Both the position numbers and the translations under genes were made by a program. 64,000 nucleotides of DNA from Prochlorococcus sp. AG-409-P01 (GTDB lineage: Bacteria > Cyanobacteriota > Cyanobacteriia > PCC-6307 > Cyanobiaceae): positions 1-64,000 of the forward strand of contig QCKM01000001.1 of assembly GCA_003215335.1 (NCBI GenBank). The letters are read 5' to 3'. Below, one piece after another: positions 1 through 64,000 of the stretch (the stretch's first letter is position 1; the number at the start of each line of letters is the position of its first letter). A model generated the notes under the pieces. It saw only the letters and a program-made list of their open reading frames with translations, ran no database searches and was not told the origin of the DNA.

Positions 1-34
1 ACCAGAAGAATCAAAGCCTCCACATTATTGAAGT

Positions 35-427
35 GTGATGCCAACTAAGGTTCTCTTCCTTTCACTTTTCTTACTCCAAAGCTCTCCTGCCTTAGCCCTG
101 CCGACTGTCATTATCCAAAGCTGCTACGACGGTGATACCTGCACCACGACAAGTAAAGAGAAGATCAGGTTGGCGTGTATTGATACTCCAGAACTTAAAG
201 GGAACAGAGCTGATCCAATCCCAGCTAAAGCAGCCAGAGATTATCTAAATGATTTAGTGGCAGGAGAGACTGTAAGGATTAGGCGAATCACCAAAGACCG
301 CTATGGGAGAACCGTCGCCGAACTATCTAAAAATGGGATCAATGTTCAAGAGCGTCTAGTTGCTCTAGGTTTAGCGAAGGTCTACACAAGATATGCAAGT
401 CAATGTGACTGGGCAAAGAAGACATAA
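35..427 (+). CDS. Secreted staphylococcal-nuclease-like protein, C-terminally short
   Basis: Thermonuclease (SNase) family, expected to cleave DNA or RNA outside the cytoplasm. Residues 1-22 form a signal peptide ending at ALA. The catalytic set can be matched to SNase: Asp32 in YDGDT, Arg45 in IRLACIDTPE, Asp50 and Glu53 in DTPE, and Arg92 in DRYGR. At 130 residues it lacks the last helix that normally follows the CDWAKK-like segment and ends in Gly-Leu-Trp. The TAA stop is immediately followed by the ATG of the zinc-ribbon gene, so the missing end may reflect a recombination junction. Family assignment is firm; activity of the shortened form is uncertain. Confidence 0.85.
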   Translation: MMPTKVLFLSLFLLQSSPALALPTVIIQSCYDGDTCTTTSKEKIRLACIDTPELKGNRADPIPAKAARDYLNDLVAGETVRIRRITKDRYGRTVAELSKNGINVQERLVALGLAKVYTRYASQCDWAKKT

Positions 428-1705
428 ATGAAGAACATCCCTCAAACCTGTCAAAGATGTGGAGCACCAATTCAATGGGCCAAGTCATCCTTAATAACTA
501 AGTGTGAGTTTTGTGGTCAGCCAGTTTCATCAGCTAGTCAATTTTTAGGAACAGGCAAAGGAATCCTTCGCGAAATCAAGATTGCCTTTGAACGTATTCC
601 TTTCCCCTCTAAAGAGAAGATAAATAATCATGGAAGGATTCTTCTTGAAAAGCAGAATATATTGTCTGATAGTCAAGTTGAGTCCCTCGGGAGATATATA
701 ACAAAAGTATTTACTAAAAAAAAGAACATTCTCTTCTTACTTGGGATTCCGATTAGTTTGCTTACTGTAGTTATAATCAATGATCCAGTAAGGAAGGAAA
801 TTGGAAAATTAAAGAAGGATTACAAAACTGAATGTCGTTATAAATCCAGAAATGCGTCAAGCGATTTTATCGCCGAAATGGAATATAAGCAATGCATAAA
901 TAATAAGTTGAATCAAGTAAGAAAAGAAGCAGTGGGAATTATTGAGGCTCGTAAAGATGCAAGCAAAAAAAAGAAATTGGCTGAAATAGAAAGGCTGCGA
1001 AAGTTGAGAGAAAAAGAAAAAAAAGAACTAAAAAGCCTAAAGAAATGGAGAGAAAAGGGAGCTACTGATACTGATATTACCCTATATAAAAACTTTGGAG
1101 TAAGTACAGCATGCGCAGCAACGTCTTACGGAATTGAATTCTCTAAAGTGGTAGGATTAGCTTCTGCTACATACGCTCAAGTGATTAATGGCAGGCATGA
1201 TGGATTTATTCGATCTGCAGGAAAAGAAAAGTTGCTCAATAAACAACTATTCAATGTGGCAGAATCTCTCATTGTTTCTGGAATGATTCGAGTTTGTCCT
1301 GAGAATGTACCGGCCAAAGTTAAAGATAAATTTCAAACCATAAATGCAAGCAATGCAAAACTATGGTTTAATAATCTAAAGCCCATACGAAAAAGAAAGA
1401 AACCAGCCACTGATAAAGATATTTTCCTTTATCGCGCAATAGGTGCTAGTACTGTATGTAACGGACGTAGTTTAGGTATCGATTTCCCTAAAATTACTGC
1501 AATTGCGGCGGCTACATACGCTCAAGTTCTTACAGGTAAACATGATGGCTATGTTGAATCTGTAGGTAAAAATAAATTGACAAATAAACAGATATTTAAT
1601 GGGGCTGAATATCAAATAGTCACAGCAGCTATTCAGTACTGTCCTGAAAATATTCCTCAGGATCTGAAAGATAAAGTTAAAAAAGCAATTCAAAAGAACA
1701 AATGA
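428..1705 (+). CDS. Zinc-ribbon membrane protein with duplicated Cys-pair domain (paralogue 1)
   Basis: Unknown function. Residues 1-30 hold a zinc ribbon with Cys8, Cys11, Cys26 and Cys29. A linker follows with the motif LLEKQNILSDSQV near 72-84, then Lys-Lys-Lys and one membrane helix at about 99-119. The lysines in front of the helix suggest a cytoplasmic N-terminus and an exported C-terminus. A charged coiled coil (about 165-210) leads to two copies of a roughly 93-residue domain at 212-304 and 327-418. Both copies share a TYAQV motif followed by a (R/K)HDG motif, and each has one early and one late Cys, compatible with a disulphide. The N-terminal module recurs in the genes at 6770, 9671, 10601 and 11970. 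The ATG directly abuts the nuclease stop, suggesting co-transcription. Confidence 0.8.
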   Translation: MKNIPQTCQRCGAPIQWAKSSLITKCEFCGQPVSSASQFLGTGKGILREIKIAFERIPFPSKEKINNHGRILLEKQNILSDSQVESLGRYITKVFTKKKNILFLLGIPISLLTVVIINDPVRKEIGKLKKDYKTECRYKSRNASSDFIAEMEYKQCINNKLNQVRKEAVGIIEARKDASKKKKLAEIERLRKLREKEKKELKSLKKWREKGATDTDITLYKNFGVSTACAATSYGIEFSKVVGLASATYAQVINGRHDGFIRSAGKEKLLNKQLFNVAESLIVSGMIRVCPENVPAKVKDKFQTINASNAKLWFNNLKPIRKRKKPATDKDIFLYRAIGASTVCNGRSLGIDFPKITAIAAATYAQVLTGKHDGYVESVGKNKLTNKQIFNGAEYQIVTAAIQYCPENIPQDLKDKVKKAIQKNK

Positions 1706-1759
1706 AATACGGATTGCAAACATGCCTCGATTTCCTTGCCCATGCACCTCTGATGCAAT

Positions 1760-1954
1760 ATGAGTGGTATGTCGGACTCAGATAAAACACCTTCAAGAAA
1801 GGACTACACGGATGTCAGAGTTAGGCTTCCAAACCGCATGCTTTATAAGATTGAAGAGCTCCGCAAGGAATGGGGGCTACAGTCCAGAGGTGATGTCGTA
1901 GTAAGGCTTTTCGAGGAAATATTGTCAGATGATAAAGACAATCTAGAGAGTTAA
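1760..1954 (+). CDS. Small ribbon-helix-helix DNA-binding protein
   Basis: A 64-residue protein whose central part reads as a beta strand (DVRVRLPNRM) followed by two helices, the layout of Arc/CopG/MetJ-like ribbon-helix-helix regulators. Such proteins bind DNA as dimers and often control plasmid, phage or toxin-antitoxin operons. It lies 80 bases before the helicase gene, so it may regulate the element's replication gene. No partner toxin is recognisable next to it. A second in-frame ATG at 1769 is an alternative start. Family call is from pattern only. Confidence 0.6.
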   Translation: MSGMSDSDKTPSRKDYTDVRVRLPNRMLYKIEELRKEWGLQSRGDVVVRLFEEILSDDKDNLES

Positions 1955-2035
1955 CGCCGAATCTAGGCTTCAGTATTTCTACCCCCTGGCAAGCTCCAAG
2001 TCTTCTGGTTTAGATGATGGTCCACATCAAAATCA

Positions 2036-2962
2036 ATGCCCAAAAAGAAGAAGAAGAGGAAGCAACTCGAGCTCAAAGGAACTGAACAACTCAAGCATTC
2101 AGAAGAGCTGGCACCTGTAGAAAGCATCCTGACCTCAACCTTTAACGAGATCGAAAGTCGATCACTTGGCACTTCTGTTGCAGGAATTCCCGTCAACTTC
2201 TACGACTTCGATGCGCTAACTCAAGGACTCCAACGAGGTTCGTTGGTTGTTCTTGCTGGAAGACCAGCGATGGGTAAAACCTCGTTGGTGACGAACATTG
2301 CCAAAAATGTGGCTCAATTACATGAGCTGCCTGTTTGCTTTTTCAGCTTGGAAATGAGCAAAGAACAAATGACTTATCGCTTTCTTTCTTTAGAAGTTGG
2401 GATTGAATCTGGGCGATTGAGAACTGGACGAATCGCACAAGATGAATGGCCAATCCTTGGACAAGGTATTGAAACTCTTGGCCAACTACCACTGTTTATC
2501 TGCGATAAAAGCTCAATCACAGTCAAAGAGATGTTGGCTAAATGCCAGCAGATCCAGAAGCAAGAAAAGAAATCACTAGGGCTTGTCGTTGTCGACTATG
2601 TCCAATTGATGGAAGGTCCCAATAAAGAATCACGAGATGAAGAACTCTCAAAGATCATCTTGGAGCTCAAAGTGATGGCCAAAACCTTAGATGTCCCTCT
2701 CCTTCTGATGTCTCAACTAAATCGACATGCTGAATATCGAGAGAACAAACGTCCCATGCTCAGTGATCTCAGAGAAACTACATCGCTAGAAAGTCATGCA
2801 GACATCGTGGTGATGATTTATCGAGATGAGTACTACAACCCTGAATCAGACGAACGAGGAATTACAGAACTGATCACTTGTAAGCATCGCAATGGTCCCG
2901 TCGGTACTGTGAAACTTCTCTTTGAACCTCAGTTCACACGTTTTAGAAATTTGGCTGCGTAA
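2036..2962 (+). CDS. DnaB-type replicative helicase core (RecA fold)
   Basis: Hexameric DnaB/gp4-type helicase ATPase domain. Walker A is GRPAMGKTS at 75-83; Walker B is LVVVDYVQLM near 183-192; the SQLNR motif with a following RPMLSDLRE segment fits DnaB motifs 3 and 4, including the arginine region. At 308 residues it has only a short lysine-rich N-terminus where chromosomal DnaB (about 460 residues) has a primase-interacting domain. Core-only DnaB-like helicases are typical of phages and integrative elements, so this is probably the element's own replication protein rather than the host dnaB. Start is the ATG before a run of lysine codons. Confidence 0.85.
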   Translation: MPKKKKKRKQLELKGTEQLKHSEELAPVESILTSTFNEIESRSLGTSVAGIPVNFYDFDALTQGLQRGSLVVLAGRPAMGKTSLVTNIAKNVAQLHELPVCFFSLEMSKEQMTYRFLSLEVGIESGRLRTGRIAQDEWPILGQGIETLGQLPLFICDKSSITVKEMLAKCQQIQKQEKKSLGLVVVDYVQLMEGPNKESRDEELSKIILELKVMAKTLDVPLLLMSQLNRHAEYRENKRPMLSDLRETTSLESHADIVVMIYRDEYYNPESDERGITELITCKHRNGPVGTVKLLFEPQFTRFRNLAA

Positions 2963-2964
2963 TC

Positions 2965-3171
2965 ATGATTGATTCATACACCACACATATCGTTCCTTTA
3001 TTTGATCCAAAGAAGGAAGAAAAAGCAGAGAAAGATCAACAGAAAGTTGATCTATTTCCTATTAATCTAAACTCTGTTTCAAAGTCTGATTCATCAGATG
3101 GAAACTGGGAGCCACAAGATTCCTGTGGAGGACATCAATGGAATGCAGCTATTAATAAGTGGGTGATCTAA
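2965..3171 (+). CDS. Small hypothetical protein after helicase
   Basis: A 68-residue protein starting two bases after the helicase stop, so probably translated from the same transcript. It is acidic and lysine-rich in the middle, with a Trp-Glu-Pro segment and a C-terminal part around residues 50-66 that looks folded. No family is recognised. The next small ORF (GTG at 3159) overlaps its end. Confidence 0.5.
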   Translation: MIDSYTTHIVPLFDPKKEEKAEKDQQKVDLFPINLNSVSKSDSSDGNWEPQDSCGGHQWNAAINKWVI

Positions 3172-3311
3172 TTAAATATAGAACTCTTACTCTAGGTTTC
3201 GGTACTGCCACTGCTTTTGGCTTATCTCTGCTGAAGGTATATAAACCAATTGTTATTGGATCAACAGCTGCTGTCATATGTCCATCCCACGTCTTACTTC
3301 TTGGCTTGTAA
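3159..3311 (+). CDS. Small hydrophobic protein, copy 1
   Basis: A 50-codon reading frame with a GTG start overlapping the previous gene. It encodes two hydrophobic stretches, TLGFGTATAFGLSLL and PIVIGSTAAVI, linked by a basic turn. A related segment occurs at 3556-3704, and that similarity is the main reason to believe it is or was coding. It could be a small membrane protein such as a holin-like or transport peptide, but nothing identifies a function. The last residues run into the following decayed region. Confidence 0.4.
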   Translation: MGDLIKYRTLTLGFGTATAFGLSLLKVYKPIVIGSTAAVICPSHVLLLGL

Positions 3312-3345
3312 TGCCAAGAGAGACGAAGACTCGTTCAACAAGACA

Positions 3346-3556
3346 ATGAATTTCGATGAGTACCTGGTTCCCTACGACTGGGATAGTGATTGGATCGAGA
3401 GGAAGGCCGATGAGATGGTTGCGTTGATGGAACCAGCATCAGATCCCAGAACCGAATGAATGCTGCAAGAACTGTGCCTATTCAGAGCAGTATGCAAAGG
3501 CAGTGCATCAAGAAGAAATCAAGCAAGGTCAAAGTTTGCAAGGGACATTGTTCTAA
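3346..3556 (+). pseudogene. Frameshifted small Cys-containing gene
   Basis: The frame starting with MNFDEYLVPYDWDSDW stops at 3459. A second frame, open from about 3428 to the TAA at 3554-3556, continues with PEPNECCKNCAYSEQYAK. Removing one G near 3429-3430 would join them into one protein of about 69 residues with a CCKNC cluster close to its end. Such a Cys-rich tail resembles the end of some PD-(D/E)XK-type nucleases, but that is a weak guess. I read it as a single-base frameshift; a sequencing error would give the same picture. Confidence 0.45.
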
Positions 3557-3704
3557 TGAAGCCCCTAGGGAATGCCCTCACCTTTGGGCTTGGTGCTGCC
3601 ACTGCTGCTGGCTTGTCTCTAATAAAGCAGCGAGATCAGTCGTTATTAGTTCTGCTGTCGTTGTAGTGGGCTCAGGTTTAATTTTCCTCAAAGAAGAGGA
3701 TTGA
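3556..3704 (+). pseudogene. Small hydrophobic protein, copy 2, frameshifted
   Basis: The ATG overlaps the preceding TAA (TAATG). The first frame gives MKPLGNALTFGLGAATAAGLSLI, matching the first hydrophobic stretch of the protein at 3159. The second stretch, SVVISSAVVVVGSGLIFL followed by KEED, lies in another frame ending at 3704 and matches the second stretch of copy 1 better than the continuation of the first frame, which stops at 3666. This points to a one-base shift near 3618-3625. Duplication followed by decay is the simplest reading. Confidence 0.4.
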
Positions 3705-3776
3705 TCATCTTTGTTCTGTTTCTTGAGATTGCATTTAAGAAAGTTGTGGGATAATGGTCTAAAAGAAAAGACCATC

Positions 3777-4997
3777 TTGAGAAAAGAAATAACTAGAAAG
3801 ACTTCATTAGCCTTACTTACAAGTCTTTATTGCCTGCTGCCAGCACCAAGTCTTGCTAACCCAAGCGAAGCATATAAAGAAAAGTCTGATTGTATTGATC
3901 GCCCAGATTTTGTAACTCCTAAGAATAAAACTTTTAAATACTGCATCAAATCAAATGGGATGATTAATAAGGTTAATGAGCAAGGAGAACTTGTTCAAGA
4001 GAAAGGGCAATTGAATAAGGCAATAGAAGACAGAGTCAAGAAAGGATGGGGACGGAGTTCGATCAGTCTCTATGAATACAAAATTGAGGAAGATGAGCTA
4101 GTTCAATACACATGCAAAGCTAAAAAGGTTGATTCCGAATATCAATGTGATGGCACAGGTGAAAGACTATTAAAAGGTGTTAGGCCAGATGGTTACTATT
4201 TGAAAGCAGGTTTGAAAAATATTGAGGATGAGAATTGGCAAGATGCAATAGAGAACTTCACTTCTGAAATTGAATTAACAAAAAACAAAGATGCTTATTA
4301 CCAACGTGCCTTTGCAAAATATATGATTCAAGACTATTTAGGTGCAGTTAAAGATTCCAATATCAAGCTAAAGGCAGATAAAAATAATATTCAGGCATTG
4401 AATCTGAGCAGTATGGCTAAGTATGAGATCAACGACTATAAAGGTGCTATTGACGACTTAAACAAACTCATAGTCTTATGGGAAAAACTCAATGAAGAAG
4501 AGAGAGAAGAACTTAATCTAAAAGAAATCAATCCAAACTTTGATAAATTTTATTTTAGAAGGGCTCTATCTAAAAGCAAAAATGGTGATAACAAAGGAGC
4601 CACGAAAGACTTGGCAAAGGCTATAGAAATAGATCCACTCAATGGTCAAGCATATTTTCAAAAAGGATTAGAAAAGTTTTGGGATGATCGAGATGCCGCA
4701 TGTATAGATATTCTTAAAGGTATATCACTTGGAGCAGAAGACACAAGTAATCTTCTTATCAAAGAAAAAGCTAATACTGATTCCTTCCTCGATGAGCTTT
4801 TTGATGAGGAGACAAGCCTAGTGGCTGCATGCAAAGGGACTGATTATAAGGAGATAGAAAAGAACAAGGAGAATTATGAGTTCGAGAAGTTCACTGAAAA
4901 AGCTTCTGAATTACTCCGTAAATACTTTGTATTGATTCCAATTTTCCTTGTAGTTGTTCTATCTCTAGTGATGAAATATTCAAATAAAGATGAATAA
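3777..4997 (+). CDS. Exported TPR protein with C-terminal membrane helix
   Basis: The TTG at 3777 is preferred because it gives a clean signal peptide (a basic start, then SLALLTSLYCLLPAPSLA); the longer frame from 3711 would bury it behind 22 unlikely residues. After an N-terminal part with four cysteines there are TPR-like helical pairs (NWQDAIENFTSEIEL, DYLGAVKDSNIKLKADKNN, DYKGAIDDLNKLI, DNKGATKDLAKAIEIDP), a form used for protein-protein contact. A hydrophobic helix close to the C-terminus (about 382-400 of this form) should anchor it in the membrane with a short basic tail. Function unknown. Gene composition is A+T-rich like its neighbours. Confidence 0.65.
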   Translation: MRKEITRKTSLALLTSLYCLLPAPSLANPSEAYKEKSDCIDRPDFVTPKNKTFKYCIKSNGMINKVNEQGELVQEKGQLNKAIEDRVKKGWGRSSISLYEYKIEEDELVQYTCKAKKVDSEYQCDGTGERLLKGVRPDGYYLKAGLKNIEDENWQDAIENFTSEIELTKNKDAYYQRAFAKYMIQDYLGAVKDSNIKLKADKNNIQALNLSSMAKYEINDYKGAIDDLNKLIVLWEKLNEEEREELNLKEINPNFDKFYFRRALSKSKNGDNKGATKDLAKAIEIDPLNGQAYFQKGLEKFWDDRDAACIDILKGISLGAEDTSNLLIKEKANTDSFLDELFDEETSLVAACKGTDYKEIEKNKENYEFEKFTEKASELLRKYFVLIPIFLVVVLSLVMKYSNKDE

Positions 4998-5083
4998 CTA
5001 GGGATTAATTAGTATAGGAATTGTTGTGCAGGCATAGATCAATGCTTTTGTTCATATAGAATGCAAGAATTCGTGCTTTACCA

Positions 5084-6052
5084 TTGACAGTAGCAACCAT
5101 AGAAAGCGTCTCTGGCAAGGATTACTTGGTATGGAAACATCCCAAACGAGAGATAGCCATTGGTTCCCAAGTCCTTGTCAATGAAAGCGAAGAGGCATTA
5201 CTATTTGAAAATGGACAACTTTTACACATCCTTAAAGCTGGACGACATTTAATCGAATCAGGAAATATCCCAGGTCTAGATGGTGTGATTAGACGATCAT
5301 TAGGAAATAACTCTCCGATAAAGATTGATATTTGGTTCGTTAGTAAGACCTCATCAACTGACTACAAATGGGGTGTTCAACTACAAGTTAAAGATACAAC
5401 ACATCAACTCATTGTTCCTGTCGGATCTTATGGCTCAATGTTGTTGAGGATTGATGATCCTGCCTCTTTAGTCCTACAGGTTGTCGGCAAGAAGATGTCA
5501 ATGAATAAAACAGAACTAAAAGAATTTCTGATTCCTAATATCGAGAGAAGTTTGAAAGACTATATCGCCTATAAAATCAAAAAAGGGTCACTCGATATTT
5601 TCTCGATCGAATCAATTTTGGTTGAAGCATCTGCCGATACGAAAAGGTCTATTGATAGAACCTTCGAAAGGTTTGGCTTAAAGCTGATGGATTTCTATAT
5701 CCAAGGCATTGAAGTCATCGGAGATAATCCCGAATACAAGAAAATCAAAGAAAGCCTTGCTGATGCAGCCAGTCTCCGCATACGTGCAAAAGCAGCCTCA
5801 GAGACTCAAGGTTTTTACCAACAAGAACGCACTCTGGATGCTCTTAATAAAGCGGCCGCAAAAGACACCGGTGTTGCTGGTCAATTGCTATCGAAGGGGT
5901 TGGGAGGTATGAATTTCGGCGGAACAGGTCAAAATGAATCGAATGGAGACCTGAAAAAGAAACTCTCATCATTAAAGGACCTCCTTGACTCCGGGCTGAT
6001 CTCCGAAAGTGACTATAACGAGAGGAAAAAGAAAATCTTGGATGACCTATAA
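5084..6052 (+). CDS. Band-7/SPFH-like protein with SHOCT tail
   Basis: Resembles the Band_7_1 (YdjI-type) SPFH branch: a beta-rich start with SEEALLFENGQLLHILKAGRH, then FVSKTSSTDYKWG and a VGSYGSMLLRIDDPASL stretch, followed by a helical region. The last 30 residues (LSSLKDLLDSGLISESDYNERK) are a SHOCT domain, a short module common at protein ends and thought to mediate oligomerisation. A Gly-rich linker separates the two. The start is TTG because no ATG or GTG lies in frame upstream. It stands 31 bases before a membrane coiled-coil gene and a zinc-ribbon/TPR gene, suggesting an operon for a membrane-bound scaffold. Biochemical role unknown. Confidence 0.7.
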   Translation: MTVATIESVSGKDYLVWKHPKREIAIGSQVLVNESEEALLFENGQLLHILKAGRHLIESGNIPGLDGVIRRSLGNNSPIKIDIWFVSKTSSTDYKWGVQLQVKDTTHQLIVPVGSYGSMLLRIDDPASLVLQVVGKKMSMNKTELKEFLIPNIERSLKDYIAYKIKKGSLDIFSIESILVEASADTKRSIDRTFERFGLKLMDFYIQGIEVIGDNPEYKKIKESLADAASLRIRAKAASETQGFYQQERTLDALNKAAAKDTGVAGQLLSKGLGGMNFGGTGQNESNGDLKKKLSSLKDLLDSGLISESDYNERKKKILDDL

Positions 6053-6083
6053 ACAGAATGACTAGAAATAACGCCATAAGGAT

Positions 6084-6761
6084 ATGAACATCAAGAGCGC
6101 CCTGCCGATTCTCTGGCTCCCATTAATAGGAGTCTGGACATTCCTTTTTGCTGTTCAGAGCAATTCGGTTTCTACAGATCTAGAAACTGTAGTCCCATTT
6201 ATTTCTTATTTGGTTGTTTCTTTTCTGCTGGTCCTGCAACTTCAGCTAGTTCTTGGCAATAAGAGGGAGAGTGGAATAGTTAAATTTGGAACTGCAAATG
6301 TATTGTCCATTTGTTTGTTCATTTCTAGCCTTTCGGTCTTATTGAATCTTCTGAAGACTATCGAAAATGAAGCCTCAATTTTCCTTATAGTAACCCCTCT
6401 AATCGCAAATACCATCATTGCTGAGATATTTTCTGCTTCTAATAAAGCATTAGTAGATAAGAAAAAGGCATGGACTGAGACCAACAGAAAATTAGAAGAA
6501 CGTCAAAAGAAAGTCTCAGAAGAAAATGCTCAATTCAGAAATAAGTCCATAGAGTACCGAGAAGCCTGGAAAAGTTATCTACAGCAAGCATCAATCGACT
6601 ATTTAGATAACAGTGAAATCATTGGTGAAATAACAAGACTTAAAGAGATTGTAGAGTTTAGCTCTTATTTTAGAAGTCAACTATCAGAAGAGACATTATC
6701 AAGGCTTAAAAATAATTCGGACCCGTCTCAGGTTTTAGTAATTCTGAAAGACGTTAAATAG
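6084..6761 (+). CDS. Membrane protein with cytoplasmic coiled coil
   Basis: No family recognised. The first half has about four hydrophobic segments (roughly 7-25, 38-58, 70-90 and 97-113). From about 118 to 165 it is highly charged and heptad-like (NRKLEERQKKVSEENAQFRN), so a coiled coil, followed by a helical tail. It sits 31 bases after the Band-7/SHOCT gene and 8 bases before the zinc-ribbon/TPR gene, which makes co-expression and possibly one complex likely. Confidence 0.55.
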   Translation: MNIKSALPILWLPLIGVWTFLFAVQSNSVSTDLETVVPFISYLVVSFLLVLQLQLVLGNKRESGIVKFGTANVLSICLFISSLSVLLNLLKTIENEASIFLIVTPLIANTIIAEIFSASNKALVDKKKAWTETNRKLEERQKKVSEENAQFRNKSIEYREAWKSYLQQASIDYLDNSEIIGEITRLKEIVEFSSYFRSQLSEETLSRLKNNSDPSQVLVILKDVK

Positions 6762-6769
6762 TTAATAAT

Positions 6770-8833
6770 ATGCCAAGAGTTGGAAACAAATGTAGTTTTT
6801 GCGGTGCTCCTCTTCGTAGAGGGAGTCGTGGAAAGTTTGGGGAATGTGAATTTTGCGGTCAAGATCCTAAGTTCAGTACACTCTCTGTAATCAAAACGAA
6901 ATCCTCAATCGGGAAGAAGATTGTTGAACCGCTTAAAAGAACTAAAGATTTGATTGAAAGAAGCAACTCAAATTTTCAGAAGTTTTCTAAGGAATCAATT
7001 AAAAGGATTAAAGATAGAAGCAATATAATAATAGAAAAGAATAAAACGTTCTTTGCTGAAGGTCAAAGAATATCAAGACATTACTTTAATGCCTCTAAAG
7101 GCTTAGTTGAAAGAAAGCTCTTAAATACACAGAGAAAGAAAAGGATTGTCTTTTGGTATTTCCCTATTGGACTAGTTAGTGTATCTGCTATTTATTCATT
7201 AGCTCTCTATTTGCCTAGACAGAGAGAATATGCTTATGGGAATTATGTTGATGCGGCGATTAAAAATTGTGGTTTTTCCAATTACATAAAAGATCACACT
7301 AAAGCAATAGAGGATTACACCAAGGCAATTAATCTATTTCCAAATAAGATACAAGCTTATCGCCTTCGTGCCGAATGTGAGTCCAAAGCCGGGAATTTTA
7401 TCAAAGCAATTAATGACTATAGTAAGGCGATAGAAATAATGCCAAACAATGAGTATTTATACGTAAATCGTGCATCTGTTAAAGAAAAAAATGGTGATCT
7501 AAAAGAAGCTATTGCTGATTACAGTAAAGCATTAGAAATTCAGCCTAATTACTGGAAATATTACAAGCTTCGTGCATCTATCAAAGAAAAGAATAATGAT
7601 CTAAAAGGTGCTATTGAGGATTACAGTTTTGCAATTGTAAGAAAACCAAGACAGTGGGATTTGTATAAGCTTCGTGCATCTATTAAAGAAAGAAAAGGTG
7701 ATCTACAAGGAGCAATTGATGACTACAATAAGTTGATAAAAGGTAGTGCCGAAAAAGCTAAAGCATATAATTCAAGAGGAGAGTTATACTATAAGCTGAA
7801 TAAAAAAGATAAATATTGTGCTGATGTAGAAAATGCTCTTTTACTGGGTCTAAATAGAAAGGAGGTCAGGATGGGAAATACCTATCAGAATCTATGTATT
7901 GTTAATTCCTTAAAGAATACACCAGGTTTAATTGCACCAGTAGATGTTAATATAGACAATGAAAAAGTTAAATTTTATCGAGAAAAAGTTTCAAGAACCT
8001 ATTTAAACTGCAAAGAGCGCCTAAGATTTTCCAATCTTTTGTTGCAATTACAAAAAACCGGAGAAGACTATTATAATCGCGCCAAAGCAAAACAAGAATG
8101 TGGAATGCATAAGGCTGCTATATTAGATTTTACTGAAGCTTTAAAATATAATAAGAGAGCACTATCTTATAAGTTCCGTGCTTCAAGTAGGATTGAATTA
8201 AAAGACTATCAAGGCGCCATAGATGATATAACAAAAGCTATCAATTTAGATACAAACGCAGATTATCTTTATATAGATAGAGCAGAGGCAAAAGAAAGGA
8301 TTAAAGATTACAAAAGTGCTATAGTTGATTTAAGTAAAGCGATAGAAATAAGGCCAATTTTTGAGAGTTATAACCTCCGAGCAAATCTCAAAGAAAAGGC
8401 TGGTGATCGCAAAGGGGCATTTGATGACTATATTTTAGGAATTAATATAAAGGAAAACTATAAAGGACTTTATTCATTAGGAAGATTCTATTTAGATGAA
8501 GGGGATTATGTAACGGCAATAAAAAAATTTAATTCGGCTCAATCAAGTGTATACAACAATAAAAAGTATTGGTATAATAAATACAATAGAGTATTTGGCT
8601 ATAAGCAATTGTTCACAGATATAGGGGCAGAATTATATAATGAAACTTATCTTCAGATAGGGCTAGCAAAATATCTTCTATCTGATTACCGCGATGCCTG
8701 TCTCAAATGGCGCATCTATATTAATACGTCCAAGGACAGAAAAAATCTCTTACCTATATCTGGAATCAATCCAATACAAGTAAGCAATAAGAGCTACAAT
8801 TTATATCATTTATATAATGACCATTGCAAGTAA
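6770..8833 (+). CDS. Zinc-ribbon membrane protein with TPR repeats (paralogue 2)
   Basis: A 687-residue protein of unknown function. The N-terminus has the same zinc ribbon as its paralogues (Cys8, Cys11, Cys26, Cys29), then a basic helical region and one membrane helix at about 126-147. The rest is mostly TPRs: at least eight repeats with the pattern A(I/V)xDYxKAIxxxP, in two blocks (about 165-345 and 440-640) split by a region with several cysteines. The linker motif LLEKQNILSD of the other paralogues is not clear here, so it is the most divergent member. With the lysine-rich side before the helix, the TPRs should lie outside the cytoplasm. Very A+T-rich codon use. Confidence 0.75.
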   Translation: MPRVGNKCSFCGAPLRRGSRGKFGECEFCGQDPKFSTLSVIKTKSSIGKKIVEPLKRTKDLIERSNSNFQKFSKESIKRIKDRSNIIIEKNKTFFAEGQRISRHYFNASKGLVERKLLNTQRKKRIVFWYFPIGLVSVSAIYSLALYLPRQREYAYGNYVDAAIKNCGFSNYIKDHTKAIEDYTKAINLFPNKIQAYRLRAECESKAGNFIKAINDYSKAIEIMPNNEYLYVNRASVKEKNGDLKEAIADYSKALEIQPNYWKYYKLRASIKEKNNDLKGAIEDYSFAIVRKPRQWDLYKLRASIKERKGDLQGAIDDYNKLIKGSAEKAKAYNSRGELYYKLNKKDKYCADVENALLLGLNRKEVRMGNTYQNLCIVNSLKNTPGLIAPVDVNIDNEKVKFYREKVSRTYLNCKERLRFSNLLLQLQKTGEDYYNRAKAKQECGMHKAAILDFTEALKYNKRALSYKFRASSRIELKDYQGAIDDITKAINLDTNADYLYIDRAEAKERIKDYKSAIVDLSKAIEIRPIFESYNLRANLKEKAGDRKGAFDDYILGINIKENYKGLYSLGRFYLDEGDYVTAIKKFNSAQSSVYNNKKYWYNKYNRVFGYKQLFTDIGAELYNETYLQIGLAKYLLSDYRDACLKWRIYINTSKDRKNLLPISGINPIQVSNKSYNLYHLYNDHCK

Positions 8834-8865
8834 TTGATCCATTTTTTTATATACTTTAGATTTCT

Positions 8866-9510
8866 TTATTTCTGCAAACAGAACATTTTATAGTAAGCAT
8901 CTTTTACTTTTCCTTTAGTGCCACCAAATCTCAGGCCAGAACGTAAAGCCAAAGCTCTATTTTCTCCTGCACCATGATGAGAGTGACTATCAAACTCTTT
9001 ATCACCAAGTAATGCTGCAGCCACAATCATATTTTTAGTATCTTCCTTATCAAAAGAGATGTTCGGAATACTGGCCAATATCACCCCTGCAAAACAATCC
9101 GCCTGAAGCTCAATCCTCATCGTGTTTCTTTGAGCCTTAGCAATTAGCTGTGACTTCGTAAATTGGATGTGATGGGCATATTCATGAGCAACAACAAATG
9201 CAACTGCCGCATCACCAACTTCTGAAAGTTGTTTCATAAAGTCCTGTTCTAAACAGATCAAATTCGATCTGGAATCGTAATAAGTGTTGTCGCACCATGT
9301 CCATTGAACTGGGTCTGCACCTGCTTTTTTGCCAATGGTTTTAGACGCACCAACTAAAACGACGTTGATAAGTGATTCCATATCTTCAGTCCAATCCAAA
9401 GCTGCCTTTGCAGGGATAGGAAGCAGCGATAGCAAGAGCGTTAAGGCTGAAGCCGCGAAAAGATTTTTCTTTATAGAACTGGCCAATGAGGTGGCTACAA
9501 GATGACTCAT
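8866..9510 (-). CDS. Secreted HExxH zinc metallopeptidase
   Basis: Looks like a short member of the putative neutral zinc metallopeptidase (YpfJ-like) group. Residues 1-37 make a signal peptide ending in PAKA. The zinc site is VVAHEYAHHIQ with His109, Glu110 and His113, and IELQADCF supplies Glu134 and Asp138, the usual downstream metal-ligand region. It is 214 residues long, against nearly 300 for typical relatives, the missing part being N-terminal. It is the only minus-strand gene in this part of the island and converges with the TPR gene. Substrate unknown; it may process other exported proteins encoded nearby. Confidence 0.75.
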   Translation of the reverse strand: MSHLVATSLASSIKKNLFAASALTLLLSLLPIPAKAALDWTEDMESLINVVLVGASKTIGKKAGADPVQWTWCDNTYYDSRSNLICLEQDFMKQLSEVGDAAVAFVVAHEYAHHIQFTKSQLIAKAQRNTMRIELQADCFAGVILASIPNISFDKEDTKNMIVAAALLGDKEFDSHSHHGAGENRALALRSGLRFGGTKGKVKDAYYKMFCLQK

Positions 9511-9569
9511 CCTATATTCGCAGTCCTATCTAGCAATTCCTTTTAATTATGGCCGTACCTTCTAAAGGT

Positions 9570-9656
9570 ATTAACTACTTGCAAAGGGAGAGCGACCCTG
9601 ATGTTATTGTGTCAAATATCCTAGTGATACCAATCGATTTACCTTATTTTTGCTAA
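9570..9656 (+). pseudogene. EVE-domain gene 5' remnant, copy A
   Basis: Conceptual reading gives INYLQRESDPDV, a worn form of the EVE-domain opening YWLMKSEPDV, then a tail VIPIDLPYFC and a stop at 9654. The same stretch recurs at 10491 and 11858, each time just before a zinc-ribbon gene. EVE proteins bind modified bases, but nothing beyond the first dozen codons remains. It is part of a leader of about 100 bases repeated with the downstream gene. Confidence 0.5.
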
Positions 9657-9670
9657 TTTCTCTTTGATTT

Positions 9671-10384
9671 ATGAGCATAGATCCTGATAAATGTAGTCGG
9701 TGTGGTGCTCCTATTAATTGGAGTAAAATATCACTAATAACTAGATGTGATTTTTGTGGCAAGCCAACATCTTCTACAAGTAGATACCTGGCAGGAATTA
9801 CAAATAATTTTTTTAGAATAAATCATTCCATATTAAATATTCTTTCTCCAATCAATAATAAACTCAAAAGCCAAGGTGCAATAATACTTGATAGGCAGAA
9901 TATCTTATCTGATACTCAAGTAAGGTTTATTTCTGATAAACTTCGAGACTTTTTGGGCAAGAAATCAAATATATTTTTGTTAGTTGGGATGCCAATAGTT
10001 GTGATCATCCTTACTATTGCAAATGATCCAATAAGACCTTACAAAAAAGAAGTTGAAAAACTTTGTCGATCATACTCTTCCATGGAAGATTATGAATTTA
10101 GTGGGAAGCGAGGATACAAAAAATGCAGTAAGAAATGGGAGAAAATTGTCAGGGATAAAATCAAAGAAGCAAATGATAAAGATAAAGCCATTTATTACCC
10201 TACATTTGGTGTATGGATCAAGCCAGATCGCTTGCGAACAAAGAAAAGTAATATTTATGACAATCCGTATGTCTATTCCAACCGCAGTCAGGCAGAAGCC
10301 GAGGCTGAAAGGCTTGGATGTAAAGGTGCACACAAGATGGGGAAGATGTGGCTGCCCTGTTCCCCCTTCAAAAGAGATAAATGA
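9671..10384 (+). CDS. Zinc-ribbon membrane protein with DUF3721 tail (paralogue 3)
   Basis: 237 residues. Zinc ribbon with Cys8, Cys11, Cys26 and Cys29; linker motif ILDRQNILSDTQV near 72-84; Lys-Lys then a membrane helix at about 100-117; then a charged region with two cysteines. The C-terminus (about 205-232) carries AEAERLGCKGAHKMGKMW followed by LPCS, which fits DUF3721, a short Cys-pair domain found in cyanobacterial exported proteins. Only the N-terminal half matches the other paralogues, so the C-terminus seems to have been exchanged. Start ATG lies 14 bases after the end of EVE remnant A. Function unknown. Confidence 0.75.
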   Translation: MSIDPDKCSRCGAPINWSKISLITRCDFCGKPTSSTSRYLAGITNNFFRINHSILNILSPINNKLKSQGAIILDRQNILSDTQVRFISDKLRDFLGKKSNIFLLVGMPIVVIILTIANDPIRPYKKEVEKLCRSYSSMEDYEFSGKRGYKKCSKKWEKIVRDKIKEANDKDKAIYYPTFGVWIKPDRLRTKKSNIYDNPYVYSNRSQAEAEAERLGCKGAHKMGKMWLPCSPFKRDK

Positions 10385-10490
10385 ATCACAAGGCTTCTCC
10401 TTAGGGATAATTGAAACATGCAAAAACCTTGAGACCGAAGGTTTACCCAAACTTTACCCAAACCGCCCATTTTCACCCAAACCCCTTGAT

Positions 10491-10586
10491 ATGACTGAAA
10501 TTAACTACTGGCTAATGGAGAGCGACCCTGATGTTAACGCGTCAAATATTCTAGTTATACCAATGGATCTACCTCTTTTCTGCTGA
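10491..10586 (+). pseudogene. EVE-domain gene 5' remnant, copy B
   Basis: A 31-codon frame from an ATG: it begins MTEINYWLMESDPDV, nearly identical to the conserved start of EVE-domain proteins, then switches to an unrelated tail ending in a stop at 10584. It is directly preceded by short repeats of the form TTTACCCAAAC (twice) and CACCCAAAC between about 10442 and 10483. The zinc-ribbon gene starts 14 bases later. It may still be translated as a leader peptide, but it is best read as a fragment. Confidence 0.6.
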
Positions 10587-10600
10587 TTTCTCTTCGTTTT

Positions 10601-11734
10601 ATGAGTATAGATTCTAATAAATGTAGTCAATGTGGTGCTCCTATTAACTGGGAGAAAGCATCACTAATAGTTAAATGTGAATTTTGCGGTAAGCCGAACT
10701 CTCTTTCAAGCAAATACCTGTTAAGAGGCCAAAATAGCCTTCTTAGAGTAAATGGGTTCTTATCAAAAGTAGCTTCTCCCTTCAGCAAGCAAATCAAACA
10801 GAAGGGAGCAGTTCTTCTTGAAAAGCAGAATTTACTGAGTAATGCGCAAGTTGATTGGGTTACTACAAAACTCAAAGCTTTAATGAGTAAAAAGAGAAAT
10901 GTTGTTTTATTATTTACTATTCCGATAAGTTTAATTAGCATTTTTAAAATTTATCATCGAGTAAATTATCCGGAAACTGCCAAACCATACTATCCAAGAT
11001 TTCCTTATAGCATGGCAAGTCCTGAAGAGACAGGTGATTTTGTTCTTTATGGAAGTAACAGCACTAAAGAAGCTATAGCAAGAACAAAAGTTTGGTGCAA
11101 AGTATACAGGAAAAGTGTACCTTTAATTGATTGCTTGGCACAGAGAAAGATTGAAAAATACTACTTTGATATTGGCTCTGAAGTAAGAGATGGAGATTGG
11201 TTGATATATAAACAAGCTCAGTCACTAGGTGATAATGAACCCTCAGTAGAACGACATGACTCAGATTACGAAGAGAGTTGGAATGACCTTGCAATCAATT
11301 GCAAGAAAGGATTAATAGCCTATTACCAGCCTGGAGGTATTTCTCTTTTTAATGAAAGATACTTAAAAGGGTTTTACCCCGGTTCGGATAAAAATAAAAT
11401 TAAACGTAAATATCAGAGGGATGAACCGCTTCTTGTTTATAGAAAAATGGGAAAGCTTTGGTGGAAGTCTTATGAAACATTACACACGGACCTTGAAAGT
11501 GGAAAATATCTAGCGACGCAAAAAAAAGAGCTCGAAAGAAGAGAAGCATCCCTCTCAAAATTTTTAGCACAGCAAAAAACTATAAAGCAAGAACATATGA
11601 AGTCTCTTCTTGAAATCATAAACACTGTTCGTCGTGGCGTGAAATCTTCAAAGGAACAACTTCTTTTAGAGCGAGCACGAAGAAAATCAGCAGCTGTTGA
11701 TTTCAACAACTTGTTGAAATTAGTATGCAAGTGA
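10601..11734 (+). CDS. Zinc-ribbon membrane protein with long unknown tail (paralogue 4)
   Basis: 377 residues. Zinc ribbon Cys8, Cys11, Cys26, Cys29; linker motif LLEKQNLLSNAQV; Lys-Lys-Arg then a membrane helix at about 100-117. The exported-side part is unlike the other paralogues: a region of about 180 residues with scattered cysteines and aromatic residues, then a coiled-coil-like segment (about 295-365, rich in Leu, Glu and Lys). The first 30 residues are nearly the same as in the gene at 9671, so these two are the closest pair. Unknown function. Confidence 0.75.
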   Translation: MSIDSNKCSQCGAPINWEKASLIVKCEFCGKPNSLSSKYLLRGQNSLLRVNGFLSKVASPFSKQIKQKGAVLLEKQNLLSNAQVDWVTTKLKALMSKKRNVVLLFTIPISLISIFKIYHRVNYPETAKPYYPRFPYSMASPEETGDFVLYGSNSTKEAIARTKVWCKVYRKSVPLIDCLAQRKIEKYYFDIGSEVRDGDWLIYKQAQSLGDNEPSVERHDSDYEESWNDLAINCKKGLIAYYQPGGISLFNERYLKGFYPGSDKNKIKRKYQRDEPLLVYRKMGKLWWKSYETLHTDLESGKYLATQKKELERREASLSKFLAQQKTIKQEHMKSLLEIINTVRRGVKSSKEQLLLERARRKSAAVDFNNLLKLVCK

Positions 11735-11857
11735 CCATTTGGATTGTTGTAGCTTTCAACCGAAAAGGCGAGATAATGGAAACAAGAGAACGAACCTTGC
11801 ATAGCAGCATCTGTTCACACTTTGTTCACACCACGTAATTCGCCCAAATCCATTGAT

Positions 11858-11953
11858 ATGACTGACATTTCCTACTGGCTAATGAAAAGCTAGCCATGCC
11901 TGAATGCGTCAAAAATTCTAGTTATACCAATCGATTGCCCTCTTTTTTGCTGA
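11858..11953 (+). pseudogene. EVE-domain gene 5' remnant, copy C
   Basis: The ATG opens MTDISYWLMKS and is cut by TAG at 11891. YWLMKS is the best match of the three copies to the EVE signature. Beyond the stop the DNA still aligns with copies A and B (GCGTCAAA, TTCTAGTTATACCAAT, TTTGCTGATTTCTCTT) up to the start of the next zinc-ribbon gene at 11970. This copy shows that the shared leader includes the coding start of an EVE gene. Confidence 0.6.
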
Positions 11954-11969
11954 TTTCTCTTTAGATTAG

Positions 11970-12791
11970 ATGCGAAAGATTCCTAAAAAATGTAATCAAT
12001 GTGGAGCACCAATTACCTGGGATGAAGTCTCTTCTTCTATTACATGTGAGTTCTGTGGCGGTAAGACTTATATCAGAAGCAAGTTTGTCTTCATTGAAAA
12101 AGTTAAAGGTAGTACTTATAAACGTTTAGCCCCAGTAAGTAAAAGTCTCAACAATGCTGGAAAAGTATTATTAAGCAAGCAGAATATCTTGTCAGACAAT
12201 CAAATAGATCATATTAGCAATAAAACAAAACAGCTCTTTAAAAATAGCTACTTTAAAGTCCTCCTTTTCGCTGCACCTATTGCTGTAATAACTCATTTAA
12301 TAGTTAATTCAATAATTAATGATCCAATTAAAAAATATGAAAAACTTATAACCTCTAATTGTGAATACACTCTAGTTGGTCTAATTCCAGAATATGTTGC
12401 AAAACAAAGATTTAAAAAGTGCTTAAATGACCTAAGAGAAGTTGTGAGGAAGCAGATTGAAGTCGCTAATGAAGAAGGTACTGTTGTCAATGCATATGAG
12501 GATCATTACAACCTTACCTATCCTCCATTTAGAAGTTGGGGCATCTCGCCAAGTCAATGGAGCCTGCCTAAAAACGTTAAAAAATTAAAAAAGGATAGGA
12601 GATTTGAAGAATTAGAAGTTCTACTGGAAGTACGCTGCAATCTAGAAATTGGCGGTTTCAAAAGTTCTTCTAGTGAATGCACACTATACAGGGAAGGTGG
12701 GACAGAGGAGGTAATAAAAGAACATAGAGGAGGCATCCCATTATTGGACTTGATGAGGCAAGATAATATTCCTAAAAAGAAAAAAGAATAG
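11970..12791 (+). CDS. Zinc-ribbon membrane protein (paralogue 5)
   Basis: 273 residues. Zinc ribbon with the same four positions (Cys8, Cys11, Cys26, Cys29), linker motif LLSKQNILSDNQI, and a membrane helix at about 96-115 followed by INDPIKKYEK. The INDP(I/V) segment after the helix is shared with the proteins at 428 and 9671, as is a following part with two cysteines (SNCEY and FKKCLND). The last 90 residues match no domain I know. Start ATG lies 16 bases after the common leader. Unknown function. Confidence 0.75.
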   Translation: MRKIPKKCNQCGAPITWDEVSSSITCEFCGGKTYIRSKFVFIEKVKGSTYKRLAPVSKSLNNAGKVLLSKQNILSDNQIDHISNKTKQLFKNSYFKVLLFAAPIAVITHLIVNSIINDPIKKYEKLITSNCEYTLVGLIPEYVAKQRFKKCLNDLREVVRKQIEVANEEGTVVNAYEDHYNLTYPPFRSWGISPSQWSLPKNVKKLKKDRRFEELEVLLEVRCNLEIGGFKSSSSECTLYREGGTEEVIKEHRGGIPLLDLMRQDNIPKKKKE

Positions 12792-12824
12792 CAATCATGC
12801 TAAACATTTTTACTATCAAAAATA

Positions 12825-13124
12825 ATGCTTTGCACTCCAACTGAAGCTGCTGACTATCTCAACTACAAGAGTCCAGCAACGTTATATAGGCTCATTAGAG
12901 ATGGGCTGTTGGATGACTACATCGAGTATGTAGAAGGCGTCCTGTATTTGGAGATGGGAACTAGAAGTAAACGTCCAACACTGGCAAAACGAGTTAGATC
13001 ACTCATTAATTTCAAAGGTGAGCATGAAATGTTTATGTTCGACCCAAAAGAAGAGGTTTCACTGCAAAGAGTTCGAGCCAAGTTTGAGCAAACAAGAGCA
13101 GCAAAATTAAGCAGCCATAGTTAA
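12825..13124 (+). CDS. Excisionase-like helix-turn-helix protein
   Basis: The first 35 residues (CTPTEAADYLNYKSPATLYR then LIRDGLLDD) have the layout of the winged helix-turn-helix of Xis/AlpA/MerR-like proteins. In mobile elements such proteins steer the integrase toward excision or regulate transcription. It lies about 650 bases from the recombinase gene, facing it, which fits that role. The C-terminal half is basic with no recognised fold. An excisionase role is inference. Confidence 0.55.
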   Translation: MLCTPTEAADYLNYKSPATLYRLIRDGLLDDYIEYVEGVLYLEMGTRSKRPTLAKRVRSLINFKGEHEMFMFDPKEEVSLQRVRAKFEQTRAAKLSSHS

Positions 13125-13273
13125 TCCCTAATCACTCTTAAAACCGCTTAAATACTGACGTTTTGCAGACGTGACAATACCAATCCATTCTCATTATTTG
13201 AAACTTTGTCCCTAGCGAAATACCGAGCCCTCGGATGACCCACAGCTATTGCTGTCCCTAGGACCCAGGCATT

Positions 13274-13298
13274 AAAAAGGGGAGCTAGTTGCCCCCTT
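13274..13298 (-). terminator. Rho-independent terminator, minus strand
   Basis: A hairpin with stem AAGGGG/CCCCTT, followed on the minus strand by a run of Ts. It lies just after the end of the small-protein pair at 13311-13603 and could end the recombinase transcript. The 180 bases between 13125 and here show no gene. Confidence 0.55.
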
Positions 13299-13310
13299 GA
13301 AAGTCGACTG

Positions 13311-13439
13311 TCAATCAAATACAGAGTAGCTACTGCTTTGCTCTTGCTTATCTGCTGGAGGCTGTGTAACGGTGAGGTAAATACACAAGATTGTGAGCGG
13401 ACAGAAAACGATACGAGCGATAGGCCAGAAGTAGCGCAT
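13311..13439 (-). CDS. Small single-helix membrane protein
   Basis: A 42-residue reading frame whose ATG overlaps the stop of the upstream 54-residue gene (TAATG), a sign of translational coupling. It has a short basic start, one hydrophobic helix (about residues 5-24) and a polar tail. No family recognised. It belongs to the minus-strand group that starts with the recombinase. Confidence 0.45.
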   Translation of the reverse strand: MRYFWPIARIVFCPLTILCIYLTVTQPPADKQEQSSSYSVFD

Positions 13440-13603
13440 TAGTCCTCCCTAGGTATTTCCAAATTTCTGTTCTCCTTGTCCTTATTGATCTCTTCCTTGA
13501 CCTTTTTGTAGTAGGCGATCTCTTCCGGATCATCTGAACCAAGTCCATATCCCATCGTTGCAGCGAGGTAAATCTTGTGTTGTCTATGAGAGGTAAGAGT
13601 CAT
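13439..13603 (-). CDS. Small charged hypothetical protein
   Basis: A 54-residue reading frame (MTLTSHRQHKIYLAATMGYG at its start, then DDPEEIAYYKKVKEEINKDK). The strong Glu/Lys pattern and coupling to the next gene support real coding. It may be a helical DNA- or protein-binding accessory of the recombinase, but this is a guess. Confidence 0.45.
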   Translation of the reverse strand: MTLTSHRQHKIYLAATMGYGLGSDDPEEIAYYKKVKEEINKDKENRNLEIPRED

Positions 13604-13620
13604 TAACAACAAGTCTTTTT

Positions 13621-13719
13621 CTATTTATTAGTAGGTCTAACGATTATTTCTCTAATTTTTTGAAACTGCTTTTTCCAAAAGCTAATAACAGAATCAGGGA
13701 TGGGTTTATTGATAGGCAT
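13621..13719 (-). CDS. Possible 32-residue basic peptide
   Basis: Reading frame MPINKPIPDSVISFWKKQFQ then KIREIIVRPTNK, with one amphipathic basic helix. It lies between the recombinase stop and the small-protein pair in the same orientation. Too short to judge firmly. Confidence 0.3.
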   Translation of the reverse strand: MPINKPIPDSVISFWKKQFQKIREIIVRPTNK

Positions 13720-13783
13720 GATTTGAGTTTATTGAGGTAGTAGTAATCGTTTCATATTTTCATCATGCCGCTTTTTCAGTTGC

Positions 13784-15040
13784 TTAGTTCAGTTGATCGA
13801 AAGCATCAAACATTGTCTTGTCGGTGGCAGTCCTATAAGCCCGTGAATGTGCTGATTCGCTGTGGCGCATAGCCCTACAAATCTGGGCATATTCCATTCC
13901 ATACCGATGACACCTAGAGGAGTAGGAATCTCTAAAGGTGTATGGCCTTAGCCAAAGCCCCTTTTTTTCATATTTCTGCTTGAGCCTTATCCACTCAGGC
14001 TGCACCTGTAAAAAATTCAAAACAAAGCGACCATTCAACTTTCTAAATTCTCCGTTCCTTCCTATTGGCAACTGAAGCGACCCATCTTCTAGTTCTTCAG
14101 GAATATCCCATTGCACTTTTTGACCATTTGAACTTTCTAGTGGTACAGGAACCAACCATCCTGCATGTGATTTGTTGGGTCCTGATACTTTGCTGTAAGA
14201 GCACCAAACCCTTAGTACTCCATACTCATCAATCCTGGGCGTTAGATATTGCAGCTCTATAGGCCGCATTCCAAAAAGAGCAAGGGTCCTAATCACGTTT
14301 GCCCAGGCATGGTTTCGTTCATTAATGGCATCAATGAAATCCAATAACTCTTGATCTTCTAAAACAGCTTTAGTTCTCTTCTCAGTGGTTCTGCCTCTTA
14401 GTTCCTTGATGCTTGTTTGGGTTACCATCCAACTAGCAGGCATGTTGTGACGAACAACAGCATGTTCTGTGAAATTCTTGAGTGCAAGACAACAGGCAGC
14501 TCTGCTAGAAGGCTTTCCTTCCCAGCTCTTTAAACACTGCTCCAGCAATTCATGACCACTGGTGACTGAGCCACTCTTGAGGATTCTTGTGCCTTCTTCT
14601 ATATAAGGTTGCCAGTTGTCTTTCCAGGTCGACTCTTTGATTTGATTAACCCCTGTAGTCCGCAGATCGAACAGACTCTGAGCTATTGCGTCCCATCCCT
14701 TTGCAACCTTGTGGGATAGCTTGTCGCTTAACCCTAAGGCTTCTTTTATTGCCAGTTTTAAAGATTTTTCGCCATTATGTACTGGATCATAAATACGGTT
14801 TATTAAGAGCAGTGCATCCCCTTGATTAGCGGCATTCCAACCGAAAGGAAGGTTGGCAGTCTGTGTAACTAAGCCTTTACCTCTAATTCGCAAAAGCATG
14901 CGGCCATTGTTATTGGTGATATTCCATCCCCTCCTAAGGGTCTTCACTGAACTTTGGAAACCGTCTTCCCAACTTTTTGCCATAGATATATTTATGCCAA
15001 ATTTTATACCAAATATACTTCGAGAGAGTTTCACAGACAC
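13784..15040 (-). CDS. Tyrosine recombinase (integrase)
   Basis: A 418-residue site-specific recombinase. The C-terminal catalytic domain shows GMRPIEL (first Arg), YTFRDSYSSRCHR at 367-379 (box II; the usual first His is Tyr367, with Arg370), MRHSESAHSRAYR with His393, and the nucleophile Tyr402 nine residues after it. The N-terminal half contains a SAM-like core-binding region. It is probably the enzyme that integrates the island to its left. Its gene points into the island, as expected for an integrase near one end. No tRNA or duplicated attachment sequence is apparent beside it. Confidence 0.85.
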   Translation of the reverse strand: MSVKLSRSIFGIKFGINISMAKSWEDGFQSSVKTLRRGWNITNNNGRMLLRIRGKGLVTQTANLPFGWNAANQGDALLLINRIYDPVHNGEKSLKLAIKEALGLSDKLSHKVAKGWDAIAQSLFDLRTTGVNQIKESTWKDNWQPYIEEGTRILKSGSVTSGHELLEQCLKSWEGKPSSRAACCLALKNFTEHAVVRHNMPASWMVTQTSIKELRGRTTEKRTKAVLEDQELLDFIDAINERNHAWANVIRTLALFGMRPIELQYLTPRIDEYGVLRVWCSYSKVSGPNKSHAGWLVPVPLESSNGQKVQWDIPEELEDGSLQLPIGRNGEFRKLNGRFVLNFLQVQPEWIRLKQKYEKKGLWLRPYTFRDSYSSRCHRYGMEYAQICRAMRHSESAHSRAYRTATDKTMFDAFDQLN

Positions 15041-15411
15041 TCTAGAGCTTTCAAAAAACCTTTCCAGTAACTAACTTTTGATTCACACTCAAGTTGCTCG
15101 CTGCTAGAAGAGTACTTATATCACCCAAATGATCCACGGGGGCTGCAAGGCCCCCTCTTTAATTGCAGAGTAAGGGATCTAACAAAGATCATGACTTCTG
15201 AGGAATACAGCAGGCGTATTTGCACAAAGATGTTTGATCTCGTTCTTCTTTGAAATGCCAAGGTGATCACAGGGAAGAAAAGGAGGCCTAGTTATCTCTA
15301 TGCCCCTGCTTAGTTTCTTGGCAAGGATGGTGTTGATTTAAGGTTTTATTCCGATGCTTTTTTGTGTGGAAGGAACTATCTGTAGAGATATAGAAAGCAG
15401 CGAGGTTTCTT
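15041..15411 (+). other. Intergenic region upstream of recombinase
   Basis: No convincing gene. It contains the hairpin listed separately and, from about 15191, a run of broken reading frames (MTSEEYSRRICTKMFDLVLL, then stop-interrupted pieces) that may be a worn remnant. If the element's attachment site is near the recombinase start, it would lie here, but I cannot see a tRNA end. Confidence 0.3.
15138..15160 (+). terminator. Hairpin with T-rich tail
   Basis: Six-base-pair stem GGGGGC/GCCCCC with a six-base loop, followed by TCTTT. It resembles a rho-independent terminator, although no plus-strand gene ends here, so it may be left from a lost gene. Confidence 0.5.
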
Positions 15412-15555
15412 ATGCCCCCAGTTGTTTCCTTATTTGTTTATTTGTCCATTGCTCAAGTTGCCTTTTTTGCCTTGTTAGTAGGCTTGTTCATGTTTGGTGT
15501 ACCTAAAGGGTTCTTTAAAAAAGGTGAACGAGGCTCGGCAGTTTCTTCTCATTAA
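15412..15555 (+). CDS. Small single-helix membrane protein (47 residues)
   Basis: Reads MPPVVSLFVYLSIAQVAFFA then LLVGLFMFGVPKGFFKKGE to a polar tail. One long hydrophobic helix (about 4-30) ends in a Lys/Arg-rich stretch. Similar tiny membrane proteins are frequent in picocyanobacteria, where some belong to photosynthetic complexes, but this one lacks the chlorophyll-binding ExxNGR motif of Hli proteins and is not recognised. Confidence 0.5.
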   Translation: MPPVVSLFVYLSIAQVAFFALLVGLFMFGVPKGFFKKGERGSAVSSH

Positions 15556-15680
15556 ATTCCTATAAAAATAAATGGAAATCCATGTGAGCTTAACTTAATC
15601 AATTTCAAAGGTGCTTAAACAAGCATATAAGAGAAGACTTGAAATTAACTAGAGAGAAAGTAATATTTTTAGGTTATGCT

Positions 15681-16517
15681 TTATTCTTCGGAAAATCTTT
15701 GCGTTAGTTTTTCGATTAATATTACCGGTATAGGATCATTGTATTTATCGACATCCTCATTCCTCATTTTGAAATCGCTAAATTTTGGCACTTCTCCTTT
15801 TTTAAAGGAGGATTTTAAGCTCGGCTTATAGAGATATCTTGCAAGTCTGTAGCTTATAGATTCATTTCTTTCATAATCCACAAATCCACCCCACATTTTG
15901 GCTCCTTGAGGTTTCATTCCTATATGACATCCTTTTAAGCCGGCAACTCGCTTTTCTGATGAGCCCCATTGACTGCCTGGCTTTTGCCCTGCCCTTCTGC
16001 CAACGTAGTTCATATCCATCCCCAGCCAAAATAATTCCTTGGTTTTTCTGTTGAAAGCAATATGTGCAGCTGCATCACCAGTTCGGAAGATCTTATGTTT
16101 ACCACTTGATGTTCGTAAGATATTAATGGGAGGGTGTGCTATGTATCTATAATCTTTGATATGAGTTACTGCGATTTTATTGAAATTGATGCCAAATTTA
16201 CATGAGAGATTATATTTTTCGATAGGCCCATCATTTAAGCAGCTTTGATTTGACTCGATCTCATCTAGCTTTTGGGTGTGGATTAAATTCTTGGCTAAAT
16301 CTCTAGCTTTTATGAACCATGGGGCATCATAAAAAACATTATTTGATAGATCTTCAAGTTCTTTGACAGTGCTTTTTATTACCCAGTATTCTCTGGAGTA
16401 GCTATCTAGCTTATAGTTTTTTGATTCTTTGGGGTTCCCAATAAAGCAATTTTGTGCGAGTGCTCCTCGACAAGATAGCAAAAGGGCCATTAATATTGTT
16501 GAGTAAATGGCTTTCAT
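15681..16517 (-). CDS. Secreted hypothetical protein
   Basis: 278 residues with a signal peptide (about 1-21, ending in GALA). The mature part has four to five cysteines and a conserved-looking centre with an RTGDAAAHIAFNRKTKELFW stretch. No domain is recognised. It stands alone in a gene-poor stretch between the recombinase and the core genome, so it may be cargo of the element or of an older insertion. Confidence 0.55.
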   Translation of the reverse strand: MKAIYSTILMALLLSCRGALAQNCFIGNPKESKNYKLDSYSREYWVIKSTVKELEDLSNNVFYDAPWFIKARDLAKNLIHTQKLDEIESNQSCLNDGPIEKYNLSCKFGINFNKIAVTHIKDYRYIAHPPINILRTSSGKHKIFRTGDAAAHIAFNRKTKELFWLGMDMNYVGRRAGQKPGSQWGSSEKRVAGLKGCHIGMKPQGAKMWGGFVDYERNESISYRLARYLYKPSLKSSFKKGEVPKFSDFKMRNEDVDKYNDPIPVILIEKLTQRFSEE

Positions 16518-16661
16518 TATTATTGGTATTTTGGGAAATGATTGTATTTAATAATAACCTATGTAATCCAACATTTTTATGTTTACGCTATTTTCAAGGC
16601 AAAGAGAATGATTTAATATTGACAACTTTGTAATTAGGTGGATCGAGAGCTTTCCTCATTT

Positions 16662-16808
16662 TTATTTCTCTTTGTCTCTTAGGTCGAAGGTTTGATTGTC
16701 TTTGTCAACTGGCTCCTCGCCTTCTATCCAGGTTGAAAAGAGCATGAGTATCCTGCCGAAATATGGCACCCAGATTTCCTCATATAATTTTTTCAATAGT
16801 TTGTTCAT
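16662..16808 (-). CDS. Small hypothetical protein (48 residues)
   Basis: Reading frame MNKLLKKLYEEIWVPYFGRI then LMLFSTWIEGEEPVDKDNQ, ending in a charged tail. The mix of an amphipathic Trp/Tyr-rich helix and an acidic tail looks like real coding sequence. No family is recognised. It lies in an otherwise gene-free stretch (16518-16980). Confidence 0.5.
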   Translation of the reverse strand: MNKLLKKLYEEIWVPYFGRILMLFSTWIEGEEPVDKDNQTFDLRDKEK

Positions 16809-16980
16809 CTGTTTAGAAGTGATTGATGGAGACTGTTAAAACTTTTAGAGTTGTGTAAATGATTCAATATAACCTAGGTGAAAGTATCTAAGAGAATCAT
16901 TCTTCTGTTAGATTGCAAATAGCTAAGGAATGCTATCCCTAGATAGGCTATTGTTATTTATATATAGGGAGGCTTTGAGT

Positions 16981-17154
16981 ATGGGAGGACAAAGTATCTC
17001 ACACAGGTTTGTGTTTCTTGGTGTGATGGTGCTTATCCTTGGCTGCGAGGCAATAGTTGTTTTGCTTTCTTTTTTTCAAAAAGGTATTGTGAAAAGAGAG
17101 GTGCTTGCCAGTGATACAAGCCTAGGCTTTGACCTTGTAATAAAAAAAAATTGA
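16981..17154 (+). CDS. Small membrane protein
   Basis: The frame is open from 16930, but the ATG at 16981 has a good ribosome site (AGGGAGG, six bases before). The 57-residue product has one hydrophobic helix (about 10-30, FVFLGVMVLILGCEAIVVLL) and a basic tail. Not recognised. Confidence 0.4.
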   Translation: MGGQSISHRFVFLGVMVLILGCEAIVVLLSFFQKGIVKREVLASDTSLGFDLVIKKN

Positions 17155-17629
17155 AGTTCTAGTAGTTTTTACTGAATCGTCTTGGACTGGTCAGACTTCT
17201 AGCTTTGCTGCAATAACTGAAAAGCCGGAGAAGACTTTTTGTCAAACAACGAGATCTTGTTGAAATGACATTATGAGCAAGAAGGGTTTTTGTTCACTAA
17301 AGATCTTGACAGTGGATGATTTGAGTTCAGGACTGTTAATGATTTGATCATCCATGATCTTTGAATTTCCCTTGACAGCCTTTAGCAGCAGAGGCTTAGA
17401 GACCGCGAAGCAGCATTGCAGAAGTGGATGTTCAGATGCTGTCAAAGCCTTTTCTCGCCACATGTGATTGAGTCAAATATCTTTGTCAAAACTCAAACTT
17501 CAGACAGTACAGCTATTACCTGCATATAGTGTTAGGAGCAATGCTTTGAAGATCAATTCATTGCTTTGGTACCTTTCGAAGCGGTCTTCCTTGATTTTGT
17601 CGTATTCCCACTCCTAGGAGATCATTGCC
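17155..17629 (+). other. Gene-poor intergenic region
   Basis: No gene I can support. A 73-codon minus-strand frame (17242-17463) is open but lacks a recognisable domain. AGGAG at 17615-17619 serves the next gene. Confidence 0.3.
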
Positions 17630-18586
17630 TTGGATACCATTGAAGCCGATGTAGTCATCATTGGAGGAGGCCCGGCTGGGTGTACCTGCGCCATATATAC
17701 AGCTAGGGCCGACTTGAAAACAGTTGTGCTAGATAAGAATCCAGCTGTAGGTGCTTTGGCAATTACTCACCAGATAGCTAACTATCCAGGTGTATCAACT
17801 GAAATGAGTGGAATGCATCTTCTTGAATTGATGCGTGATCAAGCAGTTGAATTTGGGACTGATTATCGAAGGGCTCAGGTTTTTGGTGTTGATATAAATG
17901 GACCTTGGAAAACGGTCTATACGCCTGAAGGTACATTTAAGGCTCGCGCACTTGTTTTGGCCAGTGGCGCTATGGGAAGGCCAGCATCTTTTAAAGGTGA
18001 GGCTGACTTCTTAGGTAGAGGTGTGAGCTATTGCGCTACATGTGATGCAGCCTTTTATAAAAATCGTGAGGTTGCAGTAATTGGCTTTAACAAGGAAGCC
18101 GTAGAGGAGGCCCAGGTCCTTGTGAAGTTTGCCTCCACTGTTCATTGGATTACATCTAGTGACCCTAAGGAAGATGATCAGCATGCACAGGGCTTGATCT
18201 CACAGTCCAATGTTCGTCATTGGAGTCGAAGCCGCTTGCTGTCAATAGATGGCAATGACAGTGGCGTTACTAGTGTTCAGGTAAAAACTCGCTCTTCCGA
18301 TGAAGCTGAATGCTTGCCTGTAGAAGGTGTTTTTGTTTATATGAGTGGTTCTAAGCCAATTACAGATTTCCTTGGAAATCAGATAGCTCTCAAAGAAGAT
18401 GGTGGAGTTATGGTTGATAATTTTATGGCGACTTCATCTGAGGGTGTTTGGGCGATAGGTGATATTCGCAATACACCTTTCAAGCAGGCTGTTGTTGCCG
18501 CTTCGGATGGATGTATTGCTGCTATGGCTATAGATCGATTTCTAAATAGCCGTAAGGCTATCCGTGTTGATTGGGTTCATACCTGA
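17630..18586 (+). CDS. Thioredoxin-reductase-like flavoprotein with degenerate NADPH site
   Basis: FAD-dependent pyridine-nucleotide disulphide oxidoreductase fold, 318 residues. FAD motif GGGPAG at 12-17; redox dithiol CATC at Cys135/Cys138; second FAD motif EGVWAIGDIRN near the end. The NADPH-binding motif, normally GGGxSA, is GFNKEA at 152-157, and the HRRxxxR phosphate-binding motif is missing. Thioredoxin-reductase relatives without NADPH motifs are known in cyanobacteria and clostridia, some using ferredoxin or unknown electron sources, so this may not be a classical NADPH enzyme. TTG start, ten bases after AGGAG. Converges with sbtB. Confidence 0.8.
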   Translation: MDTIEADVVIIGGGPAGCTCAIYTARADLKTVVLDKNPAVGALAITHQIANYPGVSTEMSGMHLLELMRDQAVEFGTDYRRAQVFGVDINGPWKTVYTPEGTFKARALVLASGAMGRPASFKGEADFLGRGVSYCATCDAAFYKNREVAVIGFNKEAVEEAQVLVKFASTVHWITSSDPKEDDQHAQGLISQSNVRHWSRSRLLSIDGNDSGVTSVQVKTRSSDEAECLPVEGVFVYMSGSKPITDFLGNQIALKEDGGVMVDNFMATSSEGVWAIGDIRNTPFKQAVVAASDGCIAAMAIDRFLNSRKAIRVDWVHT

Positions 18587-18606
18587 CAAGAAATTCGTTT
18601 AATTGT

Positions 18607-18888
18607 TTAAAGAGGAGACGCGTCTGAGACGTAAGCCACACCGCCATAGTAATTAAGTAAGGGTTGAATATTATCTTTGATGCGTTGCAGTAGTTCTTGC
18701 TCGCAAAAAACAATCACATGTGCATTTGATCCAAATCCAGTTAATTCCATATCTTCATAAACTATTCGTTCAGGACCCCTCCCTGTGGCATGTTTCATTA
18801 CGGTATAGCCTGGGACTTCTGCTGACTCAAGCAGCTTGAGCATTTCGACTAACTCTCTTTCACTAAAAATAAGGTCTAAACGTTTCAT
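18607..18888 (-). CDS. sbtB: SbtB, PII-like regulator of bicarbonate uptake
   Basis: 93-residue PII-like protein. It starts with a beta strand (KRLDLIFSERELVEMLKLLE) as in PII-type trimers, has a T-loop-like stretch (KHATGRGPERIVYEDMELTG) and VIVFCEQELLQRI. SbtB binds adenine nucleotides, including cAMP, and inhibits SbtA. Its gene follows sbtA by four bases, as in other cyanobacteria. The C-terminal CGxxxC redox loop of some SbtB proteins is absent; it ends at SDASPL. Confidence 0.85.
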   Translation of the reverse strand: MKRLDLIFSERELVEMLKLLESAEVPGYTVMKHATGRGPERIVYEDMELTGFGSNAHVIVFCEQELLQRIKDNIQPLLNYYGGVAYVSDASPL

Positions 18889-18892
18889 CTAT

Positions 18893-19888
18893 TTAGCTTG
18901 CTCCAATAAATAGCGTGTTAACCATGCCCATATATAAAGGTATTCCAACAACAATGTTGAAAGGGAAAGTAAGTCCAAGTGCGGTTGATATGTAATAACT
19001 TGACTTGGCTTCAGGCACTGTCATCCTCATAGCAGCTGGGACGGCTAAATAGGATGCGCTTGCGCACATGACCACAAATAGCAATGCATTACCAGGCCCT
19101 AAGTCAAGAGCTTTGGCTACTAGGACACCTATGGTCGCATTCAAAAGAGGCATTGCTATAGCAAAGCCAATGAGAAAAGAACCTGCTCGTTTAAGACTTG
19201 GAAGTCGTTGAGCTGCAACAATCCCCATATCTAAGAGAAAGAAGCACTCTGCTCCGTAGAAAAGCTTTCCTGTGAAGGGCTCCATTTTTTGGACGCTTGC
19301 AGGATTATGAGCTGCTGTAAGAAAGCCAATGATGAGACTTCCCAAGAGCAAATATACGGAGCCATTGAGCATTGCTTCATGCAAGATTGCTCTCCATCGA
19401 ATCTTCTTTGCATTAGGTCTTTGCTTATTAGATGAGAGCTTGACGAGCAAAAGACCAACAATTATTGCTGGTGATTCCATCAGAGCCAAGGCTGCAACCA
19501 TGAAACCATCAAAATGAATACTTTGACTTTCGAGGAAACTCTCGGCGGTTATAAAAGTTACGGCACTTATCGAACCATAAGCTGCAGCAATGGCAGCCGA
19601 GTTAAAGACATCTAGCTTTAAACGGAGGATAATGAAACAGAGAAAAGGTATTAAAAGCGACATGAGTATTGCTGTGCCAACTGTCGGCACTACTTGACCA
19701 CCAAAACCACTTTGCTCAAGCTCTAGGCCACCTTTGAAGCCGATCGCGAGTAATAAATATAGAGAGAATAATTTTGGTAGAGGAGCTGGTATTTCTAGAT
19801 CAGATTTAACAAAAACAGCGATTGTCCCCAGAAAAAAAAATAGAACCGGAGGGCTTAAAACATTTTGGAGAATCAAATTTGTATTCAT
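18893..19888 (-). CDS. sbtA: SbtA sodium-dependent bicarbonate transporter
   Basis: 331-residue inner-membrane protein with about ten helices, starting LSPPVLFFFLGTIAVFVKSD and containing SLYLLLAIGFKGGLELEQSG, both typical of SbtA. It brings HCO3- into the cell with Na+, feeding the carboxysome. It lies between bicA and sbtB on one strand, so the cell has two bicarbonate carriers in one cluster. Length is slightly below the usual 370 residues because the cytoplasmic loop in the middle is short. Confidence 0.88.
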   Translation of the reverse strand: MNTNLILQNVLSPPVLFFFLGTIAVFVKSDLEIPAPLPKLFSLYLLLAIGFKGGLELEQSGFGGQVVPTVGTAILMSLLIPFLCFIILRLKLDVFNSAAIAAAYGSISAVTFITAESFLESQSIHFDGFMVAALALMESPAIIVGLLLVKLSSNKQRPNAKKIRWRAILHEAMLNGSVYLLLGSLIIGFLTAAHNPASVQKMEPFTGKLFYGAECFFLLDMGIVAAQRLPSLKRAGSFLIGFAIAMPLLNATIGVLVAKALDLGPGNALLFVVMCASASYLAVPAAMRMTVPEAKSSYYISTALGLTFPFNIVVGIPLYMGMVNTLFIGAS

Positions 19889-19953
19889 TTAATTCTTGAA
19901 TTTTGAATGATGTTCGGGTGAATTAGAAATAAGGTTTTTTAGAAGAAAGATAT

Positions 19954-21660
19954 CTAAAGACTTAATGTTTGGACTGCTGCTTCAAGAGCTTCTTTTCTTG
20001 TTGCAACTACACCCTCTACACCAAATTTCATAAGCCTATCTTTAACTCGACCTGAAGCACCGGCAACAAATGCTTTTCTTGAATTATTGCTTGCTTCTCG
20101 AACCATATCTTCAATTGCTAAAGTTGCTGTCACTCCAAGTCTTGGTACATCAGTGATATCAAGAATAAGGACTTTATAGTTTCTTATTAGCATCATTCTT
20201 TCACTTATTCCTTTGGCGGCACCAAAGCTTAGCGGTCCTTTTAATCTGAATAACATGACTTCACCAGAGCACCTTTCAAGGAGGGCTTTTTCATCGGCTG
20301 GTAATGAAGAAGTGTCACTGATTGATTGATTAGAAGAGAGGGGATTGTCTGCTTCCATTCCTTCTAGTTGTGTTTCAGTTATGGAATCAATAGTGAGCAT
20401 ATTTGCGACAAACACACCTACTAATACCGCCCAAATTAGGTCCCAAAAAACTGTCATTAGGAGGACGCCATACATTACGGCAGCTGTCTTTAGTGAAAGA
20501 CTATGTGCTCTTCTTAGGAAGCCCCAATCGATAATATCTAGTCCAACTTTTATTAATATTCCTGCTAAAAGTGCTGTAGGTATCTCTGCTGCTAGTGGTC
20601 CTGCTCCAAGTAGAACTAGTAAAAGAACAAGGGAATGAACCATCCCTGATATGGGAGTCCTTCCACCAGATTTGATATTTATAACAGTTCTCATTGTTGC
20701 ACCTGCCCCAGGGAGTCCTGTAAGCAATCCGGCTAAGCTATTTCCTAATCCTTGACCAATTAGTTCTCTGTCTGAATTGTGCCTAGTTTGAGAGATATTG
20801 TCGGCAACAAGTGAAGTTAGAAGTGAGTCAATTGCCCCAAGAACTGCAAGTACTAAGCCAGCTTTAAGTATTACTGGAAAATGATCATTCCAGTTAGGCA
20901 TTGTGAATGAGAGGCCCCCTTCAGGGATGGCGCCAATTCGAGGCAGTGGTGTTAAGCCACGAGCTTCTAGGTTTGCATCACCAAATAGCAGAACTGATAG
21001 AGGTGTGACTATAAGCAGAGCAAGGAGTGGAGATGGGACCCACTGGCTGATTTTTCGTGGTGTCAGGAAAACTATTGCAAGCGTCATTACTGCCACAGCA
21101 ACAGCCGACATATTTGGTTGGAAATTATTAGCGAGGGTTGTTAGTGACTCAAGAACACCTCCTCGTGTCGCAATGCCTAGCAGGGGACCAATTTGGAGAG
21201 TGAGGATGATTACTCCAATGCCTGACATGAACCCTGACACAACTGAATAGGGAACAAGTGTTATGTATTTTCCAAGTCCAAGAACTCCAAATAAAACCTG
21301 GAAAAGTCCTCCTATTACTACTGCCGCCATTACTAATGGGAGTATTGCCCCTGCTCCGAGATCTCTAGAAACACCTACTGCGGCAAGACTTGCTACAACT
21401 CCAGCAACCGTCACACTCATTGGGCCAGTAGGGCCACTGACTTGTGCAGGGGTGCCCCCAAACAATGCGGCTACAAATCCAACAACTACGGCTCCATATA
21501 GTCCATATATGGCTCCACCAGGCCCTAATGCAGCATTTCCAAAGGCTAGTGCTAGAGGTAGCGCGACAACCGCTGCTGTAATTCCGCCTAAAAGATCACC
21601 CCGCAAATTTCGGGTGTTAAATCCATAAATCAAGGACAATGCTTCGTTCTCCTTTATCAC
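19954..21660 (-). CDS. bicA: SulP-family bicarbonate transporter, BicA-like
   Basis: 568 residues: SulP membrane domain (about 12-14 helices; starts with YGFNTRNLRGDLLGGITAAV) followed by a STAS domain at about 440-560. BicA is a Na+-dependent, high-flux HCO3- carrier of marine cyanobacteria. Being first in a minus-strand cluster with sbtA and sbtB supports bicarbonate rather than sulphate as substrate. Sulphate cannot be excluded from sequence alone. Confidence 0.8.
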   Translation of the reverse strand: MIKENEALSLIYGFNTRNLRGDLLGGITAAVVALPLALAFGNAALGPGGAIYGLYGAVVVGFVAALFGGTPAQVSGPTGPMSVTVAGVVASLAAVGVSRDLGAGAILPLVMAAVVIGGLFQVLFGVLGLGKYITLVPYSVVSGFMSGIGVIILTLQIGPLLGIATRGGVLESLTTLANNFQPNMSAVAVAVMTLAIVFLTPRKISQWVPSPLLALLIVTPLSVLLFGDANLEARGLTPLPRIGAIPEGGLSFTMPNWNDHFPVILKAGLVLAVLGAIDSLLTSLVADNISQTRHNSDRELIGQGLGNSLAGLLTGLPGAGATMRTVINIKSGGRTPISGMVHSLVLLLVLLGAGPLAAEIPTALLAGILIKVGLDIIDWGFLRRAHSLSLKTAAVMYGVLLMTVFWDLIWAVLVGVFVANMLTIDSITETQLEGMEADNPLSSNQSISDTSSLPADEKALLERCSGEVMLFRLKGPLSFGAAKGISERMMLIRNYKVLILDITDVPRLGVTATLAIEDMVREASNNSRKAFVAGASGRVKDRLMKFGVEGVVATRKEALEAAVQTLSL

Positions 21661-21831
21661 TTTGGACTAAGAATATAAGAAGGGATGGTTCTTGAGAGTT
21701 GCTTTTTAAATTGATTAAATGAAAAGCTTAGATTTTTTAGCGTTCGGGCTTCCCTCCATTGATAGGCAACCAAAAGAGAGACTGGCCTGAGAGACTGCTT
21801 TTACATGGGGCCTATGGCCCAATTTATAACC

Positions 21832-22791
21832 ATGGCCGGTAGTGGCTACCGGGATTACTTCAAGGTTCTTGGTGTTGAGCGCAACGCCACTAGTGATTCC
21901 ATAAAGCGTGCTTTTCGCAAATTGGCTCGTGAATATCACCCAGATGTGAATCCAGGTGATGTGAATGCTGAAGAGAAGTTCAAAGAAGTTAGTGAGGCGT
22001 ATGAAGTGCTTTCAGACCCAGACAAGAGAAGGAGGTATGAACAGTTTGGTCAGTATTGGAATCAGTCAGCAAGCTTTGGCGGAGGAGCTCCTTCTGGGAA
22101 TGGATTTGATGTTGACTTTGGCAGGTATGGCAATTTTGATGATTTTATTAATGATTTACTCGGACGCTTTGGATCAACAAGGGGATCCACTGGCTTTGCA
22201 GGAGGCTTCCCTAGAGGAGGTGGCTTTCCTCGCAGTCAATCTCGAACTTCTTTGAATCTTGATGCTGAGGTGACTTTAAAAGTCAGCTTTTCTGAGGCCT
22301 TTAGAGGTACTGACCGCACTCTTTCTGTAAATGATGAAAGGGTACAAGTGCAAATTCCTAAAGGGGTTAGGACTGGTTCTCGACTGCGGTTAAAGGAAAA
22401 AGGAAATATTCAACCAGGCACAGGAAGGCGCGGGGACCTTTACCTAAACCTTGATGTGCAACCTCATTCAATATGGAAGTTTGAGGGAGATCAGTTATGT
22501 GCGGAATTCCCAGTTGCTTTAGATGAACTTGCGCTTGGAGGAACAGTAAAAGCGATGACCCCAGACGGGGAGGCAGATGTGATAATTCCTCCAGGGACTT
22601 CCCCTGGTAGAAGTTTGCGGTTGAAAGGTAAAGGGTGGCCTACCAGAAAGGGTCGTGGTGATTTGATACTTATTTTGAGAATGACTCTTCCGTCTTCTTG
22701 GTCTGATGATGAGCAAAAACTTCTTGAAAAACTTAGTCTTCTTCGCTCGACAGAGCCTCGAGGCACTTGGCTTCAGGCTGCACGTCTCTAA
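21832..22791 (+). CDS. DnaJ/CbpA-type co-chaperone
   Basis: J domain at the start (YRDYFKVLGVERNATSDSIK, with the HPD motif in REYHPDVNPG), then a Gly/Phe-rich linker and the C-terminal substrate-binding domains. There is no Cys-rich zinc finger, so it is a type II DnaJ (CbpA-like) partner of DnaK. The ATG at 21832 is preferred to the one at 21805 because it puts the J domain at the usual place. Lies just upstream of hemB. Confidence 0.88.
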   Translation: MAGSGYRDYFKVLGVERNATSDSIKRAFRKLAREYHPDVNPGDVNAEEKFKEVSEAYEVLSDPDKRRRYEQFGQYWNQSASFGGGAPSGNGFDVDFGRYGNFDDFINDLLGRFGSTRGSTGFAGGFPRGGGFPRSQSRTSLNLDAEVTLKVSFSEAFRGTDRTLSVNDERVQVQIPKGVRTGSRLRLKEKGNIQPGTGRRGDLYLNLDVQPHSIWKFEGDQLCAEFPVALDELALGGTVKAMTPDGEADVIIPPGTSPGRSLRLKGKGWPTRKGRGDLILILRMTLPSSWSDDEQKLLEKLSLLRSTEPRGTWLQAARL

Positions 22792-22824
22792 TAGATCTAC
22801 GATTACTTCAATCCTTAGGTATTG

Positions 22825-23826
22825 ATGGACCTCACTTATCGACCTCGACGTCTTCGCAGAACCACTTCCTTGAGGGAAATGGTTTGCGAGAACAGCATTA
22901 GTCCTGCAGATTTTATTTATCCACTTTTTGTGCATGAAGGATCTGAGGTTCAACCAATCGGTGCAATGCCAGGGGCAAATCGTTGGAGTTTGGATCTTTT
23001 GATAGGAGAAGTTCAACGTGCGTGGGATTTAGGGATTCGCTGTGTCGTACTTTTCCCAAAGGTCTCCGACAAATTAAAGACAGAGGATGGATCTGAGTGT
23101 TTCAACGAAAATGGTCTGATCCCTAGAGCAATAAAACGCCTTAAGGAAGAGGTGCCTGAGATGGCTGTTATGACTGATGTTGCATTAGATCCTTATTCAT
23201 GTGACGGCCATGATGGAATTGTGAGCCCGGAGGGTGTTGTTCTGAATGATGAGACTATTTCGCTGCTTTGTCGTCAGGCAGTAGTTCAAGCTCAGGTAGG
23301 TGCTGATTTAATAGGCCCTAGTGACATGATGGATGGGCGCGTAGGTGCAATACGAGAGGCTCTTGATGATGAGGGCTTTGAACATGTTGGGATAATTAGT
23401 TACACCGCTAAATATTCATCTGCTTATTACGGGCCATTCAGAGAGGCCTTGGATTCAGCCCCTAGACCAGCAGGAGGCAAACCAATCCCTAAAGACAAGA
23501 GCACGTATCAGATGGACCCTGCTAATGCGCGTGAAGCAATTACAGAAGCTCAACTTGATGAACAGGAGGGAGCAGACATCCTGATGGTCAAGCCAGGGCT
23601 TGCTTATTTAGACATCATTTATCGATTAAGAGAAGAATCACAGCTCCCAATTGCTGCTTACAACGTGAGTGGGGAGTTCGCAATGGTTAAAGCAGCAGCA
23701 GAAAAAGGCTGGATTAATGAGAGGGATGTTGTTTTAGAAACATTGTTGAGCTTTAAGCGGGCTGGAGCAGATTTGATATTGACGTATCACGCCTGTGATG
23801 CGGCTCGCTGGTTAAGAGATGGATGA
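22825..23826 (+). CDS. hemB: Porphobilinogen synthase (delta-aminolevulinate dehydratase)
   Basis: Condenses two 5-aminolevulinate molecules to porphobilinogen for haem and chlorophyll. Full length (334 residues). The two active-site lysines are visible in SYTAKYSS and in ILMVKPG. The aspartate/serine region SPEGVV...DLIGPSDMMDGRVGAI is typical. The ATG at 22825 is taken, one codon inside an open TTG. Confidence 0.95.
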   Translation: MDLTYRPRRLRRTTSLREMVCENSISPADFIYPLFVHEGSEVQPIGAMPGANRWSLDLLIGEVQRAWDLGIRCVVLFPKVSDKLKTEDGSECFNENGLIPRAIKRLKEEVPEMAVMTDVALDPYSCDGHDGIVSPEGVVLNDETISLLCRQAVVQAQVGADLIGPSDMMDGRVGAIREALDDEGFEHVGIISYTAKYSSAYYGPFREALDSAPRPAGGKPIPKDKSTYQMDPANAREAITEAQLDEQEGADILMVKPGLAYLDIIYRLREESQLPIAAYNVSGEFAMVKAAAEKGWINERDVVLETLLSFKRAGADLILTYHACDAARWLRDG

Positions 23827-23947
23827 TGTTTAGGACTGAATTTTGTCTGTTTTGCGCAAAACCAATAAAAAAACAGGTGATAACAAGTCAAGAACTACAT
23901 AACGTCTGTATCTGAAACAAAATGAATACAGCAGTTTCTTGACCAGC

Positions 23948-24349
23948 ATGACCAATGTTCAACGGTTAGGACACATCGCTATTCGTGTCAAAGACATGGG
24001 TCGAGCCAAGTCTTTTTACATGAGTCTTGGAATGCGATTGGTTTGGGATGCAGATGATTGGTGTTATTTAGAAGCAGGGTCAAATAAAGATGGTCTTGCA
24101 TTGTTGGGACCTAGTTACAAAGCTGCAGGGCCGCATTTTGCGTTCCATTTTCAGGATCGTAACGAAGTGGATGCCATTCATAAGCAACTTCAAGTGGCAG
24201 GCGTTGAGGTGGGAGATGTCCATGATCATCGTGATGGGACATCTTCGTTTTATCTAAAAGATCCTGAAGGGAATTGGTTGGAGATGCTTTATCAGCCTCC
24301 TGGGGGTATTTCGAAAAATCAGTCAGGAGGATCTAAGGTTCTGCCATGA
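23948..24349 (+). CDS. Glyoxalase/VOC-family protein
   Basis: 133-residue vicinal-oxygen-chelate fold protein. It opens with RLGHIAIRVKDMGRAKSFY and ends with SFYLKDPEGNWLEMLYQPPG, the two half motifs that place metal ligands (His and Glu) in glyoxalase-like enzymes. The substrate is unknown; lactoylglutathione lyase is one option but not proven. Its stop overlaps the ATG of mutS2 (ATGA), so the two are translationally coupled. Confidence 0.75.
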   Translation: MTNVQRLGHIAIRVKDMGRAKSFYMSLGMRLVWDADDWCYLEAGSNKDGLALLGPSYKAAGPHFAFHFQDRNEVDAIHKQLQVAGVEVGDVHDHRDGTSSFYLKDPEGNWLEMLYQPPGGISKNQSGGSKVLP

Positions 24350-26754
24350 ACTCCTTGATGATGAGTTCAGATTCTTTGATAGCTTTTAGTGAAAGCCTTG
24401 ACCTCCTTGAGTGGCCAAGGTTGTGTGAACATCTTTCTCACTTCGCAAGTACTTCTCAAGGCTGTAGACATTGTCAAAGCCTTGGATTGCCGAAGGACTT
24501 GCAAACCAGTCAGTTAATGCTGGCTGAGACTATGGAAATAGGGGCTTTAGATCAGTTAATTGAAGGGGGATTGAGTTTTCAAGGTGTACATGATCTGGAA
24601 TTTATCTTGAAACGATGCGCCAAAGGTGGTGTGGCGTCTGGTCAAGAGTTGCTATTAGTTGCTGAAACACTTGCTTCAGCGCGTCGACTGCGACGTCAGA
24701 TAGATGACTACGAACTTCGCCCTACCCTTTCTGCGCTTTTGGTTGACCTGGCCACTCTCCCAGAATTAGAAAAGCGTCTCAAATTTGGATTGGAAGATGG
24801 TGGTCGTGTAGCTGACCGTGCCAGTAAAAAGCTTTTGGGTTTGCGTCTTCAGCGGAAAGGATTGCGGCAGGAACGTAGTGATTTGTTGCAAGAACTTTTA
24901 CGGCGTTATGGACCGATGCTTCAGGACTCAGTAATTGCTGAACGCAATTCACGTCCTGTACTGGCGGTTAAATCAGGTGCTGTTGCTCAAGTCGCTGGTT
25001 TTGTTCATGACAGCTCTTCATCAGGAAGCACTTTATTTGTGGAGCCGGAGCGAGTCGTTATCTTGGGTAATCGTTTGGCCGACTTGGATGCGCGCATCAA
25101 GTTGGAAGAAGAGTTGTTGCTTGCCGAGTGGAGCGCTGCAGTTGGGGAGAATTTCACATCTCTTCAGCATCTTGGCGAGGTGCTTTTAAAGCTTGATTTG
25201 GCACTCGCACGAGGACGTTATGGCTATTGGCTTGGGGGCGTTCCTGCGACTCTTTATGCAGATCAATCTGCTCCTTTGAGTCTTAAATCATTGCGACATC
25301 CTTTGCTGATTTGGCAACAACGTCGACAACAAGGTGTGGAAGTAGTGCCAATTAACGTTGAAGTCTCCTCATCGTTGAAGGTGGTTGCGATTACAGGGCC
25401 TAACACGGGAGGTAAAACTGTCACTCTTAAAAGTATTGGCTTAGCGGCCCTTATGGCACGTGCTGGCCTATTGATCCCATGTAATGGGACTCCATCAATG
25501 CCATGGTTTGCACAAGTTTTGTCTGATATAGGAGACGAACAGTCTCTTCAGCAAAATCTTTCAACTTTTAGTAGCCATATAAAAAGGATTGGAAGAATCC
25601 TTGATGCGTTGGCCAATTCTCCGGGCCCTTCACTGGTTCTTTTAGATGAGGTTGGTGCGGGCACTGACCCTAGTGAAGGGACTGCTTTGGCAATAGCTCT
25701 TTTACGGACATTGGCTAATCGTGCACGCCTAACAGTTGCGACAACACATTTTGGGGAACTGAAGTCTCTTAAATACAACGATGCACGATTCGAAAATGCT
25801 TCTGTTTCTTTTGATGGAGAAACAATGTCTCCTACTTATAGGTTGCAATGGGGTATCCCTGGTCGAAGTAATGCTTTAGAAATTGCATCACGTTTAGGCC
25901 TTGATACTGAAGTGATTGCAGAGGCAAGAGATTTGCTTGGGTTGAAAGGTGCTGGAGAAATTAACTCTGTCATAACTGGACTTGAAGAGCAGCGCAATCG
26001 CCAACAGGCTGCTGCTGAGGAGGCTGCAGCTCTTCTTGCAAGGACTGAATTGCTTCACGATGAATTGTTGGCGCGTTGGAAAAAACAGTCAGAAAAGGCT
26101 TCAAAAGCTCAGGAATTAGGCCGACAGAAGCTTGAACGTTCAATCAGAGATGGACAGCGAGAGGTTCGAGAGTTGATTCGCCGACTTCGAGCATCTGATG
26201 CTGATGGTGAGTTGGCGAGGCGGACTGGCCAGAGGCTTAGGCGAATTGAGTCAGATTGCTTGACTCAGCCACAACGAAGAAATACTGCGAGATGGACCCC
26301 CAAGGTTGGAGACCGTATTCGCATACTTGCACTTGGGAAGGCGGGAGATGTTCTTGAAATTTCAGAAGATGGACTTCAGCTGACAGTGCAATGTGGGGTT
26401 TTACGCAGCAAAGTGGAATTGGATTCGGTAGAAAGTCTCGATGGCAGGAAGCCGAGTCCCTTAAAGCCATTGGTCAAAGTTCAAGCTCCAATAGTTTTGG
26501 GTAAATCTCCAGAGGTCAGAACATCAGCCAATACAATTGATGTTCGAGGTTTACGGGTCGGTGAGGCGGAGGTTGTTGTTGAGGAACATCTTCGACGGGC
26601 AAGAGGTCCAGTATGGGTTGTTCATGGAATAGGTACTGGAAAACTTAAAAGGGGATTGAGAGAGTGGCTTCATTCTCTGACTTATGTGCAGAGAGTTACT
26701 GATGCCGATCCGGAAGATGGAGGTATAGGTTGCAGTGTGGTTTGGTTGTGTTAA
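24346..26754 (+). CDS. mutS2: MutS2 family ATPase/endonuclease
   Basis: 802 residues. The ATPase domain shows VVAITGPNTGGKTVTLKSIG near residue 350 and LVLLDEVGAGTDPSEGTALA (Walker B). A coiled coil and KOW-like region follow, then a C-terminal Smr domain from about 728 (IDVRGLRVGEAEVVVEEHL and WVVHGIGTGKLKRGL). MutS2 acts on branched DNA and, in some bacteria, on collided ribosomes; it is not the mismatch-repair MutS. Confidence 0.92.
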   Translation: MNSLMMSSDSLIAFSESLDLLEWPRLCEHLSHFASTSQGCRHCQSLGLPKDLQTSQLMLAETMEIGALDQLIEGGLSFQGVHDLEFILKRCAKGGVASGQELLLVAETLASARRLRRQIDDYELRPTLSALLVDLATLPELEKRLKFGLEDGGRVADRASKKLLGLRLQRKGLRQERSDLLQELLRRYGPMLQDSVIAERNSRPVLAVKSGAVAQVAGFVHDSSSSGSTLFVEPERVVILGNRLADLDARIKLEEELLLAEWSAAVGENFTSLQHLGEVLLKLDLALARGRYGYWLGGVPATLYADQSAPLSLKSLRHPLLIWQQRRQQGVEVVPINVEVSSSLKVVAITGPNTGGKTVTLKSIGLAALMARAGLLIPCNGTPSMPWFAQVLSDIGDEQSLQQNLSTFSSHIKRIGRILDALANSPGPSLVLLDEVGAGTDPSEGTALAIALLRTLANRARLTVATTHFGELKSLKYNDARFENASVSFDGETMSPTYRLQWGIPGRSNALEIASRLGLDTEVIAEARDLLGLKGAGEINSVITGLEEQRNRQQAAAEEAAALLARTELLHDELLARWKKQSEKASKAQELGRQKLERSIRDGQREVRELIRRLRASDADGELARRTGQRLRRIESDCLTQPQRRNTARWTPKVGDRIRILALGKAGDVLEISEDGLQLTVQCGVLRSKVELDSVESLDGRKPSPLKPLVKVQAPIVLGKSPEVRTSANTIDVRGLRVGEAEVVVEEHLRRARGPVWVVHGIGTGKLKRGLREWLHSLTYVQRVTDADPEDGGIGCSVVWLC

Positions 26755-26912
26755 TTCATGAAAAATTAATGAGCATTGTTCACTAAGAGTTGATTTGCAA
26801 GGTTTTTCGATGAGCTAATTACTAATAGCCTTAGGTGAGTAATTAGTTAGTTAATTTGTTCCGCTACTCATATGATCCTAGGGTTGAAACTTAGACAACG
26901 TGTTGAAATAAA

Positions 26913-27908
26913 GTGCATTTCATTGACCAAGCCCGAATAATTGTTAGAGGTGGCCGTGGTGGGGATGGGATAGTTGCTTTTCGCAGAGAGAAGTATGTTC
27001 CAACTGGCGGACCATCCGGAGGCAATGGTGGTAATGGTGGTCAGGTTGTTTTTCAGGCTGATTCAAATCTTCAGACGCTTTTAGATTTTAAGTACAAGAG
27101 GATCTTCCCGGCACCTGATGGGCGTAGAGGAGGACCTAATCGCAGGACCGGAGCTTCTGGTAAAGATTTGATTATTAAGGTTCCTTGTGGCACAGAAGTT
27201 CGTCATGTAAATACTGGAATGATTTTTGGTGACCTCACAACCGCTGGGCAGGAGCTTGTTGTGGCTTTCGGGGGACGTGGAGGATTAGGTAATGCTCATT
27301 ATTTAAGTAATAGAAACCGTGCACCAGAAAAGTTCACTGAAGGTAGAGATGGTGAGGAATGGCAACTTCAATTGGAGCTAAAGTTGCTAGCTGAGGTTGG
27401 GATTATTGGGCTTCCCAATGCTGGCAAGAGTACTTTGATTGCGGTTCTTTCAGACGCACGACCAAAGATCGCAAATTACCCTTTCACTACTTTGGTACCT
27501 AATTTGGGTGTTGTCCGTCGTCCAAGTGGAGATGGAACTGTTTTTGCAGATATCCCTGGGTTAGTCGCTGGCGCTGCCCAAGGATCTGGCTTGGGACATG
27601 AGTTTTTGCGTCATATAGAAAGGACAAAGCTTTTGATTCATTTAGTAGATGGAGCTTCGGAAGATCCAGTTAGTGACTTGCTGATAGTTGAAAAGGAATT
27701 GGTGGCTTATGGACATGGGCTTGCCGATCGCCCAAGAATATTGATTTTAAATAAAAAGGAACTTCTTGATGACCGCCGTAAAATGCAAGTGGAAAGTGCA
27801 CTTGAAGAAGTTCTTGGTAAAGAAGTGATTTCGATTTCTGCTGTAATGGGTATAGGTCTTGATGAATTAATGAATCGTATTTGGCAAAGGCTGGACATGG
27901 ATGTTTGA
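26913..27908 (+). CDS. obgE: Obg-family GTPase
   Basis: 331 residues. The Gly-rich Obg domain ([20 protein letters not shown], then [12 protein letters not shown]) precedes a GTPase domain with G1 GLPNAGKST near 166, G3 DIPGLVAGA, and G4 NKKE. It lacks the extra C-terminal OCT domain. Obg proteins act in large-subunit ribosome assembly and stress control. The start is GTG. Confidence 0.93.
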
Positions 27909-27984
27909 TTGTCGCGAAGAAAATATGCTGTTGACTTGTTTATTTTCAACTATTAGTCATAAATGGGGTGAACTTTTTTAAATC

Positions 27985-28167
27985 ATGAACTTCTACAGTT
28001 GTTTTGATTTTGAGGGCCAAGTCATTGCCCGTTGTCAGACCCATCAAGAAATTGAGTCCCTGCGAAAAATGGGTAGACCGATTGGGGAAGTAAGAGTAAT
28101 GAAAAACGAAGAGGCCGTGATTTGCTCTTTAACAGGAAGTCCTTCTGAATTTAATGAGGATTTTTGA
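27985..28167 (+). CDS. Conserved small cyanobacterial protein
   Basis: 60 residues (MNFYSCFDFEGQVIARCQTH at the start). It is 76 bases downstream of obgE and ahead of a strong terminator, so it ends that transcript. Domain unknown; two early cysteines (6, 17) and one late one (47). Confidence 0.6.
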   Translation: MNFYSCFDFEGQVIARCQTHQEIESLRKMGRPIGEVRVMKNEEAVICSLTGSPSEFNEDF

Positions 28168-28190
28168 TTGCCTAGGTCTTTAAAAAACTA

Positions 28191-28232
28191 TAAAAATAGG
28201 GTTTGCTTGAATCAAAGCAAACCCTATTTTTA
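28191..28232. terminator. Strong bidirectional terminator
   Basis: A perfect 17-base-pair inverted repeat (arms with AATAGGGTTTGCT and AGCAAACCCTATT) with an 8-base loop and A/T runs on both sides. It separates the plus-strand obgE group from the minus-strand CP12-like gene and can stop both. Confidence 0.85.
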
Positions 28233-28255
28233 AATTGGGAATATTTAATTAGAAC

Positions 28256-28474
28256 CTAATCGTCATAGACCAGGCATTCTGGTTCGTCGGGATTCGCATC
28301 ACAGAATAGTTCGAGGGCATTTGGGTCGTGCTTATCCTCTGGGTGATGCTCTTTGTACTCCTCTAATGAATGGAGTTCTTCTGTGAGATGTCGCACTTTT
28401 GCGTCATCTCCTTCTGCTTTGGCTGATTGGATCTCGGATTGATCCTTTTGGATGTGCTCGTCGATTGTGTTCAT
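28256..28474 (-). CDS. CP12-tail protein
   Basis: The C-terminus, LELFCDANPDEPECLVYDD, is the GAPDH-binding end of CP12, with its Cys pair. CP12 links GAPDH and phosphoribulokinase under oxidising conditions to turn off the Calvin cycle. Here the N-terminal Cys pair and the usual AWDAVEELQA core are not seen; instead there is an acidic helical part (EGDDAKVRHLTEELHSLEEY). The ATG at 28474 is chosen; the frame is open to 28558. Likely a CP12 variant that can bind GAPDH only. Confidence 0.7.
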   Translation of the reverse strand: MNTIDEHIQKDQSEIQSAKAEGDDAKVRHLTEELHSLEEYKEHHPEDKHDPNALELFCDANPDEPECLVYDD

Positions 28475-28639
28475 GGAGTCTGGGTCTAGGTCTGTGCCGG
28501 CCAGTTTCGCCTGACACACATTAGGCGTGTTATGCAGTTGCGCTATGGGGTAAACCAACCATTGGTTTGCTTTACAACACCATTGCCAAGTTTATGTATT
28601 GGTAGCTACCAGCTGGATAGACGGATTGAGGCTTTCACT

Positions 28640-28886
28640 ATGACTCGGATCCTAGAAAGGCAAGGTAGACACTTTGCTGATGACCTAGGAAGGATGTTTT
28701 GGATTAACGGGCCTCGGAATTGGTGCTATATCTCGGAATAAAGACAATGTCGGATTGGATTTTCATGAAGTATTGGAGTGGAAGCAATTTTCACCAACTG
28801 GTTTAGTTAGTCAGGGTTTCAGCTCCATCAATGATGCATATCTAGCGTATGAGCAAAATTCTGTGAATTGGCCCCATGATTACTAA
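28640..28886 (+). pseudogene. Possible frameshifted small gene
   Basis: The first frame gives MTRILERQGRHFADDLGRMF then WINGPRNWCYISE and stops at 28741. A second frame, open from about 28690 to 28886, gives NKDNVGLDFHEVLEWKQFSP then TGLVSQGFSSINDAYLAYEQ, which looks like real protein but has no start codon. One base gained or lost would join them. Alternatively only the 33-residue first part is made. Confidence 0.35.
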
Positions 28887-28891
28887 TTAAG

Positions 28892-28930
28892 GTGCATCGG
28901 CGATGAAATGGAACTTCATCGCCGATGCAC
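28892..28930. repeat. Perfect 16-bp hairpin
   Basis: Arms GTGCATCGGCGATGAA and TTCATCGCCGATGCAC with the 7-base loop ATGGAAC. No T-run follows on either strand, so it is not a standard terminator. The ATG of the ORF at 28903 lies within the left arm. Confidence 0.8.
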
Positions 28931-29142
28931 AAGATTATCGACCTACATATATGAAATCATTGGAGGCTGAAGGGGCCCTAGTCAAGATTGCTCCTTGGGT
29001 AAAGTCTTTGGAGAGAACTGCTTGTGAGCAATTAGTTGGTCCTCGTTGCCAGTGGTCAGCGACAAAGACAAGAAGAGCTTCATCTCAACAATTAGGAAGA
29101 GGAGAGGTTTTGCATCCTTCTAGAAAAAGCCTAGTTCTTTAA
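28903..29142 (+). CDS. Hypothetical protein starting inside hairpin
   Basis: A 79-codon frame (MKWNFIADAQDYRPTYMKSL at the start, basic C-terminus). It overlaps the end of the ABC-F gene by four bases on the other strand. No domain. If translated, initiation would be hidden in the hairpin unless it is opened; an internal ATG at 28951 is an alternative. Confidence 0.35.
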   Translation: MKWNFIADAQDYRPTYMKSLEAEGALVKIAPWVKSLERTACEQLVGPRCQWSATKTRRASSQQLGRGEVLHPSRKSLVL

Positions 29143-31088
29143 GGAAGTAATTCGCTTAATTCGAGCCAACGATCTTCTGAGAGAGTGATTCGTTCAACTA
29201 GTTCAGCAAGCTCTTTGCTGAGGTTTGTTAAGTCGGCATCCTTTTGAAGCAGAGCTTGCTCAATATCAAAACGTTTTTTTTCTAGCAGAGGCAAGTCTTT
29301 TTCTAATTTTTCTAACTCACGGCTTTCTTTGAAACTAAGTTTGCGATTCTTTGATTTAGATGCTTTGTATAAAGGTTTGTCTTCATGTTTCAAAGTAGAT
29401 GCTTTAGAGTTTGAGGTCTGCAAATTTCTATTTTCTTTTTTGGAAGCAGAGTAATTTTTTATTTCTTTATCAAGCAATTTTTTTTGATCAAGAAAGTCAC
29501 TGTAGTTTCCTTCGAATTGATTCAGGTTTCCATTCTCAAAATTGAATAATCGATTGACAACTCGGTCTAGGAAATAACGATCATGAGAAACAACAATCAC
29601 ACAACCTTGGAAACTTTCTAAGAATTCTTCTAATACACGTAATGTTGTCAAATCTAGATCATTAGTTGGTTCGTCAAGTAACAAAACATTTGGAGCTTGA
29701 ATAAGAATTTTGCAGAGAGCTAGTCTTCGTCTTTCTCCACCAGAAAGTTTTTTTAGAGGACTGTGTTGTTGTGCAGGTGGGAAGAGGAAACGTTCTAAAA
29801 GTTGTGAAGCACTTATTTGAGAGCCATTTAGATCAATCCTTGAAGCCACTTCTTCAACAAAGTCAATGACCTTCTTCTCTAATTTTTGACCTTTGGTGAA
29901 GTCCATAGTGTGTTGGTCGAGATAGCCAAGACGAACTGTTTCTCCTAGACGAAGCTTCCCTGCCGTAGCTTTTCTTCGCCCTGCGATCAGATCAAGCAGA
30001 GTTGATTTTCCGCAACCATTTGGGCCAATAATTCCAACTCTGTCTTCTGGGGTGAAGCTGTAAGAGAAATTTTCGAAAACTATTGGGAAATGAGCTTCTC
30101 CGTTGGAGGTCATATGCAATCCTTCTGCTTCAATTACAACTTTTCCGATGCGTTTGCTTAGAGAGCTTATTTCTAGGTGGCTAATGGTCTTATCTATTTG
30201 CTTTGACTGCATGCCTTCAATTCTTTGAATCCGAGCCTTTTGCTTAGTGCTTCTTGCTTTGGCACCTCGTTTCAACCAAGCAAGTTCTTTCTTCAAAATG
30301 TTTTTGAATTTTCTGGTATTCGCAGCTTCTATTTCTGCCTTTTGGGTTTTTTGGCTAAGGAAGTCGCTGTAATTCCCTTGATAAAAGAAGGCCTCCCCTT
30401 TATCTACTTCGAGCATGTTGTGTGTTATTCGATCGAGTAGATAGCGGTCATGAGTGACAATTACCAGAGCACCATTGAATTGGTCTAGCCAGTTTTGTAG
30501 CCATTCCACTGCTTTCGCATCTAGGTGGTTTGTTGGTTCATCTAGTAAAAGCACATCAGGTTTCGAAACCAGAGCAGAAGCTAGGCTTACTCTTTTGCGA
30601 TATCCCCCAGATAGTTCTTCTACATTGCGTTGGAGATCAGTTATCCCAAGTCGATTGAGCACTTCTTTACACTGTTGTTCAAGGCCCCATGCTTGGGCTT
30701 CATCCATGGCTTGTGTTAGTTGACTCAGTTTTGCCAGGAGATTTTGTTCATTTGGTTTTCGTGCTATTGATTCGCTTAGTTCTTGGAAACGTATTAGAAG
30801 CTTGCGTTTATCTCCACAGCCTGCCAATACTTCTTGAAGCACAGTATGACCTCGGACCAAAGAGCTTTCTTGATCAACATGTTCTATATGGAGTCTCTGG
30901 GGGCAAAACCTAGTCCCTTCTTCAAGAGTCTCGGTGCCAGCAAGAACTTTGAGAAGGGTCGATTTTCCCGCTCCGTTTGGCCCTATTAAACCGAGTCTGT
31001 CTTTTGATTTGATCTGAAGGTTTAGGTCCTTAAAAAGAGTTTTTATGCCAAAGTCTTTCCTTGCTCCAGTTATGTTGATCAGGCTCAC
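29139..31088 (-). CDS. ABC-F ATPase (Uup/EttA-type)
   Basis: 649 residues with two ABC domains in one chain and no membrane part. First Walker A GPNGAGKSTLLKVLAG near 37 with signature LSGGYRKR; second GPNGCGKSTLLDLIAG near 356 with signature LSGGERRRLAL. Both have LLLDEPTN(H/D)LD Walker B motifs. A Lys/Glu-rich coiled-coil C-terminus (about 540-640) is Uup-like. ABC-F proteins act on ribosomes or DNA rather than as transporters. Its start overlaps the stop of the next gene upstream by 4 bases (ATGA). Confidence 0.9.
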   Translation of the reverse strand: MSLINITGARKDFGIKTLFKDLNLQIKSKDRLGLIGPNGAGKSTLLKVLAGTETLEEGTRFCPQRLHIEHVDQESSLVRGHTVLQEVLAGCGDKRKLLIRFQELSESIARKPNEQNLLAKLSQLTQAMDEAQAWGLEQQCKEVLNRLGITDLQRNVEELSGGYRKRVSLASALVSKPDVLLLDEPTNHLDAKAVEWLQNWLDQFNGALVIVTHDRYLLDRITHNMLEVDKGEAFFYQGNYSDFLSQKTQKAEIEAANTRKFKNILKKELAWLKRGAKARSTKQKARIQRIEGMQSKQIDKTISHLEISSLSKRIGKVVIEAEGLHMTSNGEAHFPIVFENFSYSFTPEDRVGIIGPNGCGKSTLLDLIAGRRKATAGKLRLGETVRLGYLDQHTMDFTKGQKLEKKVIDFVEEVASRIDLNGSQISASQLLERFLFPPAQQHSPLKKLSGGERRRLALCKILIQAPNVLLLDEPTNDLDLTTLRVLEEFLESFQGCVIVVSHDRYFLDRVVNRLFNFENGNLNQFEGNYSDFLDQKKLLDKEIKNYSASKKENRNLQTSNSKASTLKHEDKPLYKASKSKNRKLSFKESRELEKLEKDLPLLEKKRFDIEQALLQKDADLTNLSKELAELVERITLSEDRWLELSELLP

Positions 31089-31762
31089 AGAAGGCTGTTG
31101 GCAGTTTGAACATTGTTCAGATAATTAAAAACACTTTTATCACCTACATCTGCAGACGCATCTGTTCCAAACTTACGCAATGCCAAAATCAAGAATAATA
31201 ATGCTGAGATGCTCAGTGAAGCAAAGGCAGTTGCTCCTCCAAGTAGGCCACTGAGATGGCCAAGTAGAGCTGCTGGGATCAAAAAAGTCATTCCAATAGC
31301 TTCGGGACGACGGAAGCAGAAGAACTCTTTAAAACCAATGCCAGTGAGTGCTGCAAAGATAGGACCGATTGCCCAAGTCAAAATTGGTTCATCGACAAGG
31401 CTAGATAGCATTGTTGGGGTGCCTTTGCTAATTGCAATTGCTATAGCTCCAATACATCCAATTCCCCAAAAAATTTGAAGAGCTTTGTGTAGAGGACGTA
31501 GATAAATATGAATCCATTTCAGGGCAAGTCCTAGGCTTATAGCCATTGGGATTAGCCATAGAAAGGCCCACGATGGGCCGAGAATCAGCCATTGCGTTAG
31601 GCCTGCTGAGAAGGATATTCCACATGTTAAAAGTGCTAACCGATATTTTTTGACCTCAAGCTTGTCGTCATTGGTGATTCTGTAGCGACCATAAACTCCT
31701 TCAAATTCAGGCTCCATTGTTTCTGTAGTGGCAGGTGAGATGTTTTCGTTGGTTTCGATCAT
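31085..31762 (-). CDS. DUF2301 membrane protein
   Basis: 225 residues, about seven hydrophobic helices after a 40-residue acidic start with EFEGVYGRYRI. The FKEFFCFRRPEAIGMTFLIP segment matches the cyanobacterial DUF2301 family of unknown function. Its stop overlaps the ABC-F start, and its start overlaps the end of the GST-like gene (both ATGA), making one tightly coupled minus-strand operon. Confidence 0.75.
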   Translation of the reverse strand: MIETNENISPATTETMEPEFEGVYGRYRITNDDKLEVKKYRLALLTCGISFSAGLTQWLILGPSWAFLWLIPMAISLGLALKWIHIYLRPLHKALQIFWGIGCIGAIAIAISKGTPTMLSSLVDEPILTWAIGPIFAALTGIGFKEFFCFRRPEAIGMTFLIPAALLGHLSGLLGGATAFASLSISALLFLILALRKFGTDASADVGDKSVFNYLNNVQTANSLL

Positions 31763-32751
31763 TTCATTACGGGCACTACTGCATTAACCATTTTGTAGAG
31801 GTCTGGACCAGCGGGCACAATATTGCTTGGTTGAAGTGGGAAAAGGGCTCCAAAGTAGTCTGTTCTCCATGCTTTCGCATCACAGGTCTTTGCCACTTTT
31901 GGTAGTGATAGAAGCTTTTGGCGCCATTCCCAAAGATGTGGAAATGACCATAACGGTGCTTGGCTACACCCAAAGAAAGGCTGATAAATCATTTCCCAGC
32001 GAATGAGTGTTGGAAATAGCCGTATGTCTGCCAGCGTCATTTGCTCTCCACATAGCCATGGCCCTTTGTTTGCAAGGCTTTGGTTAACAGTTTTGAGTGC
32101 AGAAAAGAGTTCGTCGCATGCATTGTCATAAGCACTTTGATTACGTGCAAACCCGCAGCGGTACACCCCATTGTTTACTGAAGGTTGAAGTAGCTCCTGC
32201 CATTCAGAGATTTCTTTTTGTAAGGCTTTTGGAGCTAAGTCGGAAGATTTGTATTGTGTGGGCCATTGGTTAAGCAGCTCGACAAGTTGAGCACTTTCGT
32301 TTCCTAGTAGCTTTGGTTTGGAATGATCGTTCCCGATTGGGTCGATTAAAGAAGGAACTGTTGCTCTATGACTAGGAGGCGAGCCACTTAGCTGATACAG
32401 GGCTAGTAGAGAGTCACAGCCAAGAAGAGGAGGGTCCATTCGCCAGCGCCCAGCTTGGTGATCGGCTTTGGCTATGACCAGTCTTAAATTTTCTTTTAGA
32501 CCTTTTATTTGGTGAACCAGCCAGGTCCGGTGAGCCCATGGGCAGCTGCGGCCAATGATGAGAACGGGTACATTCGCCTTTGATCTTGCTTGAAGTTCAT
32601 CTTCAGGGGGCAATTTTGCTTCTTGGTGTTGGCTTGATGGACGGAGATAGTTCCCGGATTTATCTGAGGGAGCCAGACCATTCATTAATTGATTCCATTG
32701 CCAGTTCCAGCCTTTACGAGCTGTGGCAACAACAATTGGTGGAATTGACAT
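31759..32751 (-). CDS. Xi-class glutathione transferase-like protein
   Basis: 330 residues. The thioredoxin-fold motif GRSCPWAHRTWL contains the CPWAHR active site of Xi-class GSTs (glutathionyl-hydroquinone reductases, YqjG/Ecm4), and the helical GST C-domain follows with GEQMTLADIRLFPTLIRWE. These enzymes reduce glutathionyl-quinones. Substrate in this organism is unknown. First gene of the coupled operon with DUF2301 and ABC-F. Confidence 0.8.
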   Translation of the reverse strand: MSIPPIVVATARKGWNWQWNQLMNGLAPSDKSGNYLRPSSQHQEAKLPPEDELQARSKANVPVLIIGRSCPWAHRTWLVHQIKGLKENLRLVIAKADHQAGRWRMDPPLLGCDSLLALYQLSGSPPSHRATVPSLIDPIGNDHSKPKLLGNESAQLVELLNQWPTQYKSSDLAPKALQKEISEWQELLQPSVNNGVYRCGFARNQSAYDNACDELFSALKTVNQSLANKGPWLCGEQMTLADIRLFPTLIRWEMIYQPFFGCSQAPLWSFPHLWEWRQKLLSLPKVAKTCDAKAWRTDYFGALFPLQPSNIVPAGPDLYKMVNAVVPVMK

Positions 32752-32806
32752 TGAGGTTTCCTTTACAGCTATCTTCGTTCAGATTGAAGGTCGCACTCAG
32801 ATTTTG

Positions 32807-33733
32807 ATGACAGGCTTAAAGGTGCTTTTAGTTGCAGGCACACATGGCAATGAAATAAATGGGCCTTGGCTTTTTGAACAGTGGGAGGGCAGACAAGAAT
32901 TAATTGATACACATGGGCTCGAGACAGTTTGTGTTATTGGAAACCCTGCTGCATTTGAGGTGGGTCGTCGCTATTTGGATCGAGACCTTAATAGGAGTTT
33001 TAAGAAGGAATTGCTTGAAGCTTCTGCGCATATTGATCTTGAGGTAGATAGGGCAAATGAGCTTCTTGCTCTTTATGGACCTCGAGGAAGGGTCCCTAGT
33101 CAATTAGCAATTGACATCCATAGCACTACTTCTGCAATGGGATGCAGTCTGGTTATTTATGGACGAAGACCTGCTGACCTTGCTTTGGCATCTCTTATTC
33201 AAGCCAGGCTTGGTTTGCCGGTTTATCTCCATGAAGGGGATGCCTCACAGAAGGGTTTCCTGGTTGAGGCATGGCCTTGTGGATTAGTTATTGAAATAGG
33301 CCCTGTCCCTCAGGGGGTCCTTGATGCAATCATCGTTGAGCAGACAAGACTGGCCATAAACGCTTGTTTGGAATCGATCGCAGAAGTCATTTCTGGAGCT
33401 GTTGTTTATCCAGAGCGATTAATAGTTCATCTTCATTTGGGAAGTATGGATTTCCCTAGACATCCAAATGGTCAATTGGCAGCATGTTTGCACCCCTCTA
33501 TTGTTGGGAATGACTGGAGGCCTCTTGAGCCAAATTCTCCTATCTTTTTGAGAGCTGATGGGGAAATAGTTCACTTCTGCTCAGAGAAATCTGCCGTTCC
33601 TGTTTTTATTAATGAAGCTGCTTACTTGGAGAAAAATATTGCTATGAGCTTGACTCGTCGTGAGATCTGGCAAGTTGAAGAAAGTTGGATTGAAAATCTA
33701 CATGAGATAGTAGCCATCAATGAAATCAACTAA
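32807..33733 (+). CDS. Aspartoacylase-family zinc deacylase
   Basis: Zinc-dependent aspartoacylase/succinylglutamate desuccinylase fold. VAGTHGNEINGP holds the His and Glu metal ligands, NPAAFEVGRRYLDRDLNRSF is the substrate-binding part, and AIDIHSTTS gives the third ligand His. Such enzymes hydrolyse N-acyl amino acids. The ATG at 32807 is preferred to the earlier open start at 32723, which would run into the divergent GST gene. Confidence 0.82.
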   Translation: MTGLKVLLVAGTHGNEINGPWLFEQWEGRQELIDTHGLETVCVIGNPAAFEVGRRYLDRDLNRSFKKELLEASAHIDLEVDRANELLALYGPRGRVPSQLAIDIHSTTSAMGCSLVIYGRRPADLALASLIQARLGLPVYLHEGDASQKGFLVEAWPCGLVIEIGPVPQGVLDAIIVEQTRLAINACLESIAEVISGAVVYPERLIVHLHLGSMDFPRHPNGQLAACLHPSIVGNDWRPLEPNSPIFLRADGEIVHFCSEKSAVPVFINEAAYLEKNIAMSLTRREIWQVEESWIENLHEIVAINEIN

Positions 33734-33774
33734 CTACCAGGAATAATCGATTCATTTGTCTATATCAATCGCAT

Positions 33775-34116
33775 TTAGCCACAAGCCCAAATGTTTTGCT
33801 CTTTTGTACATGGCAAGTCACTACTGCTTCCATCTGCCCAATAAATCCTAAGCCGATCATCTTTGGTGCCTATACGGAATGTGAGAGATTTTATTGGGCC
33901 GACAGGAGCTTTTTGGTCTTTTTTAGAGAGAGGTGTGACTTTTAATCCCATTCGATGTTCTAACTCTTTAAGGCGAGTTTCTAAAGTAGTGATTGCTTTG
34001 GCGTTCCTTGTTGGATTGATTGCTGAAGGTGGCTGAGATTTTTGACAGCCTCCCATCAAAGGAAGTAAGGCTCCAAGAGATAGAGCAAATAGTAAAGATG
34101 TCGAAGTCCTGGCCAT
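33775..34116 (-). CDS. Small lipoprotein-like protein
   Basis: 113 residues. A signal-peptide-like start ends in LMGGCQ, an approximate lipobox, so the mature form may be lipid-anchored at Cys24. A short coiled coil (TTLETRLKELEHRMGLK) and a C-terminal beta-rich part with two cysteines follow. Function unknown. Confidence 0.6.
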   Translation of the reverse strand: MARTSTSLLFALSLGALLPLMGGCQKSQPPSAINPTRNAKAITTLETRLKELEHRMGLKVTPLSKKDQKAPVGPIKSLTFRIGTKDDRLRIYWADGSSSDLPCTKEQNIWACG

Positions 34117-34346
34117 TTAGCAAGGAATCCCTTTGTTAACTTGGATGGTGTTACTCGGAGAGTAACAGTCTTTTGTGCTAGAGGAAGTCTAAATCTTTGT
34201 AGGGTGATGAGTTGCTCTGATTGCTAAAGCTTTTGGTCTCTAATGAAAAGGCTATTAAAGTTTTTGGTAGCTAGTTGACCTGGCAGAGAATTGGCAGCAA
34301 TCTTTCTTGCAAAGATTAGTTTCTCTCTAAGAAGAAATCATTTTTC

Positions 34347-35435
34347 ATGGGTAGTTGTTTCGGGGAGCTGTTTCGAATAAGCACTTTCGGTGAGTCCCAC
34401 GGAGGCGCAGTTGGGGTCATTGTGGAAGGATGTCCTCCAAAACTTGAGTTGGACTTAGGGAAAATTCAAGTCGAGTTGGATCGACGTAAACCAGGTCAAA
34501 GCAAAATTACTACTCCGCGCAAAGAACCAGATCAGTTGGAAATTCTTAGTGGGCTTCTAGGTAATAAAACTCTTGGGACACCTATAGCAATGATGGTCCG
34601 TAATAAAGACCAGCGCCCTCAAGACTACAAGGATATGCAGGTCGCTTTTAGGCCTTCTCATGCTGATGCAACGTATCAGGCGAAATATGGTATTCAAGCT
34701 TCGAGTGGAGGTGGTAGGGCTTCTGCAAGAGAGACTATTGGCAGAGTTGCAGGAGGTGCGATTGCTAAGCAATTATTGGCTAAGACTACTAATACTGAGG
34801 TATTGGCATGGGTAAAGCGAATTCAGAATATAGAAGCAGAGATTGACTCCAACTTGGTCACATTAGAGGAGATAGAGGCCAGTATCGTTCGATGCCCTTG
34901 CCCTGCCAAAGCAAAGATGATGGTGGACCATATAGAAGCTATTAGTCGAGAAGGAGATTCATGCGGTGGTGTTATCGAGTGTGTTGTTCGCAATGCCCCT
35001 GTTGGACTTGGCATGCCTGTGTTTGACAAGCTTGAGGCTGATCTGGCTAAAGCGCTTATGTCACTCCCAGCAACGAAAGGGTTCGAAGTTGGTTCGGGTT
35101 TCGGGGGGACTTTTCTTAGAGGAAGCGAGCATAATGATCCTTTTTTGCCTAGTAAGGACAAGCAAATAAAAACAGCAACGAATAATTCAGGTGGTATTCA
35201 AGGGGGCATTAGTAATGGTGAACCTATTATTCTTAGAGTTGCTTTTAAGCCGACTGCGACTATTCGGAAGGAGCAGCAAACGGTTGATGCTGACGGTAAC
35301 GCGACAATTTTGAATGCGAAGGGTAGACATGACCCGTGTGTGCTTCCAAGAGCAGTGCCAATGGTCGAAGCAATGGTGGCAATAGTACTTGCAGATCATT
35401 TGTTGAGACAGCAAGGTCAGTGCACTCTTTTGTAA
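34347..35435 (+). CDS. aroC: Chorismate synthase
   Basis: Makes chorismate from EPSP, the last shikimate step, using reduced FMN. 362 residues. Family motifs: [17 protein letters not shown] near the start, [17 protein letters not shown] and the C-terminal [18 protein letters not shown]. Complete; starts at ATG. Confidence 0.95.
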
Positions 35436-35613
35436 GGACGCCCAATATCAGTTAGGACTTCTCTTAGTAAATGTCTACCGTCGGATGTTTATTAGTAGTA
35501 GTTGAATTAGATGTTTCTGGAAGTAGTTGTCAAATGGGTCAAGAAATTATTCTCTTGTGAACAGGTATAGAAATAATGAGCTTTTGGTTTCACAGGGCCA
35601 ATTAAACCGAATC

Positions 35614-37461
35614 TTAGACATATTCGGCAACTTTCACATCACGACGAATTAAGAGTTCTTCTAAGTCTTCTGCATCAACTGTTTCCTGGTCTACTAGCAT
35701 TTCGGCTAACTCGTCTAGAACTGAGCGATTATCTACAAGGATCTTGGTGGCACGTTTATATGCTACGTCAACTAAATCTGAGACTTCGGCATCGATGGTT
35801 GCTGCAGTGTCTTCAGAGAAGTCTCGCTCAGAGGCTATATCTCGACCTAGGAACATTCCACCTTGGGACCGGCCTAAAGCAACAGGCCCGAGCTTGTCGC
35901 TCATCCCAAAGCGAGTAACCATTTGACGTGCTACTTGGGCAACTTGCTTTAAATCGTTTGAGGCGCCAGTAGTTACTTCGTCTTCTCCATAAACGATTTC
36001 TTCTGCAACCCGACCACCTAGAGCTACTGCCATTTGATTTTGTAAATATGCTCTTGAGTACAAGCCTGACTCCATGCGCTCTTCACTAGGTGTGAAAAAA
36101 GTCAGTCCGCCCGCTTGCCCACGTGGAATGATGGATATTTTTTGTACTGGGTCATAGTCAGGCATCAAGGCTCCAACCAAGGCATGGCCAGACTCGTGAT
36201 AAGCGACTAGACGCTTTCTTTTTTCGCTCATTACACGATCTTTTTTTTCTGGTCCAGCCATCACTCGTTCAATAGCATCGCTGACTTCGTCATTGCTTAC
36301 TTCACTTAACTCTCTTCTGGCGGCGAGGATTGCAGATTCATTTAGTAGGTTTGCTAGATCTGCACCAGTAAAGCCAGGGGTGCGCCTTGCAACCTTGTCG
36401 AGGTCAACATCTTTTGAGAGTGTTTTGTCACGCGCATGGACTTTGAGTATTTGTAGACGCCCTGCGTAATCAGGCCTATCCACGACTACTTGCCTGTCAA
36501 ATCGCCCAGGTCTTAGTAGCGCAGCATCTAGTACATCGGGCCGATTGGTTGCAGCAACAATAATTATTCCTGTGTTTCCTTCAAAACCATCCATCTCTGT
36601 TAGGAGTTGATTCAGGGTTTGTTCTCTTTCATCGTTGCCACCGCCTAACCCAGCTCCACGTTGCCTGCCAACGGCATCAATTTCATCAATGAAAACTATG
36701 CAAGGGGCATTCTTTTTGGCTTGTTCAAAAAGGTCTCGAACACGACTTGCCCCAACCCCAACAAACATTTCTACAAATTCAGAGCCCGAAATTGAGAAAA
36801 ATGGTACATCTGCTTCTCCCGCAACTGCTTTAGCGAGAAGGGTTTTTCCTGTTCCAGGAGGTCCGACTAATAAAACTCCTTTTGGGATAGTTGCTCCAAC
36901 CGCTGTAAAACGATCTGGATTTTTTAAAAAGTCGACAACTTCAGTGAGCTCTAGTTTGGCCCCTTCAATTCCAGCAACATCTCCAAAAGTGACTTGAGTC
37001 GATGGCTCCATCTGTAATCGAGCTTTGCTCTTTCCAAAATTCATTGCAGGGTTTCCACCACCTCCACTTTGTGCGCGTCGAAAAAGAAAGAACAGACCTC
37101 CAAGCAGAAGAACAGGAAATATGAGGCTGCCTGCTGCTTGTTGCCATGGACTGGGTTGACTGGTTGGTTGAACTGCAATATCGACGTTGTGTTCTGTTAA
37201 CAGGCTTAATAGATCTGAATCCGGCGCGAGGTTGACTTGTGCGCGACCGCCATCATTCTCAACTACCTGAGCAGTGCCCCTGTCAGGTGATAGGACCACT
37301 CGACTGACTTGGTTTTCTTGTATGGCCTCAATGAAATCGCTATATCTGAGTGTTCGGGCAACATTTGTAGAGCCAGATTTATCAAAGAAAGTTGTCCCGA
37401 CAATGATTATGACGCCCACTAGGAGCACATATAGTCCAACGTTTCTCAAGCGCTTGTTCAA
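35614..37461 (-). CDS. ftsH: FtsH membrane AAA+ protease
   Basis: 615 residues. Two membrane helices (about 8-26 and 112-127) flank a lumenal/periplasmic domain; the AAA+ domain has [20 protein letters not shown] near 201 and [12 protein letters not shown]; the zinc protease site is [11 protein letters not shown] near 420. Cyanobacterial FtsH complexes remove damaged D1 from photosystem II. Several ftsH copies normally exist; which one this is cannot be told here. Confidence 0.94.
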
Positions 37462-37507
37462 GGTTCTCGTGCCTCTGATGAAGGAATGTTAATAGGCCTA
37501 CGGGGAG

Positions 37508-38680
37508 TTATGCGTTTCTAAGCACTTTGACGACGCTTTGAAAAGCAAACCATTCTGGTATTTCTTCTCCACTGCGGAGCATTTTTCGGAATTGAGTTCC
37601 ACTGAGTTTTTTGACATGCAGTCCCCTCGCCTCTGCATGCTCGGCCGTTACGTAGCCCTCTTCTTGGGTGTAAACAAGATTGAGAGAGGGAACTGTTTCC
37701 ATGGCGAGTTCAGGAGCACATTGACGTGCGAAATTCTGTGCATCATATGGACCGTAAAAATCATCGCCGCTCAGGCTGGACTTGCACCCGGCCATATCGC
37801 GCCCGATTATGAAGTGGGTGCATCCATAGTTCCTGCGGATAATCATGTGCTGTAGGGCTTCTCGGGGGCCAGCCATGTGCATGGCATATGGGAGGTATGC
37901 CCAACGAATACTTTTGTTGTTTACCTCAGCAGCTAAGCGCTCGTATGTTTGAAAACGGACTTCTCCAGGTATGTCGTCTTGTTGCGTAGGGCCGCAGGTT
38001 GGATGAACCAGTACAACTGCATTCTTACTTACGTTGCTTGCATGAAGAGCACGGGTGAAAAGTTCATAATGTGCTCTGTGAATAGGATTCCTGCATTGAA
38101 ATGCAACTACGTCTTCTCCTGAAGGAAGTTTTGATCTGACTTCATATGGGGTTTCGCAGGGGAAAACTCTTTTTGGAAGAGCAAGGCCCTTCAGACTCCC
38201 TCCTAAATAGAAGCGTTTACGTTCAGTGGCGATCATTCTTACGGCAGGGTGCTCAAGAGAAGTTGTCCCATAGCAACCTTTGGCTTCTAAAACCTTGTCT
38301 GGCTCCCATTTGTCTTCTATTTGGAAAACTGCAAGCTTCTGTTCTTGGTATGTCAGGAGTACTCGATCACCGATTGAAAGATCTTCACGCTCTGTATCTA
38401 ATACCAGTGGTAGGCCAAATAAATATCCTGAGGTTGTCCGATGATCGCTTACTACAGCATTGTAATCAGCCTGATTCATAAATCCCCGCTCAGGAGAGAA
38501 CCCACCATTAATGAGCAACTCCACATCGCATGCATTGCGGTCTGAGCACTCCATAGTTTTAGTAGCACTTGCCTCGACTGCCTCTTGATCAGACTTGGGT
38601 GTCATTAGATCAACAAGCTTGCCTCCATAAGGCGCTATTACTCCAGAAGGATTGTTTGACAGAGGTTGGCTGGCGACCAT
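37508..38680 (-). CDS. sat: Sulphate adenylyltransferase (ATP sulphurylase)
   Basis: Activates sulphate to APS for assimilation. 390 residues; the active-site signature QCRNPIHRAHYELFTRAL includes the HxxH pair, and later IIGRDMAGCKSS is also typical. Lies downstream of psbO on the same strand but separated by a terminator. Confidence 0.94.
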   Translation of the reverse strand: MVASQPLSNNPSGVIAPYGGKLVDLMTPKSDQEAVEASATKTMECSDRNACDVELLINGGFSPERGFMNQADYNAVVSDHRTTSGYLFGLPLVLDTEREDLSIGDRVLLTYQEQKLAVFQIEDKWEPDKVLEAKGCYGTTSLEHPAVRMIATERKRFYLGGSLKGLALPKRVFPCETPYEVRSKLPSGEDVVAFQCRNPIHRAHYELFTRALHASNVSKNAVVLVHPTCGPTQQDDIPGEVRFQTYERLAAEVNNKSIRWAYLPYAMHMAGPREALQHMIIRRNYGCTHFIIGRDMAGCKSSLSGDDFYGPYDAQNFARQCAPELAMETVPSLNLVYTQEEGYVTAEHAEARGLHVKKLSGTQFRKMLRSGEEIPEWFAFQSVVKVLRNA

Positions 38681-38760
38681 TACAAGCCTATGAATGCCGA
38701 GAGATTCTCCCAGATGATGGTCTCCGATTTCTGAAGATTTTTGTTAAACCTTTAAATGAA

Positions 38761-38785
38761 AGAAGGGGCCTAATAGGCCCCTTCT
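38761..38785 (-). terminator. Terminator after psbO
   Basis: A perfect 10-bp stem AGAAGGGGCC/GGCCCCTTCT with a 5-base loop. On the minus strand it is followed by a T-rich stretch. It lies 56 bases past the psbO stop and ahead of the sat start, so psbO should be a one-gene transcript. Confidence 0.85.
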
Positions 38786-38840
38786 GAATTTGACGCTTCT
38801 TACGTCTATTTGAATAAAAGCAGAATCAGAAATTTTCTGT

Positions 38841-39647
38841 TCAGGCTTTACTTCCAGAGAACACTCCAGTGATCTTTAGATCTAGAGGGTCATGAGATCC
38901 CATGTCAGTGTCTGATGGCTGGAAAGCTGTGAAAGAACCTGAAAATTCATTTCCGTCAACACCGGTGACTGAAAGGGTCAGTTGACCTTTGCCTTCGATG
39001 TCTTGCTTGATGTTCTCTCTTGCTAGCTCTTCATCATCACCACCTAAGGCCACTAGTCCTTGGGCATAGTCAACGCCGGTATCCATTGCACGACTTTTTG
39101 GATCCAAAAAGTCACCTGTGCGATAGCTAGGGATACGAGTTTCGCCTTTGAATTCTGTGCCTACGGTTATTGAAGAACCGCCAGAACTAGCCACAAGATC
39201 TTTTGCTGAGAAGACAAAAGGAACTTCAAGGCCACCAGGAGCCATGACAGTGATTAGCTGGAAATCAATGCCATCTTTTTCAGTGAATGTCCCTGATCCA
39301 GAAACATCACCAGAAACTTGATCGATGGTTGTGTTTGAGTGAGGACTGATGATTTTTGCGGGAACGAAATCGGCTTTCTTACGCTTTGTTCCTTGAACTT
39401 TGACAAATACCTCTTGGGGATTCAGGCAGAGGTTTTTGAGAGTGTCTCCGCTATTAAGGCTTATGGATCCCGCGGATCCATCAGCAAGGGTAGGACAAAC
39501 ATTGGCTTGGCCGGTATTCACGACACCACCAAAAGTTGAATTTCCCCTTTCGTTTCCAAGCACGAACTCGGCGGAAACACTGCTCGGGGCAGCTGCAAAG
39601 GTGAGACAGAAAGCCAGCACCAAGGCCAGCAAAGGACGAAATGGCAT
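38841..39647 (-). CDS. psbO: Photosystem II manganese-stabilising protein
   Basis: Lumenal extrinsic subunit of the oxygen-evolving complex. 268 residues with a signal peptide (about 1-26, ending SVSA). The conserved disulphide cysteines are in ANVCPTL and LKNLCLNP; the family motif with GGSSITVGTEFKGETRIPSY is present. The segment between signal peptide and first Cys is shorter than usual and lacks the TYDDI-like start. Confidence 0.93.
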   Translation of the reverse strand: MPFRPLLALVLAFCLTFAAAPSSVSAEFVLGNERGNSTFGGVVNTGQANVCPTLADGSAGSISLNSGDTLKNLCLNPQEVFVKVQGTKRKKADFVPAKIISPHSNTTIDQVSGDVSGSGTFTEKDGIDFQLITVMAPGGLEVPFVFSAKDLVASSGGSSITVGTEFKGETRIPSYRTGDFLDPKSRAMDTGVDYAQGLVALGGDDEELARENIKQDIEGKGQLTLSVTGVDGNEFSGSFTAFQPSDTDMGSHDPLDLKITGVFSGSKA

Positions 39648-40065
39648 GGGAGGAAGCTGAAAGGCCAGATAACTGCGGTATTAACCGCCCAATGGGTCAA
39701 CTGGGATCTTACAAGGGGTAAATGGAAGTTAGGGCAAGCCTTTTGCACCTCTCAACAACCCGTCGCTTCCTGAGGGTCTATGAAAACTCTTTGCTGCTAA
39801 AAAGTTAATGTTTGCAGTGCTTCTAAGGGGAGACTTTCGCTAAAGAAATTCCTTTCAAAGTAGTGTTTTCACTGTTTAAAAAGGAGTTCTTGGAGGCAGA
39901 ATTTGAAATTCATTGATCGAAATCCTTAATAAACCGAATTTCGCTTGAACTTGCCTTATGACCCCGACAAGCCTTATTAGGACTTGAAAAGGAGGACTTG
40001 AACGAGTTTTTGAAGGCTTTTAGAAATTCCTTGAATCAATGTCATGCTTCAGACAGTTGAGCTCA
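39648..40065. other. Intergenic region between psbO and coaBC
   Basis: 418 bases with no supportable gene. The part next to 39647 should contain the psbO promoter, which I could not place with confidence. Confidence 0.4.
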
Positions 40066-41349
40066 TTATTTAGCTTTTTTTTTCGTTTGATCCTTAAGTA
40101 GCGCATCAAGTAATAGATGCGCTAACTCCAGCTTGGAAATCACGGGGTGAGAATAGACATTTCCTTCGCTTGTTAATAGCCATCCACCATTTGTATTTGC
40201 AACGAAGCCTTGGCCAGGACGATCAATAGGATTGGCAAATAAGAGATCACAGCCTTTTTGTATTCGCTTGGCCTCTCCAAGTTGTTTTATTTGGGAGTCG
40301 CTGCCAGTCAGGGCACTAAATCCGAGTAATGATTGGTCGTTAGGCTTGTTTGCAACTAGCTCTGCTAGTAAATCTGGCACTTCTTCTAATTGTTCCCCAA
40401 GCAATTTGATTAATTTTTCTTTTGGATGCTTCTGAAATTCATTTGTTTTTTGGCAGCGTAAATCACCAACAGCTGATGCCATGGCAATAGCACTTGCTGT
40501 TGGTTGTAATGCCGCTAAGACCATTTGCATTTCTTCAGCAGTCTTTACGGGATGTGTCCTAAGTCCTTCCAGTAAAGCTTCGGGAATTTGAAGTGGACCA
40601 TGAATCAGATCAACTTGAGCACCCCTAAAGCGGGCCGCTTGAGCAAGGAGAACTCCCATCCTCCCGCTACTTTGATTTGTGATGACCCTTGCTAAATCAA
40701 TTGATTCTTGTGTCGGGCCAGCGGTTGCCAAAAGATTGATTCCAGCCCAATCTCGTTTGAGGTTGCCCATTTCATCAGCTTGCAAAAGGGCACTCCTCGC
40801 TGCCAGGACTAGCAATTCGGGGTTTGCCATGCGTCCTTCCCCAACGCGATCACAAGCCAATAAGCCTTCTTCTGGACTTAGACATAAAACTCTTGGATCG
40901 GCTTGCAGAAGCTGCCAGTTGCGAGTCACAGCAGGACTTGACCACATTCCAGTATTCATTGCTGCTGCTGCTATGACTGGCTTTTCGCAGGCCAGCAAGG
41001 TGCTTGCAAGCAGTCCCTCTCCAAGTCCTTGGGTCCATCTAGAGAGTGTGGTTGCACTTAAAGGAGCAACTATTACCAACTCAGCCCATTCGGCTAGAGA
41101 GATATGCAATGGACGAGGTTCATTTGAATCCCATTGGTCATCATCTTGGTAACAACGATTTCTGCTAAGAGTGGCCAGCGATACAGGACTTACAAGACGA
41201 GATGCACTTGGAGTGACAATGCAACGTACCTCTGCTCCAGCTTTTATTAGGTTGCTAACAAGTAGAGGAGTCTTTACTGCAGCTATGCTTCCACTTGCTG
41301 CTACAAGTAAGCGGCGGTCTTTAAGTGGCAGGTTTGCCTCAGTCTTCAT
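40066..41349 (-). CDS. coaBC: Bifunctional phosphopantothenoylcysteine decarboxylase/synthase
   Basis: Two steps of coenzyme A synthesis in one protein of 427 residues. The N-terminal flavoprotein (CoaC) shows LLVAASGSIAAVKTPLL and AAAMNTGMW; the C-terminal CoaB domain starts near 209 with LLATAGPTQESIDLARVI then TNQSSGRMG. Start overlaps the end of the DUF2555 gene by 11 bases. Confidence 0.93.
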   Translation of the reverse strand: MKTEANLPLKDRRLLVAASGSIAAVKTPLLVSNLIKAGAEVRCIVTPSASRLVSPVSLATLSRNRCYQDDDQWDSNEPRPLHISLAEWAELVIVAPLSATTLSRWTQGLGEGLLASTLLACEKPVIAAAAMNTGMWSSPAVTRNWQLLQADPRVLCLSPEEGLLACDRVGEGRMANPELLVLAARSALLQADEMGNLKRDWAGINLLATAGPTQESIDLARVITNQSSGRMGVLLAQAARFRGAQVDLIHGPLQIPEALLEGLRTHPVKTAEEMQMVLAALQPTASAIAMASAVGDLRCQKTNEFQKHPKEKLIKLLGEQLEEVPDLLAELVANKPNDQSLLGFSALTGSDSQIKQLGEAKRIQKGCDLLFANPIDRPGQGFVANTNGGWLLTSEGNVYSHPVISKLELAHLLLDALLKDQTKKKAK

Positions 41350-41578
41350 CGAAGGGTTCCTGGTCCACTAGGTGAAGATACGGTTGAGTGAGTTCAGGTC
41401 TGTGGATAGCTAAGGCTCTTAACAAGTGCCAATCATTTAGGCCTGCAAATGGGGTGGGGTAATCATCTTCTTCTAGACGATTAGCTAGGACCTTTATAGA
41501 AGCCTCGTCAAAAGCTGCTAATCCTGCAGGTGTTATGCCATTGATAGCTTCCAATTCGTCATTATTAGATTTCGACAT
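41339..41578 (-). CDS. DUF2555 small protein
   Basis: 79 residues, acidic, ending RPELTQPYLHLVDQEPFDED, which matches the cyanobacterial DUF2555 family of unknown function. Overlaps coaBC and is transcribed with it. Confidence 0.7.
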   Translation of the reverse strand: MSKSNNDELEAINGITPAGLAAFDEASIKVLANRLEEDDYPTPFAGLNDWHLLRALAIHRPELTQPYLHLVDQEPFDED

Positions 41579-41636
41579 TGTTAGCGCTTAAATCTCCCTA
41601 TGCATCATTCTGCCTGCCAACCTATGTTTTTTGCCT

Positions 41637-41709
41637 GGGGAATTAGCTCAGTTGGTAGAGCGCTGTGATCGCACCGCAGAGGTCAGGGGTTCGAATCCCC
41701 TATTCTCCA
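41637..41709 (+). tRNA. tRNA-Ala(CGC)
   Basis: 73-base cloverleaf. Acceptor GGGGAAT pairs with ATTCTCC including the G3:U70 wobble that marks alanine tRNAs. D arm GCTC/GAGC; anticodon stem CTGTG/CGCAG with loop ATCGCAC, giving anticodon CGC (reads GCG); T arm AGGGG/CCCCT with loop TTCGAAT. CCA is not encoded. Confidence 0.95.
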
Positions 41710-41820
41710 TTTGGTTTTAGAAAAGTTGTTTTGGGCTTTTACTTGAATCGAAAACAAGCAAATTTGATAAGTGCTTAATCAATCATCGCTGGCTTTGATC
41801 TGACTGGTGGACTTTACATA

Positions 41821-42057
41821 TTGTTTTCGACAAGATGCAATGACGAAATCTCTCTAGAATTTGAGTGGAAACCAATAAAGAGGCCTCTTTTGCATAACAA
41901 CAATGCTGCAAGGAAATCTCTGCTTATTGGTCTTGGTGGGCTAGTAGCCATGACGGTTTTGGTGCGCCCTGCCTCTCTCTTGACATTTGGTTGTATCGCC
42001 TTGGCTGGAACATTTGTGAGTCGGAGAATTCCTACCAATAGACTGGTAATAAGGTAA
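41821..42057 (+). CDS. Small membrane protein
   Basis: Open from a TTG at 41821; 78 residues with one or two hydrophobic helices (SLLIGLGGLVAMTVLV and ASLLTFGCIALAGTFV) and a basic end. A TTG at 41890 (reading MHNNNAARKSLLIG) is an alternative start. Coding on the opposite strand is less likely. Not recognised. Confidence 0.45.
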   Translation: MFSTRCNDEISLEFEWKPIKRPLLHNNNAARKSLLIGLGGLVAMTVLVRPASLLTFGCIALAGTFVSRRIPTNRLVIR

Positions 42058-42085
42058 AAGTGTATGGATAAGGAAAAAATCCTCG

Positions 42086-42286
42086 ATGTCCCAATCGAAA
42101 CGTGAGCAGGTGATCAGTCACCTTAGATACATTCGTCAGGAATTAAGAGAGATGCATCAAGGTGTAAGACAAGATGGCTTGCTTCCAGAAGCAGGAGAGA
42201 TTCGTGGGGTCATGGCTCAAATGGAAGCCCTGCTTGAACTTTTAGAAGGCAAGACATCCAAAAAAGCTAAGGCAGAAGCAGGCTGA
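42086..42286 (+). CDS. Small conserved hypothetical protein
   Basis: 66 residues, one long amphipathic helical protein (SHLRYIRQELREMHQGVRQD) with a Lys/Ala-rich end. No domain known; 28 bases after the previous gene, so possibly co-transcribed. Confidence 0.6.
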   Translation: MSQSKREQVISHLRYIRQELREMHQGVRQDGLLPEAGEIRGVMAQMEALLELLEGKTSKKAKAEAG

Positions 42287-42500
42287 CCTGATTTGTTGTG
42301 GCTCATAGTCAAATTCTTTAGAATTCTTCAAAGCCAAAGTTTTGTCTGCTTCAAATAATTTCAACAAATTGATATTACTTCTCTTTTATAGAACATTTTT
42401 TTGAGGGTAAGCTTTTTAGCCAAATTGCTCTATTTAAATCCATTACGGCATTTCGATTCTTTAATACTAAGAACGAAGATTCCATCACATTCACTCTTTA

Positions 42501-42845
42501 ATGATGCCTAAGAAAATTCAGTCAACTCGTCTACATCAAAGTATAGGAAAAGCAATGGAAAGACTTGAGTTATGGGCTTCTAATCCTTGGAGGAGGTATT
42601 CATTATTTTTAATCGTAATATTGTCTGCTTTTATGATTGGAAGTTCTATAGGTGCTATTAATGGTGTGCTGGCACTGATGGATCCCATAGGGGCACTTTT
42701 AGTAGTCCTTGTTTTAGAGTTAATGGTGCGATTACGTAGGCGATGGCCTAGTTCTAGGCGCTCTGAGCTGTCTTGCCAGCTTCTAGATAGTGCACGGATA
42801 GGTTTGCTTTATGGCCTCTTACTTGAAGGGTTCAAACTTCTTTAG
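42501..42845 (+). CDS. ycf20: Ycf20/DUF565 membrane protein
   Basis: 114 residues with three hydrophobic stretches. The segment ASNPWRRYSLFLIVILSAFM then GSSIGAINGVLALMDPIGAL fits the Ycf20 (DUF565) family of cyanobacteria and plastids; algal and plant homologues affect non-photochemical quenching. Role in cyanobacteria is not settled. Confidence 0.78.
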   Translation: MMPKKIQSTRLHQSIGKAMERLELWASNPWRRYSLFLIVILSAFMIGSSIGAINGVLALMDPIGALLVVLVLELMVRLRRRWPSSRRSELSCQLLDSARIGLLYGLLLEGFKLL

Positions 42846-42998
42846 CTTAATATTTAAATGTTTGTATTTGGAAAGGAGTGCCAAGTATTTAAGATCTTTA
42901 CTTTGTCTAATCCTTGATTGACCTGTCACTATTAGTGTTGAATATTTGGATTTAATTTGATTGGAACTTTACGTGACTATTTGAATTGTCTGGAATCT

Positions 42999-44021
42999 TT
43001 ATGTGGCCGACTCTGATGCTGCCATTAAATAGAGAAGTGCCATCCTTGTAGGAATACCATTGCGGACTTGTTCCTCCACTAGGCAAATAGATCTGTCTTC
43101 AAGTAATGAGCTACTGATTTCTATGCCTCTGTTTACAGGCCCTGGATGAAGTACTGGTATTGGTTGTTTGCAGAGATTTAGTTTTTCGTGATTGAGGCCA
43201 TAGTCTCTTTGATAGCGATCTATATCCGAGAGAAGGTTCTCTCGCATTCTTTCTTGCTGCAATCTTAGAGCCATTACTGCATCTGCTTTGGGCAATGCTT
43301 TTTCTAGTTTGTGTTCGATTTCAATTTTTCCACGTTTTCTGATTGGGTCTGGTCCTAGCCCTGGTGGGGGTGCTTCTACAAACGCTTGGAAGTCTTTTGG
43401 GACCAGACTTGGCGGGCCACACAAAATCACATCTGCACCACAAGCAGTTATTGCCCAGAGATTTGACCGTGCAACTCTTGAATGAAGTATGTCTCCAACT
43501 ATCAAGATTTTTTTGTTTTGCAAGCAAATTGGTGATGGGTTCAGTGGATCAAAGTGATGTGCAAGGGTATATAAATCAAGGAGCCCTTGACTGGGATGGC
43601 TATGTAGTCCATCGCCTGCATTTAGAACAGTTGTACGTTTCCCAGCATCTTCTAAAGCTGCTGCTAATTGGGCAGGTACATTTGTGGAGCGATGGCGAAC
43701 AACGAGCACATCTGCCCCCATTGCTACATAGGTAAGAGCTGTATCTATCGTGGTTTCCCCTTTGTTTAAGGAGCTGCTGCTGGGATTGAATGTTTGAACA
43801 TCGGCTGAAAGCTTTCGAGCAGCAAGCTCAAAGCTGCTACGAGTTCTTGTGCTTGGTTCGAAAAATAATGTTGCAACTAGACGTCCTTGCAAAGCAGGTA
43901 ATTTGCGAGCACCTGACTGAGGCAATGATCTAAAGCGGTGAGTCAGCTCTAGTACTGAGGTGTAATCCCGCTGGGAAAAGTTTGCCAGGTCAATTATGTG
44001 CCGATGATTCCATTTATTCAT
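42999..44021 (-). CDS. pyrB: Aspartate carbamoyltransferase, catalytic chain
   Basis: First committed step of pyrimidine synthesis. 340 residues; carbamoyl-phosphate loop [19 protein letters not shown] near 53, [16 protein letters not shown], and [13 protein letters not shown]. Its start overlaps the end of mpg by 4 bases. Confidence 0.95.
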
Positions 44022-44641
44022 TGCCTATCTCTTTCTATGGGAAACCATGCTTTTGAAATGGGCGGGCATGCATCACCTTTACAACGCTTGCTGATACTTC
44101 TACTGGCTTGAAGATACCAACGCCATCGAAGATTCTTTGCTTGGGATATGCCGATTCGAGTACTCCTCACAATTTGGTTATCTTTAAATTCTGTAGGTTT
44201 AGAAGTTAACCATAAATTATTTGCTTCTTTAGCTTCAAGATTGTCGTAGGAGCGGTCTAATCCAAAACGTTTTGCTAGTAGGCCTGGACCAGAGGCAATT
44301 CTTTCTGATTCATTTGGCATAGCAAGTGAGCGCAGAAGGACTCCATTCGCCCAATCCTTTCGACCTGTCACAAGGTTCACGCAGTGGTATATGCCATATG
44401 TCAGATAAACATAAAACCGTCCTGGGCTACCAAAAAGAGTCTCATTGCTTTTTGAACGACGTCGATAACCGTGGCAGGCTTCTTCTATTTGAGAATAAGC
44501 TTCAGTCTCAACGATTACACCCCAAATCAGTTCTCCAGTGCTTTCACGTTTAACCAACCTGCACCCTATTAATTCAGGGGCTACAACTTCTGCAGGTCGT
44601 GAGAAGAATTCGATTGGAAGTTCAGAATTGTTTGTTGTGAT
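44018..44641 (-). CDS. mpg: 3-methyladenine DNA glycosylase (AAG type), start codon unusual
   Basis: Removes alkylated purines from DNA. Catalytic Glu lies in VIVETEAYS and the nucleotide-flipping Tyr region is [14 protein letters not shown]. The N-terminal family segment [19 protein letters not shown] is plainly encoded in frame upstream of the first available TTG (44557), back to about 44641. Between the in-frame stop at 44675-44677 and that TTG there is no ATG, GTG or TTG; the ATC at 44639-44641 would give the expected length. I set the start there as an inferred non-standard or mutated start. Confidence 0.8.
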
Positions 44642-45007
44642 GGTTTTTGGAGTAGGAAAAGGACTTTGGCTAGATTAAAACCCTATTAATGGAACAAAGC
44701 TTCAATGAATCAGTCAAATATTACCAAGTTGATTGATGCTTTGACAGCTAGGTATTTTGCTAAGGCATAACTTGGGATATTAATATTTTTATTTCTTAAA
44801 AATAAGAGGTTTGGGATGAAAAGTTTTTGCTATCAATTATGAATGGTCTATCTTGGACTTGATCTATAAAGTTGCCCTGCGCTGCTTTAAGACTAAATTT
44901 ATTTTGGCAATTAGAGATTTTCTATTGTAAATACTCACAAAATATCTCCATTCCTAATTGTGGTTTAGTTTTGTATATTCCAGACTAAGGTTTCATGGCT
45001 ACTTAAT
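44642..45007. other. Intergenic region between mpg and creatininase gene
   Basis: No firm gene. A 21-codon frame (44705-44770, MNQSNITKLIDALTARYFAK) is open but too short to judge. A+T-rich, probably containing promoters for both neighbours. Confidence 0.3.
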
Positions 45008-45796
45008 ATGAGTACCCAAATCCCTGGCTCAGTTGTTGACTCTAGCTTGATAAGACTCGCGCTTAAAAGCTGGCCCGAAGTCGATGATTATTTGAAGGTT
45101 TGCAAGGCTGTCATTATTCCTATTGGCTCAACTGAGCAGCATGGCCCTACTGGTGCTATTGGCACGGATGCTTTGACGGCTGAGGCGGTTGCTCTTGAAG
45201 TGGGTCGTCGCACAGGTGTCTTGGTCACACCCGTTCAAGCATTTGGAATGGCTGAGCATCACCTTGGGTTCAGCGGAACAATGAGTTTGCAGCCATCAAC
45301 TCTTCTTGGAGTGATGCATGATTTGGTTCTCTCATTGGCAAGCCATGGATTTGAAAGAATTTTTGTAATAAATGGCCATGGAGGCAATATTGCTATTGCA
45401 AAGGCTGCTTTTGCGCAGTCCTATAGCAGCGCTGTCACCAGGGGACTTCCTGGCGCAGTCAACTTGCGTTGCAGGTTGGCCAATTGGTTTATGGCAGGCC
45501 CAGTTTTTAGAGAGGCAAGAGAGCTTTACGGTGAGAGTGAAGGTCAACATGCGACCCCTAGCGAAATTGCTCTTACCTTGCATTTGGAGCCAAGTCTTAT
45601 AGACAAACAAAGGCCTTTGCCAAAACCCGCTCCTGCTGGCGCGATCCATGGCCCAGATGATTTTCGTCGTCGTCATCCAGATGGTCGCATGGGTTCTAAC
45701 CCTTATTTAGCTAAGCCTGAGCATGGGGCGATTTTTCTTGAAAAGGCTTCGTTAGCGTTGAGTGAGGAATTGATTTCATTTATGATGTCCCCATGA
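45008..45796 (+). CDS. Creatininase-family amidohydrolase
   Basis: 262 residues. [20 protein letters not shown] carries the Glu, His and Asp metal ligands and [13 protein letters not shown] the loop typical of creatininase/MftE-like enzymes. The real substrate in cyanobacteria is unknown; relatives cleave cyclic amides or act on peptides or pterins. Stop overlaps the ATG of gatC. Confidence 0.8.
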
Positions 45797-46086
45797 AGAA
45801 AATTTCAGCAGAAGATGTTCGCAAAGTGGCCGAATTGGCCCGATTGGACTTGCCTGATCAAGATATTTCCACATATGCATGCCAGTTAGAAAAAATCATT
45901 ACCTATGTTGCTCAGCTTGAAAAGATAGAGACGGTTGATGTGATTCCTACTACTAGGGCATTAGAGGTCTTAAATGTTACTCGCGACGATAATGTGAAAT
46001 CAACTTCTGTGCGAGAAGAACTTCTTGAATTGGCCCCTCATCGCGAAGGTGATTTCTTTCGAGTTCCCCAAATATTGGCTGATTAA
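45793..46086 (+). CDS. gatC: Glutamyl-tRNA(Gln)/aspartyl-tRNA(Asn) amidotransferase subunit C
   Basis: 97 residues. [20 protein letters not shown] at the start and [15 protein letters not shown] at the end fit GatC, which stabilises GatA and GatB in making Gln-tRNA. Coupled to the creatininase-like gene by ATGA overlap. Confidence 0.92.
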
Positions 46087-46089
46087 ATC

Positions 46090-47127
46090 TCAATCGTAGT
46101 TTGACCTTGGTGCTACGGCAGTTCTTTGTAAAAGACTAATCCATTTTTTCCTCCATCGATTGTTTGGTAATAGCTTTGCTAAAGGTCTCATTTTGCTTCG
46201 ACGTTTTTTATGACTTCTTACACCAAGTAAGACATCGTAAAGAAAATTCAAACCATCTTTCCTGGTTTCAAAAATACCCATTCTTTGGGGTGAACCTTTC
46301 AAATCAAGTAGAGGTTTGGTCGCCTCATATGCTGGTTTATATTCAAACCAAGGGATTGATGGCCAAAGGTGATGAACCAGATGATAATTCTGACCCATTA
46401 TCAACCAATTCATTAATCTGCTTGGATAAACTCTCGCGTTTTTCCATCGATTTCTAGATAGGAATGGGCGATGAGGAAGGTAGTCGAAAAAGATACCCAA
46501 TGTCACTCCCACCATTAGAGCAGGGCCAAACCATAGGTTGTAAATGATATTCATGAAGTCGAATTTGATTCCTGCAAGAACAATTGATATGAATAATCCT
46601 CTTTCTATTCCCCATTGCAATAACTCAAAACGTCTCCATAGTCTGCGTTGGAAGAAAAAATATTCGTGATAGAAAAACCTTGGTGCAATTAGCCATACAG
46701 GACCAAATGTACTGACAATGTGATCCGGGTCGTTTTTGGGGTCATTTACGTGAGAGTGGTGTTGAAGATGAACCCTTGTGAAGACAGGGAAGCTAAATCC
46801 GAGCAATATTGCAGCACCATGCCCCATTGCTTGATTGACCCAGCGATTCGGATGGGCGGCGTTATGACAGGCATCGTGTATGACCGTGCCTTCCATATGG
46901 AGAGCAGTAAAAGCTATGGCTACCAGAATTGGCAAAGGCCAACTGCCATTACACCATTCCCAAATAGCTAGAAAAGCTAGGCAATAACCACCAAGGAAGA
47001 GCCCTACGGTTGGGTTCAGGAGGTTTGGTGGATCAAGATATTCTTGAATTGTCTTTTGCCAATATGTAACTGATTGCGATTGGTTAGACACCTCACTTGA
47101 ATGATTTTTGGGAAGTGTCTGGGGCAT
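46090..47127 (-). CDS. crtR: Beta-carotene hydroxylase, CrtR type
   Basis: Di-iron fatty-acid-hydroxylase-like enzyme that makes zeaxanthin from beta-carotene. 345 residues, several membrane helices. His boxes: IHDACHNAAHPNR, HLQHHSHVND and YHLVHHLWPSIPW. Converges with gatC with only three bases between stops. Confidence 0.92.
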   Translation of the reverse strand: MPQTLPKNHSSEVSNQSQSVTYWQKTIQEYLDPPNLLNPTVGLFLGGYCLAFLAIWEWCNGSWPLPILVAIAFTALHMEGTVIHDACHNAAHPNRWVNQAMGHGAAILLGFSFPVFTRVHLQHHSHVNDPKNDPDHIVSTFGPVWLIAPRFFYHEYFFFQRRLWRRFELLQWGIERGLFISIVLAGIKFDFMNIIYNLWFGPALMVGVTLGIFFDYLPHRPFLSRNRWKNARVYPSRLMNWLIMGQNYHLVHHLWPSIPWFEYKPAYEATKPLLDLKGSPQRMGIFETRKDGLNFLYDVLLGVRSHKKRRSKMRPLAKLLPNNRWRKKWISLLQRTAVAPRSNYD

Positions 47128-47412
47128 TACATTCAGTGAATTGAGCGGAAAGACTAAAGACCAGACAATGTTAGGAAATAGATGCCTACATGGAGATTTG
47201 AACTCCCAAGACCCAGGTCACTAATACCTAACCTTGTGACTTCAATTAGGAACTAGTGGCTGCAGTCGTTTTGGGGGGATCATTTTAAGACACCTAAGTG
47301 GGAAGGCTCTTAAAAAGGGTTGGTTTTGGTGCAAATTTAGAGCAATGCCCGCTAGTGGTTTGTCAAATGCGATTAATTGCACCGGTCAAGCTGGTTATAA
47401 GTAAATTTCAAA

Positions 47413-47493
47413 TGCGGATGAGAGGACTTGAACCTCCACGTCAAAGACAACAGTACCTAAAACTGCCGCGTCTACCAATTCCGCCACATCCGC
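47413..47493 (-). tRNA. tRNA-Leu(UAG)
   Basis: 81 bases, class II with a long variable arm. Acceptor GCGGATG/CATCCGC, discriminator A; D arm with AATTGGTAGAC; anticodon stem GCAGT/ACTGT with loop TTTAGGT giving UAG (reads CUA and other CUN codons); T arm GAGG/CCTC with loop TTCAAGT. CCA is not encoded. Confidence 0.93.
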
Positions 47494-47723
47494 AGAGTTT
47501 CAAGGATACATAAAGGACATCAATTGGATGCATTTGCAGTTGTTTTGTCTTCATGTGTGGATTGAATTCCAAGACATGGGCGGGGACTTGGATGATTACT
47601 TCACCCCCTTTTCTCGAGGACCTTATTTCAACTCTAAATAAACGCGTATAACAATTCTGCCAAGTGGTCTTTCACATCAACTCTAGACAAAGCATCAAAA
47701 TGGACTAAGAACAATGCTTGTTG

Positions 47724-48272
47724 ATGCTGGCAATTCTCTTTGGAGACATTTCTCTAATTCTTGGCTTTGTGGTTTTGTTGCTTCCATTACTTGCAACAGA
47801 ACTCAGTCGACCTAGAGATTCATTTTGGGGCGCAGTCCTTTTGCTATTGGGATTGGTTCTGATAACAAGTGATGATCGATTGCGCGGAGCTCCTATGTTG
47901 GCAGTTGTTGCTGGAGGTCTTGTTATAGGCCGTCTTGGGATAGAAGTAGCACAAAGTAGATGGGTGCAGTTAGGTCAGGAGGAGAAAAAGCGTTTTGGAT
48001 CTCTAGAAAGATGGACAACTAGCTTTGTTCAGCTTCGTTTTGTGGTAGAAAATGTTGCTGCTGCTTTTGGATCTTTAGTTAAAGCTTTTGGACCTAAGTC
48101 AAAGCCAAGTTCTATCGGCAAGAAATGGGTGCGTCCAGAAGAGCCGACTTTTGAGGAACCTTCTACTGACTCTGGCCTTCAATTAACTAATGTCTCAACG
48201 AATAGCCTTCAAGACACTGGACCCATCTTGCAAACGTTGTCTGAAAAGGATTCTCCCCCTAAAGACTCATGA
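47724..48272 (+). CDS. ycf66: Ycf66 family protein
   Basis: About 182 residues. Two or three N-terminal helices (LILGFVVLLLPLLATELSRP, WGAVLLLLGLVLITS) with the SRPRDSFWGA segment typical of Ycf66, then a soluble Ser/Pro-rich tail of no known structure. Start ATG at 47724 preferred over two preceding TTGs. Located 23 bases before ileS; probably co-transcribed. Confidence 0.75.
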   Translation: MLAILFGDISLILGFVVLLLPLLATELSRPRDSFWGAVLLLLGLVLITSDDRLRGAPMLAVVAGGLVIGRLGIEVAQSRWVQLGQEEKKRFGSLERWTTSFVQLRFVVENVAAAFGSLVKAFGPKSKPSSIGKKWVRPEEPTFEEPSTDSGLQLTNVSTNSLQDTGPILQTLSEKDSPPKDS

Positions 48273-48295
48273 ACCCCTCTTGAAGCATCGACATT

Positions 48296-51217
48296 GTGAA
48301 TAAGGAGAAACCTCAAGGCAGTGATGCCAATCAAAAATCTTATAAGGACACTCTGAACCTTTTAAGTACTGGCTTTGGCATGCGTGCCAATGCGGTACAA
48401 CGTGAACCAGAATTGCAGGCGTTTTGGAGAGAAAGCGGAATTGATCTTCAACTTGGTTTGGTTAATCCTGGCCCAAGCTTCACTTTGCATGATGGCCCTC
48501 CTTATGCAAATGGCGACCTTCACATGGGGCATGCACTCAACAAGGTTCTTAAGGATGTGATTAATAAATTTCAAATATTAAGAGGACGCAAGGTACGTTT
48601 TATCCCTGGTTGGGATTGTCATGGTTTACCGATTGAGCTCAAGGTCTTACAGAATCTTGATCAAGAGCAACGGAAAGCACTCACTCCAATCAAGTTGCGA
48701 AAGAAAGCTGCAACCTATGCTTTAAAGCAAGTCGAGAAACAGAAGGCAGGTTTTCAACGTTGGGGGATTTGGGCGGATTGGGATAATTCCTATCTAACGC
48801 TTCAGAAGCATTATGAAGCTGCACAGATTGATGTGTTTGGGGAAATGGTGCTTAAGGGACATATCTATAGGGGACTAAAGCCTGTTCATTGGAGTCCAAG
48901 CTCGAAAACGGCATTAGCAGAGGCTGAGCTTGAATATCCTGATGGACATTTGAGTTCAAGTGTTTATGCAACATTCCCTGCGTTGGAATTATCTGATGAG
49001 TTGCGCGATTCTCTTTCCAATCAAGGACTTGAGCTCCCAGTAGAAGAGTTTGAATTACGAAAAGTTCTAGAGGTAGCCGTTTGGACTACTACCCCATGGA
49101 CGCTTCCAGCCAATTTGGCTGTAGCAGTCAATGGAAATCTTGATTATGCATTTGTTAATGATGGAAAAGGGAGAATACTTTTGGTTGCTAAAGAGTTGGT
49201 CGCTTCTTTGAGTGACACACTTGAGTTGCCATTGAATGTTTCTGCTTTTGTGAAGGGAGAGTTGTTAGAAGGACTTGTTTACCAAAACCCTCTCTTTAAC
49301 CGTAAAAGCTCAATACTTTTGGGTGGTGATTACATAACTACTGATTCAGGTACTGGTTTAGTTCACACTGCTCCAGGTCATGGCGTAGATGATTTCAATA
49401 CCGGTCAAAAGTATGGCCTGCCAGTGCTTTGCCCGGTAGATGAGGCAGGTATTTTCACTTCTGAAGCAGGACCTTTTGCTGGTTTGAATGTTCTTACAAA
49501 CGCTAACGAAGCGATTATTAGTGCACTGGAAGATGTTGGAGCTCTTTTAAAACAGAAACCATATCCACATCGCTATCCATACGACTGGCGCACAAAGAAG
49601 CCAACTATTTTTCGTGCTACGGAACAATGGTTTGCTTCATTAGATGGGTTTCGAGACGAGGCTCTTAAAGCCATTGAGTCTGTGGAATGGCTACCACAAT
49701 CTGGACGCAATCGTATTGAGGCGATGGTAAGGGAACGTGGCGACTGGTGTATTTCGAGACAACGTACTTGGGGTGTCCCAATCCCTGTTTTTTATGATAG
49801 GGATGGTGGCGAAGTCTTGTTAAATGACAAGACGATTAAACATGTAAAGGCGCTTGTCGCTGAACATGGCGCGGATGTTTGGTGGGAATTGGATGAAGCC
49901 GAACTTTTACCACCTGACTACGCGAGTGACGCTAAGCGTTGGAAGAAAGGTACAGATACTATGGATGTTTGGTTTGACTCAGGTTCTAGTTGGGCTGCGG
50001 TGCCAAGTCAGTTAGAAGACCTCAATTATCCCGCCGATCTCTATCTGGAAGGCTCAGATCAGCATAGAGGTTGGTTTCAATCTTCACTTCTGACTTCTAT
50101 AGCAGTTAATGGTAAACCTCCTTATCGAAGGGTTTTGACTCATGGATTTGCTCTAGATGAAAAAGGGCGAAAAATGAGCAAGTCATTAGGGAATGTGGTT
50201 GACCCCACCGTGATTATTAACGGTGGGGTCAACCAGAGGAAAGAACCTCCATATGGAGCAGATGTTTTGCGCTTGTGGGTGAGTTCTGTTGACTACTCAG
50301 TTGATGTTCCAATTGGATCAGGCATCCTTCGCCAACTTGCGGATGTATATCGCAAGGTAAGGAATACTGCCCGTTATTTATTGGGGAATTTGCATGATTT
50401 CAAACCTAATCAAGACGCGATCCCTATAAATGAACTTCCTTTACTGGACCGATGGGTTCTTCAGAGGACCTCAGAGGTGATTGATGAGATCACAGCTGCT
50501 TTTGAAGACAATCAATTCTATCGGTTTTTTCAGTTGCTTCAGAGTTATTGCGTGGTTGACTTGTCAAACTTTTATCTAGATATTGCTAAAGACAGACTTT
50601 ATGTGAGTGCACCGGCTGACCGACGACGACGAAGTTGTCAGACCGCCATGTCTCTCATCATTGAGCGATTGGCTGGCGCCATCTCGCCTGTGCTTTGTCA
50701 TATGGCAGAAGACATATGGCAAAACCTTCCATATCACGTTGGTGAGGATTCAGTATTTTTAAGAGGTTGGCCTACGACTCCAAGATCTTGGCAAGATCAA
50801 TCATTAGTAGAGCCAATGCAGTATTTGCGGCAGCTTCGAGGCGAAGTCAATCGAGTGATTGAAGATTGTCGAAGCCAAAAGCAGCTAGGAGCAGCCTTGG
50901 AAGCTTCAGTAAGAGTGGAAGTGAAAAACAGGTCTCTTGCAACGGCAATTGATTGGCTTCTTGAAAATGGTGATGAAGAGGTTGATTCTTTGCGTGATTG
51001 GTTTTTGGTTTCTCAGCTCCAGCTCGGAGGTGAGCCTTGGGCTGAAGTATTGGTTACTCAAGAAACCAAGTTAGCAACTATCGAAGTCGCAAGAGCTCGC
51101 GGGAATAAATGTGAGAGGTGTTGGCATTATGAAAATGACATTGGTAATCACGTGGACTATCCAACCATTTGCAATAGATGCGTTCTTGCCTTGAAAAAAA
51201 GGAAGGATAATGTCTAG
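48296..51217 (+). CDS. ileS: Isoleucyl-tRNA synthetase
   Basis: 973 residues. HIGH motif as [20 protein letters not shown] near 78; KMSKS in [14 protein letters not shown] near 625; editing domain with [14 protein letters not shown] and [16 protein letters not shown]-terminal zinc finger CERCWHYEN and ICNRC near 938-962. GTG start. A perfect inverted repeat lies in the gene just after KMSKS. Confidence 0.96.
50197..50234. repeat. Perfect 15-bp inverted repeat inside ileS
   Basis: Arms GGTTGACCCCACCGT and ACGGTGGGGTCAACC with the 8-base loop GATTATTA. It encodes [13 protein letters not shown] after KMSKS, within a short insertion relative to many bacterial IleRS. A perfect 15-bp stem in coding sequence is unlikely by chance. 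Confidence 0.9.
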
Positions 51218-51262
51218 ATTTCATGCAGTTAGTTAGTCAATTATTCTTTTTTAGATTGAGAG

Positions 51263-51904
51263 TCAAAACTCACCAGCCACCCTTCCTTGTCTTGGGAGGC
51301 GAATAAGTAGCCATTGCAAAAAACCAATCACATATCCCATTAAAGCTATATAGCCAACGAAGGCGGCTACAGGCTCAGACCAAGTACCTCCAAAGAGGAA
51401 TGTAAATAATCCCTCGAAAATTTGATGCAACCCTTTTGGTGCTTCAAACCAGGCACTGCAATTCTCCCCTGAAGGGAGTTTGAAACAAGTGAGACTTTTA
51501 AAAGTTATTCCAGAGGCAAGCAAGCTAAAACTAGTAAAGGCCCAGCGCCAGATTCTTACCGTGAGAGGCAATGGACGCCAAGGAGGGAGATCTGAGAGCT
51601 CTTCATTCAGGTCAACCCAGAACCAAATTGATCCAACCATCAGCACTGGAGATAGGAAGGCGGTTATAAAGCCAATTGGTCTGTTGTCTGTCAGAAGCAG
51701 CATTGATATAGCCATAAGGCTAGAAACTTTCCAATAAATGGTTAGCAGCCGAATCATGGAACTTTGTTTGTTTGACGAGGCCCAAAGGAGAAGAATTAGG
51801 GGAAGGCCAACAGCAAATATTGCTGCCATTCGGTAGGTGAGCCATACCAATGTTCGATATGTGAGTTCTGACACCTGTGAGGTTTCGTATATGGCCATTA
51901 TCAA
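51263..51904 (-). CDS. DUF3177 membrane protein
   Basis: 213 residues with about five membrane helices; the TYRMAAIFAVGLPLILLLWA start, DLPPWRPLPLTVRIWRWAF loop and GYVIGFLQWLLIRLPRQGR end match the cyanobacterial DUF3177 family. Unknown function. An ATG at 51898 is an equally good start. Confidence 0.72.
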   Translation of the reverse strand: MIMAIYETSQVSELTYRTLVWLTYRMAAIFAVGLPLILLLWASSNKQSSMIRLLTIYWKVSSLMAISMLLLTDNRPIGFITAFLSPVLMVGSIWFWVDLNEELSDLPPWRPLPLTVRIWRWAFTSFSLLASGITFKSLTCFKLPSGENCSAWFEAPKGLHQIFEGLFTFLFGGTWSEPVAAFVGYIALMGYVIGFLQWLLIRLPRQGRVAGEF

Positions 51905-51943
51905 TGCGTAAGGTCTTACGTACGAGTTGGTAAGGTCAGCTTC

Positions 51944-53206
51944 ATGGGGCAGTTCTCACCACTTGACTGGTTTAAGAGCCTCTCGCCGAGTGCTGAGTGT
52001 CGAACTGCGTTGTCACAACAGCCTTCTTTGGAGGCTGCTGTAAAAGAGGTGTCAGAGACTCTCTCTGGTGGGAATGAGGCGGATTTAGCTTTGGTGTTTG
52101 TTTCATCGAATTACGCGAGTGATTTACCACGTCTGTTACCTCTTTTGAAGAATCGTTTAAAAGCAATTCATTGGCTTGGTTGTTCAGGAGGAGGAGTGAT
52201 TGGAACAAATTCAACTGGAAATGTTTTTGAGTTAGAGCAAACTTCTGCATTAAGCGTGACACTTTTGCGTCTTCCAGGTGCTTTGTTTAAGCCATTTGCT
52301 TTGGAGACAAGGGATTTGCCTGATTTGGATGGTCCTTCTCAAGATTGGCAGGATTGGGTGGGTGTTGATCCGAAATACTGCAACAGCATTTTGCTTTTTA
52401 TTGATCCCACTTCGGCTTTTATTGCTGACTTGATAAGTGGTCTTGATTATGCCTATCCACAAGGAACAATCATTGGTGGTATTGCTGGTCCTCACAATGC
52501 TCCGCATGGATCATTGTTGTTCGGTGAAAAGGTCGTAGAGGGTGCAATTGGGTGTGCTTTTGGTGGCTCGTGGACTTTTGAGTCAGTAGTGGCTCAAGGG
52601 TGTAAACCTATTGGGCCAGTGTTTGAAGTTGAAGATGTCAAAAGAAATGTCCTTTTGAAACTAAGTCATGAAGACCGGAAAGATAGTCCCGTTGCTTGCT
52701 TGCAAAAAGTCCTTTCAAGCCTTTCAGATGAAGAAAGAGATCTTGTGAGGGATTCGCTTTTTCTAGGAGTTGAACGTAGTGATTTGGTTATAGGAGGGAC
52801 AGGGACTTTAAAGGCAAAAAGGACTTTCCTGGTGCGAAATCTAATTGGGGTGGACCCTAGAAATGGGGCAGTGGCTGTCGCGGAATCAATTCGTCCAGGT
52901 CAAAATGTTCAATTCCAACTACGTGAAGCTGAAGCTTCACGACAAGAAGCTTCCCAACTTTTACTTGCCGCTAGCGAGGCAAGTATTTCCCAACCTGTGT
53001 TTGGAGTATTAATGGCTTGTCTTGGTAGAGGTGAAGGTTTGTTCGGTATGAAAAACGGGGATGCCAAGATCGCACGTGAGGTTATGCCTGATTTGCCAAT
53101 AGCAGGTTTGTTTTGTAATGGGGAGATTGGTCCCTTGGGAGGGGCGACTCATATACATGGGTATACGGCTTGTTGGGGCCTGCTCAGGCAAAATCGTCCT
53201 GTGTAA
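51944..53206 (+). CDS. FIST domain protein
   Basis: 420 residues. FIST_N (about 30-220, with LGCSGGGVIG) followed by FIST_C (about 225-405, with GRGEGLFG and IAGLFCNGEIGPLGG). FIST proteins are thought to sense small ligands such as amino acids in signalling, but here no kinase or cyclase domain is attached. Followed at 24 bases by trmB. Confidence 0.82.
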   Translation: MGQFSPLDWFKSLSPSAECRTALSQQPSLEAAVKEVSETLSGGNEADLALVFVSSNYASDLPRLLPLLKNRLKAIHWLGCSGGGVIGTNSTGNVFELEQTSALSVTLLRLPGALFKPFALETRDLPDLDGPSQDWQDWVGVDPKYCNSILLFIDPTSAFIADLISGLDYAYPQGTIIGGIAGPHNAPHGSLLFGEKVVEGAIGCAFGGSWTFESVVAQGCKPIGPVFEVEDVKRNVLLKLSHEDRKDSPVACLQKVLSSLSDEERDLVRDSLFLGVERSDLVIGGTGTLKAKRTFLVRNLIGVDPRNGAVAVAESIRPGQNVQFQLREAEASRQEASQLLLAASEASISQPVFGVLMACLGRGEGLFGMKNGDAKIAREVMPDLPIAGLFCNGEIGPLGGATHIHGYTACWGLLRQNRPV

Positions 53207-53230
53207 ACAACATCCAGTTCTTTCTGAGCA

Positions 53231-53917
53231 TTGCGCCAGCACGTCAACCCACTGAGTCGTTTTTTTCAGCTGCCTCGAGAGTTGCCTCGGCCTGAACAAA
53301 TCTTTGAGGATCCCGATCTCCCTATTCATGTGGACATAGGCTCTGCTCGAGGAAAGTTTTTACTAGATCTTGCTAGAACCCAGCCCAATTGGAACCATCT
53401 TGGTTTAGAGATTCGTGCTCCATTGGTTGCCTCGGCCAATCTCGCTAGAGATCGACTTGATCTAAATAACTTGGCGTTCTTTTTTTGCAATGTGAATGTG
53501 AGCCTTGAAAGTTGGCTGCCAGCTCTCAAGAGCGGGCAACTAAAACGGGTTTCTATTCAATTTCCTGATCCTTGGTTTAAACGACGTCATAAAAAAAGAC
53601 GAGTATTGCAACCATCAATGCTGCTTAATATTGCGAGCTCAATGCAGCCTGGATCTGAACTCTTTTTCCAAAGCGATTTGCTTTCAGTGATTGAGCCTAT
53701 GGTCAAGCTTGTTGAAATAAGTAGTTGTTTTGTTCGTTCGTCAGCTCAATCGCAAATTTGGTTACAAGAAAACCCATTTCTCATTCCAACTGAGAGGGAA
53801 GTTCATGTGATTAATCAGGGATTGAAGGTTTATCGAGTTTTGTTTTGTAGGAATTGTGACGAGGCTCCTGCATTGGAAAATTTCGAAGAGCTTTTAAATG
53901 ATTTTGATGAGTTTTGA
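53231..53917 (+). CDS. trmB: tRNA (guanine-N7)-methyltransferase
   Basis: Methylates G46 of tRNA using S-adenosylmethionine. 228 residues; SAM-binding [16 protein letters not shown] and catalytic [16 protein letters not shown] are both clear. The start is TTG since no ATG is in frame before the conserved part. Confidence 0.92.
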
Positions 53918-53959
53918 ATTAATAGGAATGACAAAAAATCAATTGCATTGATTGAAAAT

Positions 53960-55381
53960 TTAGGCTGCTTTCAGATGTGTTTCTGCGAGAACAACAAGTT
54001 GGCTTGTCCAGGATTCGACTGCCTCTGGATCAGAGGCTTCAACCATCACTCTTAACAAGGGTTCAGTTCCACTAGCCCTGACAAGCACTCTTCCTTCTGA
54101 ACCCATAGAAGCCTCTGCATCCATTACTGCTTCTTGTAAAGGCTGACATTTATCCCAGCTTTTGCGAATGCTTGGGTTAGGCACATTCACATTGACTAAT
54201 TTTTGGGGAAATGGCTGAAAACTTTGATTGAGCCATTGTGCAAGCGTTAAATTTTTGGTTTTACAGAGAGTTGCTAGTTGTAAAGCACTATGAATTCCAT
54301 CGCCATAAAACCCATTGCTTGCGGCAAGCAGATGACCTGATTGTTCTCCTCCTAAAGCCGCACCACTAGCCAACATTGCAGCATGCACATTTTGATCTCC
54401 TACAGCTGTCCGCTCAAGCACTCCGCCTCTATCAACCCAAGCTTTCTCAAAGCCAAGGTTTGACATGACTGTGGAAACTAGCTTGTTGTCAGGTAATTTT
54501 TGTTGTTCTTGAAGAGCTGTTCCCCAAAGGTATAGAGCATGATCTCCATCAATTATTCGGCCTTGACCATCAACAGCAAGCATCCTGTCTGCATCTCCAT
54601 CAAAAGCAAAACCCATTTCGGCATTGTTTTCAATGACTGCTTTTCGAAGAGGATTTAGATCAGTAGAACCACATTTGACATTAATGCGACTCCCATCTGG
54701 TTGCCCATGAATGACATGTATATCGGCTCCTAACGAAGAAAAAACCTCTTGTGTGCATTTCGTGGCTGACCCCCAACAAAGGTCAAGAATTATTGATATG
54801 CCATCTAAGCGCTTAGTCCCAACCGTTGAGAGTAATTCTTCTTGATAGCAATTAAGGGTTTCAGATCGATCGTGGGATCTTGCGCAGGTAGAAAATGAAT
54901 GAAAATTTTGACCATGGGGAATTGACTCTGTAAGAGCAGATTGGATGGCGTTTTGTTGAGCTTCTTTTAGTTTTGCTCCATTAGCACCAAAGAATTTGAT
55001 GCCATTGTCCTCAGGTGGGTTATGACTTGCAGAGACCATCAGCCCACCGGAGGCCCCCAGTTTTGGGATTAGCATTTGTACAGCTGGAGTAGGGCAAAGA
55101 CCTAGCAGCCAAACCTCATGACCAGCGGCATTAAGTCCAGCAGTTAATGCTGAGGTCAGCATCTCTCCACTATTACGAGAGTCCCTGCCTATTAGGACAG
55201 GTCCGTTGCTGCTAATAGTTTTGCCAAATAAGTATCCAATCCAATGGGCAAATGAGCTTGTCAGCTCAGTACCCACGTGCCCACGAATCCCATCAGTGCC
55301 AAAGCCTGCATTGATACCCTTAAGGGGGTTGCCTATTGGATAAATAGGAGCTCCGACCATAGAGGTCTCAAATTCGACCAA
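53960..55381 (-). CDS. glmM: Phosphoglucosamine mutase
   Basis: Makes glucosamine-1-phosphate for peptidoglycan and lipopolysaccharide. 473 residues; phosphoserine loop VSASHNPPEDNGIKFFGANG near 108, metal loop DGDADRMLAVD, and C-terminal phosphate site RASGTEPLLRVMVEA. Phosphomannomutase activity is the alternative, but the loop and length fit GlmM. Confidence 0.9.
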   Translation of the reverse strand: MVEFETSMVGAPIYPIGNPLKGINAGFGTDGIRGHVGTELTSSFAHWIGYLFGKTISSNGPVLIGRDSRNSGEMLTSALTAGLNAAGHEVWLLGLCPTPAVQMLIPKLGASGGLMVSASHNPPEDNGIKFFGANGAKLKEAQQNAIQSALTESIPHGQNFHSFSTCARSHDRSETLNCYQEELLSTVGTKRLDGISIILDLCWGSATKCTQEVFSSLGADIHVIHGQPDGSRINVKCGSTDLNPLRKAVIENNAEMGFAFDGDADRMLAVDGQGRIIDGDHALYLWGTALQEQQKLPDNKLVSTVMSNLGFEKAWVDRGGVLERTAVGDQNVHAAMLASGAALGGEQSGHLLAASNGFYGDGIHSALQLATLCKTKNLTLAQWLNQSFQPFPQKLVNVNVPNPSIRKSWDKCQPLQEAVMDAEASMGSEGRVLVRASGTEPLLRVMVEASDPEAVESWTSQLVVLAETHLKAA

Positions 55382-55749
55382 ATCTTATAGGGCTTCGGAC
55401 TAAATGCTCAAGTCATTTCTGAAATCTTTTTTTGAGCAGAGTTCGTGGATAAACTGTTCTTGAAAAAAGTTCTTGGAAATTGATAGCTTATAAGAGGGAA
55501 ATTGGAAGGAGCAAATGAAAACCATGCTTCAATATTTTTTCTAAGCCTTGATATTTATTTGATCTGGGCTACATGTTTTTCAGGGCCTCTTTTTGAAGCC
55601 CTGAGCGACGATGGTTGGAGGATTTTGAAAGGGTTAGATTTTTATTTTTTCATGTTTGTCACTTCCCAGAGCTCAAATTCAACTCCTTCTGGGAATTCTG
55701 TTGCCATTTGCCCTAGGGTTGCAGTCCATAAAGTATTACTGGTGATGAT
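55382..55749 (+). other. Intergenic region between glmM and txlA
   Basis: An 83-codon frame at 55502-55753 is open but looks like a chance frame (uneven hydrophobic run, no ribosome site), so I leave it out. No other structure seen. Divergent promoters are expected here. Confidence 0.35.
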
Positions 55750-56283
55750 ATGAGCATGAGTCAAGCTCCAACCTCTTCAAGGCTTGGGCGATGGCAAAGG
55801 GTTGTCTTGCTTATTACAAGTCTGCTTTTGGCTATTGCTCTCTTTTTAATTCGTAGTGGTTTTGGGAGTCAAGATGAGTTTGAGCAGTTGGCTCAAAAAT
55901 CGTTGGAACCAGAAGTTGCTCTTGCTAATGGTAAGCCAACAATGATTGAATTTTATGCTGAATGGTGTGAAGCATGTAAAGAGATGGCCCCTTCAATGAT
56001 TGACATTGAGCAGAAATTTGGCAAAAAAATTAATATTATATTCTTGAATGTAGACAATGCACGTTGGCTAGATCTTATTGATAAATATAAAGTAGTTGGA
56101 ATCCCTTACATTGTTTTTTTTGATTCTGGAGCAGTTCAAAAGGGGAGATCTATTGGCTTGCGTACTGCTGATCAAATTGAGAGGTTGTCAGATGCATTAA
56201 TAAAAGGAGAGTCCATACCATTATTTCCAGAAAGAATCTCAGATGACTTTGAAGGAGATATGCTTCAGGACTCACCAGATTAA
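55750..56283 (+). CDS. txlA: Membrane-anchored thioredoxin-like protein (TxlA/HCF164)
   Basis: 177 residues: one N-terminal membrane helix (about 19-37), then a thioredoxin fold with active site WCEACK. It matches TxlA/HCF164, which in plastids passes reducing power into the thylakoid lumen for cytochrome b6f assembly together with CcdA. An acidic tail follows. Confidence 0.85.
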   Translation: MSMSQAPTSSRLGRWQRVVLLITSLLLAIALFLIRSGFGSQDEFEQLAQKSLEPEVALANGKPTMIEFYAEWCEACKEMAPSMIDIEQKFGKKINIIFLNVDNARWLDLIDKYKVVGIPYIVFFDSGAVQKGRSIGLRTADQIERLSDALIKGESIPLFPERISDDFEGDMLQDSPD

Positions 56284-56292
56284 TAGCCCTGA

Positions 56293-56943
56293 TTACTTTT
56301 CAGATTGGTTGTTCCAATTTAGTGCGACCGCCAAAGTGGGGAATTGTTGGCCAAATACCTTTTTACACTCATTAGCTATATCCATATGCTCTTTTTGGGT
56401 CCCATGACCTGAACGAAGGCTTATGTAGTGAATCCAGGATCTACATGAACCAGTCATATATATCTTTGTGGGAGTAGATAGAGGAAGAACAAAGCGTGCG
56501 CATTCTTTTGCTATCCCTTCATCCAGCATTTCTTGGTAGAGGTTTATTGATTGTTTATATAGTAACTTGATCTGATGTTCAAATTTCTCTTTGATTTTGG
56601 GTGACAAGTCATCAATCGAATTTTGACGATTCTTGTAGTCTTGTCGACGTAGTTCAGGTATTTGAATGTTTCCTAGCTGAGTGCTATCAGCATATCTTTG
56701 AGAAAACTCTTGAAAAGTAAATGACCTGTGCCTTAATATCTGTGCAGCAACTCCGCGATTTGTTTTGATTTGAAGTGTCATGAAAGCTTGCTCAAAGACG
56801 CTCCAATGATCATGCTTGATGCAATATTTAAGTAGCCCAGAGAAATCGTCATTCTCTTGATTTTTGGGATTGCTAACTCTGGCTATATATGCCATAGTTT
56901 TCTCCGCATCTGGCGTTACGGAAATTAATTCAACCTGCCCCAT
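56293..56943 (-). CDS. thyX: Flavin-dependent thymidylate synthase
   Basis: Makes dTMP from dUMP with FAD. 216 residues; ThyX signature RHRX7S is present as RHRSFTFQEFSQRY. Near dcd, which supplies dUTP (or dUMP), so the two pyrimidine genes form a functional group. Confidence 0.94.
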   Translation of the reverse strand: MGQVELISVTPDAEKTMAYIARVSNPKNQENDDFSGLLKYCIKHDHWSVFEQAFMTLQIKTNRGVAAQILRHRSFTFQEFSQRYADSTQLGNIQIPELRRQDYKNRQNSIDDLSPKIKEKFEHQIKLLYKQSINLYQEMLDEGIAKECARFVLPLSTPTKIYMTGSCRSWIHYISLRSGHGTQKEHMDIANECKKVFGQQFPTLAVALNWNNQSEK

Positions 56944-57201
56944 CTCAATTAATTTTTTTGAACAATAGCATGACTTTTATCAAATAGATGCATCCATTTT
57001 CACCACAATTTGTTCTTGCGCCATTTTGAATATCATTAGTCATTGGAGTAATTGCTAATGGTTTAGTTTTTAAAGGACCTTAATTCTTTTAATGTTTTAT
57101 ATTAAAAGATGGGATTTGAGGGGTTTCAAATATATCTAATAAATCCATGTATTTGTACTGGATGTAATTTAATTGGACATAAATTTTTTTCACATATGAA
57201 T

Positions 57202-57795
57202 TTATATTCTGGCTAGGGTGACACGTTCTGGTTGATGTTGATACTTGCCTGAGCGATCGCTATAAGTCGTATCGCAAGGATCGCCTTCAAAGAAGAGTAA
57301 TTGGCAAATGCCCTCATTCGCATAAATTCTGCAATCGGCTCCTGAGCTATTGCTGAATTCAAGGGTTAGGTGTCCTTCCCAACTGGCTTCTGCAGGTGTC
57401 GTGTTTACGATGATCCCAAGACGAGCATAGGTGCTTTTGCCAAGGCATACGACTGTGATATTTGGAGGCACTTTCATTTTTTCAAGGGCTACTCCTAGGC
57501 CATAAGAGTGAGCGGGAAGGATGAAAAACTCTCCGTCTTCATCTTTGTTAAGTGGTGTTGATTCGAGGTTCTCTGGATTGAATTTTTTGGGATTCATGAC
57601 CGTCCCTGGCACATGGCGAAAGATCATGAATTCTTTTGGAGAAAGACGTAGGTCATATCCATATGAAGAACATCCAAAACTCAGAACAGGCTGCTGATTT
57701 TTCTCTGGGTCAAGATGGCGCACGAGGCCTTCTTGAAAGGGCGTGATCATCCCCGTAGAAGCCTGCTCTTTAATCCAGCGGTCGTTTTTTAGCAT
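57202..57795 (-). CDS. dcd: dCTP deaminase
   Basis: 197 residues. PVLSFGCSSYGYDLRLS at the start, CLGKSTYARLGIIVNTTPAE (with the family's Ser and Arg) and catalytic Glu in EGHLTLEFSN support dCTP deaminase. It makes dUTP for thymidylate synthesis. Its ATG touches the cobO-like stop by one base overlap. Confidence 0.93.
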   Translation of the reverse strand: MLKNDRWIKEQASTGMITPFQEGLVRHLDPEKNQQPVLSFGCSSYGYDLRLSPKEFMIFRHVPGTVMNPKKFNPENLESTPLNKDEDGEFFILPAHSYGLGVALEKMKVPPNITVVCLGKSTYARLGIIVNTTPAEASWEGHLTLEFSNSSGADCRIYANEGICQLLFFEGDPCDTTYSDRSGKYQHQPERVTLARI

Positions 57796-58493
57796 CAGAA
57801 GCTACAACGTAATTCTGTGACTTGATCTGCAATGTTCATAAGGCAGGTGGGTATCGATGGGCCAGTTAATGTCACATCTAAAGTTCCTGGACGTTGCTCG
57901 AGCGTAGCTAGTATTTCTTCTTCATCTAAATAACCGAGCTCTATTGCCATCCCTAATTCGTCGAGTACAACTTGATCAAGAACGCCCTCGGTTAATTGTC
58001 GTTTGCATGTCTGCCAAATTTCATTGACTGCACTTTTCTCTCTAGTTTCAGTCAGTGTTGTTGATGACTTTGTGGCTGGTTCTGATATGCAGTAAGAAAC
58101 GTTTGGCCGTAACCATTCAAGTTTTCCGCATAGCTGAATACTTCCTTCAGGGCCTTGGCTTACTCCACCTTTGAGGAATTGTGTTATCAAAACGCGGCTA
58201 CCTAGACCTGCGGCTCTAAGGGCTTCACTCATCACCACCGAATAACTTCCTCGGAATGGGGCTGTATGGACTCGGAGTTGTCCTTGCGGTGAAACCAGAT
58301 GGAGCTTTGATCTTGCGGTGACAGGGGTAACTGCTCGCAAGGCTCTGCCTTCGCGATCTTGATGATCACTAGTGGTTTGCTCTGCCGAGCTGTAGCTGTG
58401 TTTGAAGCTTGAACTCATCACAATCGGCCGGCTTGGCTCAACCAATGATTGAAAATCTAGCGTTGTCTTGTCGGACCACAAGTGTATTGACAC
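57795..58493 (-). CDS. CobO/BtuR-like protein without P-loop
   Basis: 232 residues similar to cob(I)alamin adenosyltransferase: ALRAAGLGSRVLITQFLKGG, LDQVVLDELGMAIELGYLDE and LEQRPGTLDVTLTGPSIP fit the family. The usual GxGKGKTT nucleotide loop, expected around residues 75-85, is replaced by APFRGSYSVV, so ATP binding in the classical way is unlikely. It may have a changed role or be a regulator. An internal ATG at 58418 is an alternative start. Confidence 0.7.
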   Translation of the reverse strand: MSIHLWSDKTTLDFQSLVEPSRPIVMSSSFKHSYSSAEQTTSDHQDREGRALRAVTPVTARSKLHLVSPQGQLRVHTAPFRGSYSVVMSEALRAAGLGSRVLITQFLKGGVSQGPEGSIQLCGKLEWLRPNVSYCISEPATKSSTTLTETREKSAVNEIWQTCKRQLTEGVLDQVVLDELGMAIELGYLDEEEILATLEQRPGTLDVTLTGPSIPTCLMNIADQVTELRCSF

Positions 58494-58560
58494 TATCTAT
58501 GGTGTAGAGACGAACATCTAGTTTGTTTTCTGACGATCTCTCGTTTTTTATTCAGTATTC

Positions 58561-59277
58561 ATGCCTAATCAGTTGCGAGCCGATGGCCGTTTGCCAGAGA
58601 GTCTTAGGCCTTTCAAAATTACCTGGGATCCAATGGGCTTTGCTCTCAGCTCTTTGATTGTTTGCACTGGGCGAACTGCGGTTCTCTGTAGTGTTTCTCT
58701 TAAAGAAGGAGTGCCACGCTGGAGAGAAGGGAAGGGACAAGGCTGGCTAAGTGCAGAATATCGCTTGCTTCCTGGCTCTACTCCTCAAAGACAGCAACGT
58801 GAATTGCTGAAGCTATCTGGCCGTACACAAGAGATTCAAAGACTTATTGGCCGAAGTCTTAGATCAGTCATTGATATGGATGCTCTTGGTGAGAGGACGC
58901 TGCTCGTTGATTGTGATGTAATCCAAGCTGATGCAGGGACTCGTACAGCAGCCATTAATGGCGCATGGATGGCTATATACCGAGGGTGTGAGAGCTTGGT
59001 TCAGGAAGGACTATTAACAAAGCAGCCTGTTACCGGTCAGGTCGCAGCTGTGTCTGTTGGTTTAATTGATGGCAATGCTTTCCTTGATCTTGATTACAGC
59101 GAAGATTCTCGAGCGGATGTGGATTTAAACGTTGTTATGGCGGCCAATGATTCTCTGCTTGAGTTGCAAGGTACGGCAGAGAGGGCTCCATTCAATAGAA
59201 CTCAGTTAAATAAGATGTTGGATCTTGCCGAGGGGGGTATTCAGCAACTTCATGCTTCACAACGCGCACATTTATAA
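58561..59277 (+). CDS. rph: Ribonuclease PH
   Basis: 3'-end tRNA trimming phosphorolytic exonuclease. 238 residues; AEYRLLPGSTPQR, GRTQEIQRLIGRSLRSVIDM and LDLDYSEDSRADVDLNVV are family motifs. Divergent from the cobO-like gene. Confidence 0.93.
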   Translation: MPNQLRADGRLPESLRPFKITWDPMGFALSSLIVCTGRTAVLCSVSLKEGVPRWREGKGQGWLSAEYRLLPGSTPQRQQRELLKLSGRTQEIQRLIGRSLRSVIDMDALGERTLLVDCDVIQADAGTRTAAINGAWMAIYRGCESLVQEGLLTKQPVTGQVAAVSVGLIDGNAFLDLDYSEDSRADVDLNVVMAANDSLLELQGTAERAPFNRTQLNKMLDLAEGGIQQLHASQRAHL

Positions 59278-59294
59278 GTGGAAAGCTTAAAACC

Positions 59295-59336
59295 GTCATC
59301 ATTGCTACATGGGAGAAGCGATCATCTCCTTAGTTT
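59295..59336 (+). promoter_or_regulatory. NtcA-activated promoter of ntcA
   Basis: GTC-N8-TAC at 59295-59308, one base off the NtcA box GTA-N8-TAC, followed after exactly 22 bases by TAGTTT at 59331-59336, a TAN3T -10 element. This is the layout of class II NtcA-activated promoters and fits the known autoregulation of ntcA. Confidence 0.75.
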
Positions 59337-59357
59337 CCACAAATCTTCTTCGCCGTC

Positions 59358-60092
59358 ATGAACGGCGTTAACCCTGTTTTTGGTAGACAATTGACGCAGC
59401 CCCAAAGTCAAAGTGCTGTGAGTCTCGTCAATGCGATGGCTCCTAACAGCAGAACCCTTCTAAATGTCATCGGCAATCTTGATGGTGCAACTACTGTCAT
59501 GGTTGAGCGTGCAAAAACTATTTTTTTTCCAGGAGATCCTGCTGAAAGGGTTTATTTAATTAGGCGTGGGGCGGTGAGATTGTCCAGGGTCTACGAAACA
59601 GGAGAAGAAATCACAGTTGCAATGCTTCGGGAAAATAGTCTCTTTGGAGTGCTCTCTTTATTGACTGGGCATCGTTCAGATCGTTTTTATCATGCAGTCG
59701 CATTTACCAGAGTGGAAATGATTACAGCCCCAGCCGCTTCGGTGCTTCAGGCTATGGAGTCAGATCCAGGAGTTGGTCTTCTTCTTTTACAAGGACTCTC
59801 TAGCAGGATTTTACAAACCGAAACGATGATTGAGACACTCACTCATCGCGATATGTCTTCACGTTTAGTGAGCTTTTTGCTTGTTCTTTGTAGGGACTTT
59901 GGAGTCGCTGGGGAGAAGGGTATCACCATTGACCTTCGCCTCTCCCACCAGGCTATTGCGGAGGCCATAGGCTCTACAAGAGTAACGATCACGCGTTTGT
60001 TAGGCGACCTGAGAAATTCCGGCCTTGTGCAGATTGACCGCAAAAAAATTACCGTTTTAGACCCTATTGCTTTGTCCAAACGCTTTAACTAA
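59358..60092 (+). CDS. ntcA: NtcA, global nitrogen regulator
   Basis: CRP-family regulator that activates nitrogen genes when 2-oxoglutarate is high. 244 residues: effector-binding beta barrel ([20 protein letters not shown]) and helix-turn-helix near 194-225 ([20 protein letters not shown]). The N-terminus is slightly longer than usual. Preceded by its own putative NtcA site. Confidence 0.95.
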
Positions 60093-60156
60093 ACCCTGCC
60101 ACCGTTCAGGATGGTGTGGGCTAAAGCCCAAAGGATAATTTCTCTCTCCTTTTTTT

Positions 60157-61185
60157 GTGACAGGCTGGCATTTGATTTTGATATTGCTTCTACTTGGTGG
60201 GGTCTTGTCCACACTGGGTGATCGACTTGGGAGTCGTATAGGTAAAGCGCGTTTAAGCCTTTTCAATTTGAGGCCTAGGTCTACAGCAGTTTTAATCACA
60301 GTTCTTACTGGAAGTCTGATTAGTGCTCTTTCTTTGGGCTTAATGCTTTTAGTGAGCAGGCAATTAAGAGTAGGACTTTTTGAACTTAATGATCTTCAAT
60401 CTAAATTGCGAAATAGTAGGCAGGAGCTTGAAATTAGTCGTGTTTCCCAGCTAAATAAAGATGCTGATATGCGTAGAACAGAAGAAGAATTACGCATTGT
60501 TCGAAAACAAATTAATGAGGGAGAAAAAGAGTTAAAGCAGCTTCAAAGTAATTTAATTGCCTTTCGAAAAGGTGATGTTGTTTTAAGCAGTGGCCAGCCA
60601 TTGGTGACAGTGACATTGAAGTTGGAAACTCCCAGTCAATCCAAAGGAGTAATTGATCGTGTTTTACAAGATGCGAATTTAGAGGCTTATAAAAGAGTTT
60701 TACCAGGAGAGAAGCCAAACCGCCAAATACTTCTTGTCCCTCGTGGAGATATCAATCGACTGGAAAGAATTATTCGTAAAAAAGGAACTTGGGTAGTGAT
60801 TATTCGTTCGGCAGCCAATGTTTTATTGGGAGAAAGGTTGGTATATGCTTTCCCGGATGTGCGCCCCAACATCACTGTTGTGGCTAAAGATGAAGTGATA
60901 GCTCGCACGATCCTCGAAGTTGATGAACGAACTTCGGAGGATGTCCGTAGGCGCCTAAAGCTACTTCTTGCATCTACATTGTCGGAAATCAAGAGACGCG
61001 GTTCGCTTAGCTCTGGATTGAGGTTTGATACCAACTCGATCAATGAGCTAGGCACTTTTCTTATGCAAATACCTCCTCGAACTGTTGAGTTGGAGTCAGT
61101 TGCCTTACAAAGTGGAGAGACACCGGATTCAATATCAGTAGAACTGCGTATTAGGGATAAGTCTCAGAAAGAGATTGTGAAGTAA
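60157..61185 (+). CDS. DUF3084 membrane coiled-coil protein
   Basis: 342 residues. Two N-terminal membrane helices (about 1-17 and 46-66), then a coiled coil (about 75-130, with LQSKLRNSRQELEISR) and a C-terminal domain of unknown fold. Matches the cyanobacterial DUF3084 family. GTG start. The next gene starts three bases after its stop. Confidence 0.75.
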   Translation: MTGWHLILILLLLGGVLSTLGDRLGSRIGKARLSLFNLRPRSTAVLITVLTGSLISALSLGLMLLVSRQLRVGLFELNDLQSKLRNSRQELEISRVSQLNKDADMRRTEEELRIVRKQINEGEKELKQLQSNLIAFRKGDVVLSSGQPLVTVTLKLETPSQSKGVIDRVLQDANLEAYKRVLPGEKPNRQILLVPRGDINRLERIIRKKGTWVVIIRSAANVLLGERLVYAFPDVRPNITVVAKDEVIARTILEVDERTSEDVRRRLKLLLASTLSEIKRRGSLSSGLRFDTNSINELGTFLMQIPPRTVELESVALQSGETPDSISVELRIRDKSQKEIVK

Positions 61186-61188
61186 CCA

Positions 61189-61608
61189 ATGACCCTTCTC
61201 GTTGCAATAGACCCTGGGAAAAATAAATGTGGACTCATACTTACTGATCCAAAAGCTGGTCTCGTTCTTGAGGGGATGGTGGTTCCTGCTTCTGGGGTGG
61301 TCAAAAAGATTCTTGAGTGGCAACAGAAAGAGTCCTTGCAAGGCATAGTCCTTGGCAATGGAACAAGTAGTAAAAAATGGAGTGAATTGCTTGGTGCAAT
61401 TGCTCCTGTTCAACTTGTTGAAGAGGGTGGGTCGACTCTTCGTGCAAGAAGACGTTATTGGGAAATATGGCCGCCCTCAAATTGGAAGCGTTTTGTACCT
61501 AGAGGATTGCTTTTGCCACCTGGACAAATTGATGCAATTGCTGCTCTGGTTCTCTTAGAGGATTATTTGGGATATCAGTTTGAATGGTTAGGACCTCCTT
61601 CGTTTTAG
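61189..61608 (+). CDS. RNase H-fold (RuvC/YqgF-like) protein
   Basis: 139 residues. VAIDPGKNKCGLIL at the start and PPGQIDAIAALVLLEDYL at the end give two acidic sites as in RuvC/YqgF-type resolvases and rRNA-processing nucleases. GIVLGNGTSSKKW matches the central part. Distinct from the standard ruvX in length. Substrate unknown. Overlaps the DUF3146 gene end by 4 bases. Confidence 0.65.
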   Translation: MTLLVAIDPGKNKCGLILTDPKAGLVLEGMVVPASGVVKKILEWQQKESLQGIVLGNGTSSKKWSELLGAIAPVQLVEEGGSTLRARRRYWEIWPPSNWKRFVPRGLLLPPGQIDAIAALVLLEDYLGYQFEWLGPPSF

Positions 61609-61868
61609 AAACGAGATCTTACGGCGAACATATAGTCTCCACCAGCTTCTAAGTTGTAGTCAGCTTTCATTAGAAAGCGCATCAATGCATCTTGAATAAG
61701 TGCTCTGCCTAGAGAAGGTTCGACAATAAGTTCTCCACGGCCAAATGCCCAACTGAAATTCCATTCGAAACCTCCTGCAGACACCTCTCCATCAACACAT
61801 TGATCTGAAAAGCTTTGACGACTGACTCGAACGTGCGCAATTGTTGAAGGCAAATTGCTCATGGGCAT
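61605..61868 (-). CDS. DUF3146 small protein
   Basis: 87 residues, mixed alpha/beta with GEVSAGGFEWNFSWAFGRGE; fits the cyanobacterial DUF3146 family. Its start overlaps the end of pth by 10 bases. Confidence 0.7.
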   Translation of the reverse strand: MPMSNLPSTIAHVRVSRQSFSDQCVDGEVSAGGFEWNFSWAFGRGELIVEPSLGRALIQDALMRFLMKADYNLEAGGDYMFAVRSRF

Positions 61869-62473
61869 TCTTGGGGTTGATATGCATTGATTCGATTGGC
61901 GGCTATTTGTAAACCTTTGGTTTGAATGAGTTCTAGACCCAATAAAACTTCTTCAAGCACTTGCTCCAATTGCGAGGATTCGTCTTTTGTGAATCTTCCT
62001 AATACATGTGAAATGGTTTGAGATTTTCTGTCTGCATTGCGGTTGGTTGGGGGCCCTATCCCAATTCTCAGTCTGCAGAAATTTTGAGTGCCGAGATGGT
62101 TAATAGTGCTACGCAGACCATTGTGACCACCATCACTACCTTGTTTGCGAAGCCTTAGCTTCCCCATGGGTAGATCCATATCATCGACAATGACAAGAAG
62201 CTGGCTGATATCTATATCAAACCAATCCAATACTGCTCGGATTGATCTGCCACTGTCATTCATAAAAGTATCTGGCAATAGGAGCTTCAGAGGTTTCTGA
62301 TTAATGATGACCTCAGCTATTTGCCCATGAAGTTTTTGTTTTGAATTGAATTTTGCGGATTGATTGGCTGCAAGCTTTTCTAGAGCCATGAAGCCAATGT
62401 TGTGCCTAGTCTCTCGGTATTTAGAACCTGGATTGCCTAGGCCCACAAATAGTCGAAAGTCTCCATGAAACAT
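61859..62473 (-). CDS. pth: Peptidyl-tRNA hydrolase
   Basis: Recycles peptidyl-tRNA. 204 residues; FVGLGNPGSKYRETRHNIGF has the catalytic His, and DDMDLPMGKLRLRKQGSDGG the second signature. Six bases downstream of tatA on the same strand. Confidence 0.95.
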   Translation of the reverse strand: MFHGDFRLFVGLGNPGSKYRETRHNIGFMALEKLAANQSAKFNSKQKLHGQIAEVIINQKPLKLLLPDTFMNDSGRSIRAVLDWFDIDISQLLVIVDDMDLPMGKLRLRKQGSDGGHNGLRSTINHLGTQNFCRLRIGIGPPTNRNADRKSQTISHVLGRFTKDESSQLEQVLEEVLLGLELIQTKGLQIAANRINAYQPQECP

Positions 62474-62478
62474 TCGAA

Positions 62479-62724
62479 TTAGCTGGCTGGCGGTGCACTA
62501 TCAGGGTCTTCAAGAATCTCTTGATTAATTGATTCATCAAGAGATTCTTTGTCTGACATTGCCTTGTGGAGTTCTCTTTCGAATTCCGAAGAGGCTGATT
62601 GAAATCCTTTTAGTGTTTTTCCAAGGGTACGTCCAAGTTCAGGCAGGCGCTTTGGGCCAAAAACAAGGAGTGCCAAAGCACCGATTACTGCAATCTCTGG
62701 CAGACCGATGCCAAAAACATTCAC
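62479..62724 (-). CDS. tatA: Twin-arginine translocase subunit TatA/E
   Basis: 81 residues: short membrane helix (LPEIAVIGALALLVFGP), then the Phe-Gly-Pro hinge and the amphipathic helix RLPELGRTLGKTLKGF. Acidic tail. TatA forms the pore for folded proteins. Confidence 0.9.
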   Translation of the reverse strand: MNVFGIGLPEIAVIGALALLVFGPKRLPELGRTLGKTLKGFQSASSEFERELHKAMSDKESLDESINQEILEDPDSAPPAS

Positions 62725-62737
62725 AGGAGCCCCTCAG

Positions 62738-62938
62738 TTAGATGCCGTTCCAATCCACGGAGAATCCTTCTAGAAGAAGTGACTCGTTGTAGATCTGAAG
62801 AATGATTGCCAGGAAAACAATCAGTAGAACACCAATAGCGGCCATTGCTGGGGCAGTTCCCCAGCCAGGGACTACTTTTCCATGGTCAGAGTTTCCAAGT
62901 TGCTTGAGCAGACTTCCAACACGAGTGCGTTGAGACAT
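62738..62938 (-). CDS. psbH: Photosystem II protein PsbH
   Basis: 66 residues with one membrane helix. [20 protein letters not shown] then [11 protein letters not shown] is the PsbH signature. Divergent from psbN, the usual arrangement. Confidence 0.93.
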
Positions 62939-63024
62939 GGCGAAACTTTGGTCTCAGATAAAGGTTTAATCAAGATATTGTATGGGTAATGCCCCTCAAA
63001 GGGCTGACCTTGTCGAGAGATTTG

Positions 63025-63165
63025 ATGCAATCTTCTTCTGAAGCCCTTCGTTTGGTATTTGTCGTACTCGCGATTTTGTTGAGCCTCACTGGTTTTGGGA
63101 TCTATACCGCCTTCGGACCACCTTCAAAAGCTCTTGATGATCCTTTTGATGAACATGACGATTAA
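63025..63165 (+). CDS. psbN: PsbN protein
   Basis: 46 residues: one membrane helix ([20 protein letters not shown]) and the typical [19 protein letters not shown] tail. PsbN helps assemble photosystem II rather than being a core subunit. Confidence 0.93.
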
Positions 63166-63442
63166 ATTGCTTCTTATATGTTGAAATCCCATTTGATTAG
63201 ACAACAAAGGGATTGGTTTGTTTTTTTGGATGGGTTGTTTTCAAGAGGAGCTAGTCATACAAAGGGATTAGTAAGATAATGTCCCCTCTTGGTTTGATCA
63301 AAAAACGCCAAATTTTGATATGGGATCAACATCGAAACATTTCAATCCACGCCAATCGCAGGCTTTTAAGCACCTTCTTCATAGTTTTTCCCCCTCTATC
63401 CCCCATAAGATGTTGTTGAACCTTTAGACGTGGTCGGTAACC

Positions 63443-63571
63443 ATGCTCGCCCTCAAGATTTCCGTTTATACGTTTGTTGCATTCTTTGTGGGGGTTTTCT
63501 TGTTGGGCTTCCTTGCGAGTGATCCAGGTAGAACACCTGCCAGGAAGGATCTAGAAGCAGGTCAGGATTAA
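63443..63571 (+). CDS. psbI: Photosystem II reaction-centre protein PsbI
   Basis: 42 residues: [20 protein letters not shown] then [13 protein letters not shown], nearly invariant in cyanobacteria. Lies 277 bases after psbN. Confidence 0.94.
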
Positions 63572-63674
63572 GTCTGACCTGTTGCTTGAAGGTTTAGTCA
63601 CGCCACACACTGGACGCCTCTAGACCAGTGTGTCTTCTAGTTGTGGCAATATCACCAGCCGCAGCGCATAACTT

Positions 63675-64000
63675 TTGCTGGCGACAAGACTCCCTATCAG
63701 GATCGCTGGCTTTATTGCCTCAGGCGCATTAGCTCTTGCTTTGCCTTATGAAGAGGCGCAATCAAATAATGAGTTCAGCGAAGAAGAGCTCTCAGGCTTA
63801 ACAATTTCTCTTGAGAACAATAACTTTGAGATTTCGGATCAATCTATAAAACCTCCTTTAGAACTAGAGCTTCAATCCGATCGGCAGGAATACGATTCGA
63901 GAAGAAAGCGTTTTGTTGCTGAAGGGAATGCAAAGGTCTCTCTTAATGGAGGCGTTTTACAGGCTGATCGAATTGAGTTTGATAATGGGTTTAATACCCT
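63675..64000 (+). CDS. LptD/OstA-type outer-membrane protein, 5' part
   Basis: Starts at TTG (a stop lies just upstream in frame) with a signal peptide (PIRIAGFIASGALALALP). From about residue 78 LELQSDRQEYDSRRKRFVAE then GNAKVSLNGGVLQADRIEFD matches the OstA-like periplasmic domain of LptD/LptA, which deliver lipopolysaccharide. The gene continues beyond the window. Confidence 0.75.
   Translation, partial: MLATRLPIRIAGFIASGALALALPYEEAQSNNEFSEEELSGLTISLENNNFEISDQSIKPPLELELQSDRQEYDSRRKRFVAEGNAKVSLNGGVLQADRIEFDNGFNT

Follow-up and report, generated by a model that had tools for sequence, protein, structure and literature searches.

The window analysed here, 64,000 nt from the genome of Prochlorococcus sp. 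AG-409-P01 (contig QCKM01000001.1, positions 1 to 64,000), raises the question of why three genes for zinc-ribbon proteins are each preceded by a copy of the same leader, and why this leader carries the beginning of a different gene, that of an EVE-domain protein. A repeat search of the window delimits three copies of 123 nt each (A, 9542-9664; B, 10472-10594; C, 11839-11961), the outer two being 74% and 81% identical to the middle one. Just beyond each copy lies the ATG of a zinc-ribbon ORF (9671, 10601 and 11970), so the threefold repeat reported in the preliminary description of this locus is borne out. The three genes, all on the forward strand, span 9671-10384 (237 aa, with a C-terminal DUF3721), 10601-11734 (377 aa) and 11970-12791 (273 aa). 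The zinc-ribbon proteins encoded at 428-1705, 6770-8833 and 9671-12791 have a common N-terminal part, comprising the ribbon and a probable membrane helix, and differing C-terminal parts.

Anatomy of the leaders

Read from the ATG inside each copy, leaders A, B and C encode MAVPSKGINYLQRESDPDV, MTEINYWLMESDPDV and MTDISYWLMKS*, respectively. The only EVE gene of this genome is located on another contig than the window (C2:218021-218458, minus strand; PF01878, E 8.5e-53), and its product starts with MAQQEPSYWLMKSEPDV. The encoded peptides resemble this intact start, as the preliminary description had proposed, and the likeness extends to the DNA: 76 of 97 nt of copy B agree with the promoter region and opening codons of the intact gene, a significant similarity (E 4e-18). 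Because this match starts some 60 bp before the EVE ATG, inside a tandem repeat (ACYCAAACTTTACYCAAACC), the repeated leader is larger than earlier described.

Each leader is a junction that joins the right end of one cassette, a core (TACTGGCTAATGAA) and the left end of the next cassette. A full site consists of two identical tandem arms, some 40-60 bp of further DNA, an ATG followed by a few codons that vary, the core, another 45-60 bp or so, and a further pair of tandem units. Its upstream half takes the promoter position of EVE, and its downstream half directly precedes the first cargo gene. In the intact EVE gene, only the left half of this arrangement is present, and the gene's own coding sequence follows. 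In the window, all on the forward strand, site B is the clearest: its upstream half, the right end of cassette 1 (10440-10505), contains arm units ACCCAAAC at 10445 and 10456, with an 11-bp period, and an ATG at 10491-10493 followed by codons for MTEIN; the core TACTGGCTAATGGA (YWLM) occupies 10506-10519, and the downstream half, the left end of cassette 2 (10520-10600), reaches the zinc-ribbon start. The upstream half of site C, the right end of cassette 2 (11813-11872), carries tandem GTTCACAC units at 11813 and 11824 and an ATG at 11858-11860 (MTDIS); the core TACTGGCTAATGAA itself follows at 11873-11886 and the left end of cassette 3 at 11887-11969. Site A (9542-9664; ATG at 9549-9551) is degenerate, with TACTTGCAAAG in the place of the core (9576-9589) and a single remaining arm unit before the left end of cassette 1. 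A profile of the sites recovers B (E 8e-22) and C (E 2e-17) in the window and misses A; the reversed window yields no match.

The two halves of the window sites behave differently. The upstream halves fall into three classes, with MAVPSKGIN and a decayed CTAGCAA arm in A, ACCCAAAC arms and MTEIN in B, and GTTCACAC arms and MTDIS in C. The after-core halves form one class, which shows no clear tandem arms in the window. A profile built from the three after-core halves detects this left-end type in the EVE islands of other genomes, at sites of L051 (E 8e-19), L047 (2e-16) and L049 (5e-10); the left end of site B also recurs in L056. In other genomes, this class precedes unrelated cargo genes.

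Among 107 sites, perfect tandem units (8 of 8 positions) are present upstream of the core in 51 and downstream in 35, compared with 1-1.6% of random windows, and they are practically confined to a period of 11. The arm unit itself is highly variable (ACCCAAAC, ATCCACAC, ATTCCAAC, ATTCGAAC, TTCTAGCA, GTTCACAC and TACCAGCA are examples). Nevertheless, the left and right arms of the same element resemble each other (mean similarity 0.744 versus 0.614, n = 23; none of 20,000 permutations was as high), although the two ends of several elements carry unlike arms. An inverted repeat resembling TCGCTGAGATCCCTTGGTAT flanks the core, on the left in 61 of 83 remnant sites and, inverted, on the right in 42 of 83; to the right of the core it is found in none of 15 intact EVE genes. 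This repeat is clearer by the motif test than by an ungapped, register-fixed palindrome test, in which the signal is weak (0.33 versus 0.26). The N-termini of intact EVE genes are interchangeable (MAQQEP, MADKNI, MTEET, MASQEP, MTEEN, MTEIN): insertion falls at the coding start and provides a new in-frame N-terminus, as in the elements of dusA and prfC.

The island upstream of the EVE gene

Prochlorococcus-type genomes hold about 100 such sites, almost all of them in one island upstream of EVE and on a single strand; the EVE gene itself is present in 106 of 121 genomes of the family. In the genome under study, the motif occurs more than 10 times within the 36 kb adjoining the EVE gene. The 17 stretches upstream of EVE that were read from Prochlorococcus-like genomes contain as many as eight additional EVE starts, oriented like EVE; one of the stretches, L061, has the EVE start itself only, and L057, a second contig of G039, carries four further starts. 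The two larger, higher-GC relatives that were read (L063 and L064) have no extra starts. The 14-mer core is found in 17 of 22 whole genomes, with every copy within a single island upstream of EVE in nearly all of these; the reversed control pattern is absent from 21 of the 22. The same-strand array has exceptions: the C2 island of the same genome includes an inverted block, G030 has a single copy in the opposite orientation, G051 has two copies that lie far away, one of them next to a DnaB-like gene like that in the window, and G039 has the copies on its second contig mentioned above.

Two sites depart from the usual appearance. A remnant in G065 (C3:11294-11443), which lies upstream of the intact gene at a distance of 4.6 kb, retains the codons of about 50 EVE residues, unlike the usual break directly past the core. 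Upstream of EVE in G003, two cores are separated by 146 bp without cargo (L045, reversed, 14760-14906), and this minimal element has matching TTCTAGCA arms.

Spans between sites range from these 146 bp to about 12.5 kb. By matches to curated families, one 10.8-kb span contains urease alpha and UrtA; in L045 (reversed, 3934-14760), genes for urease and a urea ABC transporter lie in one span between two EVE-type sites. Other site-flanked cargo, likewise assigned by curated families, includes ferredoxin-nitrite reductase NirA (nirA) together with a formate/nitrite transporter (focA; a family match below the subfamily cut-off), and, as a separate group, PstS, ArsJ with its GAPDH, and an ArsR-type regulator with a PtrA-like regulator (a match below the cut-off of that model). 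We infer that these nutrient genes moved as units.

Presence and absence of the cassettes follow the sites closely. When the DNA between two site cores was deleted in silico and the resulting join was sought as contiguous sequence in other genomes, 46 of 169 joins matched another genome across the junction, many of them with only 100-140 bp to the left of it, the length of a right end. Controls shifted by 200 bp gave 0 of 173 and 7 of 169 matches, shifting the right side only gave 2 of 169, and random joins gave 0 of 173. The cassette that abuts EVE in the genome under study is 14.3 kb away from EVE in G039, where the intervening DNA includes an integrase-bearing element. A gradient with the newest cassettes next to EVE is marginal (rho 0.25, p 0.049). 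The EVE cassettes are apparently mobile, as judged by comparison of genome sequences.

The candidate EVE integrase and the probable tmRNA-targeted element

Three large elements encode an integrase of 503-517 residues that belongs to a PHROGs integrase family and starts 97-118 bp after the core. In all 14 examined relatives with at least 48% identity to it, the gene begins 86-122 bp past an EVE core, with perfect arms in 13; this is the case in none of nine more distant relatives (both sets come from named contigs of Prochlorococcus and Synechococcus, which in part represent the same genomes). Wherever a homologue with at least 67% identity shares a contig with EVE, it lies upstream of that gene at a distance of no more than 30 kb. 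The genome under study has no close EVE integrase, and its cassettes may be stranded or reliant on enzymes from elsewhere. No relatives of the EVE integrase were found in phages or viral contigs, and a 20-mer core has no copy in IMG/VR; matches to the 14-mer core there, considered as virus-borne sites, were rejected as chance, given that none of 80 checked has arms.

As a PDB sequence search with the integrase profile produced no match, we turned to fold comparison. The predicted fold resembles Cre, lambda Int and Tn1549 Int (pLDDT 71, pTM 0.46; moderate confidence), and in the predicted structure residues 1-68 have the strand-helix plan of arm-binding domains. Similarity in this N-terminal segment tracks similarity of the arm motif (rho 0.57, p 0.0002), and the rest of the protein does so to a lesser degree (rho 0.25, p 0.035). 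Arm sites around a core, putatively read by the N-terminal domain of the integrase, are thus present in this system. The complete catalytic set of tyrosine integrases is R-K-H-R-H-Y. In the EVE integrases (L055:4744-6255 and relatives), Ser, within TGMSPEE, occupies the usual position of the first catalytic Arg, and the Lys, the second Arg and the Tyr are conserved. A more distant relative, L197, has Arg at that position.

The window also encodes a tyrosine recombinase (13784-15040, minus strand). This candidate for the enzyme of the leaders was rejected because its relatives go with tmRNA 3' ends: the closest ones adjoin, or lie in the vicinity of, a tmRNA gene or a 3' fragment of one. A first scan of the named genomes with this recombinase gave no match. 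The region 1-15154 comprises a gene with a DnaB-type helicase domain (2036-2962, forward strand), which has close homologues in the EVE islands of the same genome and its relatives, genes for TPR and band-7 proteins, an HTH_17/excisionase-like gene that probably belongs to the enclosing element (12825-13124, forward strand; Pfam 1.9e-5, below the cut-off), the recombinase and a forward-strand copy of the tmRNA 3' end (15119-15154; Rfam RF01851, E 0.32). This copy shares 25 of 28 positions with the tmRNA of the same genome and has TATCACCC in common with it. Given the association of the recombinase relatives with tmRNA and the tmRNA 3' copy at the border, the first 15 kb most likely make up the greater part of an element that sits at the tmRNA gene and has been entered by EVE-type cassettes. 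The three cassettes of the window hence lie away from EVE, inside a tmRNA-type element; in the corresponding region of G078 and G011, an EVE-type site adjoins the recombinase. Since the tmRNA gene of this genome is near the end of contig C7, contigs C7 and C1 may join, and gene order makes a join on the tmRNA side of the enclosing element plausible. One recombinase-like gene (L011:12919-13614, corresponding to C2:244918-245613 of the same genome) is truncated and lies immediately inside an EVE-type site; it is related to a G051 recombinase of the type found in the window.

Proposed mechanism, alternatives and known systems

The leaders are very probably attachment-site junctions of integrative elements whose target is the 5' end of the EVE gene, with its conserved YWLMKSEPDV start. 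Site anatomy, genomic distribution, arm pairing, linkage and fold of the integrase, and junction-precise presence and absence are each supported by the sequences. We infer the course of recombination, mobilisation in trans, the restored expression of EVE and the route of the cassettes into the tmRNA element. The circular element would carry attP, in which the core TACTGGCTAATGAA links the right end of the element to the left end, the right end comprising tandem arms, the promoter position, the ATG and the element's own first codons, and the left end the partner of the inverted repeat and the second tandem arms, followed by the integrase or the first cargo gene. A lambda-type tyrosine integrase would bind the arms with its N-terminal domain and recombine the core with the EVE start, so that the right end of the element supplies EVE with a new promoter region and N-terminus, and the old start, once displaced, is left as a remnant at the far end. 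Further rounds beside EVE would produce an array of remnants separating the cassettes. Many cassettes lack an integrase, and enzymes able to recognise their arms would mobilise these in trans. The window leaders would then be junctions between zinc-ribbon cassettes that now reside in a separate element at the tmRNA gene.

The preliminary description proposed that a unit of EVE start and zinc-ribbon gene had been duplicated in tandem. In a fuller form of this reading, an EVE fragment would have fused once with a zinc-ribbon gene and the unit been multiplied by homologous recombination. The paralogy of the three proteins in their N-terminal parts and the likeness of the after-core halves would suit such an origin, but it fits poorly with three upstream classes, differing in arms and N-termini, next to a single downstream class, a combination better explained by separate insertions of related cassettes. 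With the same left-end type before unrelated genes in other genomes and about 100 sites of the same plan, we consider duplication unlikely. The suggestion that the leader serves as homology for recombination was right with respect to recombination and understated its nature, because the core, inverted repeat, 11-bp tandem arms and cognate integrase are, on sequence criteria, the features of a site-specific attachment site.

It is still less probable that the leader functions chiefly as a module of promoter and leader peptide, copied before genes for their expression and recombining incidentally. Such a module would account for the position directly upstream of cargo genes and for the TTATACCAAT-like stretch conserved past the core, but leaves unexplained the confinement to the EVE island, the 11-bp arms matching at both element ends, the junction-precise presence and absence, and the linkage to the integrase. 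Equally improbable is an integron-like system with EVE as an attI-like anchor and attC-like sites that recombine in the form of folded single strands. Array geometry, one-gene cassettes and the imperfect inverted repeat around the core, absent at the intact EVE site, are reminiscent of integrons; however, the integrase is encoded inside the elements rather than beside the anchor gene and has the plan of an arm-binding N-terminal domain whose sequence follows the tandem arms, and the register-fixed palindromy of the sites is weak. We thus favour attachment-site junctions over all three. Beyond these, it is quite possible, if somewhat doubtful, that the EVE start is a general docking platform with the arms as a changeable address code, and that orphan cassettes and operons for urea, nitrite and phosphate/arsenate are traded in trans between the EVE island and tmRNA or tRNA elements.

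Usable nitrogen and phosphorus sources vary among close Prochlorococcus relatives, and the underlying gene movement is only partly understood; EVE islands built of piled-up cassettes hold genes for urea, nitrite, phosphate and arsenic. The sites mark cassette borders, predict junctions to the base and name candidate integrases, and cassette movement thereby becomes testable in culture and countable in metagenomes. The covariation between arm motif and the N-terminus of the integrase provides natural material for studying partner choice of integrases. If the proposed mechanism holds, variation of the EVE N-terminus is explained as well, the gene start coming from the last inserted element.

In the literature searched, we found no description of EVE as an integration target, and the element family, its target and its arm code look new, with tycheposons compared as they are described in PMC10872708. 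According to that description, the tycheposons of Prochlorococcus have tRNA-gene borders, tyrosine recombinases and nutrient-acquisition cargo; they share the host, the enzyme type and the cargo with the EVE elements, whereas the EVE sites lie at the start of a protein-coding gene and have a core and arms unrelated to tRNA. The tmRNA element enclosing the window cassettes is closer to the tycheposon kind, so described, than the EVE sites are. The additive flexible genomic islands of Methylophilaceae, with recurring tRNA-Lys ends (PMC10872708), likewise contain cassettes separated by repeats of one gene's end, but this is a 20-bp tRNA end, and enzyme and arms are unresolved there. In the ssrA islands of Dehalococcoides, tandem islands, some without an integrase, are separated by repeats of the target-gene end, the most recent being next to the target, and accretion has been proposed (PMC3146451). 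These resemble the EVE arrays in their tandem islands between such repeats, but employ a serine recombinase at the 3' end of an RNA gene, with no replacement of promoter or start codon. Lambda-type integration with replacement of the gene start has been demonstrated experimentally for dusA-specific elements and reported for SXT at prfC (PMC8409611). The EVE sites have this anatomy and join it to accretion arrays like those of the ssrA islands; target gene, hosts and enzymes differ from those of the EVE elements, and the dusA and prfC elements are usually single, large and mobilizable, in contrast to EVE arrays of small cassettes with many arm motifs. With lambda and Tn916-type sites, finally, the EVE sites have in common a core and tandem arms read, putatively in the EVE case, by the N-terminal domain of the integrase, but are distinguished by many diverging arm motifs around one invariant core, which is the start of a coding sequence.
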